This document shows positions 1-64,000 of a stretch of DNA of 64,000 bases, piece after piece. The stretch is from Mesocentrotus franciscanus (lineage: Eukaryota; Echinodermata; Echinoidea; Camarodonta; Strongylocentrotidae): NCBI GenBank assembly GCA_037976565.1, contig CP137679.1, forward strand, positions 7,299,973 through 7,363,972. The letters are read 5' to 3'. How positions within the stretch are numbered: position 1 is the stretch's first letter; each line of letters begins with the position of its first letter. The notes beneath the pieces are model-generated. The model saw only the letters and a list, made by a program, of their open reading frames with translations, did not search any database and was not told where the DNA came from. A program made the position numbers and the translations under genes.

Positions 1-3000
1 TCTCTCACCCAGGGTCATTGTGACTCACCTGAACTTTGACCTTCTGCCTCAAGACCTACTGAAGGCCAAGGTTCGTTCTGTTTGGGACTTGTTCTTTTTT
101 TTTGTACGCCTACTCAGAATCGTGTCCGTGCAGTGGCTTAACACTTAATCAGGCCTTGGCTTCCAAAAGGCTAGAGGGGAAATTCAAAGTTTTGTTTTGC
201 ATGTTTTATATTGTTCAACAGATGGACAGGACTCCCTGCACCAAAGATTAGTTAGTCTGATCATATTAAGGGTTGTGGCGTCGTGTTGCTTTTGCCAATT
301 AGTCGCTTCTGGAAAATTCAGGCTTTAACTGCAAAATACCCCATCATGTTTAAGTGCAATGTTTTTATTAGACTAAGATTTAGCTACGTTCAGGATTAGG
401 CTCAAAAGCCAAGCATCCCGGGAGCTATGAAAACAAATTCTTATAAATGTCCATTTCCACATTCCATCCCCTCTCAGTATAAATGATTATCATCTTTTAT
501 CTGAAATTATCATATTTCTAGGTTGTTTACGTTGCCCGTAACCCCAAGGATATCATTGTGTCGTGGTTCAACTTCGTAGGGAAGAACCCCGCTCTACCTT
601 TAACCATGGACAAGGCAATCAAGAACCTGGTGTCTGGTGGTAATCAATTGCTCTTTAATACCTGTGGTACATGAGGAACTGACGTAGGCTTACATCACCT
701 AATGAAATATTTTTTGACGCACCACGATATCGTACAAGAAATTAATACGAATGAGAAGTGCGGACATTGCTTTGAATCAATTTGCAATGGGCATTTCAAC
801 TCATAAAAGGGAGGGGCATCGGCAAAGAAATATTAGGTTGTTAGGTGGAGGGTCCTCCTCCCCCCCCCTAGCCTCTTGTCGATGGCCCTGGCGCTGTTGA
901 AGTCCGTAAATTCTGGCGAGCGAAGCGAGCCAGATACGAGGCGCTTGCGCCGAGGGCCTCTTTACAAGTGATCTGAATTATATATTCATGAGACCCGATT
1001 TCCTACTGAATTATGCATGTATACGTGAATAATGTAACCACCGCAGCGATTGCCCAACACAGACCCGGCCAGTCTCACTGCTCTCACGGAGGAAATCCGC
1101 ACAGAGCGGTAGATATTACGTCATAGTAGCTCTCTCTGATTGGATGATTTTCACCGAACTTTAGTTGGGTCGGAATATTCGCCAAACAAGGAAAAACATA
1201 AGAAATTCAGATCACTTGTTAAGAGGCCCTCGGCGCAAGCGCCTCGTATCTGGCTCGCTTCGCTCGCCAGAATTTACGGACTCCAACACCGCCAGGGCCA
1301 TCGACAAGAGGCTACCCCGGAACAAAAGGGATAGCAAGTTTGCATATCAATTTCTAAAGGCTAGATAGTGTCATTTTTATTTAAATGTATTAAACGTGAC
1401 GTGTTATAAACGTTTCCTTAGGAACCATCTACCGATGCCCAGAACTACAGCATATAAGCCCATCAGCACATGTGATGTTTATATTAATACTAAACTAGTG
1501 GATAATGGATGGAGAAAATTTAACTTTCTTTGGTATCCTCCTTTGATGTATTCCATGACACTAGATAATTAATTTACCGCAGCAATTGAATATCTGTTAA
1601 ATGTTTGTTCATTTGTTGTTTTGTTTACTTGTTTACTTTCTCTACTAGAAATGCACTGGGGTCCTTGGCCAGAACATGTACGCCGATTCTGGGATCACAG
1701 AGACCATGAGAATGTAACCTTTGTTTTCTATGAGGATCTGAAGAAGGTATGGTTCATTTAAAATCTCAAGCCTATTGGCAGTTTAAGAAAAAAGTAATAA
1801 TAATAATAATAATAATAGGCATTTCTATATCGCCGTCTATCTAGAAATTCTATTCCGAGGCGCATTTATTATTACCCCGGCTTTAGCCTAGCTGCCATTA
1901 CAGCGCTCCAGCATTTCAAGGAATTCATTCCTGTCAGTAGTAGGTTTGATAATCATTATCATAAACACAACAAAAATCGCTTTCGTGTGTAGTTCGTATG
2001 AGATTCGAGTGTCTGTCTCTAACCCTCTCTCTTTCTCTCTGTTACCAACCATGCACTCAATTCCCATGTAAATTTCTCGTTGCAAAACTATTGAAGTGTT
2101 GTTATCTTTCATCTTAAGTATGGAAATGCAGTACCTCCATTTGGTCTCGTCGTTAAGTTTGTCCGAGAACATTCGTCTTTCAATGCCCCCGTGTATACAC
2201 AATGAAATGGATATCAATTGGAAGTCATATCAAATTAATGAACCACTATATCACAGTTCTCCCTTTCAGACCAGATACATGGGGTCAGGGAGCACAATTA
2301 TTATCAATAACTGTTTTGTCCAAGCTGTTTATCCATACGATCGTTGTTACATTACGTACGCCTTAACAAATACGAACTTATGAATATACTAAAACTAGCT
2401 TAGTAATGATCAAAAGCTAAGTTTCATTATGCAGGAATTATTTTTCTTCTCAGGAACCGGCAAAGTACATTCAGAAAATCGCATCTGGTATCGGTCGCCC
2501 TCTATCGGAGGAAGTCCTACGTCGCGTTGTTAAATTCAGCCATATTGACGCACAGAAAGAAACATTCAAGAAAATGGCGGACAGCGGGAAAGGAAACCTA
2601 GTGAAAGCAGCCGGCGAGTACTCCTTTATTAATAAAGGTAAAGATATTGTTTTAGGCCTAATGTAGAAATGATGGTTATCTCCGTTTGAGTACAATCCAT
2701 ATAAAATTCGACTACGCACGCACACCAACGCACATCGATTTACGCACACACACGCACGCACAAAAATGTTACAAGGAAAGCACGTTGAGTAGTATCTGTG
2801 CACAATAAAGGTATACGGGGCGCCTGAACATTTCTTAACAAGCTCTTAACTATTTGTATTTTGTATCTATATTTGTTTTTATTCGGACATTCAGTAGAAA
2901 CCAAACATTTCTGGAGATGCAGCAAAAGGTTTGAAAAACCCGTACAAGGTTGCATCCCCGATTAGAAATGATAACAGTGAACCTGTAAACAAAGATAACG

Positions 3001-3995
3001 AGATACATGATCAAAAAACGAGATTAGAAACAAAGACATACATCCATTAAAATAGTTAAGAAAGTAAAATATGAAATATGAATAAAAACACACAATACAA
3101 TTTTAGAGCATGTAAATGTTAAACTGGTGAGAACAACATTTAAAAAATATATATATTAATGTGCTGAGTATTAAATTGCACGAAGGTGTCGTTTTCAGAT
3201 CAAGACATTTCACAATTGATTTTTTAATCTAAAGTGTGTCAGTGGTGATTCTACCAAGAATTTACGAGTTAGAATGAATATTGAATTGCACTAAGGTGTC
3301 ATTAGATAGTAATTTATTTCAGACGGATGATGAGTGGATGAATGGATAGCTGACTATATGAATACAATATGCGAGAAAATATTATAGTATTAATTAAACA
3401 GAAGGCATTATGTACCTACTTATATCACTATATTATAATTTATGAAGATGGATCTGTTTTGAGGTTTTGAAAGCTTAAATAGATTCAGTAACTTCAATTC
3501 TTGATAAAAAACATTTACATCTGTACTGTCTGTAGTACCTCTTTTATAGAGACAAAGTCACAGTAACAAATACAATTTTAAAAATATGTGAAGAAACCTA
3601 AAGGGCATGTTATGCAATGTTTATAGATCTTGTGAGAATGGATATATCTTAAATCAATCTTTAATATTTGTTGCATATCTTTTTCCTTCTTGTAATTCAA
3701 AAATGTTTTGACTACATGTTCAAGACATTTCACAAATGATTTATCAATCTAAAATGTGTAAGTGGTGATTCTGCCAAGAAATCATGAGTTAGAATGAGTT
3801 CAATAGCACAGTTTGTCAAGAAATATTTTACACTGACGCCATTCCACACGCTCTCTTTGTAACATTTGAAAAATGATAATTTGACTTAAATCCCTGTAAA
3901 ATTCAGAGCTTAAAAATTTCATTGAGGATGGTAAAATGTTAAAATATTGCAATTTAAAATCTCGTTGCATATCTGTTTTAGACATCCCGTATATA

Positions 3996-4041
<46 letters not shown>

Positions 4042-5467
4042 CATGTATATATATGGATATCTATTTATTTATATTGATGTCTTTTATTAGGATCATCTGG
4101 AAGAAAAATAAGAAAATACATTTTAATACACAAAGACATTTAGTGAAATATAGGCTTACTGTCATAAACATCCAGTCACACCGACGCTTCTAATTTTCAG
4201 AGAAGCAATAACAATGTAGTTTAGAAAATATTTAATGTATGTATAATCAATTATTTATTATCTATGTCCAATCCATGTTCAATGATGTGTAGACTACTGG
4301 GGCCCCACAATTGCGCTATTAAAGGAGAACTAACCCCAAAGAATAACTTTAGTTGTTCTGAGAGATTTATTGCATTCTTGCCCGTCAATCTACAAGATTC
4401 CCCACCAAATTGTATGAGAAAGGCATAAAGCAAGAATAAAGTACAGTTTCTCAGCAAGACATGGGCATCGCCATTTTCTTGATTGCATGACGTACTATGC
4501 GGAGTCGTTTATCAACTAGATGTATTCAAATGTATGGATGCTTCCTTCTCAGGTGTTTGTGGTGTTGATGCATTTCATTCACCTGCTATTATCCTTTGTA
4601 CTCCTATTGCCTGAACGCAAATTGCATAAATAAGTTGGTGCTGTTCTGGGGTGAAAGTTTCGCATAAATGAAATAGATTTTTCAACCGCTATATTTTAGT
4701 ATTTTTTAAATGAATGAGTTACAATTGTTAATACCCTATTATATATTTTTCACCAAATGTAATATTTACCTTCTCGGCTATGATTGTCGCTCATTGAAAA
4801 GTAAAGTTTTTGTTATTGAATTAAAAGTCTTTCCAATTAAACTTGGTGCATGATATATGTAAAACTCCGGCTGGTACGTCACATTTTCAAGAAAATGGCT
4901 GGGCCCATGTCATGCTAAAACGCATTACATCATGCCAAGAAATCTTCATTTATATATCTCTTGTACACGTTCGTAATATTTATTGTTTTTCAGAATACCT
5001 ACAATTATTCTTTGGGTTAGTTCTCCTTTAATCTGTGATTTCATTAATGTAAAGGGATTAATGGCGCACAGTAATCATTTCAAAGATGTATTGCAGACAG
5101 ACCATGGTAATTTCGTGTTGTTTTGTTTGTTTTTTAAGTGTTTTTTTTGTAGATTGTTAGTTCATTATTTGGGTTTTCTTTAGCCCAACCATTCCATTCT
5201 GGGGCCTGGGGCAGTGTGCATGAATAAAATGTATACAAACAAATGGACAATATCTATTTCAATTAAGCAATATACTTCAATCCTTGATAGAATTGTCTAA
5301 TGAAATGATAATAACATATTGTTTTATGTTCTATTATTTACATTTATTCAAATACAGGAATAAGTGGTCGCTGGAAAACCCACTTCACCGTGGCACAGAA
5401 CGAAGCCTTCGATGAATGGTATAACAACAAGATGGCGGACACCGATCTCAAGTTTGCATTTGAGTAA
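1..5467 (+). CDS. Cytosolic sulfotransferase (SULT family), 3' five exons
   Basis: Transfers sulfate from PAPS to small hydroxyl or amine acceptors in the cytosol. Exons read as 1-70 (codons start at base 2), 522-639, 1649-1746, 2454-2637 and 5358-5467 (stop TAA 5465-5467). All junctions are GT/AG and phases agree (0, 1, 0, 1), giving 192 C-terminal residues; the N-terminal part and the first PAPS loop lie off the left edge. Exon 2 begins VVYVARNPKDIIVSWFNF, the 3'-phosphate binding segment (Arg then Ser). Exon 3 has NVTFVFYEDLKK, a family hallmark. The C-terminal PAPS motif, usually RKGxxGDWKNxFT, is NKGISGRWKTHFT and is split across exons 4 and 5; Arg replaces the usual Asp and Thr the usual Asn. 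KTHFTVAQNE fits the KxxxTVxxxE dimer motif. Family call is secure; substrate and subfamily cannot be told. Confidence 0.93.
869..1314. mobile_element. Foldback element in sulfotransferase intron 2
   Basis: Two inverted arms of about 110 bases (869-978 and 1205-1314) enclose about 226 bases. Arms start TAGCCTCTTGTCGATGGCCC and include GGCGAGCGAAGCGAGCC. No target duplication is visible and no transposase is encoded. Short open frames over the right arm are by-products. Confidence 0.8.
3995..4035. repeat. (TA)n microsatellite
   Basis: About 20 TA dinucleotides in intron 4 of the sulfotransferase, in copy A only. A shorter (TAA)n run lies at 1794-1818. Confidence 0.9.
4319..5031. mobile_element. 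TTAA-flanked non-autonomous DNA transposon
   Basis: TTAA at 4319-4322 and 5028-5031 bracket inverted ends: AGGAGAACTAACCCC at left and GGGTTAGTTCTCCT at right, continuing for about 24 bases with one indel. TTAA duplications with AGG-starting ends fit Kolobok-like or piggyBac-like superfamilies; no transposase is present. Sequence like its left part recurs just after both sulfotransferase terminal exons (about 5521-5690 and 7541-7712), so an older relative lies in the 3' flank. Confidence 0.75.
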
Positions 5468-6104
5468 CCCAAACACGCTCAAATCTGTTTCGAAGACATC
5501 AATGAATCATTTCTATATTAAAAGAATAACTTTACTTAATCTGAGAGGTTTATTGTATATTTGCCAATTAATATACGACATTCCCCACCAAAATGTATGA
5601 GAGAGGTATAAAGCAAGAATAATGTACAGTTTCTCAGCACGACATAGGCATCACCATTTTCTTTATGCGTTAGGTTTCCTTTGATTGCATCACCCCCTGA
5701 TTACATAAGTCAATCTCTATAAGTGCTCGTTGTACACGAACCGTCATTTCAAATGCATTGTTACCGATACTTTACCAACCGGTGAAGGTAATAGAAGTTC
5801 AACCCACTGTTTGAAATGTTCATTTTGCAATGATATTGTGTACGAAGTGACCCTCATATTTTTTATTGAAGTTCACACCAGTTAATGACGTAGTCGTACG
5901 TCCTGAAAGGACGCCTTGTGTGCAACGGGTTTTAGTGCACTGATGTTTGATAACTCTGGACTTGATTCAGTTTCGACCTCATGATTGACTTAGAAGTTAG
6001 AAATACATTAGATTTTGATCAATCTATGGTAAACTCTTAAAAATATCTTTGCAAGAGTATTTGTTTGTAGTAGTATACGTGTATGTTATAACTGTGCCCC
6101 CAAT

Positions 6105-6110
6105 AATAAA
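6105..6110 (+). terminator. Candidate poly(A) signal, sulfotransferase
   Basis: AATAAA lies about 640 bases past the stop codon of the copy A terminal exon. The matching stretch in copy B has been replaced by an insertion, so the two terminal exons would use different ends. Only the hexamer supports this. Confidence 0.3.
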
Positions 6111-7381
6111 GTACGTAAAAAGTGATACTATAGAGAGATAGAGATTAAAAGAAAAAGGGAACGTGGATTGTTGGAAGATTACATCACTTAATTTGAAGAC
6201 TCTTGCGTTTCACCTATTTGAGCCACATAGCTACAGAACAATCCATATATAATTCGACTACGCACGCACACCAACGCACACGAATTTACGCACACACACG
6301 CAAACAAATGTTACAAGGAATGCACGTTGGGTAGTATCAGTGCACAATACGCGTATACGGGGCGCCTGACCATTTCTTATCAAGCTCTAAAAGTATTTGT
6401 ATTTTGTATCTATATTTGTATTTAATCGGACATTCAGTAAAAGCCAAACATTTCTGGAGATGCAGCAAAAGGTTTGAAAAACCCGTACAAGGCTGCATCC
6501 CCGATTAGAAATGATAACAGTTAACCCGTAATATAAAGCAAGATACATGATCAAAAAAGAGATTAGAAGCAAAGACATACATTCATTAAAATAGTTCACT
6601 TAGTAAAATATGAAATATGAATGAAAACACACAATACAATGTTATAGCATGTAAACGTTAAACTGGTGAGAACAACATTTTTTATAAATAATATTAATAT
6701 GCTTAGTATTAAATTGCACAAAGGTGCGATTATTACATAGTAATTTATTTTAGACAGATGATGAGTAGATGAATGGATAGCTGACTATATGAATACAATA
6801 TACGACAAAAAATAATAGTATTATTTAAACAAAAGGCATTATAAAATTACTTATTTCAATATATTATAATTCATGAAGAAGGATCTGTTTTGAGGTTTTG
6901 AAAGCTTAGATAGATTCAGTAACTTCAATTCTTGATAAAAACAAGGGGTTAAGAATAAAAATTAGTATCATTTGCATCTGTAATGTCTGTAGTACCTCTT
7001 TTATATAGAGACAATGTCACAGTAACAAAGACAATTTAAAAAATATGTGAACAAACCTAAAGGGCATGTTATGCAATGTTAATAGATCTTCTGAGAATGG
7101 ATATATCATAAATCAATCTTTAATATTTGTTGCATATCTTTTTCCTTCTTGTACTTCAAAAATGTTTTGACTACATGTTCAAGACATTTCACAAATGATT
7201 TATCAATCTAAAATGTATCAGTGGTGATTCTATCAAGAAATTATGAGTAAGAATGAGTTCAAAAGCACAATTTGTCAAGAAATATTTTACACTGATGCCA
7301 TTCCACACGCTTTCTTTGTAACATTTGAAGATGATACATTTTTACAAAAATAATAATAATTTGACATTTATTCAAATACAG

Positions 7382-7491
7382 GAATAAGTGGTCGCTGGAA
7401 AACCCACTTCACCGTGGCACAGAACGAAGCCTTCGATGAATGGTATAACAACAAGATGGCGGACACCGATCTCAAGTTTGCATTTGAGTAA
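7382..7491 (+). CDS. Duplicated terminal sulfotransferase exon
   Basis: This 110-bp exon is identical, base for base, to the sulfotransferase last exon at 5358-5467: same acceptor context (ATTCAAATACAG), same phase, same TAA stop at 7489-7491. No copies of the four upstream coding exons lie between the two, so alone it encodes only the C-terminal 36 residues. It could act as an alternative last exon giving the same protein with a different 3'UTR, or be a duplication relic. The coding identity stands out because the sequence on both sides has diverged by substitutions and indels. Confidence 0.75.
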
Positions 7492-8098
7492 CCGAAACAC
7501 GCTCAAATCTGTTTCGTAGATATCAATGAATCATTTTTATTTTAAAGAATAACTTTACTTAATCTGAGAGATTTATTGTATATTTGCCAATTAATATATG
7601 AGATTCCCCACCAAAATGTATGAGAGAGGTATAAAGCAAGAATAACGTACAGTTTCTCAGCACGACATAGGCATCACCATTTTCTTTATACGTGAGGTTT
7701 CCTTTGATTACATAATTCATTCTCTATTTAAAGTGCCCGTTGTAAACGAACCGTCATTTCGACTGCATTGTTACCGTTACTTTACCAATCAGTGAAGGCA
7801 ATACACTAGAAGTTCAACCCACTGTTTGAAAGGTTCATTTTGCAATGATATTGTGTACGAAGTCACCCGCATATTCTTCATTAAAGTTCACACCAGTTGA
7901 TGACGTAGTCGTACGTCAGGAAAGGACCCCCTGTGTGCAACGGGTTTTAGTGCACTGATGTTTGATAACTCTGGACTTGATTCAGTTTCGACTTTATGAT
8001 TGCCTTACAAGTTAGAAATACATTAGATTTTGTTCAATCTATGGTAAACTCTTTAAAATATCTTTGCAAGAGTATTTTTGTAGTAGTATAAGTGTATG

Positions 8099-8627
8099 TA
8101 ATTTTTTTTTTTACATTGCTTGACTAAACTGAATCAACTCAATTCTCGTTCATCATAAATTGAACTCTCTTTCCTTTTTTCTCTTTCTCTCGTCCCTCAA
8201 CTTTCTTTTGACTGTTGTTCCCCTTCGATCTCTCTCTCTTTCAAATTTTATCTCTCTTTATCCTTTCCTTCTCTCTTCCACTATTTCACTTTATATTTTT
8301 TTTTCTCTCAATTTACTGGCAAAGTGAAATTCACCATGGATTTCCTGAAATATTTAGTAAGCTTATCCTTCACATTGAATATATCAAGTATCAATTTTAA
8401 TCGATATCATTATAGTGTAGTATTTATATTAATATACCATTTTATAAATTACAATCGTTTTTTTTGTGTGTGATGTTTTTCCTACTGTAACTTATTACTG
8501 AATTTTAAATCCACTGTTTTTTAATACATTTTTATATGATACAATGTGAACCAGGTACTATTAGTCTTCGGAATTTTTATTTGGTATATTTTTAATAAAA
8601 CCGAAATTGAATTGAATTGAATTGAAT
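8099..8627 (+). mobile_element. LINE/SINE 3'-tail insertion in copy B
   Basis: Inserted relative to duplication copy A. It ends in AATAAAACCGAAATTG followed by a short GAATT-type tandem tail (about 8605-8627), the usual shape of a non-LTR retroelement 3' end. The interior (8160-8310) is pyrimidine-rich and has no credible coding frame. About 45 bases of the pre-insertion sequence are missing. Confidence 0.6.
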
Positions 8628-8851
8628 AGAGAGATAGAGATTAAAAGGAAAATGGAACGTGGATTATTGGAAGATTACATCACTCAATTTGAAGACTCTT
8701 GCGTTTCACCTATTTGAGCCACATAGCTAAAGCCAAGTGTCTCCTCCCTGTCCCATAATTATGACCGGACTCGCGCAACGTCCCCTTGTTGGTTAGTGTG
8801 TTCGTTGGTTGAGGTATGTTTGTGCTTTGGTAATAAGTCTAAAATCCGTTA

Positions 8852-9122
8852 TTAAAGGAAAGTGATACCTTCATAAGAGACTACCCTAGAAAAAACAGAC
8901 AAATTAAAGAAGCATACCTGTGAACATTTTTAATTAATTTGGACAGAAAATGAGAAGTTTGTTATTTTTATAAGTTACAGTCATTATAGGTAAAGGCTCT
9001 TTAAAACATTCATAACTTTCTTTTTATTTGTCCGATTTATTGTAAACTTTCGCCATTCTGTTCCTTTATTTTTTCTGCTTTCATTCAAATGAACTTATTA
9101 CAAGGGTTGGATTGTCCTTTAA
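8852..9122. mobile_element. TTAA-flanked element, 271 bp
   Basis: TTAA at 8852-8855 and 9119-9122; ends AGGAAAGTGATACC and GGGTTGGATTGTCCT. Its right 50 bases resemble the right end of the element at 59287-59748 (shared TTTTTCTGCTTT, then GGTTG and TCCTTTAA), so both belong to one superfamily. Confidence 0.65.
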
Positions 9123-9648
9123 TTTATCCGGTGTTACTTTGACAGCTTTTGTATGTAACTATGATTTATTTTCGTTGACCATGTTCCTTTAGGAAAGTAA
9201 TAGATAATAACAATAAATTATTTCAAAGGAAATCAGATTTTTTGAAAGCTTTGGTAAATGGGTCTAGGAATTTCGATAAATCCAGATTAAGTGAAGCAAT
9301 TTTATGTGCATTTACTGGTAAATTGTTACTGTTTTCCTATACTAGTGTACTTCGGAAAAACTATGTGTCTCTGACAATATCTTGCATCTAACATGATTTA
9401 TTTAAGAAACCTTTGCCAATTAATTACTAAATGCCTATTTTCATGTCATTCCAAGCGCCAATTCTCTCTAATTCTTTCTCTTTCTCTCTCTCTTTATACT
9501 GTACATAATCATTCTCACGTATTAATTGGTTCATCTGTCATAATCATATAGTACAATCACATCCACAATTTAATCAAAGAAATCTACACAAAAATATATG
9601 CAGGGAAAATTTTATTACTAACAAAAAAAAACAAATAATAACTGTACA
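9123..9648. other. No gene seen
   Basis: AT-rich sequence without coding character, apart from a short (TC)n run near 9470-9500. Confidence 0.6.
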
Positions 9649-9961
9649 CAAATATTCATTATTTACAAACATAAGTACATCAGTCCAAATAATGAAATAC
9701 ATATACGATTCATATTCAATTGATTCCACTTGTGTAAGCCAATAGCAATACCATGTCATGAAAACCGGAATTTGTTATCCCCTTTTGACCAAATGCCCAA
9801 ATCTGGACATTTTCATATATTTACAAATATAAATAAATAAGTACAAATAATGAAAAACATATGGCTATACATATACAATCGATTCCAATTGAGTAAGCCA
9901 ATAACAATACCATGTCATGAAACCGGACATTTTTATCCCCTTTGACCAAATGCCCAAATCT
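9649..9961. repeat. Direct tandem duplication, about 150 bp unit
   Basis: 9649-9804 and 9813-9961 are diverged direct copies sharing CAATACCATGTCATGAAA and TTGACCAAATGCCCAAATC. A pyrimidine-rich stretch (9962-10190) follows and makes spurious Pro/Ser/Leu frames. Confidence 0.8.
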
Positions 9962-10534
9962 TCTTTCCCATCCTCTCTGTCTCATGCTCTTCCCCAATCC
10001 ATTCCTCCATCGCTATCCTCTCTTCCTCTCGTATCCATCCTTAAATTCCACCCTCTCATTCCCATCCTCTCTTCCGCCCCCACTCCTCATCCTCTTTCCC
10101 TCAATATATTTTATTCTCTTCCCATTGTCACATCTTCTCTTCTCTGTCTTCTATTCTCTATCCTCTCCCCATTCTATAGTTTGTGTGTTTGTTCGGCTTC
10201 TTAGTGGTATTACTGTGTGAATAGATCGACGATGGGAAACACGCGGGGACCAACACCCAAATAGGTTGCTGGCGCAATTAAATCATATCCGTATGCTTGA
10301 ATATTACAGCCCCTGTGTAGAGGTTGAGAAAATCTGGAAAATTGTTGTTATCTCGTTGTCTCAATGAATGATTAAATATGTATTTGAAGTGGTCCATATC
10401 AGAGTATTGCTATGATTCCATTTGAATGATTAAAAACAAAACAATGGCAGGTCTTGTATGACAATACAGCATGGTAAAGAAAAGCTGAGTTGAAAGGGTC
10501 CCCATCATGCCCCGAATGACCTTTCATTAAGACA

Positions 10535-10765
10535 ATTGTCTTGATGGGCTGTATGCATAAAACAAGAAGCATGTTCTTGTGTTAGCTTTTTGCTTGAATC
10601 CGTATGCATTCAAATAAGCAATTGCTTGCTAGCAAAAGTTTTTGCTAGGAAGCACAAGCAATTGCTTAAAGATCAGGCAATTGCTTAAAAAGGTATGCAT
10701 AAAACGAATCTTTTGCTTTTTCTTATAGGCATTTGCTTACGTTTTTATTCAAGCCCCGTCATACC
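10535..10765. mobile_element. Palindrome-rich MITE-like element
   Basis: The stretch is dense in the self-complementary word AAGCAATTGCTT and its variants. TATGCATAAAAC occurs near both ends. Many internal inverted pairs suggest a foldback-type repeat; exact termini are unclear. Confidence 0.5.
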
Positions 10766-11892
10766 AACTTGAGCTCTTGCTAAATCAGGACGTTCGCATT
10801 TAAGCATAATGTTAAAGCTCGTAAGAGAAAAATCAAAGTTGTACGGGAGTAGAATAAATCGAGAAGAAATCGATGATAAGAAAACTTTGAGTATTTATCA
10901 AAAAGATTCATACCGGAACATATTGATAAACAGGCAGGATGTCGGTGTTCACCTTTTTTCTAGTGCGGATTCCAAAGTAAATTTTGATGCTGAAAAAGAT
11001 GACACCGACTGATTTTTGGATAAAATGTGCCCAAATCTTATGTTTAAGGGGCCCACCATTGTTGTTTTTTGCATTTCAGAACAAATATTTGGCTAAAAAA
11101 TACTCGTTTGGTATAGAAAACCCAGAATACACACAGAAGACCACAGGGACCCGGTAGTTGCTCCAAAAGGGCCCAAAGGATCAGTTACACTAGACAGTCG
11201 AGAGGACTGCTTTAAACTATTTTTCGAAAAACAGGAAATCTCTTTTTTTGTATCAAAATACAATGATTCATTGTGAGTATCAGGCTTTGATAGCTAAACA
11301 TGTCTCGGGTACCCAAAATGCTATTATAAGGGCCCAAATTTAACATAAGTGATTCAAGAGCATAAAACTATAGTTGGATGATATATTTTCTTTCTAAAGA
11401 CATTTGTGATACAAGTAAAGAAATATACCAAAGGTACTTGTTAATTCAACCAATATAATATCATTCAAGGGCTCCTGATGGACCCCAGGAGCCCTGAAGC
11501 TATTTATCACGGCCACATACATGTAGAAAACTCGTGAAAAATAATGTATTTTACTGCGACAACGATCATTGAATATTGTAAAATCGCATATGCTTCAAAT
11601 ATGTTCATTTGAACCAAATTCATGACCCCATACCAAAACTTAGGCAGAACACCCCATACCATACCTTTAAATATTCAAACAAATGCTATGTGATGGGGTA
11701 AACCCATTGATGATGGTAATGCATGATAAATTATACACCGCGGGCACCTACACCTTCCATCACAATGCTTAAGGTCTATTTTCATGATTGCATCGTAATT
11801 ATGGGCCCTCCGCCCACCAAAGGGCTCATTGTCTTGTTTGAATAATGTAGTGATCATTAACAATAATGCACGTTTTATTGATCACATTATAA
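10766..11892. other. No recognised gene
   Basis: A 67-codon frame at 10809-11012 (+), lysine- and aspartate-rich with a clean stop, matches nothing I recognise and has no flanking splice or promoter support. The rest is AT-rich and non-coding. Confidence 0.5.
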
Positions 11893-12597
11893 AGAGGTAT
11901 GTCCTGGGACAGGGTGTAGAAGCGCCGCCATCCATCACCATTGATGACTACAAGCTGGAAGCTGTGAACCAGTTCACGTACCTTGGATCAACCGTTTGCA
12001 GCAACCTCTCCCTGGACGCAGAGCTCAACAAGAGAGTATGAAAGGCAGCAACAACACTCGCTCGCCTCACCAAACGAGTGTGGGAAACACCAAACTCTTT
12101 GTCAAGACAAAGATAGCAGTGTACAATGCCTGTGCGTCCTCAGCACACTGTTGTCGACGTGGACGACCTATGCCAAACAAGAGAAGAGACTGAACGCCTT
12201 CCATTTGAGGTGTATCCGCCGCATACTTGGCATCTCATGGAAGGACAAAGTGCCGAACACCGAAGTCCTATCTCGTGCTTGCCTTCCAAGCATGTTCACA
12301 CTCCTCAGGCAACGAAGACTTCGCTGGCTCAGCCATGTCCAGCGTATGGAGGATGGCAGAATCCCCAAAGACATCCTCTATGGACAACTGGCAACGGGCA
12401 AGAGAGACACTGGTCGCCCTCAGTTGCTCTTCAGAGATGTGGTCAAGAGGGACTTGAAGGCTCTGAAGATCAACACAGAGCATTGGGAGGAACTCGCCAG
12501 CGACCGCTCGAGCTGGAGAAGTACCCTGACTGTGCGTCTGCAGGTAGGGGAAGACCAACTGAAGAGTGCTACTCACACAGCACAGAGACGATTGTGA
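11893..12597 (+). pseudogene. Dead non-LTR retrotransposon, reverse-transcriptase C-terminus
   Basis: The 3' end of an endonuclease/reverse-transcriptase LINE, 5'-truncated. Conserved blocks appear in order but in three frames: VNQFTYLGST (about 11970-11995), then TKIAVYNAC (about 12108-12134), then TTYAKQEKRLNAFHLRCIRR onward to TGA at 12595-12597, including RRLRWLSHVQRM and GRPQLLFRDVVKRDLKAL. An in-frame TGA follows LNKRV, and at least two frameshifts are needed, so it is inactive. The polymerase core with its catalytic Asp pair is absent. The inverted-repeat element at 12597 starts exactly at the stop codon. Confidence 0.85.
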
Positions 12598-12860
12598 AGC
12601 TGCTAAAGTGTAACTTCACGCTATAGCGTAACCTAACGCCTAAGTAACTGAAAAAAGGTTCACTTCAGCGGATACGCTATACACACTGATACACAACTGT
12701 TATTGAGGAGCACACGCTAACCGTAATTTGTAGGGCAACACCCGCGAACCATATAGTGGCTCTGAAGGGCCATCGCGAATCACAAACTTTGAAGTGAAAT
12801 TCGTGATGATAATATGCGACAAATCGCATATTTTGTCGCGAATTTTTGATTAATTTAGTT

Positions 12861-13107
12861 ATCTTCTATTTCCTTTATCTCTGCTTTCTTTCTCTTTCTC
12901 CCTCTCTTTCTTAATATCTCTCACTTCTATAACCCCTCTCTCTCTCATCTCCTCCCTCCCCTCATCCCCCTCTCTCTCTCTCCTATCTCTCTCTCATCTC
13001 CTTCTCTCTTTCTCTCGTTATCCTTCTCTCTCTTTCTCTTTATCTGCCTCCGCCCTTTCTGTTTATCTCTCTTTCTCTCTCATCTCCTTCTTCCTTTCTC
13101 TTTCTAT
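12861..13107. repeat. Pyrimidine-rich low-complexity tract
   Basis: Near-continuous (CT)n and (CTTT)n. Just upstream, a small hairpin has arms AATATGCGA and TCGCATATT (about 12810-12831). Confidence 0.9.
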
Positions 13108-13373
13108 CTACTAATTGCTGTTTTGCTATAGCCAAGCTTTTCTACATTGAGGTCCAACAATTTCATGGACACACTTAAGGATTTTCAAAACATGAGTTTG
13201 AAAACGAATATTGTGATGAAAAATTAAAAAATTAGGGTTTTCTACGTACAACACAAAACCTAAATAAATTATTGGACACTCCTTCATCAATATTCGTCTT
13301 CAAACATATTTGTTTTATAAATCATTGCAGAAGTATGTGCTAAATGACATCCTCTTTCACATCATTAAACAAT

Positions 13374-13568
13374 TTAAAGCCTATCTGTACTACTTGTAGC
13401 TACTTGCTCCTCTATACAGAAGACAATGCCTAATCGGCGCCTGTTGGTCCCCCATGATCCTCTTTTTCTTATGTTAATTGAGAGCTGAGTTGATGAGATA
13501 GCCACCTGTCAGTGACCTCGCTGAGTGGTCTAATCCCTCCTGTCAACACTAGTACGGACGGCCTTTAA
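13374..13568. mobile_element. 195-bp TTAA-flanked element, copy 1
   Basis: TTAA at 13374-13377 and 13565-13568. Ends AGCC...GGCCT are only loosely inverted. The inner sequence (GTTGGTCCCCCATGATCCTC; GAGAGCTGAGTTGATGAGAT) recurs with high identity at 27494-27688, which is also 195 bp between TTAA sites. Equal length and identical flanks make the boundaries credible. Confidence 0.8.
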
Positions 13569-13651
13569 GTGAAATATTGCAATACATGTTTGGCCAAATT
13601 GGGGGTTCGAGGGCTTTATCTTCAAATTGTTATCTATTTGTACATAAGGGC

Positions 13652-14103
13652 CACTAAAGTGTAACCTGCTGCTATAGAGTAACCTGCTGCTAAAGTGTAA
13701 CCTGCTGCTAAAGTGTAACCTGCTGCTAAAGTGTAACCTGCTGCTTTAGAGTAATCTGCTGCTAAAGTGTAACCTGCTGCTAAAGTGTAACCTGCTGCTA
13801 AAGTGTAATCTGCTGCTAAAGTGTAACCTGCTGCTAAAGTGTAATCTGCTGCTAAAGTGTAACCTGCTGCTATAGAGTAACCTGCTGCTAAAGTGTAATC
13901 TGCTGCTAAAGTGTAACCTGCTGCTATAGAGTAACCTGCTGCTAAAGTGTAACCTGCTGCTAAAGTGTAACCTGCTGCTAAAGTGTAACCTGCTGCTAAA
14001 GTCTAACCTGCTGCTAAAGTGTAATCTGCTGCTAAAGTGTAACCTGCTGCTAAAGTGTAACCTGCTGCTAAAGTGTAACCTGCTGCTATAGAGTAACCTG
14101 CTG
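13652..14103 (+). repeat. 18-bp minisatellite, about 25 units
   Basis: Consensus unit GCTGCTAAAGTGTAACCT. Variants carry TATAGAG in place of TAAAGTG, or AATCT in place of AACCT. The unit matches the inverted ends of the host element at 12597 and 16638, including a TATAGCG-like variant in the left end, so the array probably grew from a terminal motif. Confidence 0.95.
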
Positions 14104-14327
14104 TAGGACTACTAGTAGTAGTTAGCCTTATGATGTTGACGTTGTTACAGTCATCTCCCACGTACTGGAAGCTGATGACCCTTACTTACAAAGATAAGGA
14201 GCAGGCACCAAAATAGCAATATGTTGATGTTAGATTTCATGTTGAAAGCGGTATTCATCCCATTTCCATGAAATGTAGGAAGACTATTATAACGTACTGG
14301 ATGAGCTTATAACTGGATGAGCAGATG

Positions 14328-16418
14328 CAGGCGCGGATCCAGAATTTCTTAGGGGTGGGGCCCGAATTTGAAATTGTGCGAGCAAAATATTGGTACGTAA
14401 TGGTGACCACTAAAGCAGTGGCGTAATGAGCAAAATCGTTTGGAGGGGAGGCAGACAAAATTCCGCATCACCACTACTCTTACATGCAGGCCCTGCCGAA
14501 CTTTTTTCAAAGTGGGTGTGGGGGAGGCTAAAGTATTTACGATCAGGTAGAGCGTAGCGTAAATTGGCGTGGGGTCTAGGGGCAAAGCCCAGGGCGTATG
14601 GGCATTTAATTACGGTACATCAGATGAGCATATTTTTATACCTTATTTGTGACACAGGCATGACATTTATTGGAAGCTTCGGGGATTTAGGCATTAAATT
14701 ACCGACAAATGAGCATCCAGGGGCCCGACTAAGGGCCCTAGGTGGGGTCCAGGGGGCAGAGCCCCGAAGCTCAGTGGTTTTAGGCATTTAATTACGGTCA
14801 GATGAGCATATTTTGATACCTTATTTGTGACACTGGCAGGTCACTAATTGGCGTGGGGTCCAGGGGCGGAGCCCAAGCCCAGGGGTTTTAAGCGCTAAAT
14901 TACGGTCAGATGAGCATCCAGGGGCCAGCCTTAGGGCCCTAGTTGGGTTCCAGGGGGCAGAGCTCAGGGTTTTAGGCATTTAATTACGGTCAGATGAGCA
15001 TATATTGATACCTCATTATTTTGTGACACTGGCAGGTCACTATTCTTTCTTTTTCTCTCTTTCTTTCTATTTCTCTTTAATATACTTTTTAAAAAAGGAA
15101 GGGGGGAGCTCGAGCCCCGCCGTTCCGCGGGCCCTGACATGTAGGCCTCTAAATAAGCATATTTCTTGGCCTGACTGTAAATTTGGGAATTTGTCATTTT
15201 CCAACAAAGGCATAAAAAGTATAATTTACTAAAAAGTAAGGAAAAATAACGGAAATTATATCATTTTAAGCAAAATTTGTAAATCACTAGTATCGAATTA
15301 GAAATAAATCATGCTTAAATTCTATTTGGGGCAACTGCAGTAAATTACACCTGAAATTGCATCATGCGCATTATAAGTTTCAAACGCTTTCTTTCATACA
15401 AATACACACAAAAAGTTCCGAAAGCTTGAATGCATACTATTTCACAAGATGTAATAAAACAATATGAATAATTCTAATGATACACTTACATGCAAATGCA
15501 TGATCATTTTGCGTTTCTTTCTGCCTGCAAAATAGTTTTCTTCTGCATTTTGTTTTGTTGCTGTTATGAGTTTATATTCATATTATTGCTATCAAACAGG
15601 AATAAATAAATACATTTGTACGATGATAGTTGTACAATGATGATAGACGAAGCGATAAAATCGCAATTGATCTTTCCTTATTTTCCCCTTTTCTTTTCTT
15701 CTTCCTCTATCATTCTTTCCCTTTCCTTCCTTCCTTCTCTCTCTATCTCTCTTTTTTTTACCGAGGGGGAGGAGGCAAAGGCCTTTCGCCCCCGCCGATC
15801 CACACCTTGTTGGCTGGGAAAATCACAACTGATCTCCCCCATCTTTCTTCTTCCTCTTTTTTTCCTTTCCCTTTCACTCCACTTCCTTTCCCTTCCCTAA
15901 TTCCTTCTCTCTCTTTTAAGTTTGCTTGGGGGAGCAAGGGCTTTCGGTCCGCCGATCCACACGTTGTTGGCCGAATTAATCGCAACTGATCTCCCTTCTT
16001 TTCATCCTTTCCTTCTTCCTCTTTTTGTTCCCTTTTAGCTCTTCTCTTTCCCATCCCCTTTTTTGGCGGGGGAGCCAAGGGCCTTTGCCCCAATCCACAT
16101 CTTGTTTGCGGGAAAATCGCAACTGATATCCCCTTCTTTTCTTTTCCTCTTCCTCTTTATTTCCTTCCCTTTTCTCCTCTTTTCCTTTTTTCTTTCCCTT
16201 TCCTTCCTTCTCTTTTATTTTTGCTGGGGATGGGGAGGCAAGGCCCTTTCGCCCCCCCCCGATCTCCTTCTTTCCCCCTTTTCTTTCCTGCTTTCTCTTC
16301 TTTCTTTCCTTTTCTCTCCTCTTTCCCTTTCTTTCCTCTTTCCCTTTCCCTTCTTTTCCTTCTCTTTCTCTCTTTTTTTTTGGGGGCAAAGCCCCCGCCC
16401 CCTCTGGATCCGCGCCTG
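14328..16418. mobile_element. hAT-like non-autonomous transposon
   Basis: Inverted ends CAGGCGCGGATCCAG and CTGGATCCGCGCCTG, flanked by a perfect 8-bp duplication AGCAGATG (14320-14327 and 16419-16426). CAG-starting ends plus 8-bp duplications are the hAT signature. Inside: tandem blocks of GGGGTCCAGGGGCAGAGCCC type joined by ATTACGGTCAGATGAGCAT (14560-15000), then repeats of a GATCCACACCTTGTTGGC block followed by polypyrimidine (15760-16370). No transposase; the long Ser/Phe/Leu or Lys/Glu/Arg frames come from those tracts. Confidence 0.88.
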
Positions 16419-16638
16419 AGCAGATGATTAACTGTGATGTAGATGCTGGACATGGTGTGGTGACGGTCAGTCCCTAGATCTCATCACGCCTAGCCTAGCC
16501 TCAGCTCAGCTCCACGCACGCGCGCGCGCCGATAACATGAACGATACGGTCGCGATGCCCGTTCGCTGAAGTGAACTTCTTTTTCAGAAACTTAGCCGGC
16601 AGGTTACACTTTAGCGGAGTTTTCACTTTAGCAGCTTA

Positions 16639-17204
16639 ACATACGTTCCCTACATAAGGTGCAAAGTCGACCAATCTGATGTGGATTAACGTCCACTGTC
16701 ACATGGTCATATCTGCATGTCAATAAAGTTTAACGGTTTGGCCTAAACCGTAATGCAAATACACAAAGTACTGTAACGGAATTTAATCACAACTGTCTAG
16801 ACTGCTCTCGATCTCGAACTCTTGTCACTTTTCAGTTCTCACTCAGTCTCACTCTCGTTCATGCGTGTATAAACAAGACATATATGCGACAGAAGAGATG
16901 TAGTAGGTCATGAATTTCAGTTCAATTCGTCGTTTATTACTTCAAATAATGACAACTCGGTAGAACTCGTGCTCTCTAAACTGGCACTAAATACAGTCAT
17001 GTACAGTGAACTTTAAGACGCTTGCAATTTTGGAAAGCGGTGAGAAGAAGTCTTGAGGAGAAGTCTGTCTCTCGAAGTCTGTCTCTATTTTGGATCTCCC
17101 TCGCTTTATATAGGGAGCTATTATTGTTTTCTAGCAGGCCAACCTTCCAGCATGGAGCTAGCTCCATGCTGGAAGTCAGCTGTTAGTATCCCAGCAGCCA
17201 ATTA
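16639..17204. other. No gene; contains a perfect 32-bp palindrome
   Basis: AT-rich, with a short local repeat of GTCTGTCTCT near 17065-17090. The palindrome at 17144-17175 has arms CTTCCAGCATGGAGCT and AGCTCCATGCTGGAAG with no loop. Confidence 0.7.
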
Positions 17205-17576
17205 ATTCACCTCAAGCTTCCCAGCCTAATGATTTGAGACCAATAGCCCTCACTTCATTGGTTATGAAATGTCCTGAAAGGGTTCTGCAATTCGTATTCC
17301 CTAGTGTGTTAAAGTATATTGATGTTATGCAATTTGCATACCAACCAAAGAAATGTGTAAACGATGCTATACTTGTACATTTTGTCTCACAACACACTGA
17401 TAAAGCTGGTTGCTATGTGCGGATTTCATTCATAGATTTTTCGTCCGCTTTTAACACGATTCAAAACCACATGTTGGCTCATATAAAGCTGAAACAAATG
17501 AACATTAGATCTTCAATAATTTTGTGGATACAGAATTTCTTGTCAAATCAATGATATCTCTTTGGTCAAATCGTAC
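17205..17576 (+). pseudogene. LINE reverse transcriptase, 5' half (interrupted)
   Basis: Frame reads NDLRPIALTSLVMKCPERVL, then MQFAYQPKK and ISFIDFSSAFNTI, the RT core of a CR1/Rex1-like LINE with the first catalytic Asp in FIDFSSAF. An in-frame TGA lies at 17552-17554. Downstream the frame runs into GTAC at 17573 and stops making sense in the TACC-word array. The missing continuation is found in the same frame at 36698. Confidence 0.85.
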
Positions 17577-17950
17577 AAAAAAATGAAGGGTAAATTGAAT
17601 GGTAAATGAAGGGTAAATTGAATGGTATACCATTGCCTTTACCCTTCAAAATTTACCACTCGGTGCATTAGAACACCATTCAATTACCCTTCAGAATTTA
17701 CCACTCAGTGTTGGAATATACCATTTAGAATTACCCTTCATTTACCCTTCATTTACCCTTCAATACTAATTTAAATAATTGGGACATTTAATTTGCATAT
17801 TGAATGGTAAAAATACCCTTCGAAGGGTATTTCAGTGGTAAAATACCCATTTAAATAATTGGGATATTTAATTTGCATATTGAATGGTAAAATACCCTTT
17901 GAAGGGTATTTCAGTGGTAAAATACCCTTTAATTTACCACTCGGCTCATC
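17577..17950. repeat. Left TACC-word array
   Basis: Diverged short units built on ACCCTTC, ACCATTC and ACCACTC in both orientations. It starts in the GAAGGGTAA sense, flips near 17625, and includes a local palindrome AATACCCTTCGAAGGGTATT that appears again in diverged form about 75 bases on. A LINE interrupts it at about 17950. Confidence 0.85.
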
Positions 17951-19058
17951 ATTGCAATAATTAATAATAATTAACAACATTTGTATAGCGCTTATCACAA
18001 AATATGTCTCTAAGCGCTTAAGAAAAATAGAAAGAGAAGGAATTACAGCCAAATATTAAGTTATACATAATAGATAGTGGACAATCGAGGGGGCTGCATA
18101 TGCAAATGAAAAAGGCTATTTAACAAAAAAGTAGGTTTTTAACATGGATTTGAATTTGTCTGTTGAATCTGCTTGTTTTATACATTGAGGTAAATTGTTC
18201 CAGAGTTGAGGGGATGCTGCATAAAAAGTTCGGGAACCATAAGACTGGGTATTGGTGGCAGGAACTATTAAGAGTGATTTCTTGTTTGAGCGCAGGTTGC
18301 GGGAGGGTAAGTATTCTGATATCAGCCTTTGAAGGTAGACTGGAGCTGTTTTTGTCAAACATTGGAAAGTCAGCAAGAGGATCTTAAAATCAATTCGTTC
18401 CCGGACTCTTAGCATGTGAAGCTCCTCAACAGTGGAGTGATGGACTCACGTGAACGACGCTTTGCAATAAGTCTAGCAGCTGAATTTTGTACTCTCTGCA
18501 ATTTGTTAATTTGTGCATCAGGAAGACCATACAGAAGACTGTTGCAAAAGTCAATACGAGACATGACCAGTGACTGAACAAGTCTCTGGGTGGTCTTTAG
18601 TAAGAAACTGACGGATGCTACCGATTTTATGCAACGCAAATGAGGCAGATCTGCATACATTGTTCACATGAGTCTTCAGAGATAGATTATTATCAAATGT
18701 GACCCCAAGGTTTCTAGCACCTGTAGAACATTCTATGTCAGTACCATCAATACATACATCATCAATCGGACTACAAGTCCTATGTCTGCTAACAAAGTGT
18801 ATACACTCCGTCTTATTTTCATTTAATTTCAATCCATTCTGTATGGACCAATTCTTAATGTCTGTAAAACATGCACTGAGTCTTTGTAGAGCAACAGCAT
18901 GGTTATCCTTCTTTAGCACGAGGTAAATTTGAGTGTCGTCTGCATAAGTCATACACGATATGCCATGGTGTTTAATGACATCCTCTAATGGAGATGAGAA
19001 AAGTGTAAATGCTAACGGACCGATAACAGATCCTTGGGGTACTCCGAAGTTCGAATAC
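17950..19058 (-). pseudogene. CR1/L2-like LINE, 5'-truncated and frameshifted
   Basis: Minus-strand reading begins in GVPQGSVIGPLAFTLF, followed by the catalytic box MTYADDTQIY and NGLKLNENKTECIHF (to about 18551). It continues after a shift in RLVQSLVMSRIDFCNSLLYG (18409-18660) and after another in VRERIDFKILLLTFQCL to a stop near 18116. The 3' end (about 17955-18020) has AAGCGCTTAGAGACA and GCGCTATACAAAT followed by an ATT-rich tail, typical of CR1/L2 elements. It sits inside the TACC-word array, so it inserted after that array formed. Confidence 0.88.
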
Positions 19059-20095
19059 CCTTCAACATATACCATTCAGCTCACCCTTCGTACCACTGGT
19101 TCACCCTTCAGTATACCACTCGTTCTCCACTGGTTTACCCTTCAGTATACCACTCAGTTTACCATTGGTCTACCCTTCAGTATACCACTCAGTTTACCAT
19201 CGGTCTACCCTTCAGCATACCACTCGGCTCACCATTGGTCTACCCTTCAGCATACCACTCGGCTCACCATTGGTCTACCCTTCAGTATACCACTCGTTCT
19301 CCACTGGTAATTACCCTTCAGTATACCACTCAGTTTACCATTGGTCTACCCTTCAGTATACCACTCAGTTTACCATTGGTCTACCCTTCAGCATACCACT
19401 CGGCTCACCATTGGTCTACCCTTCAGCATACCACTCGGCTCACCATTGGTCTACCCTTCAGTATACCACTCAGTTTACCACTGATCTACCCTTCGTTGTA
19501 CCATTCAGTTCAGCATTGGTCTACCCTTCAGCATACCACTCGGCTCACCATTGGTCTACCCTTCAGTATACCACTCGGCTCACCATTGGTCTACCCTTCA
19601 GTATACCACTCGGCTCACCATTGGTCTACCCTTCAGTATACCACTCGGCTCACCATTGGTCTACCCTTCAGCATACCACTCGGCTCACCATTGGTCTACC
19701 CTTCAGCATACCACTCGGCTCACCATTGGTCTACCCTTCAGTATACCACTCGGCTCACCATTGGTCTACCCTTCAGTATACCACTCAGCTCACCATTGGT
19801 CTACCCTTCAGCATACCACTCGGCTCACCATTGGTCTACCCTTCAGCATACCACTTGGCTCACCATTGGTCTACCCTTCAGCATACCACTCGGCTCACCA
19901 TTGGTCTACCCTTCAGCATACCACTCGGCTCACCATTGGTCTACCCTTCAGCATACCACTCGGCTCACCATTGGTCTAGCTACCCTTCAGTATACCATTC
20001 AGCTCACCATTGGTCTAGCTACCCTTCAGTATACCACCCAGTTCACCATTGGTTTACCCTTCAGCATACCACGTGGTTCACCACCAGTCTATAAC
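19059..20095 (+). repeat. 35-bp satellite, about 29 units
   Basis: Each unit is three related words: TACCCTTCAGTA (or AGCA), TACCACTCGGCT, CACCATTGGTC (12+12+11). Because 35 is not a multiple of three, all plus frames stay open for long stretches and give a repeating YPSVYHSAHHWS-type peptide. That is arithmetic, not coding. Units near both edges are more diverged; the centre is highly homogeneous. Confidence 0.95.
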
Positions 20096-20795
20096 AAAGT
20101 CCTTTGGATTGGTAAAACTAACGTTATATCAGTATTTCGTTTCATTTCATGGAACCACAAAAATGATTTATAAAATCCATTATTTTGTTATCTCAGACTT
20201 CTTTTTAAAGTGGGATTATATACTGTATTATATATGGACATAATACATAAGTTCATACATGGTATACTGAATGGTAGGTGGACGAGTAATGAACTGAATA
20301 AAAACCACAAAGTTTGAAAACAATGTCTGCAATGAAGTACATATTATCCCATTCAATACATGAATTATACTATAGACTTGTATGTACTAGACTAATAGTA
20401 TTTTATTATGAAAAGAAACAAAAAAAAATAATTGGACATAATATGGTAGGATAAAAATAATTGACAGCATTGCAACAGAATGGCAGAATCTGGCAATAAA
20501 AATGTAACACATGCAGTCATTTCATAAATGGAATACAATTTTCCTTACAGAATTGGTACATCATGGAGAAAACTAACTACTCCCATTTTCAAGAAATACC
20601 CAAATATATTGTTGGGGCGTGGCAGTAAGCCACATGTAATTTCAAACAATTTTAGATTAGCTTTGACATTCTGCGACAAACCTAAGTGACAATAGGGCCA
20701 TTCACACATAGAGCAAAAAAAGTGAGCTTCAAAAATCGGTGCATGTGAACGGTGCGAACATGAGTGATTTTTCTTAATTTAATCAAAATTGAAAT
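20096..20795. other. No gene seen
   Basis: AT-rich sequence between two arrays, with no repeat structure or coding signal that I can support. Confidence 0.6.
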
Positions 20796-20799
20796 CGAA

Positions 20800-23700
20800 T
20801 CAAATACAAATAAAGAAATACATAATACATGTTAGAAAAGAAGAAAGGTGAAAAGGAAAGATAGAGATGATGATGGAAGGATAAAAATAAAGAAATGCAT
20901 AAGGAATGATAGAAAAGAAGAAAGAGGCAGAAAAGGGAAGATAGCGAAGATGATAGATAAAAATAGAGAAATACATATGGAATGATAGGAAAGATGGAGA
21001 AAAGGATAGAAGGATAACAATAAAGAAATACATAAGGAATGATAAAAAAGAAGAGAGAGAGAGGCAGAAAAGGGAAGATAGAGAAGATGATAGGATAAAA
21101 ATAAAGAAATACATATGGAATGATAAACAAGAAGAAAGGAAAGATAGAAAATGATAGAAGGATAAAAATAAAGAAATATATAATGATAGAAAAGAAGGAG
21201 AAAAGGAAAGATAGAGAAGATGATAAGATAAAATAAAAGAAATACATATGGAATGGTAGAAAAGAAGAAAGGCAGAAAAGGGAAGATAGAGAAGGTGATA
21301 GGATAAAATAAAAGAAATACATATGGAATGAAAGAAAAGGAAGAGAAAAGTAAAGATAGAGAAGATGCTAGGATAAAATAAAAGAAGAAAAAGAAGAGAA
21401 AAGGAGAATGAAGATAGAGAAGATGATAGGATAAAATAAAAGAAATACATATGGAATGAGAGAAAAGAAGAAAAGAAAAGAGGAGAATGAAGATAGAGAA
21501 GATGATAGGATAAAATAAAAGAAATACATATGGAATGATAGAAAAGGAGAAAAGGAAAGAGAAAATGATAGACGGATACAAATAAAGAAATACATTAGGA
21601 ATGATAGAAAAGAAGAGGCAAAAAGGGAAGATAGAGAAGATGATAGGATAAAATAAAAGAAATACATATGGAATGAAAGAAAAGGAGGAGAAAAGTATAG
21701 AGAAGATGCTAGGATAAAATAAAAGAAGAAAAAGAAGAGAAAAGGAGAATGAAGATAGAGAAGATGATAGGATAAAATAAAAGAAATACATATGGAATGA
21801 GAGAAAAGAAGAAAAGAAAAGAGGTGAATGAAGATAGAGAAGATGATAGGATAAAATAAAAGAAATACATATGGAATGATAGAAAGAAGGAGAAAAGGAA
21901 AGAGAAAATGATAGACGGATACAAATAAAGAAATACATTAGGAATGATAGAAAAGAAGAGGCAAAAAAGGGAAGATAGAGAAGATAGGATACAAATAACG
22001 AAATACATATGGAATGATACAAAAGAAGAAAGGAAAGATAGAGAAGATGATAGAAGGATAAAGAAGAAAGGAAAGATAGAGAAGATGATAGAAGGATAAA
22101 AAGAAGAAAGGAAAGATAGAGAAGATGATAGAAGGATAAAAAAGAAGGAAAGATAGAGAAGATGATAGAAGGAAATAAAAAGGAAGAAAGAAGCAGAAGG
22201 AAGATAGAGAAGATAGAGAAGATGAAAAGATAAAATAAAAGCAATACATATGGAATGAAAGAAAAGGAGAGATAGAGAAGATGATAGGATAAAATAAAAG
22301 AAATACATATGGAATGAATGAAAAGGAGAAAAGGAAAGATAGAGAAGATGATAGGATAAAATAAAAGAAATACATATGGAATGATAGGAAAGATGGAGAA
22401 AAGGATAGAAGGATAACAATAAAGAAATACATAAGGAATGATAAAAAGAAGAGAGAGAGGCAGAAAAGGGAAGATAGAGAAGATGATAGGATAAAAATAA
22501 AGAAATACATATGGAATGATAAACAAGAAGAAAGGAAAGATAGAGAAAATGATAGAAGGATAAAAATAAAGAAATATATAATGATAGAAAAGAAGGAGAA
22601 AAGGAAAGATAGAGAAGATGATAAGATAAAATAAAAGAAATACATATGGAATGGTAGAAAAGAAGAAAGGCAGAAAAGGGAAAATAGAGAAGGTGATAGG
22701 ATAAAATAAAAGAAATACATATGGAATGAAAGAAAAGGAAGAGAAAAGTAAAGATAGAGAAGATGCTAGGATAAAATAAAAGAAGAAAAAGAAGAGAAAA
22801 GGAGAATGAAGATAGAGAAGATGATAGGATAAAATAAAAGAAATAGATATGGAATGAGAGAAAAGAAGAAAAGAAAAGAGGAGAATGAAGATAGAGATGA
22901 TAGGATAAAATAAAAGAAATACATATGGAATGATAGAAAAGGAGAAAAGGAAAGAGAAAATGATCGACGGATACAAATAAAGAAATACATTAGGAATGAT
23001 AGAAAAGAAGAGGCAAAAAAGGGAAGATAGAGAAGATGATAGGATAAAATAAAAGAAGAAAAAAGAAGAGAAAAGGAGAATGAAGATAGAGAAGATGATA
23101 GGATAAAATAAAAGAAATACATTTGGAATGATAGAACAGAAGAAAGAAGCAGAAAAAAAGAAAAGATAGAGAAAATGATAGGAGGGTAAAAAATAAAGAA
23201 ATACATAAGGAATGGTAGAAAAGTAGAGGCAGAAAAGGGAAGATAGGATAAAATAAAAGAAATACATATGGGATGATAGAAAAGAAAAAGGAGAAAAGGA
23301 AAGATAGAGAAGATGATAGGATAAAATAAAAGAAATACATATGGAATGATAGAAAAAAAGAAAGGAAAGATGATAGAAGGATAAATATAAAGAAATATAT
23401 GATAGAAAAGAAGAAAGAAGCAGAAGAATGATAGAAAAGAGGATAGGATAAAATAAAAGAAATACATATGGAATGAAAGAAAAGAAGGAGAAAAGGAAAG
23501 ATAGAGAAAAGGAAAGATAGAGAAGATGATAGGATGAAATAAAAGAAATACATATGGAATGATAGAAAAGAAGGAGAAAAGGAAAGAGAAAATGATAGAC
23601 GGTTACAAATAAAGAAATACATTAGGAATGATAGAAAAGAAGAGGCAAAAAAGGGAAGATAGAGAAGATGATAGGATAAAATAAAAGAAATACATATGGA

Positions 23701-26700
23701 ATGAAAGAAAAGGAGGAGAAAAGTAAAGATAGAGAAGATGCTAGGATAAAATAAAAGAAGAAAAAAGAAGAGAAAAGGAGAATGAAGATAGAGAAGATGA
23801 TAGGATAAAATAAAAGAAATACATATGGAATGAGAGAAAAGAAGAAAAGAAAAGAGGTGAATGAAGATAGAGAAGATGATAGGATAAAATAAAAGAAATA
23901 CATATGGAATGATAGAAAAGAAGGAGAAAAGGAAAGAGAAAATGATAGACGGATACAAATAAAGAAATACATTAGGAATGATAGAAAAGAAGAGGCAAAA
24001 AAGGGAAGATAGAGAAGATAGGATACAAATAACGAAATACATATGGAATGATACAAAAGGAGAAAGGAAAGATAGAGAAGATGATAGAAGGATAAAGAAG
24101 AAAGGAAAGATAGAGAAGATGATAGAAGGATAAAAAGAAGAAAGGAAAGATAGAGAAGATGATAGAAGGATAAAAAAGAAGGAAAGATAGAGAAGATGAT
24201 AGAAGGAAATAAAAAGAAGAAAGAAGCAGAAGGAAGATAGAGAAGATAGAGAAGATGAAAAGATAAAATAAAAGAAATACATATGGAATGAAAGAAAAGG
24301 AGAGATAGAGAAGATGATAGGATAAAATAAAAGAAATACATATGGAATGAATGAAAAGGAGAAAAGGAAAGATAGAGAAGATGATAGGATAAAATAAAAG
24401 AAATACATATGGAATGATAGGAAAGAAGGAGAAAAGGAAAGAGAAAATGATAGACGGATACAAATAAAGAAATACATTAGGAATGATAGAAAAGAAGAGG
24501 CAAAAAAGGGAAGATAGAGAAGATAGGATACAAATAAAGAAATACATATGGAATGATACAAAAGAAGAAAGGAAAGATAGAGAAGATGATAGAAGGATAA
24601 AGAAGAAAGGAAAGATAGAGAAGATGATAGAAGGATAAAAAGAAGAAAGGAAAGATAGAGAAGATGATAGAAGGATAAAAAGAAGGAAAGATAGAGAAGA
24701 TGATCAAGGAAATAAAAAGGAAGAAAGAAGCAGAAGGAAGATAGAGAAGATAGAGAAGATGAAAAGATAAAATAAAAGCAATACATATGGAATGAAAGAA
24801 AAGGAGAGATAGAGAAGATGATAGGATAAAATAAAAGAAATACATATGGAATGAATGAAAAGGAGAAAAGGAAAGATAGAGAAGATGATAGGATAAAATA
24901 AAAGAAATACATATGGAATGATAGGAAAGATGGAGAAAAGGATAGAAGGATAACAATAAAGAAATACATAAGGAATGATAAAAAGAAGAGAGAGAGGCAG
25001 AAAAGGGAAGATAGAGAAGATGATAGGATAAAATAAAGAAATACATATGGAATGATAAAAAGAAGAAAGGAAAGATAGAGAAATGATAGAAGGATAAAAA
25101 TAAAGAAATATATAATGATAGAAAAGAAGGAGAAAAGGAAAGATAGAGAAGATGATAAGATAAAATAAAAGAAATACATATGGAATGGTAGAAAAGAAGA
25201 AAGGCAGAAAAGGGAAAAGAGAAGATGATAGGATAAAATAAAAGAAATACATATGGAATGAAAGAAAAGGAAGAGAAAAGTAAAGATAGAGAAGATGCTA
25301 GGATAAAATAAAAGAAGAAAAAAGAAGAGAAAAGGAGAATGAAGATAGAGAAGATGATAGGATAAAATAAAAGAAATAGATATGGAATGAGAGAAAAGAA
25401 GAAAAGAAAAGAGGAGAATGAAGATAGAGATGATAGGATAAAATAAAAGAAATACATATGGAATGATAGAAAAGGAGAAAAGGAAAGAGAAAATGATAGA
25501 CGGATACAAATAAAGAAATACATTAGGAATGATAGAAAAGAAGAGGCAAAAAGGAAGATAGAGAAGATGATAGGATAAAATAAAAGAAGAAAAAGAAGAG
25601 AAAAAAGGAGAATGAAGATAGAGAAGATGATAGGATAAAATAAAAGAAATACATTTGGAATGATAGAACAGAAGAAAGAAGCAGAAAAAAAGAAAAGATA
25701 GAGAAAATGATAGGAGGGTAAAAAATAAAGAAATACATAAGGAATGGTAGAAAAGTAGAGGCAGAAAAGGGAAGATAGGATAAAATAAAAGAAATACATA
25801 TGGGATGATAGAAAAGAAAAAAGGAGAAAAGGAAAGATAGAGAAGATGATAGGATAAAATAAAAGAAATACATATGGAATGATAGAAAAAAAGAAAGGAA
25901 AGATGATAGAAGGATAAATATAAAGAAATATATGATAGAAAAGAAGAAAGAAGCAGAAGAATGATAGAAAAGAGGATAGGATAAAATAAAAGAAATACAT
26001 ATGGAATGAAAGAAAAGAAGGAGAAAAGGAAAGATAGAGAAGATGATAGGATGAAATAAAAGAAATACATATGGAATGATAGAAAAGAAGGAGAAAAGGA
26101 AAGAGAAAATAATAGACGGTTACAAATAAAGAAATACATATGGAATGATAGAAAAGAAGAGGCAAAAAAGGGAAGATAGAGAAGCTAGGATACAAATAAT
26201 GAAATACATATGGAATGATATAAAAGAAAGGAAAGATAGAGAAGATAATAGAAGGATAAAAAAGAAGAAAGCAGAAGATAGAGAAGATAAGATAAAATAA
26301 AAGAAATACATATGGAATGAAAGAAAAGAAGAAGGAGAAAAGGAAAGATAGAGAAGATGATAGGATGAAATAAAAGAAATACATATGGAATGATAGAAAA
26401 GAAGAAAGAAGCAGAAGGAAAATAGAGAAGATGATAGGATAAAATAAAAGAAATGCATAATATACATGATAGAAAAGAAGAAAGGAGAAAAGGAAAGATA
26501 GAGAAGATGAAAGGTTGAAAATAAAGAAATACATGACAGAAAAGAAATAGGAGATAAGGAAAGATAGAGAATATCATATGAGAAAATAAAGAAATACATG
26601 AGGAATAATAGAAAAGAAGAAAGAAGGAGAAAAGAAGGAGAAAAGAAAGAAGGAGAAAAGGAAAGATAGAGAAGATGATGGAAGAATAACAAAGAAATAT

Positions 26701-26850
26701 ATAAGGAATAATAGAAAAGAAGAAAGGAGAAAAGGAAAGATACAGGAGATGATAGAAGAATAACAACAAAGAAATACATAGTAAAGAATAGAAAAGAAAT
26801 AATAAAAAAGTAAAGAATTATAAGGAAAGATAGAGAAGAATCGAGTCAGG
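20800..26850. repeat. Purine-rich satellite, about 6 kb
   Basis: About 90 diverged units of roughly 60-70 bases. Each carries AAAGAAATACATATGGAATG, then an A/G tract, then AGATAGAGAAGATGATAGGA. A higher-order pattern is present: the rare phrase GGAAAGATGGAGAAAAGGAT recurs at about 20988, 22387 and 24923 with similar neighbours. One strand is nearly all A/G with T, so the minus strand shows open frames up to 1049 codons made only of Phe, Ser, Leu, Ile and Tyr. Those frames are compositional. Confidence 0.95.
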
Positions 26851-27493
26851 TCACTGCTTGGACATGCGCAATGCATACCTTCAAACCCATCTCTTGTTCG
26901 CTCACCCTAGCCAAAGTGGAAGTAAAATGGCCATTTTACAAAGCTTCCTTGCTGAAAATTTGTGTATGGGGAACTTATTTTATTGTTGTGTTTAGTGGCA
27001 AATTCTAGTTCCACTTTGCTCATACCCTAGTTGGAAATAACAATTCTTAAATGTAGTTGAAAAAAAGTTTAGCTAAAGTGCTTAACCAATGTAAGTCTTA
27101 AACTTAGCTATTTAAAGGATTGGGAAACTTTGTCTCAGATTCTGAAACAAAATCCTGGATTTAGCTCATGCTGCAATGATAATTATAAACCTTTAGGTCA
27201 GTCAGGAACCCCATGACTTTTACAAGCCGATCGCCTGTCTGATTATCAAGATATTTATGATTGCAAATCGAAATTTAAAAATTCGTTTTCCTAACTGTTT
27301 TGATAACACTGCAGTCTATTGGGAAAAGTGAGTATGGTCAAACTGGTCACTCCAAAAGATTTTTACTTTTTTGAGGCACTTCATGATAATTTTGAAGTGC
27401 AATTTTTTTAGGGCTGCAATATTACACCATATCACAGACACTGATAACACGTAGGGCCATGCATCTCAGATTTAACATTGTTAAACGATGCCT
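26851..27493. other. Non-coding; carries one arm of a distant inverted pair
   Basis: About 26998-27098 is an inverted, diverged copy of 30291-30391 (shared ATAACAATTCTTAAATGTA). No gene seen. Confidence 0.6.
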
Positions 27494-27688
27494 TTAAAGC
27501 CCCACTGATCTTCTTGTAGCTACTTGCTCCCTATATATAGAAAACAATGACTAAGCGGTGCCCGTTGGTCCCCCATGATCCTCTTTTACTTATGTTAATT
27601 GAGAGCTGAGTTGATGAGATAACCACCTGTCAGTGACCAGCAGGGTGGTCTAATCCCTCCTGGCCAAACAAGTGCAGACGGGCTTTAA
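27494..27688. mobile_element. 195-bp TTAA-flanked element, copy 2
   Basis: Same element and same length as 13374-13568. Left end TTTAAAGCCCCACTG, right end GACGGGCTTTAA. Its right TTAA (27685-27688) is also the left TTAA of the next element. Confidence 0.8.
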
Positions 27689-28216
27689 AGGTACCATTTG
27701 CAGGCCAAAAAAATGAAAAGGTTAAAATCCAACGGCATTTGAAAGATAATACTAATTTAGAACTTCCCTCAGAAACAAAAGGGCTTGAAAATGTCTTTTT
27801 GTGGGAATATAACGACCGTTAGTTGTCGAATTGAATTTAGCAATCGCTGTCGTTTAATTAAATAGTCTGATTTTCAGACCCTTGTACCGAATGGTCGTAC
27901 GTTTTGTGCTGCGCAAAGATTCAATCAGTTTAATTTTGGCCATTACAAGAAGTGGGTTATTGATGTAGACAAATGCTAATGTACCCTTTACAGCTCATTT
28001 TATGTATGTTATTACCAAAGAAAAAAGTCAGTCAGTCACTCAATAGTGTCTGACAATGAAGTCTAGAAAGTAAACAGGTTTTGTGCATAATTTGAATACT
28101 AGGACACTGCTAAAGTTTAAATTTCACAGATACATGTAGGAAATACGTAACATTCATAATTCCTGCAAAGTTCTACAGAATTTGATGTTGGCTGAAAAAG
28201 GATAAACTACCTTTAA
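27685..28216. mobile_element. TTAA-flanked element, 532 bp, copy 1
   Basis: Bounded by TTAA 27685-27688 and 28213-28216. Ends AGGTACCATTTGC and AAACTACCT. Closely similar along its length to 60436-60950 (shared GTGGGTTATTGATGTAGACA). It has lost part of the terminal inverted repeat that the other copy keeps. Confidence 0.8.
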
Positions 28217-28486
28217 AGTAATCATGTAAGGTTTATCTTACATGTTTCAGGGCAAACATAACCCTATATTTTTGAGAGGGACACTTTCTCTGTGGGGGGG
28301 GAGCATATCCCCATAGCCCTGAAAGATACAATTTACCCAAGAAGGGCACATGCATATCCTCATGTACCCCAGAAGGGGGATTTTTTTCTCTCTTTATCCC
28401 TGATGAGGATGAGGGACACTTATCACAATGCACAAAGCTCACTTGAGCCTTTGGCTCAGCCTGTCAGGTGAGCTAATTATTTATAT

Positions 28487-28898
28487 TTTCCCCCCTTCCC
28501 TAGTTAGCTAGGGCTTCCATTAGGTCACTAGCATGCACCCTCAAAACATGACTGAAACAAAGACATACGAGCTGCTGCTAGTGTAAATGCATGATTACAA
28601 TCAAACTTCCAACCAAAGTTGGTCAAAGTGATCTTTTGTTTAGGGTTTGTGTTCTTATTTCATTAATTTTTTCAATATCTTTGTTTAGAATACAATAAAA
28701 TGATTTACCAAAGTATCTAGGGTTGGACTACTCAGGACTACCCAGGTTTATTTGGAAAGTTTTGATATGCACTGTAAAGCAATCTTCATCTACTGTACAC
28801 TACACTAGCAGCAGCTCTTATGTCTTTGTTTCAGTCATGTTTTTGAGGGTGCATGCTAGTGACCTAACGGAAGCCCTAACTTGGGAAGAGGGGAAATA
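28487..28898. mobile_element. Foldback element
   Basis: Inverted arms of about 98 bases (28487-28585 and 28801-28898) around a 215-base centre, sharing CACTAGCATGCACCCTCAAA and GACTGAAACAAAGACAT. No coding capacity. Confidence 0.8.
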
Positions 28899-29573
28899 TC
28901 ATAGAGGCATGTACGCAGCTACAAAGTGATAGAATGGTTCAAGCACCAAGGCATATTCAATGTTGAACATGTAGTGGGCCTTGAATAGGTGGTCAAACCC
29001 AGCTGCTACCACCGACACGTCTTATCCAGCACCAGGAAATACTGAGAGGGCTACTTCTCCACTTCGACCGATACTAGGTATGGCTGGCTGAAGGTGGTAT
29101 CTGAAGGTGGTATCTTTCCGGTCGGCGACACCTTGCCCATTGGTTCCTTCCTGAAAAAGGAGGCATAAAAATTGTTGTAATATTTGACATTTTAAAGAGA
29201 ATCTCACTGGAAACAAGTGAGCTGATGATTTCTGATAAACAATGGCATAGCAGGGGAAGAGTAAATGTAGCCCTTGCATCAAGTCTAACCATCTTCATAA
29301 ACATAAGACCGACAGTCTGTGAGACCAAAACTGCAAAAATGTATATAAGAACGAAATGCTATATGACATGAAGGTCTATGAATGCATAATTATGCCAAAT
29401 GACAACCGACACTCGAGACTCTTGGTAACAAATTCAAATTAATTTCAGTCCAACAACCAAAACCTGCCAAGGTTCCTTCTTTGGTCTTACATAGACAGGC
29501 TATGACTGGCTGAAGTTGTTCTAATTGTAATTATTTCAATTTGTATATTTTGTTTCATCATGAAAAAAAAAGG

Positions 29574-29683
29574 ATGGACACAATCAACACCAATTTTATC
29601 CCTGAAAATGAACTATAATTAAAAACAGACTGCCCTCTGGACACAATCAACACCAATTTTATCTCTGAAAATGAATTATAATT
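29574..29683. repeat. Short direct duplication
   Basis: A 46-base phrase beginning GGACACAATCAACACCAATT occurs at about 29574-29620 and again at about 29637-29683 with few changes. Confidence 0.85.
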
Positions 29684-32224
29684 ATTTATTAAATATCCCT
29701 TCGAATAGTCATGCAATTGCTGGGGACTTTTTCTAGGGAGAATATGTGATACTTGGTTCAAACTAGAAAAAAAAAACTTACAGGCACATTCTGTACAAAG
29801 TACTTGAGCACTTCCAATCTTGAGCATCTGTGGTCCTCCCCCTTAAAAATATTAAACATGGAACCATAATGAATGAATAGCACCTATTCTATTACATAAA
29901 AGAAAGATATTAGGCTCATTTCAATCATGTTGGAACAAGGGGGGTATAGAAATTTGATACTGTTTTGTTTTGTTTATATATTTGAAGGGCTGAATCAAAT
30001 CAAGTAAGTTAATTAAAACCACATTTAATTCATATCCCCAGCCCTAAGAGAAATGTAGTTGTGTTCATTAAGACTTTACATAAGACAAAAATAAATTCCA
30101 TTTTCTTTCCGTATATTCCACCAAGTGCTCACAAAGAAATTAAATACTAAAATAAATGTTCTTTAAAAATATTTGCATGTTCACCCTGATCTTCCATACC
30201 TTTGACGAATATCCGTTTTCAACTGGGGGCAAGCTGAGACATGTAACATAAACTTTGCATGATTTACACAAATAGTTAAGTTAGTAATACTAGCTTACAT
30301 TCGTTCAGTTTACTTTAGCTGAACTATTTTTCAATTACATTTAAGAATTGTTATTTCTAACTAAGAGCAATGTGGAAATAGAATTTGCCACTAGATCTAC
30401 GCATAATGTGAAAAATTAGCTTACTGTCGCCATCAGCATCTTCAAAGACAGATACTTTCTCCAGCAGCACTGGGTAGAGTGGGTTGTCCTTCCTGGCCAG
30501 ATTGATAATCTGGTCCAAAAGAATGGACCCCATTTCCTGATAAAGTTGTCACATTTCTCAGGGTATAACTTTGCCAAGTCGATGTTGATCTAGAAATTAA
30601 GCAGCGAAAATTATGTGTATTCAAAACTAGAATTAGAAAGAACTAGAAAGTTGATCAATACCCCTGCAATACCGCTTTGTGGGCTGCCGTGGAAATGATC
30701 TATTTATCATGCAACATCAATGTAAGTGCTATTATGAAAGACTGCATTGTGTTGTTTTTTTTTAATCCTTTTGTAAAGCTGGTCCCTTAATTCCATGCTC
30801 ATGGAATTACAAAAGTACAAGAAATAGTGAAATATGTCTTATACTTTCAGGAACTCTGAGCGCTTCTTACAGCAATTTGCTCCTGTCTATTTTTGAGGAA
30901 TATAGTTAGGCAGTGGGAACATTCAGGGTCTGAGGAAGTTCAGGAGGAGGGACTTAATGTATTACTGTATTTAAAGAAATTTATTAAGAAACAGTAAAAT
31001 AACCTAGCTTCAAAAGGGGTGAGAGCGACAAAGAGAAAGTAAAAGGACCAGGCTTTAATGAGGGTGAACTGGGGTGAACTGGGGTTACTGCAAGTATTTC
31101 AGTTGCAGCAGTAAGAATAGATAAGCTAAATTAATAATGGGTACCAGAAGTATTTTTGCAAGGAAAAAGGAGTACAATGTATCTGTGTATATATCCTCAA
31201 CTTGTTATAAATGATATGGGCTTACCCACGAGAAATAAAAATAATAGAAGTATTAACTGTAAACTGTTGTCTCTGGTAATTTGTCAGAGTGTAATGTTTT
31301 TCCTTTTTCTTTTAATAAAATTGGTGGTCTATATTTCCATTACAGCATCTAGCAGGGTTAGAGGGGGTTGATTACAGACCCATCCCCACTATCCCAACCT
31401 GCCCCTGGTTCCTTCCTTTAAGGAGAATTAGGAATGGGGCCGTAGAACCCCCAATTGCTAGACGAACAAAAACAAAATTAAAATGTTGACATGCATACTT
31501 CATGCAGCCACTCAACCTTTAAAAAAATCAATACAAAGGGAGATTTCAAAAGGGGGGAAAATGGAAAGTGCAACTGCATTGTTCAACCTCTCAACAGAAT
31601 TGAGAAATGCGGTGTGTGGCCCGCACATCTTGTGTTGAACCAATATAGAACTTAACTAATAGGAGATTTTATATTTATATATATATTTGTTTACCTTTTT
31701 GATTTTATACTCTCCTAATACTGAGAATACTCAAGATAATTTCTTCTCTATTAATTGTTTTATATGGCTAATGTAGAAAATGTAAAGACAGGTAAGTAAG
31801 AAAAAAAATGTGGTTACAATTGAGAGACTAGGTAAATTTAAATCACAAACATTGTCTCACTTTGTAGCATTCATCATAATTTTTCCATCCCATTTGCGTA
31901 CTTTTAATTATTATGAGGTACCGGTAGGCTACTGGTGACCAGACCCTGGTAGGTCCAATCACTTGCCCTCTAGGGTAAAATTGTGTGTTAAGAAAATAAA
32001 TACTGGAGTCAGCACATCCAACATGCCTCTGATCAGTATCCAAAGGGTGCATGTGAACAGTTAAATCAAGCTCCAGGTATAGTTGCTAGCTTACATTTGT
32101 GCAAGGAGGTGGTTGGTGTTGATTTTGAGAACAAACAAACCAATAACAAATAAATTAAATTAAAAAAATGAACAAATAAAACAATTGATAAATAAAGCAA
32201 TGAATAGTTAAACAAATAAATAAA

Positions 32225-32540
32225 TTCGATCAGAAAAGGTTGATCATCTAGCATATAATTATTGGTGTGTACTGCAAGGTTCTGGAATCATCAAAATGAT
32301 AAGAAATTTGGCCCAGTCTTGGTAAAGTTACAAGCACTGTACACAGAAAGATGTATATGGGACTACGCGACACGTGCGCAATATCTATCTGGTCCAAATA
32401 GATATAATAATTTACCAAATATATCAATTAGTAGGCGGTTTCCCGGCAGTCAAAACATATTCTTTCACATGATTGGTAATGAGAGCTTCCATTTCATTTT
32501 TTGAGAGGGGGGCATTTCCAAAACTGGTCTATACCTTTAA
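32225..32540. mobile_element. TTAA element fragment, inverted relative to 46067-46458
   Basis: The right end CTGGTCTATACCT plus TTAA (32537-32540) is intact. The left end is cut at about 32225, where similarity to the complete copy stops and A/T-rich sequence begins. Shared interior includes GGCCCAGTCTTGGTAAAGTT. Confidence 0.75.
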
Positions 32541-33043
32541 AGGCAAATAGGACTAGGAGTGTAAGTCCTCATTAAAAAAAGTTTCAATATGCCACTTCTA
32601 TATCAAAATTTGCCAAGAAAATGTTCAATTTTGAGTCAATATCTACTAAAGAAACCTTCAAAGTAAGAATTTTTGACAATCATTACATATTTTGACCACT
32701 GTAGACTTGTAGTGATAATTCATCATTTCAGTGACTCTAGAATTAAAAAATGGTTACATCAGAACATACATGTATACACTATAGTCTACATGTACACCTA
32801 CATTTATTTATAATTAGAGTTTAAATGGTTTAACTTGAAACTTTAAAAGTCCTAAAAATGGCTTGCATCTGATGAAAAAATATTTGATTCTTGACGTGGT
32901 TTTATAATTAACTAAGTTTTAACTTTTAGTATCACAGCATCAACTAAAAATACAAATGTTGTCAGGCATGTAGGGGTGGTAGTGAGCACGCAAAGCGACC
33001 GAGCGCATTCCCTAGGGGGGAGGGTGCAAGGAGGGGAAGCCTC

Positions 33044-33300
33044 GACATTTCATTAAATTATTAGAGAAATCTTAATCCGTAATCCGTGTCTGAATTCAGT
33101 TTCCTCCAGAGCGAAGCTTTGACGTTTCATTAAATTATTAGAGAAAGAAGACGATTTGTTGTAGACTATATTATACGCTCGACTCTTAATCCATATCTGC
33201 ATTCAGCTTTGACGTTTCATTAAATTATTAGTTTAGAGAAAGAAGACGTTTCGTTGTACCGTTCTCGACTCTTATCTTAATGATAATCCTTGTCTGAATC
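33044..33300. repeat. Three diverged tandem units, about 80-90 bp
   Basis: Units start at about 33044, 33121 and 33210 with GAC[A/G]TTTCATTAAATTATT followed by an AGAGAAAGAAGACG block. Confidence 0.75.
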
Positions 33301-35380
33301 TTCAAAAATGTTTCTTTGTCTGCTCCTTTTTCTTCCTACGTCCTCTTTACTTTTTTTTCTTCTCTCTCTTTATTTGGTTTTGCAGGCGTTTTTTTGGAGG
33401 CGACCGCCCTACACCCCTGGCTACGCGCCTGAATTTTCTCTGGATTGAATGACCCTAGACCTAGTAGTAGTACATGTAGATCTAGATCTAGATCTAGTTA
33501 GTTTAGTACAGCACAGTTCGATTTGCAACGAGCAATTCAACGCATCTCTTGCAAATGCAGTGGGGTAGTAGGCTAGACCTAGACTAGATCTAGGCCTATT
33601 TCCTAATTCATTTAGATCTAGGCCTATGTGTGACTTTTCCAATTGACATTACACCGTACGGTACATGTATATGGTCACAGTACAGATTTGATAACGAAAT
33701 TGCAAGGGTTTATTTTCAATTTCCCAAATATTTCATTTCAGACTCGCATGTAAATTATTAATTAGATCTCTAGACCTTACTTTTTTAGGCTTAGATCTAG
33801 TAGTAGAAGTAGTAGTAGGCGGCGGCGTAGTAGGCCTACTTTAGTACTTAGTCTTACTCTTAGGCCTGTTAGGGTATTGACTTGTACTTGTATGACAAAT
33901 TCATCAAGTTTTTATGTTACACTACAGCATAGATTACTGATTAGACTAGGCCTAGGGCCTACTGCAGTTTCTACAGGAATAGGCTACAGCCTAGACCGAA
34001 AGCTTCAGTCTCTGATATCGACGGTTGTTCCGCTGAGATTGCATCTGGCTCCTCTGACCGCCTCTATACATAGACTGAAGTACGGCGTATGCAGTAGTGT
34101 GCGGAACGAATGGTTCGGTTCGGCCGGACCGCGATGAATGAGATATGCATCGAGATTTTTCACTCTTTACGTCTTCATATATCCACTTTGGCTGCAATAT
34201 TACACTGAATATTAATTAAGATGAAAATAACACAGAAATATCTACTTTGACTTACGATAGCTTGCTCATTTAGATCCTATATTAATGATTAATCCGAGAA
34301 AGTCTTGTAGTCAACAAGATTTGTTGTCAGCCATCTTGGTTAAGTTGATGAATATTCATTTTTCTTTTCGAACGTCCAATAGCTACGTATGAGTCAGCCC
34401 GGCTTGAGCCGGTGATGTTTGAATATTCATAAGCCCAATATCAAACACGTGCTCTGATTGGCCATTGGGCTTGTTTTGGTCGGTTGACCCGAAATATATC
34501 GGGCGGGTCATGTCATAGATTACCAGTTCGAATGCATGAACGTACCGTTTCCTTGGTTCTGAGATAAAAATTGGATAATTCATATACGTAAGTCCGTAAA
34601 TTTTGCATTTAGAAATAATTCATTAAAAATTGATAACTGTACATAGGAGAAAAATAGACATAGTATTTTTGTATCTGATTTATAAATCAGAAAATTAGAT
34701 CTAAATAAGGAAAATCGTGGGAGAAAGTTTCGGGTAACAAGTGCTGCACAATCGGCTCAATCTCTCCCCCCGTTGCGAGCCGTATTGGTTACCGTCTGTG
34801 TATGGGGAATGTCAACAAATGTCAGTTTTATTAAAGAATGACCCATACCAGACGGTTATTTCTGTCTAGCTACAGCCCAGCCCCAGCCCCAGCCCCAGGC
34901 CCAGCCCCAGTGTTGATCTGACTGAGGCATGGACCTTCTTACAGTAGGTCCATCATGGTTGAGGTCTTGCGCTGCTTTTGAGCTTTCATATTTAGGAAGT
35001 ATTAACTAAAGGTAAGTGTTTGGAAATACAAATTACAACCCCGTCCTAGAAATCTATGTACATTATACATACTACATAGTCTACATACATGTAGGCCTAC
35101 ACTGTAGACTATACAGACTACAGTTAATGGTTATATACGCGCTATGCTGGGCGGCCGGCTGGCCGGCTGGGCTACGGCGTGCCCTATGCCATTCGCAAGA
35201 CCTCGAACGGCCAACTTCAAATTCGACAAGTTCTCCAGCTAATTTTGTTATCATCGGCAATAAACTTTCAAACAAAAATTTACCAGAAATCTTTTTCAGT
35301 ATTCATACGTCATGATGCTTACCTTTTAGGAGCTCGATGACTTTCCCATCCAGATCTATTTCTCGAAGAAAATCGTCCAT

Positions 35381-35525
35381 TACTTGATTCTTTCAAGACA
35401 CTCGCAATGCACGTTCGAAGATGGCGCGACCAGTATCAACGGTACGCGCGCTCGATTGTGAGATCTGATTCGTTGAAATTTTATATTGCGTGACGTTATC
35501 TACGGTACGGGCCATCTTGATTGGC
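35381..35525 (-). promoter_or_regulatory. Likely promoter / 5'UTR of the 29051-35380 gene
   Basis: Upstream of the minus-strand ATG the sequence turns CpG-richer. It carries AAGATGGCG (35418-35426, plus sense) and its reverse form GCCATCTTG (35511-35519), a pattern common as YY1-type sites at metazoan starts, plus TGACGTTA (35491-35498, CRE-like) and an inverted CCAAT (ATTGG). No TATA box is evident. Assignment rests on these words and position only. Confidence 0.4.
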
Positions 35526-35689
35526 GAGAAGTTTACCGTATAAAGTCTCTCAAGGATTTATATAAATTAATTAAGTCGAACTGTTTTAAGTCTCAAAATG
35601 GATTTAAAGTTTAAGTCCTAGAATGATTTAGAGAGTTTATAAGGTTTGTCTATAATTCTCCTTTGTGAATTCGGACCATTAAGTTTATA

Positions 35690-36697
35690 ATCTACCACTG
35701 AAATACACTTCAAATACCATTCACCATTCAGATTACCCTTCAGTTACCCTTCATTTTTTGGTAGGCCTACCCTTCACCACTCAAATGTTATAATTCAAAT
35801 ACCATTCACCATTCAGATTACCCTTCATTCACCCTTCATTTTGTTTACCCTTCACCACTCAAATGGTATCATTCAAATACCATTAAGATACCCTTTGTAT
35901 CAAACTCTACCACTGAAATACACTTCAAATACCATTCACCATTCAGATTACCCTTCATTTGTTTGTACCCTTCCCCACTCAAATGGTATAATTCATATAC
36001 CATTAATTAGGCATTCTGATAGTTTGAGTTAGCCTATATACTGTCTACCACTTAAATACCCTTCAAATACCCAGTCACCATTCAGATTACCTTTCATTTA
36101 CCCTTCATTCTTTTTAACCCTTCACCACTCAAATGGTATAATTCAAATACCATTAAGATACCCTTTGAGTTATATACTCTACCACTGAAATACCCTTCAA
36201 ATATATACCATTCACCATTCAGAGTACCTTTCATTTACCCTTCATCTTTTGTTTACCCTTCACCACTCAAATTAGTCAAATGGTATCCGATTCAAATACC
36301 ATTGAGATACCCTTTGAATTACACTCTACCACTGAAATACCCTTCAATTTACCCTTCTTTTTTTTTTACCCTTCACCACTCAAATGGTATCATTCAAATA
36401 CCATTAAGATACCCTTTGAATTATACTCTACCACTGAAATACCCTTCAATTTACCCTTCATTTTTTTACCCTTCACCACTCAAATGGTATCATTCAAATA
36501 CCATTAAGATACCCTTTGAATTATACTCTACCACTGAAATACCCTTCAATTTACCCTTCATTTTTTTACCCTTCACCACTCAAATGGTATCATTCAAATA
36601 CCATTAAGATACCCTTTGTATTAAACTCTACCACTGAAATACCCTTCAATTACCATTCACCATTCAGATTACCCTTCATTTACCCTTCACTTTTTTT
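35690..36697 (+). repeat. Right TACC-word array
   Basis: Diverged ACCCTTC, ACCATTC and ACCACTC words mixed with AATGGTATCATTCAAATACC. Part of it is a homogeneous 100-bp period: TACCCTTCACCACTC starts at 36367, 36467 and 36567. Same vocabulary and sense as the left array. It ends in CTTTTTTTGTAC against the resumed LINE frame. Confidence 0.9.
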
Positions 36698-36875
36698 GTA
36701 CAAAGGGTAAAAGTACGAAAGGAGTTGTCGGATCTGATCACAGTAAATACCGGGTCGCCCCAGGGATGTGTGCTATCAGCACCTTTGTTTATCTATATGT
36801 GACTGCTTAGCTACAAAAGACGGCGTTAAGCTTCTGAAATATGCCAAGATACGGCTCGGGGGTCAACCTAGCTGG
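36698..36875 (+). pseudogene. LINE reverse transcriptase, 3' half (interrupted)
   Basis: From GTA at 36698 the frame reads VQRVKVRKELSDLITVN, then TGSPQGCVLSAPLFIYM and a TGA. After a shift it reads DCLATKDGVKLLKYA, where the catalytic YADD is damaged (YAKI). PQGCVLS and KYAxD are RT core motifs in the order expected after the block ending at 17576. Decayed and inactive. Confidence 0.82.
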
Positions 36876-38412
36876 AAAGGAAACCAATTTTCATGTAAAG
36901 ATCGCATAGCTCCGTATAGCAAATTGACCGTCTAGCTGGCATGTTCTATAAGTGGTGGGTGTGGCCAGGGGGCGGCCCCCTCCCAAAAAAGCGGCCCTTC
37001 ATTTTTTGACGACAAAATAGTATTTTGTAAATAATATTTTAAGGAAACCTTAAACCACCATGAGTTGGGTGTCAAAGAAAATTAAATTATCTACATTTTG
37101 GTACCTATTTCAACGAAATTAGGATTAATTAACATCGCAAATCAAATCAAAATCGGAGAAGTGCATTTTCTCATAACTTTCCAGGAATTTGCTTATGTAC
37201 AAAGACAATATCCTGTGCAAGGGAGAGGTTTATATATCTCTTCAATAAAAAGTTATAGCAATCCAAAGTTATTGATTTGATTTCCGCAAAAACAACATTT
37301 TGCCCACATGACTGTGTATTAACTATATGCATATACATGTAGTATAAGAACATTTCCATTTGAGTAATAGTGGATGGAATCATTAATTGAAATGTAAGAT
37401 TCTATGAATGCTGTATCTATACGATACGGCCGGACCAATTACATTCCAAAAAGTAGTCCCCGTCATGAAAAGAACCCCCCTGAGAAACCTCAAGGGCGCT
37501 TTTTTTGTAAATTAAAAAAGAGTCCCCTTGGAAGAAAAAAAAATTAATGGTTGATTGTCATAAAAAGTAACTACACTCCTAAACAATTGCTCATAATTGA
37601 TTTCAAGATTAATTAAATTTTCGTCTTGCAAAAATATTTCTATGGTAGTTAGGAAAACAATGTGTAACAATAAAAGGTTATCATTGATCCATGGTTGAAT
37701 AAGCATACATTAATGAATTTTTATTTTCATATTTTAAAATTCGCAAAAGTAATATTATCATTGCAGTTTTGGCAGGGTATTAAACAATTTCAAAATGCAC
37801 TGTTTCACAATTGCAAATAATGCGCCATTTACAAATAAATATGGATGGAATATCAAAAAGCATTGTTTCATAAATTATAATCAATGCATTCAGTCATGTG
37901 CTGTTTCACAACAATGTACAAGCACGCACAGTGTCCTGTGACTTTTCAATTGGGCCATTTTGTCTTTAATCTGTTCTCATTCAGCCATACGTGTGATCAA
38001 AGAGATATCTTTGGTGTGATGGATATCTCTGATTTTCACACAAAATGTACCAAATGACTTTACCAATATTGTGGTAAGATGACATTGTGATACATAGTAA
38101 GGGTTTCGAAATTATGAGCAATTCTTCAGGGAGTAGTTAGTAGTTACTTCTTGTGTTCTGTTTACATGTACATGTATGTGTAAATGTAGTGTTACCACCT
38201 GTAAACCGGAGATTGGCTCATTAATTTTGAATCATTTTTCTTTTAGGCAAATTTCAATTAAAAAAAACCCATGAAAATACAAAACAAATATCTGATATAT
38301 TGTGTTCACTATTTATGTCTATTTTAAATGCGCTACTTTTACTTGTATAGACGGCATCAAATCAACTAAAATACGAATGGACTTATTATTGTACATGATT
38401 TTATTAGGTGCC
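36876..38412. other. No gene seen
   Basis: AT-rich, with one GC-richer patch (GGGGGCGGCCCCCT, about 36968). No repeat or coding structure that I can support. Confidence 0.55.
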
Positions 38413-38545
38413 ACACGATCTGGAAGCGTCATAGTGTAGTGATTCTAGCTGACTCACGTCTTTCAATTGTCATAAGGTCGTGAGTTCGAATCCCACTCCA
38501 GGACGTTGATTTCCTTGAGCAAGAAATTCATCCACATTGATAATT
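38413..38545 (+). mobile_element. tRNA-derived SINE
   Basis: A box-A-like stretch ATAGTGTAGTG (about 38430) and a strong box B GAGTTCGAATCCC (about 38482) are spaced as in a tRNA promoter. They are followed by TTTCCTTGAGCAAGAAATTC and ATCCACATTG, a tail common in animal SINEs. The head does not close into a tRNA acceptor stem, so it is a SINE rather than a tRNA gene. Confidence 0.75.
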
Positions 38546-38655
38546 ATGTATAGGATAGCATTCACCAACTTCTTTTGTTTTGTTTTACCAATCCACCATT
38601 CAACATGTCAACTCTCAAGTACGTCCTTTCAACACCTTATATCGCTCACACAACG

Positions 38656-38687
38656 CGCGAAAGGCCGCCGAAGGCGGCCCTTTCGCG
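38656..38687. repeat. GC-rich hairpin
   Basis: CGCGAAAGGCCGCC and GGCGGCCCTTTCGCG pair around GAA with a one-base bulge. It stands out in AT-rich surroundings. Confidence 0.8.
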
Positions 38688-38900
38688 AGTGTAGATAAAA
38701 TAATTACTGTGTATCTAAAAAATGATAGACCAGTCTCGCAACGTGTCCACGTCGGATTCACAGGTCCCGCGAAGAATACATAAGAGCATGCCCAACCTAG
38801 CAACAACCAATTAATGCACGCAACCCACACCCCGCCCACCGAAACCAACGGGTCATGAGGCTGAGAGGAACGACGAAAATCAAATACCATTTCCTTATAT

Positions 38901-39424
38901 AGTCTTTTTAACGTTAAGGACCAGATGGTGCCGATCGCAGATATCTCCTTGAAGGAAACCAGTTATAACAGTGTCATCTGCGTACTTGATTATTGAACAA
39001 TGATGGTATAGATCATATAGAGCGAAAAGAGAATTGGTGAAATTACACATCCTTGAGGAGCACCCAGATTCAGACATTTGATGATAGAGTTCAGATTATT
39101 GCACTTAACCCACTGTGGTCTGTCTACAAGGAAATTATGGATTATCCTAACAAGACAGGATGTGACATTCATATTAAGTAGCTTATCTATCAGTATGTAA
39201 GGTACAATCGTATTAAAGGCACTTGAGAAATCTATGAACACAGACCTAACATAAGACCTAGGAACATCCAAATGCTGATACAGACCCTGTAGAAAAACAA
39301 GTACTGCGTCTTCTACACCTCTATTGTTCTGATATGCAAACTGAGTCTTGTCAAAAATTCGAAGAGATATAAAATAAAAACTATTTTGAGAATTAAGAGC
39401 AATACAACGAGTTTTTTTAAACAA
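38901..39424 (-). pseudogene. LINE reverse-transcriptase fragment
   Basis: Minus strand: KTQFAYQNNRGVEDAVLVF, then RSVFIDFSSAFNTIVPYIL and LNLGAPQGCVISPILFSLY. After a frameshift near 39030 it continues IIKYADDTVITGFLQGDICD to a stop. Both catalytic regions (FIDFSSAF and YADD) are present but out of frame, and the stretch after YADD is shortened. It is CR1/Rex1-like, the same broad class as the split copy at 17205/36698. Both ends are truncated. Confidence 0.85.
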
Positions 39425-39632
39425 TTTAAATCGAAACCCATTCAGATTATCACAACATTAACGTGAGAAATATGCAAAAGTGAGGTCTAAAATAGCAAAA
39501 TTTAAAACTAAATTTATGATTAATCTTATTATCATCATTATTTATATAGAATATTATGTTTATTGGAATCTAAATTTTCTATGAAAATAGAAATTAAGAA
39601 TAAGCACATGAGATTTATAGGGATGACTCCCC

Positions 39633-42519
39633 CAGGCACGGATCCAGGGGCCGAGGGCCTTGCCCCCCACGCCAAAAGAGAGAGAGAGAGAGAGAGAGGG
39701 AGAGAAAGGGAAACTTCTACTTCTACTTCTATGGTAATACTCATCAACGCCTGTTCAGCATCTAGATGAGGGTAAAGCATAGAGTTGTTATATACAGCTC
39801 TATGCGGTACAGTTCCTGAAAAGGGAACTAAATTGATTCAAGAGCCACCTTGAACTGCTCCAAAGAAGGCAGTTCGACGATGTTCTGAGGTAGCTCGTCC
39901 CAGTCCTTAGTGTCCGACTGGGGAAATAACTAAATTTGTAAGTGTCCATTGAAGAGCCTAGTCTCATATATCGTTGTTGTTGACTCCTCCTTGTAGTTCG
40001 CTCCCTCGGAAAGAAAGAAGAGGAAAGAAAAGGGGGAAAAGAAGGAGATCGGGGGGGGGGGCGAAAGGGCCTTGCCTCCCATGCTCCCAAAGGAAAAGAG
40101 GAGATAAAGGGAAGGAAAAAAAAATAAGATATAAGTTTCGATTTTCCCGCGAACAAATTGTGGATCGGGGGCAAAGGCCTTGCCTCCCGCCCAACAAAAA
40201 AGAGAACAGGAAGGAAAGGAAAGAGGAGCGCTAAAAGGAACAAAAAGAGGAAGAAGAAAATAAATGGGTGAAAAGAAGGAGATCAGTTGCGATTAATCCA
40301 TGTGTGGATCGGAGGGGACAAAGGCCCTTGCCTCCCCAGCAAACTTAAAAGAAAGAGAAGGAAGGGAAGGGAAAGGAAAGAGGAGAGAAAGGGAAAGAAA
40401 CAGAGAGAAGAAGAAGGTAGGGAGATCAGTTTTTGCCAACAAGGTGTTGATCGGGGGCGAAAGGCCCTTGCCCCCGATCAACACCTTGTTGGCGGAAAAA
40501 TCGCAACTGATCTCAGCAAATAAAGAGAGAGAGAGAGAGAGAGGGAAAAAAAGAAAAAAAGAAGAAGAAAAGAAAAGATGGAAAAGATATGCTTTTGCGC
40601 CCCTCTCGCCCCAACGAGACTAAGCGCCAGATACAACACTGGTCTGATGAGGGGGCTAAATAAGATTCAAACGTGCTTTATTTCTAATTCGATACCAGTG
40701 ATCTACAAATGTTTCTGAAATTATATAATTTTTTTTATGCGTTTGTAGGAAAATGACAAATTCCCAAATTAATAGTCGGGCAAGACATATGTTTATTTAG
40801 AGGTCTACATGTCGATCAGGGCCCGCGGAACGGCGGGGCTCGGGGGCTCGAGCTCGCCCCACACTTTTGAAAAAGTATATTCAAGAGCAATAGAAAGAAA
40901 GAGATGAAGAAAGAAAAAAAGTGACCTGCCAGTGACACAAAATAATGAGCTAACAAAATATGCTTATGACCGTGATAAATGCCTAAAACCCCTTAGCTTC
41001 TGGGGGCTCCGCCCCCTGGACCCCACGCCAATTAGTGTCCTGCCAGTGTCACAAATAAGGTATCAAAATATGCTCATCTGATCGTAATTAAGTACCTAAA
41101 ACCCCTGAACTTCCGGGGGTTCCACCCCCTGGACCTCAACTAGCGCCGTACCGGGCCCCTGGATGCTCATCAGACGGCAATTGAATGCCTAAAACCTCTG
41201 AACTTCCGGGGGCTCTGCCCCCTGGACCCAACCAAGGGCCCTAAGGCGGGCCCCTGGATGCTCATCTGACCGTAATTAAAATGCCTAAAACCTCTGAACC
41301 CACGCCAATTAGTGACCTCCCAGTGTCACAAATAAGTTATTAAAATATGCTCATCTGACCGCAATTTAATGCCTAAACCCCTGAGCTTCTGGGGGCTCCT
41401 CCCCCTGGTCCCCATGCCAATTAGTGTCCTGCCAGTTTCACAAATAAGGTATTAAAATATGCTCATAATTATGTCCGTTATTAAATGCCTAAAACCCCTG
41501 AGCTTCCGGGGGCTCCGGCCCTCAACCCCACCAAGGGCCCTAAGGCGGGCCCCTGGATGCTCATCTGACCGTAATTAAATGCCTAAAACCTCTGAACTTC
41601 AGGGGCACCCCACCTAGGACCCTAAGGCGGGCCCATGGATGCTCATCTGACGGTAATTTGATGCCTAAAACCCCTGAGCTTCCAGGGGTTCTGCTCCCCG
41701 GACCTTACCAATTAGGGCCCATAAGGCGGGTTCATCTGAATTAAATGCCTAAAACCCTGAGCCCTGGATCCCACCTAGGGCCCTAAGGCGGGCCCCTGGA
41801 TGCTCATCTGACCGTAATTTAATGCCTAAAACCTTGAGCTTCCGGGGCTCTGCCCCCGGGAACCCACGCCAATTAGTGACCTCCCAGTGTCACAAATTAG
41901 GTATTAAAATATGCTCATCTGACCGTAATTAAATGCCTGAAAACCCTGAGCCATGGATCCCACTGAGGGCCCTAAGGCGGGCCCCTGGATGGTCATTTGA
42001 CCGTAATTTAATGCGAAAACCTTGAGCTTCTGGGGGCTCTGCCCCCGGGTCCCCATGCCAATTAGTGTCCTACCAGTGTCACAAATAAGGTATCAAAATA
42101 TGCTCATATGTCCGTAATTAAATGCCTAAAACCCTGAGCTTCCGTGGGCTCCGGCCCTCAACCCCACCAAGGGCCATAAGGCGGGCCCTGAATGCTCATC
42201 TGACCGTAATTAAATGCCCATACCCCCTGAGCTTCCGGGGGCTCTGCCCCTTGAACCCCACTGGGGCTTTGCCCCTAGACCACACGCCAATTTACGCTAC
42301 GCTCTGCCTGATAGTAAATACTTTAGCCTCCCTCACCCACTTTGAAAAACGTTCAGCGGGGCCTGCATGTTAGAGTGGTGGTGATGCAGATTTTTTGTCT
42401 GCCCCCAAAACAATTTTTGCTCATTAACGCCACTGCTGGTCACCATTACGTACCAATATTTGACTCGCGCATGATTTCAAATTTGGGCCCCCCCCTAAGA
42501 AATCCTGGATCCGCGCCTG
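39633..42519. mobile_element. hAT-like element, opposite orientation
   Basis: Ends CAGGCACGGATCCAG and CCTGGATCCGCGCCTG are flanked by GACTCCCC (39625-39632) and GACTCCCT (42520-42527), an 8-bp duplication with one mismatch. Reading in from 42519 on the minus strand reproduces the left end of 14328-16418, so both are one family. The interior has (AG)-rich tracts, GATCAACACCTTGTTGGC blocks (including a perfect 24-base inverted pair at 40435-40458 and 40470-40493), and many units near 100 bp containing GAGCTTCCGGGGGCTC and GATGCTCATCTGACCGTAA. Confidence 0.86.
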
Positions 42520-42663
42520 GACTCCCTCCTCACGCACAACACAAACACACACACACGCCCACACACACACACCACATACCCAACACGTATAATGCGCTAG
42601 TTACAACTTAGGTTATTTGTTCTTGACAATGATTCACTCAAATTAGACCTTTTTAATGGCGGC

Positions 42664-42858
42664 TGTTACAATTTGTGCACCCCGAATTCGATGAGGTATA
42701 TAATAATGTACATGTATGTGAGTTTCATCAAATTTAATGCAAATGGGAAATAACGGCGAATTTATTAAAGCCGATAACCCCTATATACCCTACAATTTGT
42801 GCATGCACCCCGAATTCGATGAGGAATATAATAATATATATTTTATGTGAGTTGCATC
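42664..42858. repeat. Direct repeat pair, about 65 bp
   Basis: ACCCCGAATTCGATGAGG with flanking similarity occurs near 42680-42697 and near 42806-42823, each followed by a TATAATAAT tract. Confidence 0.8.
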
Positions 42859-42859
42859 A

Positions 42860-43409
42860 GTGGTTTTGGTGTAATGAGCAAAAACTTTTTTTTTGGGGGG
42901 GGGCAGAAAAAAAAATCAGGGATGATTTCAACGTTTATTTCTCTCTTTACATGGTCCAAGACGGGCGCGCCGGAAGCAGTTTGGGATGGGGGAGGCAAAC
43001 ATTCCAGGAAGCCTTTCAGGGGCAGTGGCGTACGTACGTGATGAGCAAAAACGCTTTGGGGCAGAAGCAAAATCTGTATCACAACCACTCTAACATGTTA
43101 TATGCAGGCCCCGCGGAACCTTTTTCAAAGTGGAGTATTAACGATCAGGTAAAGCGTAAATTGGCGTGGGGTCCAGGGCGGGAGCCCACGGAAGCTCAGG
43201 GGTTTAATGCATTAAATTACGGTCAGATAAGCATATTTAGTACCTGGCAGGTCACTAATTAGCAGGGGGTACAGGGGGCTGAGCCCCCTGGAGCTCAGGG
43301 GTTTTAGGCATTATGGTCAGATGAGCATCCAGGGGCCTGCCTTAGGGCCCTTGGTTGGGTCCAAGGGGCAGAGCCCCCAGAAGCTCAGGGGTTTTAGGGG
43401 AGGGGTCGT

Positions 43410-43453
<44 letters not shown>
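42860..43453. mobile_element. Fragment of the same hAT-like family, ending in (TA)n
   Basis: Shares GTAATGAGCAAAA, GTAAATTGGCGTGGGGTCCA and CTCAGGGGTTTTAGG blocks with the two complete elements but lacks recognisable termini. It ends in about 20 TA units (43413-43453). Confidence 0.7.
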
Positions 43454-43458
<5 letters not shown>

Positions 43459-45265
43459 TCAATTACTAATTCTTAATTTCCTTTATCATAGAAAATTTAA
43501 ATTCCAATGATAAACATAATTATAATAACAATAATAAAGTTGTAAATTTTGCTTCTTTATAAGGTTGGACCTTTCTTATGCATATTTCTTATTTTAATAT
43601 GTTGTGCAAATTTGAATGGATTTCGATTTAAATTGTTCATAAAACTCCTTTGATTGCTCTAAATTCTCAAAATAAATATTGTTTTTATATCTCTTCGAAT
43701 TTAATGAGAAAAACGACTAGACCAAAGACTACTCCTATCCGTGTCTGCTTGCGGAGACTACGTTCAGCAGCCAAATGAGCAGAACGTTCATATGGTTCAA
43801 CATACTGGCCCTATGCGTTATCGATATCAGTTTGGCTGCCAGCTTCCGCTTGGCTCTGTAAACTATGGGACAAAATAACTTTGACCAGAGCCATCTATGT
43901 ACAGAGTTTGGCCAATTTATTTAAGTTGGGTCTCATTATGTTGTCGTATGCAGTACTTCGCCATATTGTGCCCTACAACCCACTACTAGAACCAAAACTT
44001 TGAAAATTGATGGCTCTGGTTTGGACTTACCCATTGAAGAAAGTGAGGGGGAAATATCTGACATCAATAAATAAATAAACTCATACTAGTTTATCAATAT
44101 TACAATAAAACTATAATTTCTGAAATATGAAAACTCACAAATGTTTCTGAAACGCATCATTTACATTAAAACGCAACATGGGATGAAAGCCCTTAAAAGT
44201 GATAAGACTGTGAACATTTTCAAGGCAACTGAGAAGAAAAAAAAGATTCCGTAAAACATCTTTAAAGGCAAAAAGACTCTTCAGAAAGATATTACAATGT
44301 AATTACAGCAAAATGTTTCATAAGAAATGACAATATATGTGTGTATAAGTCACTATAAAGGTAACAATATTTACTTTAGTGGTTCTGTCTAAAATTCATA
44401 GATGAATAATCAAACATCGCAACTCTTTAAAGATTTATCTCTTATTCTTCTACTTGGTCTTTTTCATAACATCAAAATAAAATACCAATAAATAAATGGT
44501 TAGTGCATAATAGTGTAAAAGTGTAGCACACATAATATAAAAATCCACATATTAGTAGTTTGCGATGTACCAATGAGACTATATTCCTTGCAATTATTTC
44601 ATTTCTGGTAGGTCTAATCTCCAGAGCAAGAAATTACTGCATTGATGAGTAACAACAATTACTTTACATAAAAGTTACCATAGCTAATGCACTGAGTAGG
44701 CCTATTTGAATATGGAATGTTAGAAGATCGGCAAAATTCATATAATACTAAACTACAAGATGAATATAGTTGAGACCATTTCAGTAGATAAACAGATTAG
44801 TCAAAGAATATTATATTTATATAAACATCAATATATATATTACATCATTACACAAATGATGCATGCGAATGAGTTCTTTATACAATCTATTCGCAATTTG
44901 AGTTGAGGCTGTATGCATCTACAGGTATTGTATGAAGCCGTTAGGCTCGATACGATAGGTGCATATACAGCTTTAACAAGAGCAGATAAGGAACAATACA
45001 TGAATCATTTGTTTTATAAAACAAAAATCCTAGATCCTTGTGATTTGATGTTAAATAATAATCAATTTCAAGGTTGTTTTGAGTCATTACTGCTGACAAA
45101 TAAACCTGTTTAATAAGCTTACTTAAGTGCGCACACATTAGAGATAAGCGCACTAACACCTATACGTATTCATGAAGAAAAAAAACATGGGATAGTCTCA
45201 GTAAATGAATGACAGGTGACCGCATTTGACCAGTCTTTTGATCAAGATCTAGGAGCAAGTTTGAC
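43454..45265. other. No gene seen
   Basis: AT-rich. A 66-codon frame at 44913-45113 has a clean stop but no family features or splice support, and I would not annotate it. Confidence 0.55.
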
Positions 45266-45337
45266 AAAATAAGCTACATGTATTACCAGCACTATAAATT
45301 TATATTTATAGTGCTGGTAATACATGTAGCTTATTTT
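45266..45337. ncRNA. Candidate 72-nt hairpin (34-bp perfect stem)
   Basis: Arms 45266-45299 and 45304-45337 are exact reverse complements around TTAT; they include GCTACATGTATTACCAGC. Size and perfection would suit a small-RNA precursor. They equally suit a very young inverted repeat or an assembly fold-back artefact. No expression evidence is available. Confidence 0.35.
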
Positions 45338-46066
45338 ATAACTGCAATGAAGCAACAGTAAGGTTAGTTATGTAACAATGTTAATTTACCATAAATTACA
45401 TGGAACAAGTAGTACTCTGTCACTAGTAAAGTATAGAAATTATAATTATGAATTTATTTTAAAGGGTTAAATGTAGTTTTAATTTTGATTTTTAATGTAA
45501 ATTAGGCACAAACTTTGCAATACATGTACCCGTCCATAATTGAGGAAGAAAATAGCTTACTAATATTCCAAACCCCCAAAACAACAATGTAATATTTACA
45601 TGTAATTTCCAATGCAAACTGCCACAAAGAAAGTTTGTGAATTATAATCTAATTACATTTATACAAATATTTAATAAACTCCAGTGTACAGTGATAATGT
45701 ACTGCACACTGAAAAATAAAATTATAGATGAATTTTAAAAGAGAAATAATTTATAATGTATATTTTTTTGATTCGTTGTATTATAGTAATTCTCTGTTGC
45801 TGTCTGGGACGGAATATATTATCCTCCTAAATAAGTTTAACCCCCTCGAACATGGTCAGGATCTACCTCAAATTAACCTCTAAATAAAGTATTTGCTAAA
45901 GATAATTAGTTTTTGGGGTCGCGTGTGCAGAGCAATATATTTGACTGACCCTCCCAGGATTGACAGTGTATTTCACAGATGTCACATTCAATAGTAAAAG
46001 CAGGGTGAATTATCTTGGTTCCTTTATGGGCAACAAGGGCAGACCTTTTAGCTTGGCAATTAGGAC

Positions 46067-46458
46067 TTAAAGGTAAAGACCAGTTTTGGAAACGCCCCCT
46101 CAAAAAATGAAATGGAAGCTCTCATTACCAATCATGTGAAAGAATATGTTTTGACTAATACGTGATGATACAAATTTTGCCAGGAAACTGCCTACTAATT
46201 GATATATTTGGTAAATTATTATATCTATTGGGACCAAATAGATATCGCGCACGTGTCGGGTAGTCCCATATACATCTTTCTGTGTACAGTGCTTGTAACT
46301 TTACCAAGACTGGGCCAAATTTCTTATCATTTTGATGATTCCAGAACCTTGCAGTACACACAAATACTTATATGCTAGAAGATCAACCTTTTCTGATCAA
46401 TTCCACAACGTTTCTTTCACAATGCAATCGCATGACCAGAACTGGTCTTTATATTTAA
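46067..46458. mobile_element. TTAA-flanked element, 392 bp
   Basis: TTAA at 46067-46070 and 46455-46458. Ends AGGTAAAGACCAGTTTTGG and CCAGAACTGGTCTTTATAT are inverted. The interior matches the truncated, inverted copy at 32225-32540. Confidence 0.85.
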
Positions 46459-48038
46459 TGTTATAATGCCTCTTTACAACATGACAGTTATTTGGTAATG
46501 TGCTTTACAGCTGCCTGGGGGTTTAAAACTCCTTCCTTGTCTAAACATTTATATCTTTGAACTGCAGGGCAATTGATTGAGCTGTAACAAAGGATGTTAT
46601 GAAAACTCAGAAGAGCCTTATTAGATATGCACAGTCATAAGCACACTTTGCTTCAGTTTCATATTACTACTAATAATTACGACAAAAATTAGCAAGTGAG
46701 CTTAGGGGACTTTGTAGCATGCCGCTACTAGTTTTTTAATCACTAACTTTACTCATAAACGGGGCACAGGGAGTGCATGCATAAATCTGGGCCTACAACA
46801 ACATATATACATGTAAGAGCTTAACATCTGGGGCGTGTTTCTGAAAACTATGTTATCTTTCATGTACCGTAAGTAAAAGCTATGATAATTGAATTAAGAA
46901 ATTAAAATTGTGCAAAATAATCACTTATTACTTGTGCTTGTGCAAGTACCCAGCATCCTTCATCCAGACAACAACTTGCCCCGATTCGACATACATGGAC
47001 GTCTCACTAACAATGAAAATAATATAATTTTCAGAACACCACTGCCGGTATCAATCATAATACAAAGTAAACAGAAAACTCTAAAAATTAGGGCATAAAT
47101 TTGTTACCCTCTTACAGATTTAGCATAGACATACAAATAAAATCACTTCTTCAACTTACCACCTAATACAACATTTATAAAATCTAGAAAAACTCAACAT
47201 ATTCCAAAATAGTGCTATGCCAGCATAAAAAAAACACATACAGACCTCTTTCAATTGCAAAATTTTGAACAGTATTCCAGTATTCCAATACATTTCATAT
47301 ACTCAGATTAACATTCCATGTTTGAAATGTTTTTAAAAAATCACTGCGAGAGAACATTCCAAGTTACAGGACGTTGTTTTGCTTTCTCTTCATCTATTAT
47401 CCTTTGTACCTCTGCATACACATTTGTTAAAAGTGGATGGATCATTTAAAAGGCAAATGAAAGACTATATATGGATATGAAGTACATATAAATATGGCAT
47501 GCTTCAGTGGATAAGTACTTTCTCGACAGTAATACAGCATATATGAAGACAAATAAATATATATATCTAAAAAATACTTTATACATTATCTACATATCGG
47601 TATAGCAAACCTCTTATTTCAACCCTAATAGCTACACACCATGTAATTTACTTCGTTATGCAGCAAAACTATATTTCAAAATTGTCATAAATTTGTTGCT
47701 TTAGTCAATTTTGATGATAATAAAAAATGAATATTTCTCGACTTAAATGTATGTACTTTAAAAAAAAAAATTCTTGAAGAATACACATGTGTGTTGACTG
47801 TTGAATTACAATATTACAAAGAATTACAAATTCAATAACTATTTGAAAGACATTTGTCCCCATTATTTGCAAATAAAAGTTGAGTATAGTATAAACTGAT
47901 AAAGGTAAGGTAGTGTGGAGTATTTTTATGCTAGGATGAATATGCTAAAACTTTAGAAATAGTGTATGATGGTCATAACATTTTTCTATCTTTTTCAATC
48001 TTGCATTATACTATATTCATTTTACTATAAATATAAGT
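46459..48038. other. No gene seen
   Basis: AT-rich region downstream of the minus-strand FERM gene. A TTTATT at 48039-48044 is a possible minus-strand AATAAA about 530 nt past the stop, so transcription may end near there. Confidence 0.4.
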
Positions 48039-48401
48039 TTTATTATCTTGTCATCAAAGTAAAATAATCATGACCTCAGCTAAGAATGAGAAGCCCGCAA
48101 ATATAAATGTATCTTGAAAAAATGGGTAACCTAATGTATAACAAACAACACATGACCCATAACCTATGATCTATGGGGCTAATCACATAAACAGTTACCT
48201 ATATGATTGATTAAAATTGATCGCAACTTGATGTCAAACGAACTATGCATGCAAGAGACAGAAGATTGTAAAGTTTGTGATTGATTGGAGGACTTGCGAT
48301 CAATCTGGATCCATTGCAACTCTTTATAAGACAGGACCCTGGTCTATATCAGGACACCACAGCACATTTGACAGAGACAGTATAGATAGAACTTGGCTGC
48401 A

Positions 48402-48640
48402 TAACGTTAATGTCAAAGTTGAAAGGGCAATGAACTTTTTTCTTGCTTCGGTCTCCACCTTACATTGGGGTTGAAGGAGGTACATGTATAACCTCATGTC
48501 AAAGTTGAAAAAGGTCAATCTACTTCCTGCCTCAATCTTGAACTTTACATGCTTAGGAATGAAGGTTGTTTAACCTCACGTCAACGTTGAAAGGTCAATG
48601 TATTTGTTTCCTGCCTCTGTCTCTGCCTTGAATTGTAAGG
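48402..48640 (-). repeat. Triplicated segment over the FERM gene stop and 3'UTR
   Basis: Three diverged tandem units of about 70 bases at 48402-48471, 48488-48556 and 48571-48640. The last (5'-most on the gene strand) encodes FKAETEAGNKYIDLSTLT and the stop. A distal unit still translates to the similar CKVETEARKKFIALSTLT, although it lies past the stop. Confidence 0.8.
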
Positions 48641-50013
48641 GGTCAAAGGTTATATTGTTCCACTCCAACACGTCTCCATTCGCCCCCATCTTCAGGTCAG
48701 ATGTCTGGAAAATCACTCCATTCATCTCCCCCTGGTAATGGAAGGCAGATTACAAGTGTAAAACATTTGCAGAATAATCGAGGTGCTACAAATTTTGGGT
48801 AATCACTCACCCATAAAACATGAACACATGATCTTTCAAAATTTTCAGGAAAGTGGGTTTAACAAAAAAAATCTCATTGTCTTATCAGCAAACTAGGAAT
48901 TTCAGAAATATAAGAAATGGAAGGGTATTCTGGGAGTGCAAGAGTATAATATTTCAAATTCTCTTCAAAATCCTTCTTAAATACTGAAATAGTGGTATTT
49001 TACCCAGGAGCCTCCATGAAATGATGTAAATTGAGGTGTTTTACAATCTACATATTTCATGCTATTAAAATAGGGTGTTAAGTTCATAAAAATCTACTCA
49101 TTTTCTGTTGAATACTGTCATGTCAACCTGTTGACTACTGAGTTTTCCCATTCCCATAGGCTTAATGAAGGAGCCATCAAGTTCCAGTACTCAATGGGTT
49201 AAACAAAGGAAAAACTTGAATTGATCAGACCTTGGACTAACTCCCTTTGTTAAACTTGAACAAACTTAAACACAGCATCGGGTTGAATTTTAGACAAATC
49301 TAGACCGAAATGGCGGGACTAAATCCTAAATGTTCAAAGAAGCCATTTAAAGTTTTGTTTCAAAACTGCAACATTTGATCAGTTCTATAGTGACGGCGAC
49401 AGAAACGGATTTTAAAATTTAATTTCTAAAAGGTAAAAAGAAACCATTTTGTTTAAAACCTGAAATGTTTCAATAATTTCTATGGTTACGACGAAAGCCA
49501 GTGATTTTAAAATTGAATTGCTAAAGGTAAAAGAAACCATTTTGTTTCAAACCTGCAATGTTTTGATCATCTCTATGGTGACGACTAGGTAAGGTGCTTG
49601 GGGTGTCTCTATGGATAGGATGTTGACTGTATCGTGGGAGCAGGAGTAAAGTTCATAGGTCACATAAAGGTCATCCTCAGCTCTTGTCCACCTGTTTGGA
49701 TGACACATTGGAGGAGGTTAACAAACTGTTTTTGGGCTGAACATTCATTGACTTTAATTACACTGAATTCCATTTATTTTTCAAAGGATAACGATGAATT
49801 TTCCGAATTCCTCTGGAAAACCATAGACCCCTTTTATCATAATAGGATATGCACTTTACAAAAATAGAATGGTAGCATTTTAAAGTAATTTTCATAATAC
49901 ATTATTATCAATATTATTATCACTACAGTTACTATTATTATTATTATTATTAGTACATGTAGTAGCAATAGTAGAAGTAGTATTAGTAGAAGTAGTATTA
50001 GTAGAAGTAGTAT

Positions 50014-50061
<48 letters not shown>

Positions 50062-53000
50062 GAGGAGGAGGAGGAGGAGGAGGAGAAGGAGGAGGAGGAG
50101 TAGTAGTAATATCATCATCATTACTAATTGGGTAAACTTTTCTCACTGGTTCATAGAAATGTTGTGCACTCTATAAAGAAGTAGCAAAGAGTATGAAATT
50201 TCATTTATCTGTAAAAATATTGTTCAAAGTGCTATAAATATACTTGTCTCTCTCTTTTCATCTCTCTTTCTCTACCTCATAAAATGTAGATTTTTCCCCT
50301 AATATTTAACATTATTTACCATCTTTACGTTAAATGAAATAAACCTATAAAAAAGTCTCTTTATCATTTAATCTTCTGCAACTACAAACATTCAAGCATG
50401 GAGTAACTGAAACCAAAACCCAAAGATGTTACACACAAAAAAAATAACCCACTGTCCACTGTCCCCCCCCAAATGAAATACGAAAGTAAAATCCCTTTGG
50501 GTTTACATCAGTAGGAATCCACTTCCTTTCACAATTCATCAGTTTGGAGCAAGGAGGGCATTACCGTAACTCTGTGTGAAGTCATATGAGCTAATGCCCT
50601 TCTGGCTCCAAACAGAATATATTTTAAATGACACTCCTTACCTCTTAATCTTTCTCCATGAAATGAAGTACTCTTTCTGTCCAACCCGAAGCCTCAGCCC
50701 TCGCTTGTTGGCACGCATTGAAAAAGTGGTTCCCGCTGTTAACTGTTAAGTCGAGAATACATAAACAGGTGCACACTTTCATCAAACTTTCATTCACTTA
50801 GAGAGAATGCCAAATACTAGCATAGGTAAAAATAAGTTATTCATTCAGAGTTCTCCTCTCTAAAAGAAAATTCCAATCAGAACAATATAAGAGTAGCAAT
50901 AGTACATAAAAAGTGAAGTATTGAAATGCTGCTGTATTTTTAATACAAATGGTCTAGGGGGTGGTGTGTGCATGGTTATAGGGTTATTTCAGTGTCCCCA
51001 TGTGGGGGTTATCAGACATTTGCTCTGGCCACAATTACTCTATTCTGTCAAAGATGTAAGTTTAGGGTTAATAATATATACTATTAATAATAATTATCCG
51101 CTTTTATATAGCACTTAATACAATGTCTCTAAGCGCTTTACAGATATACTATTACCCGGTCATTGGATTCAGTGCTTGCCCACACACACTGTGTGCACAA
51201 TTTCCACTCCCTGGGGAGCATTCCAGCCAGGCGTTACTTGACGCTCAAAAACTGTTTGACCAACAATGACGGTTAAGGGTAGTTCAATTAAGATGCGCTA
51301 AATCGCCAAAAAACAACAACCCAATAAACATTTTTTAAACGTGTAAATGAATAGCAACTATTGACAACAAATATCCTGCCGTATTCACTGAGCTCTGTGT
51401 CTTAAGTATGAAATGAGAAGCGTGTTATACTTTAAGTCGTCATAAAAACTGCAGCGGTTTAGCGTCAAATCTGAACGAGATCTTAGAATTGCAATTAACT
51501 TTTACTTTAGGTTTAAGTTTAGGTTTAGTGTTGGCTTCAGGTTTAAAGTAAGGACATTGGTTTGTGTAAAAAGGACCATATCGTCGCCCGGGTGGCAGAA
51601 GGGCGTTAGTGCGAGCGACTCAAATACTACTTTTCAAATTATTCGCACTTAAAGATTTGTTTTATATTTAAACTGCTTTCCGTCCGGAAAATTGGTATAA
51701 AACTTAAAAGACTAATAGAAATGTTATAGTAGAACACGGCCACAAATTTTGTTCTGAAATAAGTCAGTTTTATAAAAGTTTGAGGCGATTTAGTGCTAAC
51801 GCCCTTCTGCTTAGCGCATCATTTATCATCTGAAATTCGAGCTAATGCCCTTCTGCCAGCCAGGCCACGATATGGTCAGAGCTGCCAACCTCCAGAACAG
51901 AAAATCAGTAATCACAAGGCTCAAAATCAGTAATTTGGGCAATAAATCAGTAATTTCCTATGCAGCAATATGAATCTAAAAAAACAGGACGCAACACGGC
52001 GCGAACGCATGCGCGCATGATTATTTGAAAATTTTTGGTGATTTTACTCACACAAAGTTGCTATATATTGATTTTCAGGTCATATCACAACACATCAGTT
52101 TTCCATTAAATATTGGCTTCTATTAAGAGAATACTTGATACTTTTTCCGTCTTTCTCACCGAGTGTTGGATGGCGGCCATACTTCACAGCACTCGTTAGT
52201 ATAACAAATTTTTTGTTAATCCATAATTTAAGACAACATTCCGTACTGCCGTAATGAGCGTTAATTTCTGTACCAATTTCAGGAGATCCGTACTAGTTGG
52301 CAGCTCTGTATGGTGTACAACCCAATTAGAAAGTGAGCCAAGCTAAAAAAACAGTGTTGTCACTAAAAATGTGAGTGGGTGAAAATCATAAGTCTTGTGT
52401 TGCCAAGGGAGGGGGCAAAAATAACATTTGTCAGTAACGTTTGATGACATCCTCCCATCCAAAGAAAACAGATAACAGCACTCCTGTATAAACGTATGAA
52501 TACTGTAAAACCATTTCGTGATGTATAACTAGAAATATCGCAATCTGTATTGCCGCGCAATGCGAATGTATCCCCCGGCAGTGGCAGCGATTTTGTGTCA
52601 TCCTAATGTTCGAAGGAGGGACAAAGATCCCCTCTTCCCTCCCTGAAACAAAAGGATGATGTAGAGATTGCCACTAGTGGCTCGGACTATTGTCAAGACT
52701 AGGATAGGAGCAGCATCACCAAACCAATATGTGTGTAGATTAGAGTATAATGCATCTCTGTAGAAAATTTGAAAGAAATCTTTTAAGAAATGTGGCAGTT
52801 AGAGCACACAAAAGACAGCCACCAAAATACGACCTTTGACCCTATAACAGACGGAACACAGGTGGCAGCATCACCAAACACTAAATATGTGTACATTGTA
52901 CTAAGACACACCTCCATACAACATTTGAAAGAAATCCGTCAAGAAATGTGGCAGAGCGCATAAAAGACATATGACCTTTGACCATATAAAAGACGGAACA

Positions 53001-56000
53001 ATGAGGGCAGCATCGCCCAAAAGTGTAGCTGTGTAGATTGTACCATGATACATCTCCTTTCAAAATTTGAAAGAAATCCATCATGAAATATGACCTGCAG
53101 AGCGCACAAAAGACACCAACCAAAATACGACCTTTGACCCTATAACAGACGGAACACAGGTGGCAGCATCACCAAACGCTAAAGATGTGTAGATTATACC
53201 AAGATACACCTCTATACAAAATTTGAAAGAAATCCGTCAAGAAATGATGCAGTTTGACCGCACACTAGAGTGCACATAAGACATCTATCAAAATATGACC
53301 TTTGACCCTATAAAGACGGAACACTAGAGGCAGCATCACCAAAATCTATAGGCTTCTAGATTATACCAAGATACACCTTCATTCAAAATTTGAACAAAAT
53401 CCCTTGAGAAATGTGGCCTATAGAGCACACACAAACCATCCACAAAAATATGGCCTTTTGCCCTATAGAAGACGGAACACTGAGGGCAGCATCACCAAAA
53501 GTTACAGGTGTGTAGATTATACCAAGATACAACTCCATACAAAATGTGAAAAAAATCCGTCCAGGAATGTGGCAGTTAGAGCGCACACTAGAGTGCACAT
53601 AAGACATCTATCAAAATATGACCTTTGACCCTATAAAAGACGGAACACTAGAGGCAGCATCACCAAAATCTATAGGCTTCTAGATTATACCAAGATACAC
53701 CTTCGTTCAAAATTTGAACAAAATCCCTTGAGAAATGTGGCCTATAGAGCGCACACAAACCATCCACAAAAATATGGCCTTTTACCCTATAGAAGACGGA
53801 ACACTGAGGGCAGCATCACCAAAAGTTATAGGTGTGTAGATTATACCAAAATACACCTCCATACAAAATTTGAAAAAAATCCGTCAAGGAATGTGGCAGT
53901 TAGAGCGCACACAAGAATATGACGCGCGGCGGACGCGGCGGCGGCGGCGTAACGCTGCTGAATCCAAAGTACCCCACCGGCATACTGCCGGGGGATACAA
54001 TTAAATTGTGAATTGTTAATGACAACCACTGTCACGACAAGGTACTTTCATGAATTGCAAAGATTTAGCGTTGTGTCGATTGTAATTCAATTATTGCGCA
54101 GCATGAAACTTTCCCGTATCCGAAACCTCTTGTAAAATTTTATAGTAACACAGAATTCAAATACCTGTAGAGACCCAATGGAGAGCTCTTTTCTGAGTTC
54201 GCAGTGCTTGATGTAGGCAGTCATATAATCTTCCATACAGTGACACACAGATAGATATGACATGGAATCTAAGAAGGCTGGCTCGTTGTGATCTAGCGAT
54301 AAGTGAGGAAAAGAAGGGACAGGATCATTAAAAAGGAAATTGTGACAGAAATAAAAACCTGTGTCTCCTTAATGTTGATATTAGACAAAAGTACTTACAC
54401 GAGGGTTATTCACAGTATTCTATAAGGGTCATTCATAGATAATCAAACTATTCCGGTATTACAAGCAACTTCTGCTGTTAACTAAACATTTTGACCACAC
54501 TCATAAATGCACAGAATGGCTAACTGATAACAAAGTATAAGTATCAAAAGAATAACAGCTGTAAATAATTATATTTTGTTTTTGATATCACATAATGAAA
54601 CAAATTATTGTAACTAAACAGTATCCAGTATAAACAATCGGCACCTCGTTTTAAAAGCTTGTGTTACAGAACTGAAAGTTCACACCATAATGAATGACTA
54701 AAAAAAAACCCTTGCAAATTTAATTTGAATACAAGCGTTCAGGCATTCGCCTATGTGTTCCCCGGAGTAACTGGTGAATTTTAAGACAATCTTATGTACC
54801 AAAGGCTATCCACATGTTTAATAACAAAGTTAAAGGGTGATACATTGTGATAAATTTATTTTAATTTTTAAAAAGATATGAAAAGTAATGACTGTTTATT
54901 GTATATCTTTACCTTCAAGCTTCGCCAACTGTTCTGGAGTTGGAGTAAGAATACCTGAAATATGAAAATGAAAAAAAAAAAAAATATTTGACAACAACAA
55001 GGACATAGGGCAGAAATACAAGTAACAATTAAGCGAAAATACAAATATCAATGAAAATGCAGGATATCACTAAGTAAACTGCCCTGATGAAAACCAGTTC
55101 ATACTTATTCGAGCTACCCTCTGAACATTTTTGAAAGAAATTATTAAAAAAAAGGAATTAAAGTGACACAGAACAGTCTAATGTAAGGCCTAACGTAAGG
55201 TGTTTAACCTTCTTTGGGTTTAAAACTTGGGTAAATTAATGTATAGAGAAAAGAGGGTTAAGCAATTTCACTGTGTTTAAACAAAACGTGAAATTTAGAA
55301 AATACCATCTTTACAATAAAAAGGGGGTAGGTTGAATGCAAGTCAGTTTGAAAATATGATCAATATCTGTCACAGACAATCCTTTACCATTATTAAAAAA
55401 AAAAAAAAAAAATAGAGACTTACATGATGTAGAGTGTCTGAAATATCATGGAACACTCACTGCTGTTTCAGATGTTTGCTTTGGGCTTCATATCGTCAAA
55501 GTTATAGGGTTAGGGTTGCAGTCGGGTTTTAAGTTAGGTTTGATAGGGTTAGGGTTGCAGTGTTGGGTCCAGGCCCTGTAACACAAAGCTTAGCAATTGA
55601 TCATACAATTGACTTTTACGACCGATTGCATTGATCACTATGCGCGATCAATTGCAAAAATCAATTGCTAAGCTTTGTGTAAGATTTCTTATAGTGTAGA
55701 AAATTCATGTGGAGCTTCTGGGGCGGCAGCAAGTGTCCTGCAATGACAAGTACCTTATGTCATTTGGTATGAAGTGAGTTGGATTTAGTTTGTCATTGTT
55801 AACATAACCGATGGACTAAATTTACTATATGTATTTTACCTTGCATAATCTGTGACCTGGCTTGCAGACATGTTAAGTACAAAGCAATGGGATCTTTCAC
55901 AATCTCTTGCTTCTCTTTCCGAAGGTCAAAGCACCATTTTTGTAGACTCAGTCCTGCAGCAAATTAAACACAACAAGTCAACGCAAAGCATAGCATCCCC

Positions 56001-59000
56001 TCGCAGGGTACAAATGGCCTATATACGTCAGAACAAGTTACCTCCATTAGACTATACTATTATATTACTAGGCAAGGAAGTTAACCACATTTTCACATAT
56101 ATAATTTGGTGTTTTTGCATATTTAATGAGCTATGACCTTTCACCTTTGACCTACATACTCCGAAATCGAACTTAGGCTGTATTTTGATACCATGTACCT
56201 TCATATTAAATTTCATTAAAATCCGTCAAACATTACTAAAGTTATCGAACGGAAACCAGATTCGCAAATTTAATGAGCTATGACCTTTGACCTACATACT
56301 CCGAAATCGAACTTACGCTGTGTTTTGATACCATGAACCTTCATATCAAATTTCATTAAAATTCGTCAAACATTACTAAAGTTATCGAACAGAAACCAGA
56401 TTCGCATATTTAATAAGCTATGACCTTTGACCTACATACTCAGAAATCGAACTTAGGCTGTGTTTTGATACCATGTACCTTCATATCAAATTTCATTAAA
56501 ATCCATTAAACATTACTAAAGTTATCGAACATAAATCTCCTCTGACTTCGTCGGCAAGGGGATAATAAATAAAATGTAAGGGTAAAGTACAGTGTAAAAC
56601 TAGATGGAACTTCAACTGCGCGCAGTCGAAAAATGCCTCCGCCATAGAGCAATTTTACAAACCAAAATGGAAGCAATTTTTAAAATTCAAGTTTGATTGT
56701 AATCCATCTGTTGGTTCTAATGATAACACGATCACGAGCTATTTTAGGATACATAATGAGCCCTGTGACCTTTGACCTCGTGACCCCAATTCTAATCAGT
56801 TCATTGACTCTGCAAGATACATACATGACCCAAGTTTGGCGGTAATCCATCAATCGATTCTTGAAATAACGTGATCACAAGCTATTTTGCATACATAATG
56901 AGCCCTGTGACCTTTGACCTCGTGACCCCAAAATCTAATCAGTTCATTAGCTCTGCAAGATACATACATGACCCAAGTTTGGCGGTAATCCATCAATCGG
57001 TTCTTGAGATAACGTGATCACGAGCTATTTTTGCATACATAATGAGCCCTGTGACCTTTGACCTTGTGACCCCAAAATCTAATCAGTTCATTAGCTCTGC
57101 AAGATACATACAGGACCCAAGTTTGGCGGTAATCCATCAATCGGTTGAGATAACGCGATCACGAGCTATTTTTGCATACATAATGGACCCTGTGACCTTT
57201 GACCTCGTGACCCCAAAATCTAATCAGTTCATTAGCTCTGCAAGATACATACATGACCTGAGTTTGGCGGTAATCCATCAATTGGTTCTTGAGATAACGC
57301 GATCACGAGAACGGGACGTACGCACAGACGTGCGCACGCACGTATGTACGCACGGACTGACAACCAGAAAACATAATTCCCGGCTACTTTGTAGCGGAGG
57401 CATAAAAAGTAACCATGTATTGCCATTATAAAGAATTAAAGCTCGTTTTCATTTGATTTTTTTAAAGAATGACATGCGCTGCATATGAAATTCAATTGTC
57501 AGTGCCTTTGCTTTTTCTCATGAACTGTGTACCCATAAGACATTGAGTGATTTCAAGTACGGTGTTCGGTGTTGGTGTTGGTGTTGAGAGCATGGAAAGG
57601 CTGCTAAACCGAGCTCCAACACCGACGGTCAGTTTAGAAGGACGATACCGATCGCGTTATCGATAGCTCAACACCAGCCTCAACACCGAGTGACGTCATA
57701 CTCTACAGGCGAAAAGTCTTGCAATAAAAGCATAATCCTTTCAGAAATTCCATTAAAATTACATCATATCGAATATCAAATGTAAAGTCATATTAAACGA
57801 GCTGAAGACATGGAATTTCACAAGTTGACCTCTGTGACCCTTGACCTACATGCTCCAAAATCTAAACAGATCGTCTTCCTATGGTGATACATACTATCAT
57901 TAAGTTTGAAGTTTAAATCTCCAGTGGTTCTTGAGATATCATGATAACAATCTCAATGTATGGAATTTCATAAGTTGACCTCTGTGACCCTTGACCTTTG
58001 ACCTACGTGCTCCAAAATCTAATCAGATTGTTTTCCTATAGTGATACACACTATCACTAAGTTTGAAGTTTAAATCTCCAGTGGTTCTTGAGATATCATG
58101 ATAACAATCTCAATGTATGGAATTTCATAAGTTGACCTCTATGACCCTTGACCTTTGACCTACGTGCTCCAAAATATAATCAGATTGTTTTCCTATAGTG
58201 ATACACACTATCACTAAGTTTGAAGTTTAAATCTCCAGTGGTTCTTGAGATATCATGATAACAATCTCAATGTATGGAATTTCATAAGTTGACCTCTGTG
58301 ACCCTTGACCTTTGACATACGTGCTCCAAAATCTAATCAGATCGTCTTCCTATGGTGATACATACTATCCTTAAGTTTGAAGTTTAAATCTCAAATGGTT
58401 CTTGAGATATCGCGCTAACAAACTCAATACAAGGAATTTCATAAGTTGACCTGTGACCTGTGACCTTTGACCTACGTACTCCAAAATCTAATCAGATCGT
58501 CTTCCTATGGTGATAAATACTATTCCCGAGTCTTAAGTTTAAATCTTAAATGGTTCTTGAGATATTGTGATAACGGTCAAACGGGACGGACGTACGGACG
58601 GACGTACGGACGTACGGACGGACAACCCGAAAACATGATGCCTCCGGCACCACCTTCGGTGGCGGAGGCATAAAAAACAGAAAAAAGATTGTCTGAAGAG
58701 CTATGTTTAGACTTCTACAAATAGATTGTTTTCTAATAAGCAAATAACAATAATAGTGAGCATTAAATATGAAACAAAGTCTACAGATATGTTTACAAGC
58801 AAAGTACTTTGATACAGATAACTGTGCTGGCTTAAATTTTTCTTAGCTCCAAAAGCCATTATCAGCCATTTTGTGACCCAAAATTAGAGTATATTTGGTT
58901 ACTCTTGGTTCTGATTGGATGACCTTAACTGGCCATGCAAAATCTATGGGAAATGCATGGCAAAATCAAATCTTTTGGGCCAGTTGAAAGTAGACTGCAT

Positions 59001-62000
59001 CTCATAGTCCCTTGACGAGGTATTCTGAAATTTAATGTCATAACAAATCAAAATTAGGACAAGTCACTTGTTAGTATCTGCGCACATCTGGCTGTGTTTG
59101 TTTTAAGTTTAAACAGACATCTGCGCAAGTACCAAGGATCTTATGACGATTGATATGGTTTTTACCTAACATAAAAGATGCATGTAGCATCATAGTTTTC
59201 AGAATACAGTCCCTTTACTGTAACCGCTACTGCTAAGACAGAGACTGACAAATTTTGGAGAGGCTCAATACTTGATTGGATTTTGTTTAAAGGGGAAGTC
59301 CACCCTGATATTTAGTTGGTTTTAATAGAAGCAGTAAAACAAGAGAGACGGGTCAGTGAAAGTTTGAGCAAAAAAACAATTAACCATAAGAAAGTTATGG
59401 ATTTTTGGAGGTGCAATCAATCAAACACGAATTTGCCCTGAACTAAAAAACTTTGAAAATCTATAATTTCCCTTAAGAAATGTTTAAATCATACCATCAC
59501 CCTTATTGCAAATATGTTTTTTCCAACCCCTGTAGAAAACAAATCTATTCTGTCATCAATAACTAGGAAAATGAAATTTATGAAATTTTCTGTACAGAGC
59601 AAATTGTAGAGGAGCTCGCAACATATTTCAAAAATTCAAAACTTTTCTATTTTTAATTGGATATCGGTAAAACTTTCACTCATCTGTTTATCTCATTTTT
59701 CTGCTTTTATTAAAACCCACTTAATATCATGGTTGAATTCTCCTTTAAGTGTCAAAATGTAGACTGTGCCTGAAGACTATATTGACTCAATGTCAATGAC
59801 CTCTTACCTTTTGAATTTGTCTTGACCCTGTCTGAACATTTAAATTTCACAATGGGTGTGTGCAGTCCTTCAAAAATCCCAAAGTGCTTCAGACCAATCG
59901 ACTTCATATCTGAAAATGAACATCATATCGAATTGCAAAATTAACTTGGAATTTCGCATTCCTGTTGCAGTGAGAAAATTTAGTGAAAATGAACACGCTT
60001 TCAAGGAAAATAAAACTTGCATAGCACTAACAAATAACTTAGTGCAACAGTCAGTTAGTCACAAAGCTTGATAGAACAGTACTTCTATCAGTTCATGCTT
60101 CTTAGTTCTATGCTATCGAAAATTAAAAATGAATTCAATGCTATTTAGTTTTAATCAAGAACAATTAAAGTAGTAGACAAAAGTATTAGTAGTAATTTCT
60201 TCTCTACGAGAATAGCTAATATGTGGAACAGCCTTCAAAACCAAGCTGTGGAGGCTGAGTGATAATGGTTCTCAGACTCTCAGTTTGATAATAGGCTGGA
60301 TAAGCTTTGGGGAAAATGCTGAATTTAATTACGATTACAGAGCAGCTCCCCCAGACCGCGCCTATACTGCAATTAACCAGGATCTGGACAAAGAGGCATC
60401 ACAACCTGCGTACAGATGTCAACCATAACTAACCTTAAAGGTACTATGTCCCATTTGCAGGCCCAAAAAATGAAAAGGTTAAATTCCAATGGCATTTGAA
60501 AGACAATACTAATTTAGAACTTCCTTCGAACGAAAGGGCTTGAAAATGGCTTTTAGTGAGAAAATAACAACCATTAGTTGTCGAATCGACTTAGGTGATT
60601 GCAATCACCTAAGTAATAGTCTGATTTTCAGACCCTTTTACCAAATGGTTGTACGTTTTGTGCTGTATTGGCCATTACAAGTAGTGGGTTATTGATGTAG
60701 ACAAATGCTCATGTACCTGTCACAGCTCATTTTATGTATGTTATTACCAAAGAAAAAAATATGTCAGTCAGTCACTCAATAGTGTCTGACATTGAAGTCT
60801 AGAAGGTAAACGCGTTTCCTTGCATAATTTGAAAACTAGGACACTGCTAATGTTTAAATTTCACAGATAGGACATACATGACATATTCATAATTCCTGCA
60901 AAGTTCTACATAATTTGATGTTGGCTGCTAAAGGGACATAGTATCTTTAAAGACCTCTGATGAAAATAAGACTTTTTATCAATGGAAAGCTGAATGAACA
61001 TAGAACACAAATATAAAGGAATTCAAAATATTTTCCCTTTCAGTATTGCACAAAAGCGAATTAAAACCTTATTTTCCGCACCTCTCCAAATTACAGGTCA
61101 ACAGGGGTCAAATTTGCCGCAGTTACAGTGACGACATAATATGTGCACCCAATTGGCGCGGCTATATAGCCGAGGCGATGAGCCGTGCTTAATTAATGCA
61201 AAGTAATTGTGAATATGCGTACTCCACATACGACGATGTCATCAATTCGATAGCTAGTTTTTAGGTTGACAACCCCGATTTTCAAAGCTTTAGATTTTGA
61301 ATTTTCAGAGAGCTGTTACTTGTCTGACAGGCACTAAAGTAGCATATAATTGGTATTATTGTAATCTATTGCTTGTAAGCTTTACTTTGATATATAATTC
61401 ATCTATTTCATTTTTCACTTTCGACAGGGTCTTTAAGTAAAAGGTCATGGAAGGAAACTAGCATACTTTAACGACAAGTTCTAGCTCTCATTCTTCAGCA
61501 TCCAAAGTGAATTCAACACAAGAATACTGGTACCGGTAATTCATTCGTTTACTTTTAGAAGAGAGAAAGGGATGCTTGTAAACTTTGGGGGGCCTAACGC
61601 CCTATTACAGGAACAGGCTATGCCTTACCCGAAGGAACTAGCAAACATGACTCAACTTTACTCGAGCTGAAATCTGTTCATACTCTGTTTCCAAAATCAT
61701 CACTCTGTCTACTGACTTATAGCGCCTCCACCTGTAAACTTCTACTCCAACAAATCTCATAGTCTTACTTCGTGTGAAAGTTGATACGTACCAAGTGCTT
61801 TTCCAACTTTTTTCAACAACAGTTCTGCAGAGACCGTCTCCCCTCTGACCAAGACCTATTGAATTAAAAAGAATGATTAATTGTAAAATTTAATGCTGAT
61901 TTTTTTTTTCTCTCCCAACAGATTCACCTAATAACAAACTCTTGAAGATTAATGTTCTCAGCTTATATCATGTAATATTACTTTGTGTGTAATAACAAAA

Positions 62001-63808
62001 AATTATATTCTGTTCTTCATAACTCTCAAACACCAATGGACAACTATCACCAGAATTCACTCAAAATCTGCACTTTAGAGATAATTGGTGAGACCTAAAT
62101 ATCAGCAACATACAATCAATTCAACTCACCGATGTACAAAACAAATGGAAGAAAAATAAAAATTATTGTTGTTGTTGTTGTTCTTCTTCTTCTTCCTCAT
62201 TAAGTGCTACTTCATGCAATGAAGATTACGCATTCACTTTTAAATATGATGCTCCAAAATTCTGTTACCATAAATGACCGTAATAAATCAGTTCTGTAAT
62301 TTCCAGCTGATTCACAGCTCAAAATCATGTAGAAAAGCCTGACAAACTGCTGCTGATTTTCCTACGTTGCGTCCTGTTTAGCCAGTGTTTGGGTATCGTC
62401 TAGTTCAGCCAATCAACTCAACCAAAAAAATTGCTGCCAAAAATCCGGTCCCTACCGTCCATTTCACGACCCCAAAAATTACAGGCTTTTATGTATGCAC
62501 CACTTGGTAAAGTATGGATGGAGTTTTTGAGACAGAATTTTTGTAAATCTAGTTTACACAGAGCTGCAGTGCTCACAGAGACAAAAAATAAACACAATGA
62601 ATATGTAGCGATACTTCGCCAAGATTGAAAATAGATTTCCAATTCAACTTTTCGAAGTGTTTTTTCCAACATCAGTGAGTTGAATCAATGGCATTTTACA
62701 GCTATTTAGGTGTCACCAATAATCAATTCTCACTAAAGTGCTGATTTTTAGTGAATTCTGGCACGTGTTGTACAACGGTGTTTTAAATTCTGAGAATCAA
62801 GAGACAGAGTCTGATTCTTAAACTTTTTTCCTACACACATAGTATACTAATGCTGCTATGCCTATGACTATGAGTTAGGTGATAATAATTAGGGTCTAAT
62901 ATGAAATATGATATTGATATCTCTTAGCCTTAATCATGAGGTAAACAAAACCTAAAAATGCATTTGTAATCACTCCTTCTCGCACGCGAACGACATTAAA
63001 TACGCAAAAGTTCATGACATAAAATTAAATTTAAACAAAAACAACTCCATGCATGGCCATGTTTTTGTTTTGTTTAGACATGGCCACTCCAGCAAAGCAT
63101 AGAGAGTCAATACTGCGTATGGACCTCTAGCGCTGTACCATGTGCTAATAGGCAGCAATTTCACACGTGAATAGTCAATAAACTTATAATACACAAATGC
63201 ACACAATCATGCCGATAAAACTGTAAGCAAGTTTGACAGTGGACTCACGATTTTAATTTTTAAATTATTCTTTCTAACATCGGTGAGTTGAAAAAATTGT
63301 ATTTTACTGCTATTTAGGTGTCATCAATTGTCACTAAAGTACCGATTTTGAGTGAAATCAGTTTAATTTTGTACAGTGGTGTTTGAAATGTTGAGATCAA
63401 TAAAACAGGTTAATACACAGCCAGGATAGCGATGCAGCTATGTGTGGACATGGCCATGTCTAAACAAAACAAAAACATGGCAGAACAAAACACCAAAAAG
63501 CATACTCGGGACTGAGGACGAAGCAGATCACCGCCATTGACAATTATTTCCTCCGTATATTATAACACTAAATACACAATGACAACAAAAAATGATTGGA
63601 TAAAGAGACATACCTTCACTTCTGGTTTATTTTCATCGTAAGTAAAAACTGATATTTGCTTCTCTAGCTCTAATTCTGGCCAATAATTCGTGCTGCTGTC
63701 GCTGATTCGAGGATCGAGACGCGATTGGGAGGCGCCCATCTTTCTTATTTTTGTTATTAGGTGCGCGCACATCTTCGCTTCGAATTCGGCAATCGCAATT
63801 CTGTCCAT
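48576..63808 (-). CDS. FERM-domain protein, nine exons, 346 residues
   Basis: Exons (minus): 63808-63614, 61855-61792, 59909-59808, 55953-55840, 54954-54913, 54292-54165, 50742-50642, 49691-49553, 48731-48576 (TGA). Every junction is GT/AG, every phase agrees, and the total is 1041 nt. The ATG is the first after an in-frame TAG. Residues about 52-125 form an F1-like lobe (ISVFTYDENKPEVKVLV; GLKHFGIFEG). About 126-215 form F2 (LQKWCFDLRKEKQEIVKDPI, then ALYLTCLQA). About 216-305 form a PH-like F3 (RGLRLRVGQKEYFISWRKIK; SIETPQAPYLVV). The layout resembles the atypical FERM modules of SNX17, SNX27 and SNX31, but the first 50 residues are not a PX domain. FERM modules usually link membrane proteins or NPxY tails to cytosolic partners; the partner here is unknown. 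I am sure of the gene and fairly sure of FERM, not of the orthologue. Confidence 0.88.
49930..50108. repeat. Trinucleotide microsatellite (AGT/AGG)n
   Basis: Runs of TAGTAG and GAGGAG in FERM intron 8 give a poly-Leu frame on the minus strand and Thr/Pro runs in another. It is compositional. Confidence 0.95.
50549..50615. repeat. Small inverted repeat
   Basis: TTTGGAGCAAGGAGGGCATTA pairs imperfectly with TAATGCCCTTCTGGCTCCAAA. The inner words resemble those of the MITE at 51574-51877. Confidence 0.6.
51068..51300 (-). mobile_element. CR1/L2-like LINE 3'-end fragment
   Basis: The minus strand has GCTCCCCAGGGAGTGGAAAT, then AAGCGCTTAGAGACATTG, GTGCTATATAAAAGCGG and an ATTATTATTAA tail. This is the same kind of 3' end as the LINE at 17950-19058, without its coding part. 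Confidence 0.8.
51574..51877. mobile_element. MITE, 304 bp
   Basis: Inverted ends of about 38 bases: GACCATATCGTCGCCCGGG at left and CAGGCCACGATATGGTC at right, both followed inward by GGCAGAAGGGC[G/A]TTAG-type sequence. No coding. Confidence 0.82.
51877..52308. mobile_element. hAT-like MITE abutting the previous one
   Basis: Ends CAGAGCTGCCAAC and GTTGGCAGCTCTG fit hAT. TATGGT flanks both sides (51871-51876, 52309-52314), but an 8-bp duplication cannot be aligned. The left TATGGT is also the end of the neighbouring MITE, so the insertion was at that element's edge. Confidence 0.72.
52567..53999. mobile_element. Tandem-array element 1 (units about 160 bp, DR1-like)
   Basis: Inverted ends TGTATCCCCCGGCAGT and ACTGCCGGGGGATACA enclose about seven units. 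Each unit has GACCTTTGACCCTAT or a variant, then GGCAGCATCACCAAA, GTGTAGATTATACCAAGATA and ATTTGAAAGAAATCCGTCAA. GC-rich filler (GGCGGACGCGGCGG) precedes the right end. No protein is encoded; open frames are by-products of the period. Confidence 0.85.
55580..55681. mobile_element. Short MITE, 102 bp
   Basis: Perfect 20-base inverted ends beginning ACACAAAGCTTAGCAATTGA, with further nested GATC and CAATTG palindromes inside. Confidence 0.85.
55985..56575. mobile_element. Tandem-array element 2 (units about 140 bp, DR1)
   Basis: Three units with TGACCTTTGACCTACATACT or a variant (about 56133, 56281, 56420), then GAAATCGAACTTA, TTTGATACCATG and CATTACTAAAGTTATCGAAC. Short GC-rich ends ATCCCCTCGC and CGGCAAGGGGAT bound it. 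Confidence 0.82.
56633..57403. mobile_element. Tandem-array element 3 (units about 141 bp, DR1)
   Basis: Four full units with TGACCTTTGACCTCGTGACC (at about 56766, 56908, 57052 and 57192), each followed by TCTGCAAGATACATACATGA and GGCGGTAATCCATCAATCG. Ends ATGCCTCCGCC and GCGGAGGCAT are inverted. CGTACG-rich filler precedes the right end. Confidence 0.87.
57563..57691. mobile_element. Short inverted-repeat element
   Basis: GGTGTTGGTGTTGGTGTTGAG pairs imperfectly with CTCAACACCAGCCTCAACACC across about 129 bases. Confidence 0.75.
57780..58678. mobile_element. Tandem-array element 4 (units about 159 bp, DR1)
   Basis: Five units; the later four carry stacked half-sites such as TGACCCTTGACCTTTGACCT (about 57986, 58146, 58305, 58460), followed by CTCCAAAAT[C/A]TAATCAGAT and GGTTCTTGAGATATC. 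A terminal hairpin at 58638-58671 has arms ATGCCTCCGGCACCACC and GGTGGCGGAGGCAT around TTC. CGGACGTACGGACG filler lies just before it, as in element 3. Confidence 0.87.
59287..59748. mobile_element. TTAA-flanked element, 462 bp
   Basis: TTAA at 59287-59290 and 59745-59748. Inverted ends of about 45 bases start AGGGGAAGTCCACCC and end GGTTGAATTCTCCT, with paired GTTTTAATAGAAGCAG and CTGCTTTTATTAAAAC inside them. Confidence 0.88.
60436..60950. mobile_element. TTAA-flanked element, 515 bp, copy 2
   Basis: TTAA at 60436-60439 and 60947-60950. Ends AGGTACTATGTCCC and GGGACATAGTATCT differ at one base. Full-length relative of 27685-28216. A perfect 26-bp palindrome (60589-60614; arm ACTTAGGTGATTG) is absent from the other copy. 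Confidence 0.9.
60947..61436. mobile_element. TTAA-flanked element, 490 bp, sharing a TTAA
   Basis: Bounded by TTAA 60947-60950 (the right TTAA of the previous element) and 61433-61436. Ends AGACCTCTG and CGACAGGGTCT are weakly inverted, so this one is less certain than its neighbour. Confidence 0.55.
61856..63054. other. FERM intron 1, repeat-rich
   Basis: Has (TTG)n(TTC)n at about 62165-62195. A segment of about 130 bases (62655-62790; AACATC[A/G]GTGAGTTGAA then GCTATTTAGGTGTCA) recurs in direct order at 63272-63400. No second gene seen. Confidence 0.65.
63056..63481. mobile_element. Inverted-repeat element, about 426 bp
   Basis: Perfect 30-base inverted ends (63056-63085 and 63452-63481) made of GCCATGTTTTTGTTTTG and TTTAGACATGGCC. 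Part of the interior repeats sequence from about 600 bases upstream. Confidence 0.75.
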
Positions 63809-63963
63809 AAAACTTTTTGACTAAAAATTCAGTGCTGATAAGGCATAAGCTATACTTTTCCGCAACACGTTTCGCGAAGCCCTCTTTGCTTAGGTCAAGG
63901 ACATCCTGACTAAAAGACCCTGTCATGTATAACTTTTTCAGTCGATGCATGTGCAGCACCATC
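63809..63963 (-). promoter_or_regulatory. 5' region of the FERM gene with an overlapping upstream frame
   Basis: Between the FERM ATG and the transposon end at 63964. A minus-strand frame starts at 63962 (MVLHMHRLKKLYMTGSFSQD...) and runs across the FERM ATG in another frame to 63633. If transcribed it would be an overlapping upstream frame that could damp FERM translation. No core promoter motif is obvious. Confidence 0.3.
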
Positions 63964-64000
63964 CAGTGGCGGATCCAAGGGGGGGGGGGGGGGTTTTTGG
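63964..64000 (+). mobile_element. Left end of a hAT-like element, cut by the window
   Basis: CAGTGGCGGATCCAAGG followed by a G run matches the termini of the elements at 14328 and 39633 at CAG..GCGGATCCA. The rest is outside the window. Confidence 0.6.

Follow-up and report, generated by a model that had tools for sequence, protein, structure and literature searches.

Nature of the segment that splits a LINE reverse transcriptase

What kind of DNA has split a LINE reverse transcriptase (RT) gene in the sea urchin Mesocentrotus franciscanus, and how might it have come to lie there? We analysed a stretch of 64,000 nt (GCA_037976565.1, CP137679.1:7,299,973-7,363,972, forward strand), here called the window, whose own coordinates are used throughout. 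A first-pass annotation of this DNA had noted one RT split by a 19-kb segment, an observation that our analysis confirms; its interpretation of the split RT and the segment as a whole is partly supported. The features at the junctions are as follows.

17225..17549, plus strand: LINE RT 5' half (RVT_1, E 2.9e-9)
17550..17572, unstranded: filler of 23 nt ending with a TCAAATC repeat, not in five LINE copies compared (L050-L054)
36700..36798, plus strand: LINE RT 3' half, 96-97% identical to the same five LINE copies as the left half

Both halves belong to one LINE, as had been proposed: the five copies that match the right piece also match the left one (91.7-92.7% identity over 17440-17549), and all five read without interruption from the left half into the right, as expected of a single giant insertion. 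By itself, the right piece (44 aa) gave no match in a Pfam search. Native LINE sequence at the join reads TCAAATC-GTAC-ACAAAGGG, and the window has TCAAATC, a further 23 nt with TCAAATC as the last seven, GTAC and A7 at the left junction, and T7-GTACAAAGGG at the right. The uninterrupted target is thus present in 5/5 LINE copies, though the window junction is rearranged, and up to 2 native nucleotides were lost at the join, depending on how GTAC is assigned. The claim that the two halves form one frame stands for strand and order, and for codon phase if the segment and a single GTAC are omitted; it fails at the filler, which contains an in-frame stop.

Shared ends and a 2-bp target-site duplication

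The segment starts with A7-TGAAGGGTAAAT from 17577 and ends at 36697 in a near reverse complement, both as first described. GTAC, reported as duplicated around it, does stand literally on both sides; as a target-site duplication (TSD) it was rejected, other copies of the segment extending 5 bp further in both directions and being flanked by a duplication of 2 bp. Canonical ends across the family are CCCTTAC...GTAAGGG, recurring as a short inverted repeat of the form CCCTTAC-A-run-(G)TGAAGGGTAA. CCCTTAC was found at the start of the A-run in 20/20 left ends examined (the run is interrupted by a C in L027), and two copies (C13 and C14) have right ends truncated within the T-run. The window copy is without the outer 5 bp at each end, CCCTT on the left and AAGGG on the right.

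17577..17640, plus strand: left terminal inverted repeat, outer CCCTT missing; boundary common to other copies
36628..36697, minus strand: right terminal inverted repeat, outer AAGGG missing; about 70 bp, 83% inverted match in C9

Among the left matches to other copies that were listed, 8/23 start at 17577, three at 17574, nine at 17581 (seven of them accompanied by another piece beginning at 17577) and three at 17604; the best right-end matches stop at 36700, because the family end GTAAGGG shares GTA. Counts at both boundaries come from the best candidates only and are lower bounds.

A search for the terminal pattern returned 39 occurrences in the 773-Mb genome, with 0 and 0 in controls. Other loci with the same ends, which the first-pass annotation had suggested looking for, were found about 15-25 kb apart: besides the window, 11 copies have both ends, at a spacing of 14.8-24.6 kb, and several partnerless ends are also present. 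Right-end copies of a diverged kind lie at C21:23.26 Mb, C1:28.21 Mb and C8:3.98 Mb, and the C13 copy is about 32.6 kb long. A 2-bp TSD was seen in 10/11 end pairs and a 3-bp TSD in 0/11, the pair lacking one being C6b. The sequences duplicated were TA, AG, AT, AA and TT. When flanks were re-paired, 13 of 200000 re-pairings reached 10 matches, and 28/110 cross pairs of flanks matched at 2 bp; AG accounts for 5/10 matching duplications, which weakens the TSD statistic. Shared fixed ends, terminal inverted repeats and a TSD of fixed length (2 bp) are among the characters of a TIR-order DNA transposon. Taken together, these results suggest that the segment is one copy of a giant cut-and-paste DNA transposon, ~15-25 kb long and non-autonomous, that has captured a gene; we assign this reading a probability of roughly 85%.

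The copies have fixed ends, are numerous and lie in unrelated flanks, with exceptions that would also fit a block spread by dispersed segmental duplications or satellite-mediated recombination, without any transposase. Left flanks are similar at three copies (two in C3 at 99.75%, C6b at 92.6%), the flanks of C6b are unmatched, two right ends in C16 share approximately the first 60 bp of flank, and two right ends in C8 agree at 99.5% across 2.9 kb that take in the flank, so that some of the copies have arisen by plain duplication. As an account of the whole family, such spread is improbable, since in ten pairs the change to flanking sequence falls on the same base at each end and the flanks have 2 bp in common, and the left unique part of the element (below) is spread over 12 contigs. 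Over a 2.6-kb core, divergence among 13 copies including the window was only 0.12-1.63% (mean 0.69%), and we therefore conclude that this transposon family spread recently.

Interior layout of the window copy

17641..17959, plus strand: left subterminal part, with the motif in both orientations and an 80-bp duplication
17960..19053, minus strand: LINE fragment (RT 3' part; RVT_1, E 4.6e-14), a window-specific insertion in the left array
19054..20091, plus strand: 35-bp tandem array, ACC(CTT/ATT/ACT) at 78 per kb, common to other copies
20100..20780, plus strand: left unique segment, 681 bp, at 21 places genome-wide
20804..26840, plus strand: purine-rich satellite of ~70-bp period, its length differing between copies
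26841..28791, unstranded: rest of the core, without 269-443 bp found in other copies
35685..36640, plus strand: right subterminal array of ~100-bp units, motif at 63 per kb, in the same orientation as the left array

A layout of left arm, purine satellite and core is common to 15/20 copies examined, of which C9 was read end to end; the other five (L010, L011, L014, L017 and L027) depart from it once past the left arm or the array of that arm. Positions 17577-17959 align at 82-100% in copies extending to 17959, and the 681-bp left unique segment was recovered at 93-100% identity at 21 places including the window, three of them partial (21/21 candidates scored). The 269-443 bp absent from the window copy at 26910 are present in all 15 copies reaching that point.

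It had been suggested that the segment might be a smaller transposon swollen by nested insertions. This holds for one window-specific LINE fragment (~1.1 kb, 17960-19053), given that 17959 is joined directly to 19054/19055 in at least 14 of the 20 copies examined. It does not hold for the satellites and the gene, which are common to 15/20 copies, and purely local swelling was rejected except for that fragment.

A parallel had also been drawn with the long terminal repeats of sea urchin TU elements, which are built of short tandem units. An element of TU or foldback type, whose long inverted termini consist of such units, would account for the satellite-like arrays adjoining both ends and for a core without a long coding frame of its own. 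We consider this assignment very improbable: only ~70 bp are inverted, with an 83% match between the ends as measured on C9, and in that copy the left and right arrays share one orientation (93 motifs vs 0 on the left, 156 vs 20 on the right). The TSD is likewise 2 bp here, vs 8-10 bp in Tetris (PMC4079207).

A captured gene inside the element

28792..35640, minus strand: captured gene region with introns, from the upstream side through the last exon (matches to C17)
35324..35380, minus strand: exon 1 (MDDFLREIDLDGKVIELLK, then splice donor)
30426..30589, minus strand: exon A; the window and most copies have lost 1 nt here
29779..29844, minus strand: exon B remnant; the window copy has lost the first half of this exon
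28869..29150, minus strand: last exon (C), broken by stops

Most of the core is a gene that was acquired as genomic DNA: it comes with its introns and the region upstream, and has at least four exons. Positions 28792-30678 match C17:21530975-21532906 at 81-85%, and 35331-35636 match C17:21503763-21504169 in three ordered pieces at 78-91%; this comparison covers both ends of the gene region, on either side of a long intron. The three exons sequenced in the C17 relative are open and the gene is broken in the element copies, and exon 1 is kept in relatives of the element at 12-25% divergence. The earlier proposal of a host-type gene with introns as cargo is therefore borne out by the C17 relative and by the presence of the same exons in other element copies. 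A host gene crossing the segment boundary, which would have refuted insertion, is disfavoured by the presence of those exons within other element copies and by the location of the C17 relative elsewhere. The cargo has introns, is now broken and looks like a copy of one of the animal's own genes.

Searches for the identity of this gene gave no Pfam family above cut-off, no PDB sequence match and no match at E <= 1 in a protein collection. DUF5617 (E 0.13) and DUF4083 (E 0.028), which appeared in the core, fell far short of their curated thresholds and were set aside as chance matches.

A diverged paralogue was found in nine near-identical, intron-containing dispersed loci, among them C21:27.64 Mb, with the two sampled exons open. 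A long-carried broken copy in one family and an open copy in a second, distinct dispersed unit could hint, tentatively, that members of this gene family repeatedly travel with giant DNA transposons in this genome, maybe serving them rather than being random cargo; we regard this as unlikely. The gene may then have a role for the transposons, such as an accessory or host-control function.

Proposed mechanism and significance

No transposase domain was detected in the window core on either strand, nor in L017:2150-9951. With none in the window core and no partner found, the class of mechanism is one that we infer. A transposase encoded elsewhere would recognise the ends together with the dense subterminal ACC(CTT/ATT/ACT) motifs, excise the whole unit and insert it with a stagger of 2 bp. 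Capture of the gene would lie far back in time, the gene having hitch-hiked ever since. With its outermost 5 bp gone on either side and a 23-nt filler on the left, the window copy probably entered the LINE RT gene by an insertion that was atypical or was trimmed later.

On this reading, the family is young, has many copies of 15-25 kb each and moves a gene region, introns and upstream sequence included, in the form of DNA, which makes it a clear example of an animal transposon that has captured a gene. Its many young copies offer a testbed for capture, for subterminal satellite growth and for long-range cut-and-paste, and the end pattern (39 sites, none in controls) is specific enough for hunting the missing transposase. 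Among the titles and abstract openings returned by our literature search, none describes this element, which is no proof of absence.

Comparison with known systems

Tc1/mariner elements duplicate TA, a dinucleotide seen here in only 1/10 TSDs. MULEs leave TSDs of 9-11 bp and Helitrons are not known to leave any; like Pack-MULEs and gene-carrying Helitrons, the present element carries host gene DNA, and unlike them it combines a 2-bp TSD with terminal inverted repeats. Sea urchin TU elements have an 8-bp TSD. With these and the other foldback elements (Drosophila FB, Tetris) our family shares satellite-like tandem units near both ends and a non-autonomous nature, and it differs in its short inverted repeat, same-orientation arrays and 2-bp TSD. 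CACTA elements are recognised by the termini CACTA/CACTG.

The ISL2EU group (PHIS superfamily) also has a 2-bp target duplication, given as AT within A|AT|T in PMC4482050, whereas the duplications here are of five kinds and AT occurs in 1/10. The same source gives TSDs of 2-4 bp for CMC elements, a range that our 2 bp fit. A CMC/CACTA-type element, with short terminal inverted repeats, a 2-3 bp TSD, dense subterminal repeats and captured gene pieces, is a possible, if rather doubtful, identity for the family. According to PMC8978399, CACTA elements combine terminal inverted repeats with subterminal repeats whose units, both direct and inverted, are closely spaced; fragments of captured genes and arrays of satellite DNA can lie inside such elements. 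Set against this, the ends here are CCCTTAC in 20/20 left ends examined, and no CMC transposase was found in the stretches scanned (the window core and L017:2150-9951). Like CACTA elements as described there, the giant transposon proposed here has a short terminal inverted repeat, dense subterminal repeats, captured gene pieces and internal satellite arrays; unlike them, it ends in CCCTTAC, has an animal host and no identified transposase, and its cargo spans a gene from the upstream region to the last exon. CACTA elements with captured gene fragments and satellites (for example in Chenopodium; PMC8978399), together with soybean Tgm-Express, are among the closest known systems.

A single segment splits one LINE reverse transcriptase

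The segment is preceded by the 5' part of a LINE reverse transcriptase (for which RVT_1 scores E 2.9e-9) and followed by the 3' part. Because all five LINE copies taken from other loci align to each half and run through without interruption (91.7-92.7% and 96-97% identity), we conclude that a single RT was split by a single segment, as the first-pass annotation had proposed. Its description of inverted ends also held, since A7-TGAAGGGTAAATTGAATGG starts at position 17577 and its near reverse complement finishes at 36697.

The segment belongs to a dispersed family

We searched the genome (G000; 773 Mb, contigs C1, C2 and so on, 21 in all), in which the window spans C14:7299973-7363972, for the element. 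The left junction matched at least 23 other places at 92-100% (best 40 of 47 candidates scored), starting exactly at 17577 in eight, at 17574 in three, at 17604 in three and at 17581 in nine, seven of which also have a second piece from 17577; the best right-junction matches end at 36700, counts here being lower bounds. The terminal pattern CCCTTACAAAAN{0,6}TGAAGGGTAA occurs 39 times genome-wide (reversed control, 0 and 0). Paired ends, for which the first-pass annotation had suggested looking at a spacing of about 19 kb or less, form 11 other facing pairs spaced 14,777 to 24,625 bp, ten found by the pattern and one added on C1, whose left end is one base off it; in the window copy the shortened ends lie 19,121 bp apart. 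In two further copies the right end breaks off within the T-run (C14:7.24-7.26 Mb, ~17.7 kb; C13, ~32.6 kb), and some fetched stretches contain runs of N (L010, L021, L025). Partnerless ends were excluded from the pair counts.

Partnerless element ends
Left: C10:26.79, C6:38.13, C6:26.94, C3:44.40, C16:18.44, C15:15.31, C16:13.90, C8:17.70 Mb
Right: C16 (two), C8 (three), C21 (two), C1:28.2 Mb

Several loci show rearrangements. At G000:C5:14618892-14673177, two facing left-type ends 54.3 kb apart enclose two inverted copies of the cargo-gene exons and may form a giant palindromic composite. The right ends L043 and L044 (G000:C8:28113850, 27992442), separated by 121 kb and 99.5% identical over 2.9 kb including flank, are a local duplication. 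Left flanks are alike in three copies (G000:C3:44397933, C3:44416205, C6:26927463; 99.75% and 92.6%), which points to flank and element having been duplicated together, or to an artefact of assembly. In L007/L014 (G000:C16:18436025) the left end spans only ~160 bp, after which its left flank recurs (193 bp, 98%); this is a remnant with flank duplication.

Terminal sequence and target-site duplication

CCCTTAC opens the A-run in 20/20 fetched left ends (L027 has a C within the run), and GTAAGGG is present in 17/19 fetched right ends, the window's excluded. Ten of the 11 complete pairs have the same 2 bp before CCCTTAC as after GTAAGGG (TA, AG, AG, AT, AG, AA, AA, TT, AG, AG), the sole exception being C6b (AG/AT); no 3-bp match of flanks was found among these 11. 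Random re-pairing of flanks reached ten matches in 13/200,000 trials, a test weaker than it appears because AG is in excess among the duplications.

The window copy is without the family's outer CCCTT and AAGGG. Its left junction reads TCAAATC, 23 nt closing with a second TCAAATC, then GTAC and A7; its right junction reads T7, then GTACAAAGGG. Of the five fetched LINE copies, four have TCAAATCGTACACAAAGGG at the native site and L051 has TCAAACCGTAC. Comparison of the junctions with this site and with the element ends therefore rules out the GTAC target duplication claimed in the first-pass annotation: GTAC is in part native LINE sequence and in part overlaps the TAC and GTA of the element ends. 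The junction reflects either a trimmed-end insertion with error-prone repair or a normal insertion that later lost a few bases per side.

Anatomy of the element

Left arm, purine satellite and core follow the window's order in 15/20 fetched copies; L010, L011, L014, L017 and L027 diverge past the left arm or its array. Read end to end in the C9 copy only, the order is short inverted repeat, 80-bp duplication, 35-bp array, ~700 bp unique, purine satellite, core (without window 33986-34922), 100-bp array and inverted repeat, the terminal inverted repeat being ~70 bp at 83%. The motif ACC(CTT/ATT/ACT) reaches 78 per kb in the window's left array and 63 per kb in the right, vs 0.6-0.9 per kb (each strand) outside the element. 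These arrays are probably transposase-binding sites, judging from the comparable subterminal repeats of CACTA elements (PMC8978399).

Window-specific changes
17960-19053, LINE fragment
26910, loss of 269-443 bp (segment kept in 15/15 copies reaching there)
29844/29845, loss of ~110 bp

A ~530-bp dispersed repeat (window 27691-28218 and 60448-60952, 83%) also recurs inside several copies of the element and elsewhere in the genome. Elsewhere in the window, 0.5-0.8 kb blocks are locally duplicated at 88-91% (2689-3882 vs 6235-7341; 5333-6089 vs 7356-8102). Five other tandem arrays gave no match to the element among the 200 of 217 self-comparison rows listed.

Other tandem arrays in the window
13654-14103, 18-bp unit
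52826-53916, 142-324-bp units
56143-56535, 140-bp unit
56688-57309, 144-285-bp units
57810-58574, 157-bp unit

The core carries a broken, captured gene

Cargo-gene exons in the element core
35324-35380, minus strand, exon 1
30426-30589, minus strand, exon A
29779-29844, minus strand, exon B (remaining part)
28869-29150, minus strand, exon C

A relative on C17 matches exon 1 and upstream sequence at 21503763-21504169, in the element's order, and has exon A at 21531062 with B and C downstream, all three open; exon 1 lies 27 kb from exons A-C there, and we infer that all four form one C17 gene. Weaker matches to the upstream part lie at C2:43.32 and C1:61.68 Mb. Window 28792-30678 matches C17 at 81-85%, introns included; the gene was therefore captured as DNA rather than as a spliced copy.

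The gene is broken in the element: exon C has a stop in 14/14 copies where matched, exon A a 1-nt loss in 8/10 (open in L015, partial, and L023), and exon B, full-length and open in 8/11, is half lost in the window. The window's core holds no frame of ≥150 aa and, in six-frame Pfam scans, no transposase domain; the cargo-gene protein matched nothing in Pfam, PDB or the protein collection. Cargo-gene exons occur twice within one end pair at G000:C1:20601409-20626033 and C18:5372308-5394990, where the core seems duplicated.

Among 13 copies, counting the window's, divergence across 2.6 kb of core is 0.12-1.63% (mean 0.69%), and amplification is therefore recent. Diverged copies (C13 88%, C21 82%, C1 75%) still retain exon 1 and upstream DNA, which suggests that capture long preceded this burst.

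The last exon also matches nine dispersed loci with equal scores, where a 139-aa frame is open and aa identity is 53%; weaker relatives stand at 31-42%.

Paralogue loci
C2:45824555, C6:38328791, C7:31322556, C7:33769610, C8:8361966, C11:18093734, C14:3883859, C19:10433378, C21:27641694 (L059)

The 2.3 kb around one locus matches the eight others at 99-100% (one partial) and no copy of the present element; the genome-wide pattern search placed none of this family's termini near the nine. Exons B and C, sampled at C21, are open with an intron between. These loci probably represent another unit, mobile or duplicated, that bears a paralogue of the cargo gene.

Comparison with known elements

Overall, we consider it highly probable (roughly 0.85) that this is a real family of giant, non-autonomous DNA transposons that spread recently and carry a captured gene. 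Elements of this kind are known, among them foldback elements and the CACTA and MULE elements that carry genes, but none of the families tested matches this terminal sequence, 2-bp duplication and layout. The first-pass annotation had drawn a parallel with sea urchin TU elements; this likeness fails, since the left and right arrays share one orientation, unlike those of a foldback element.
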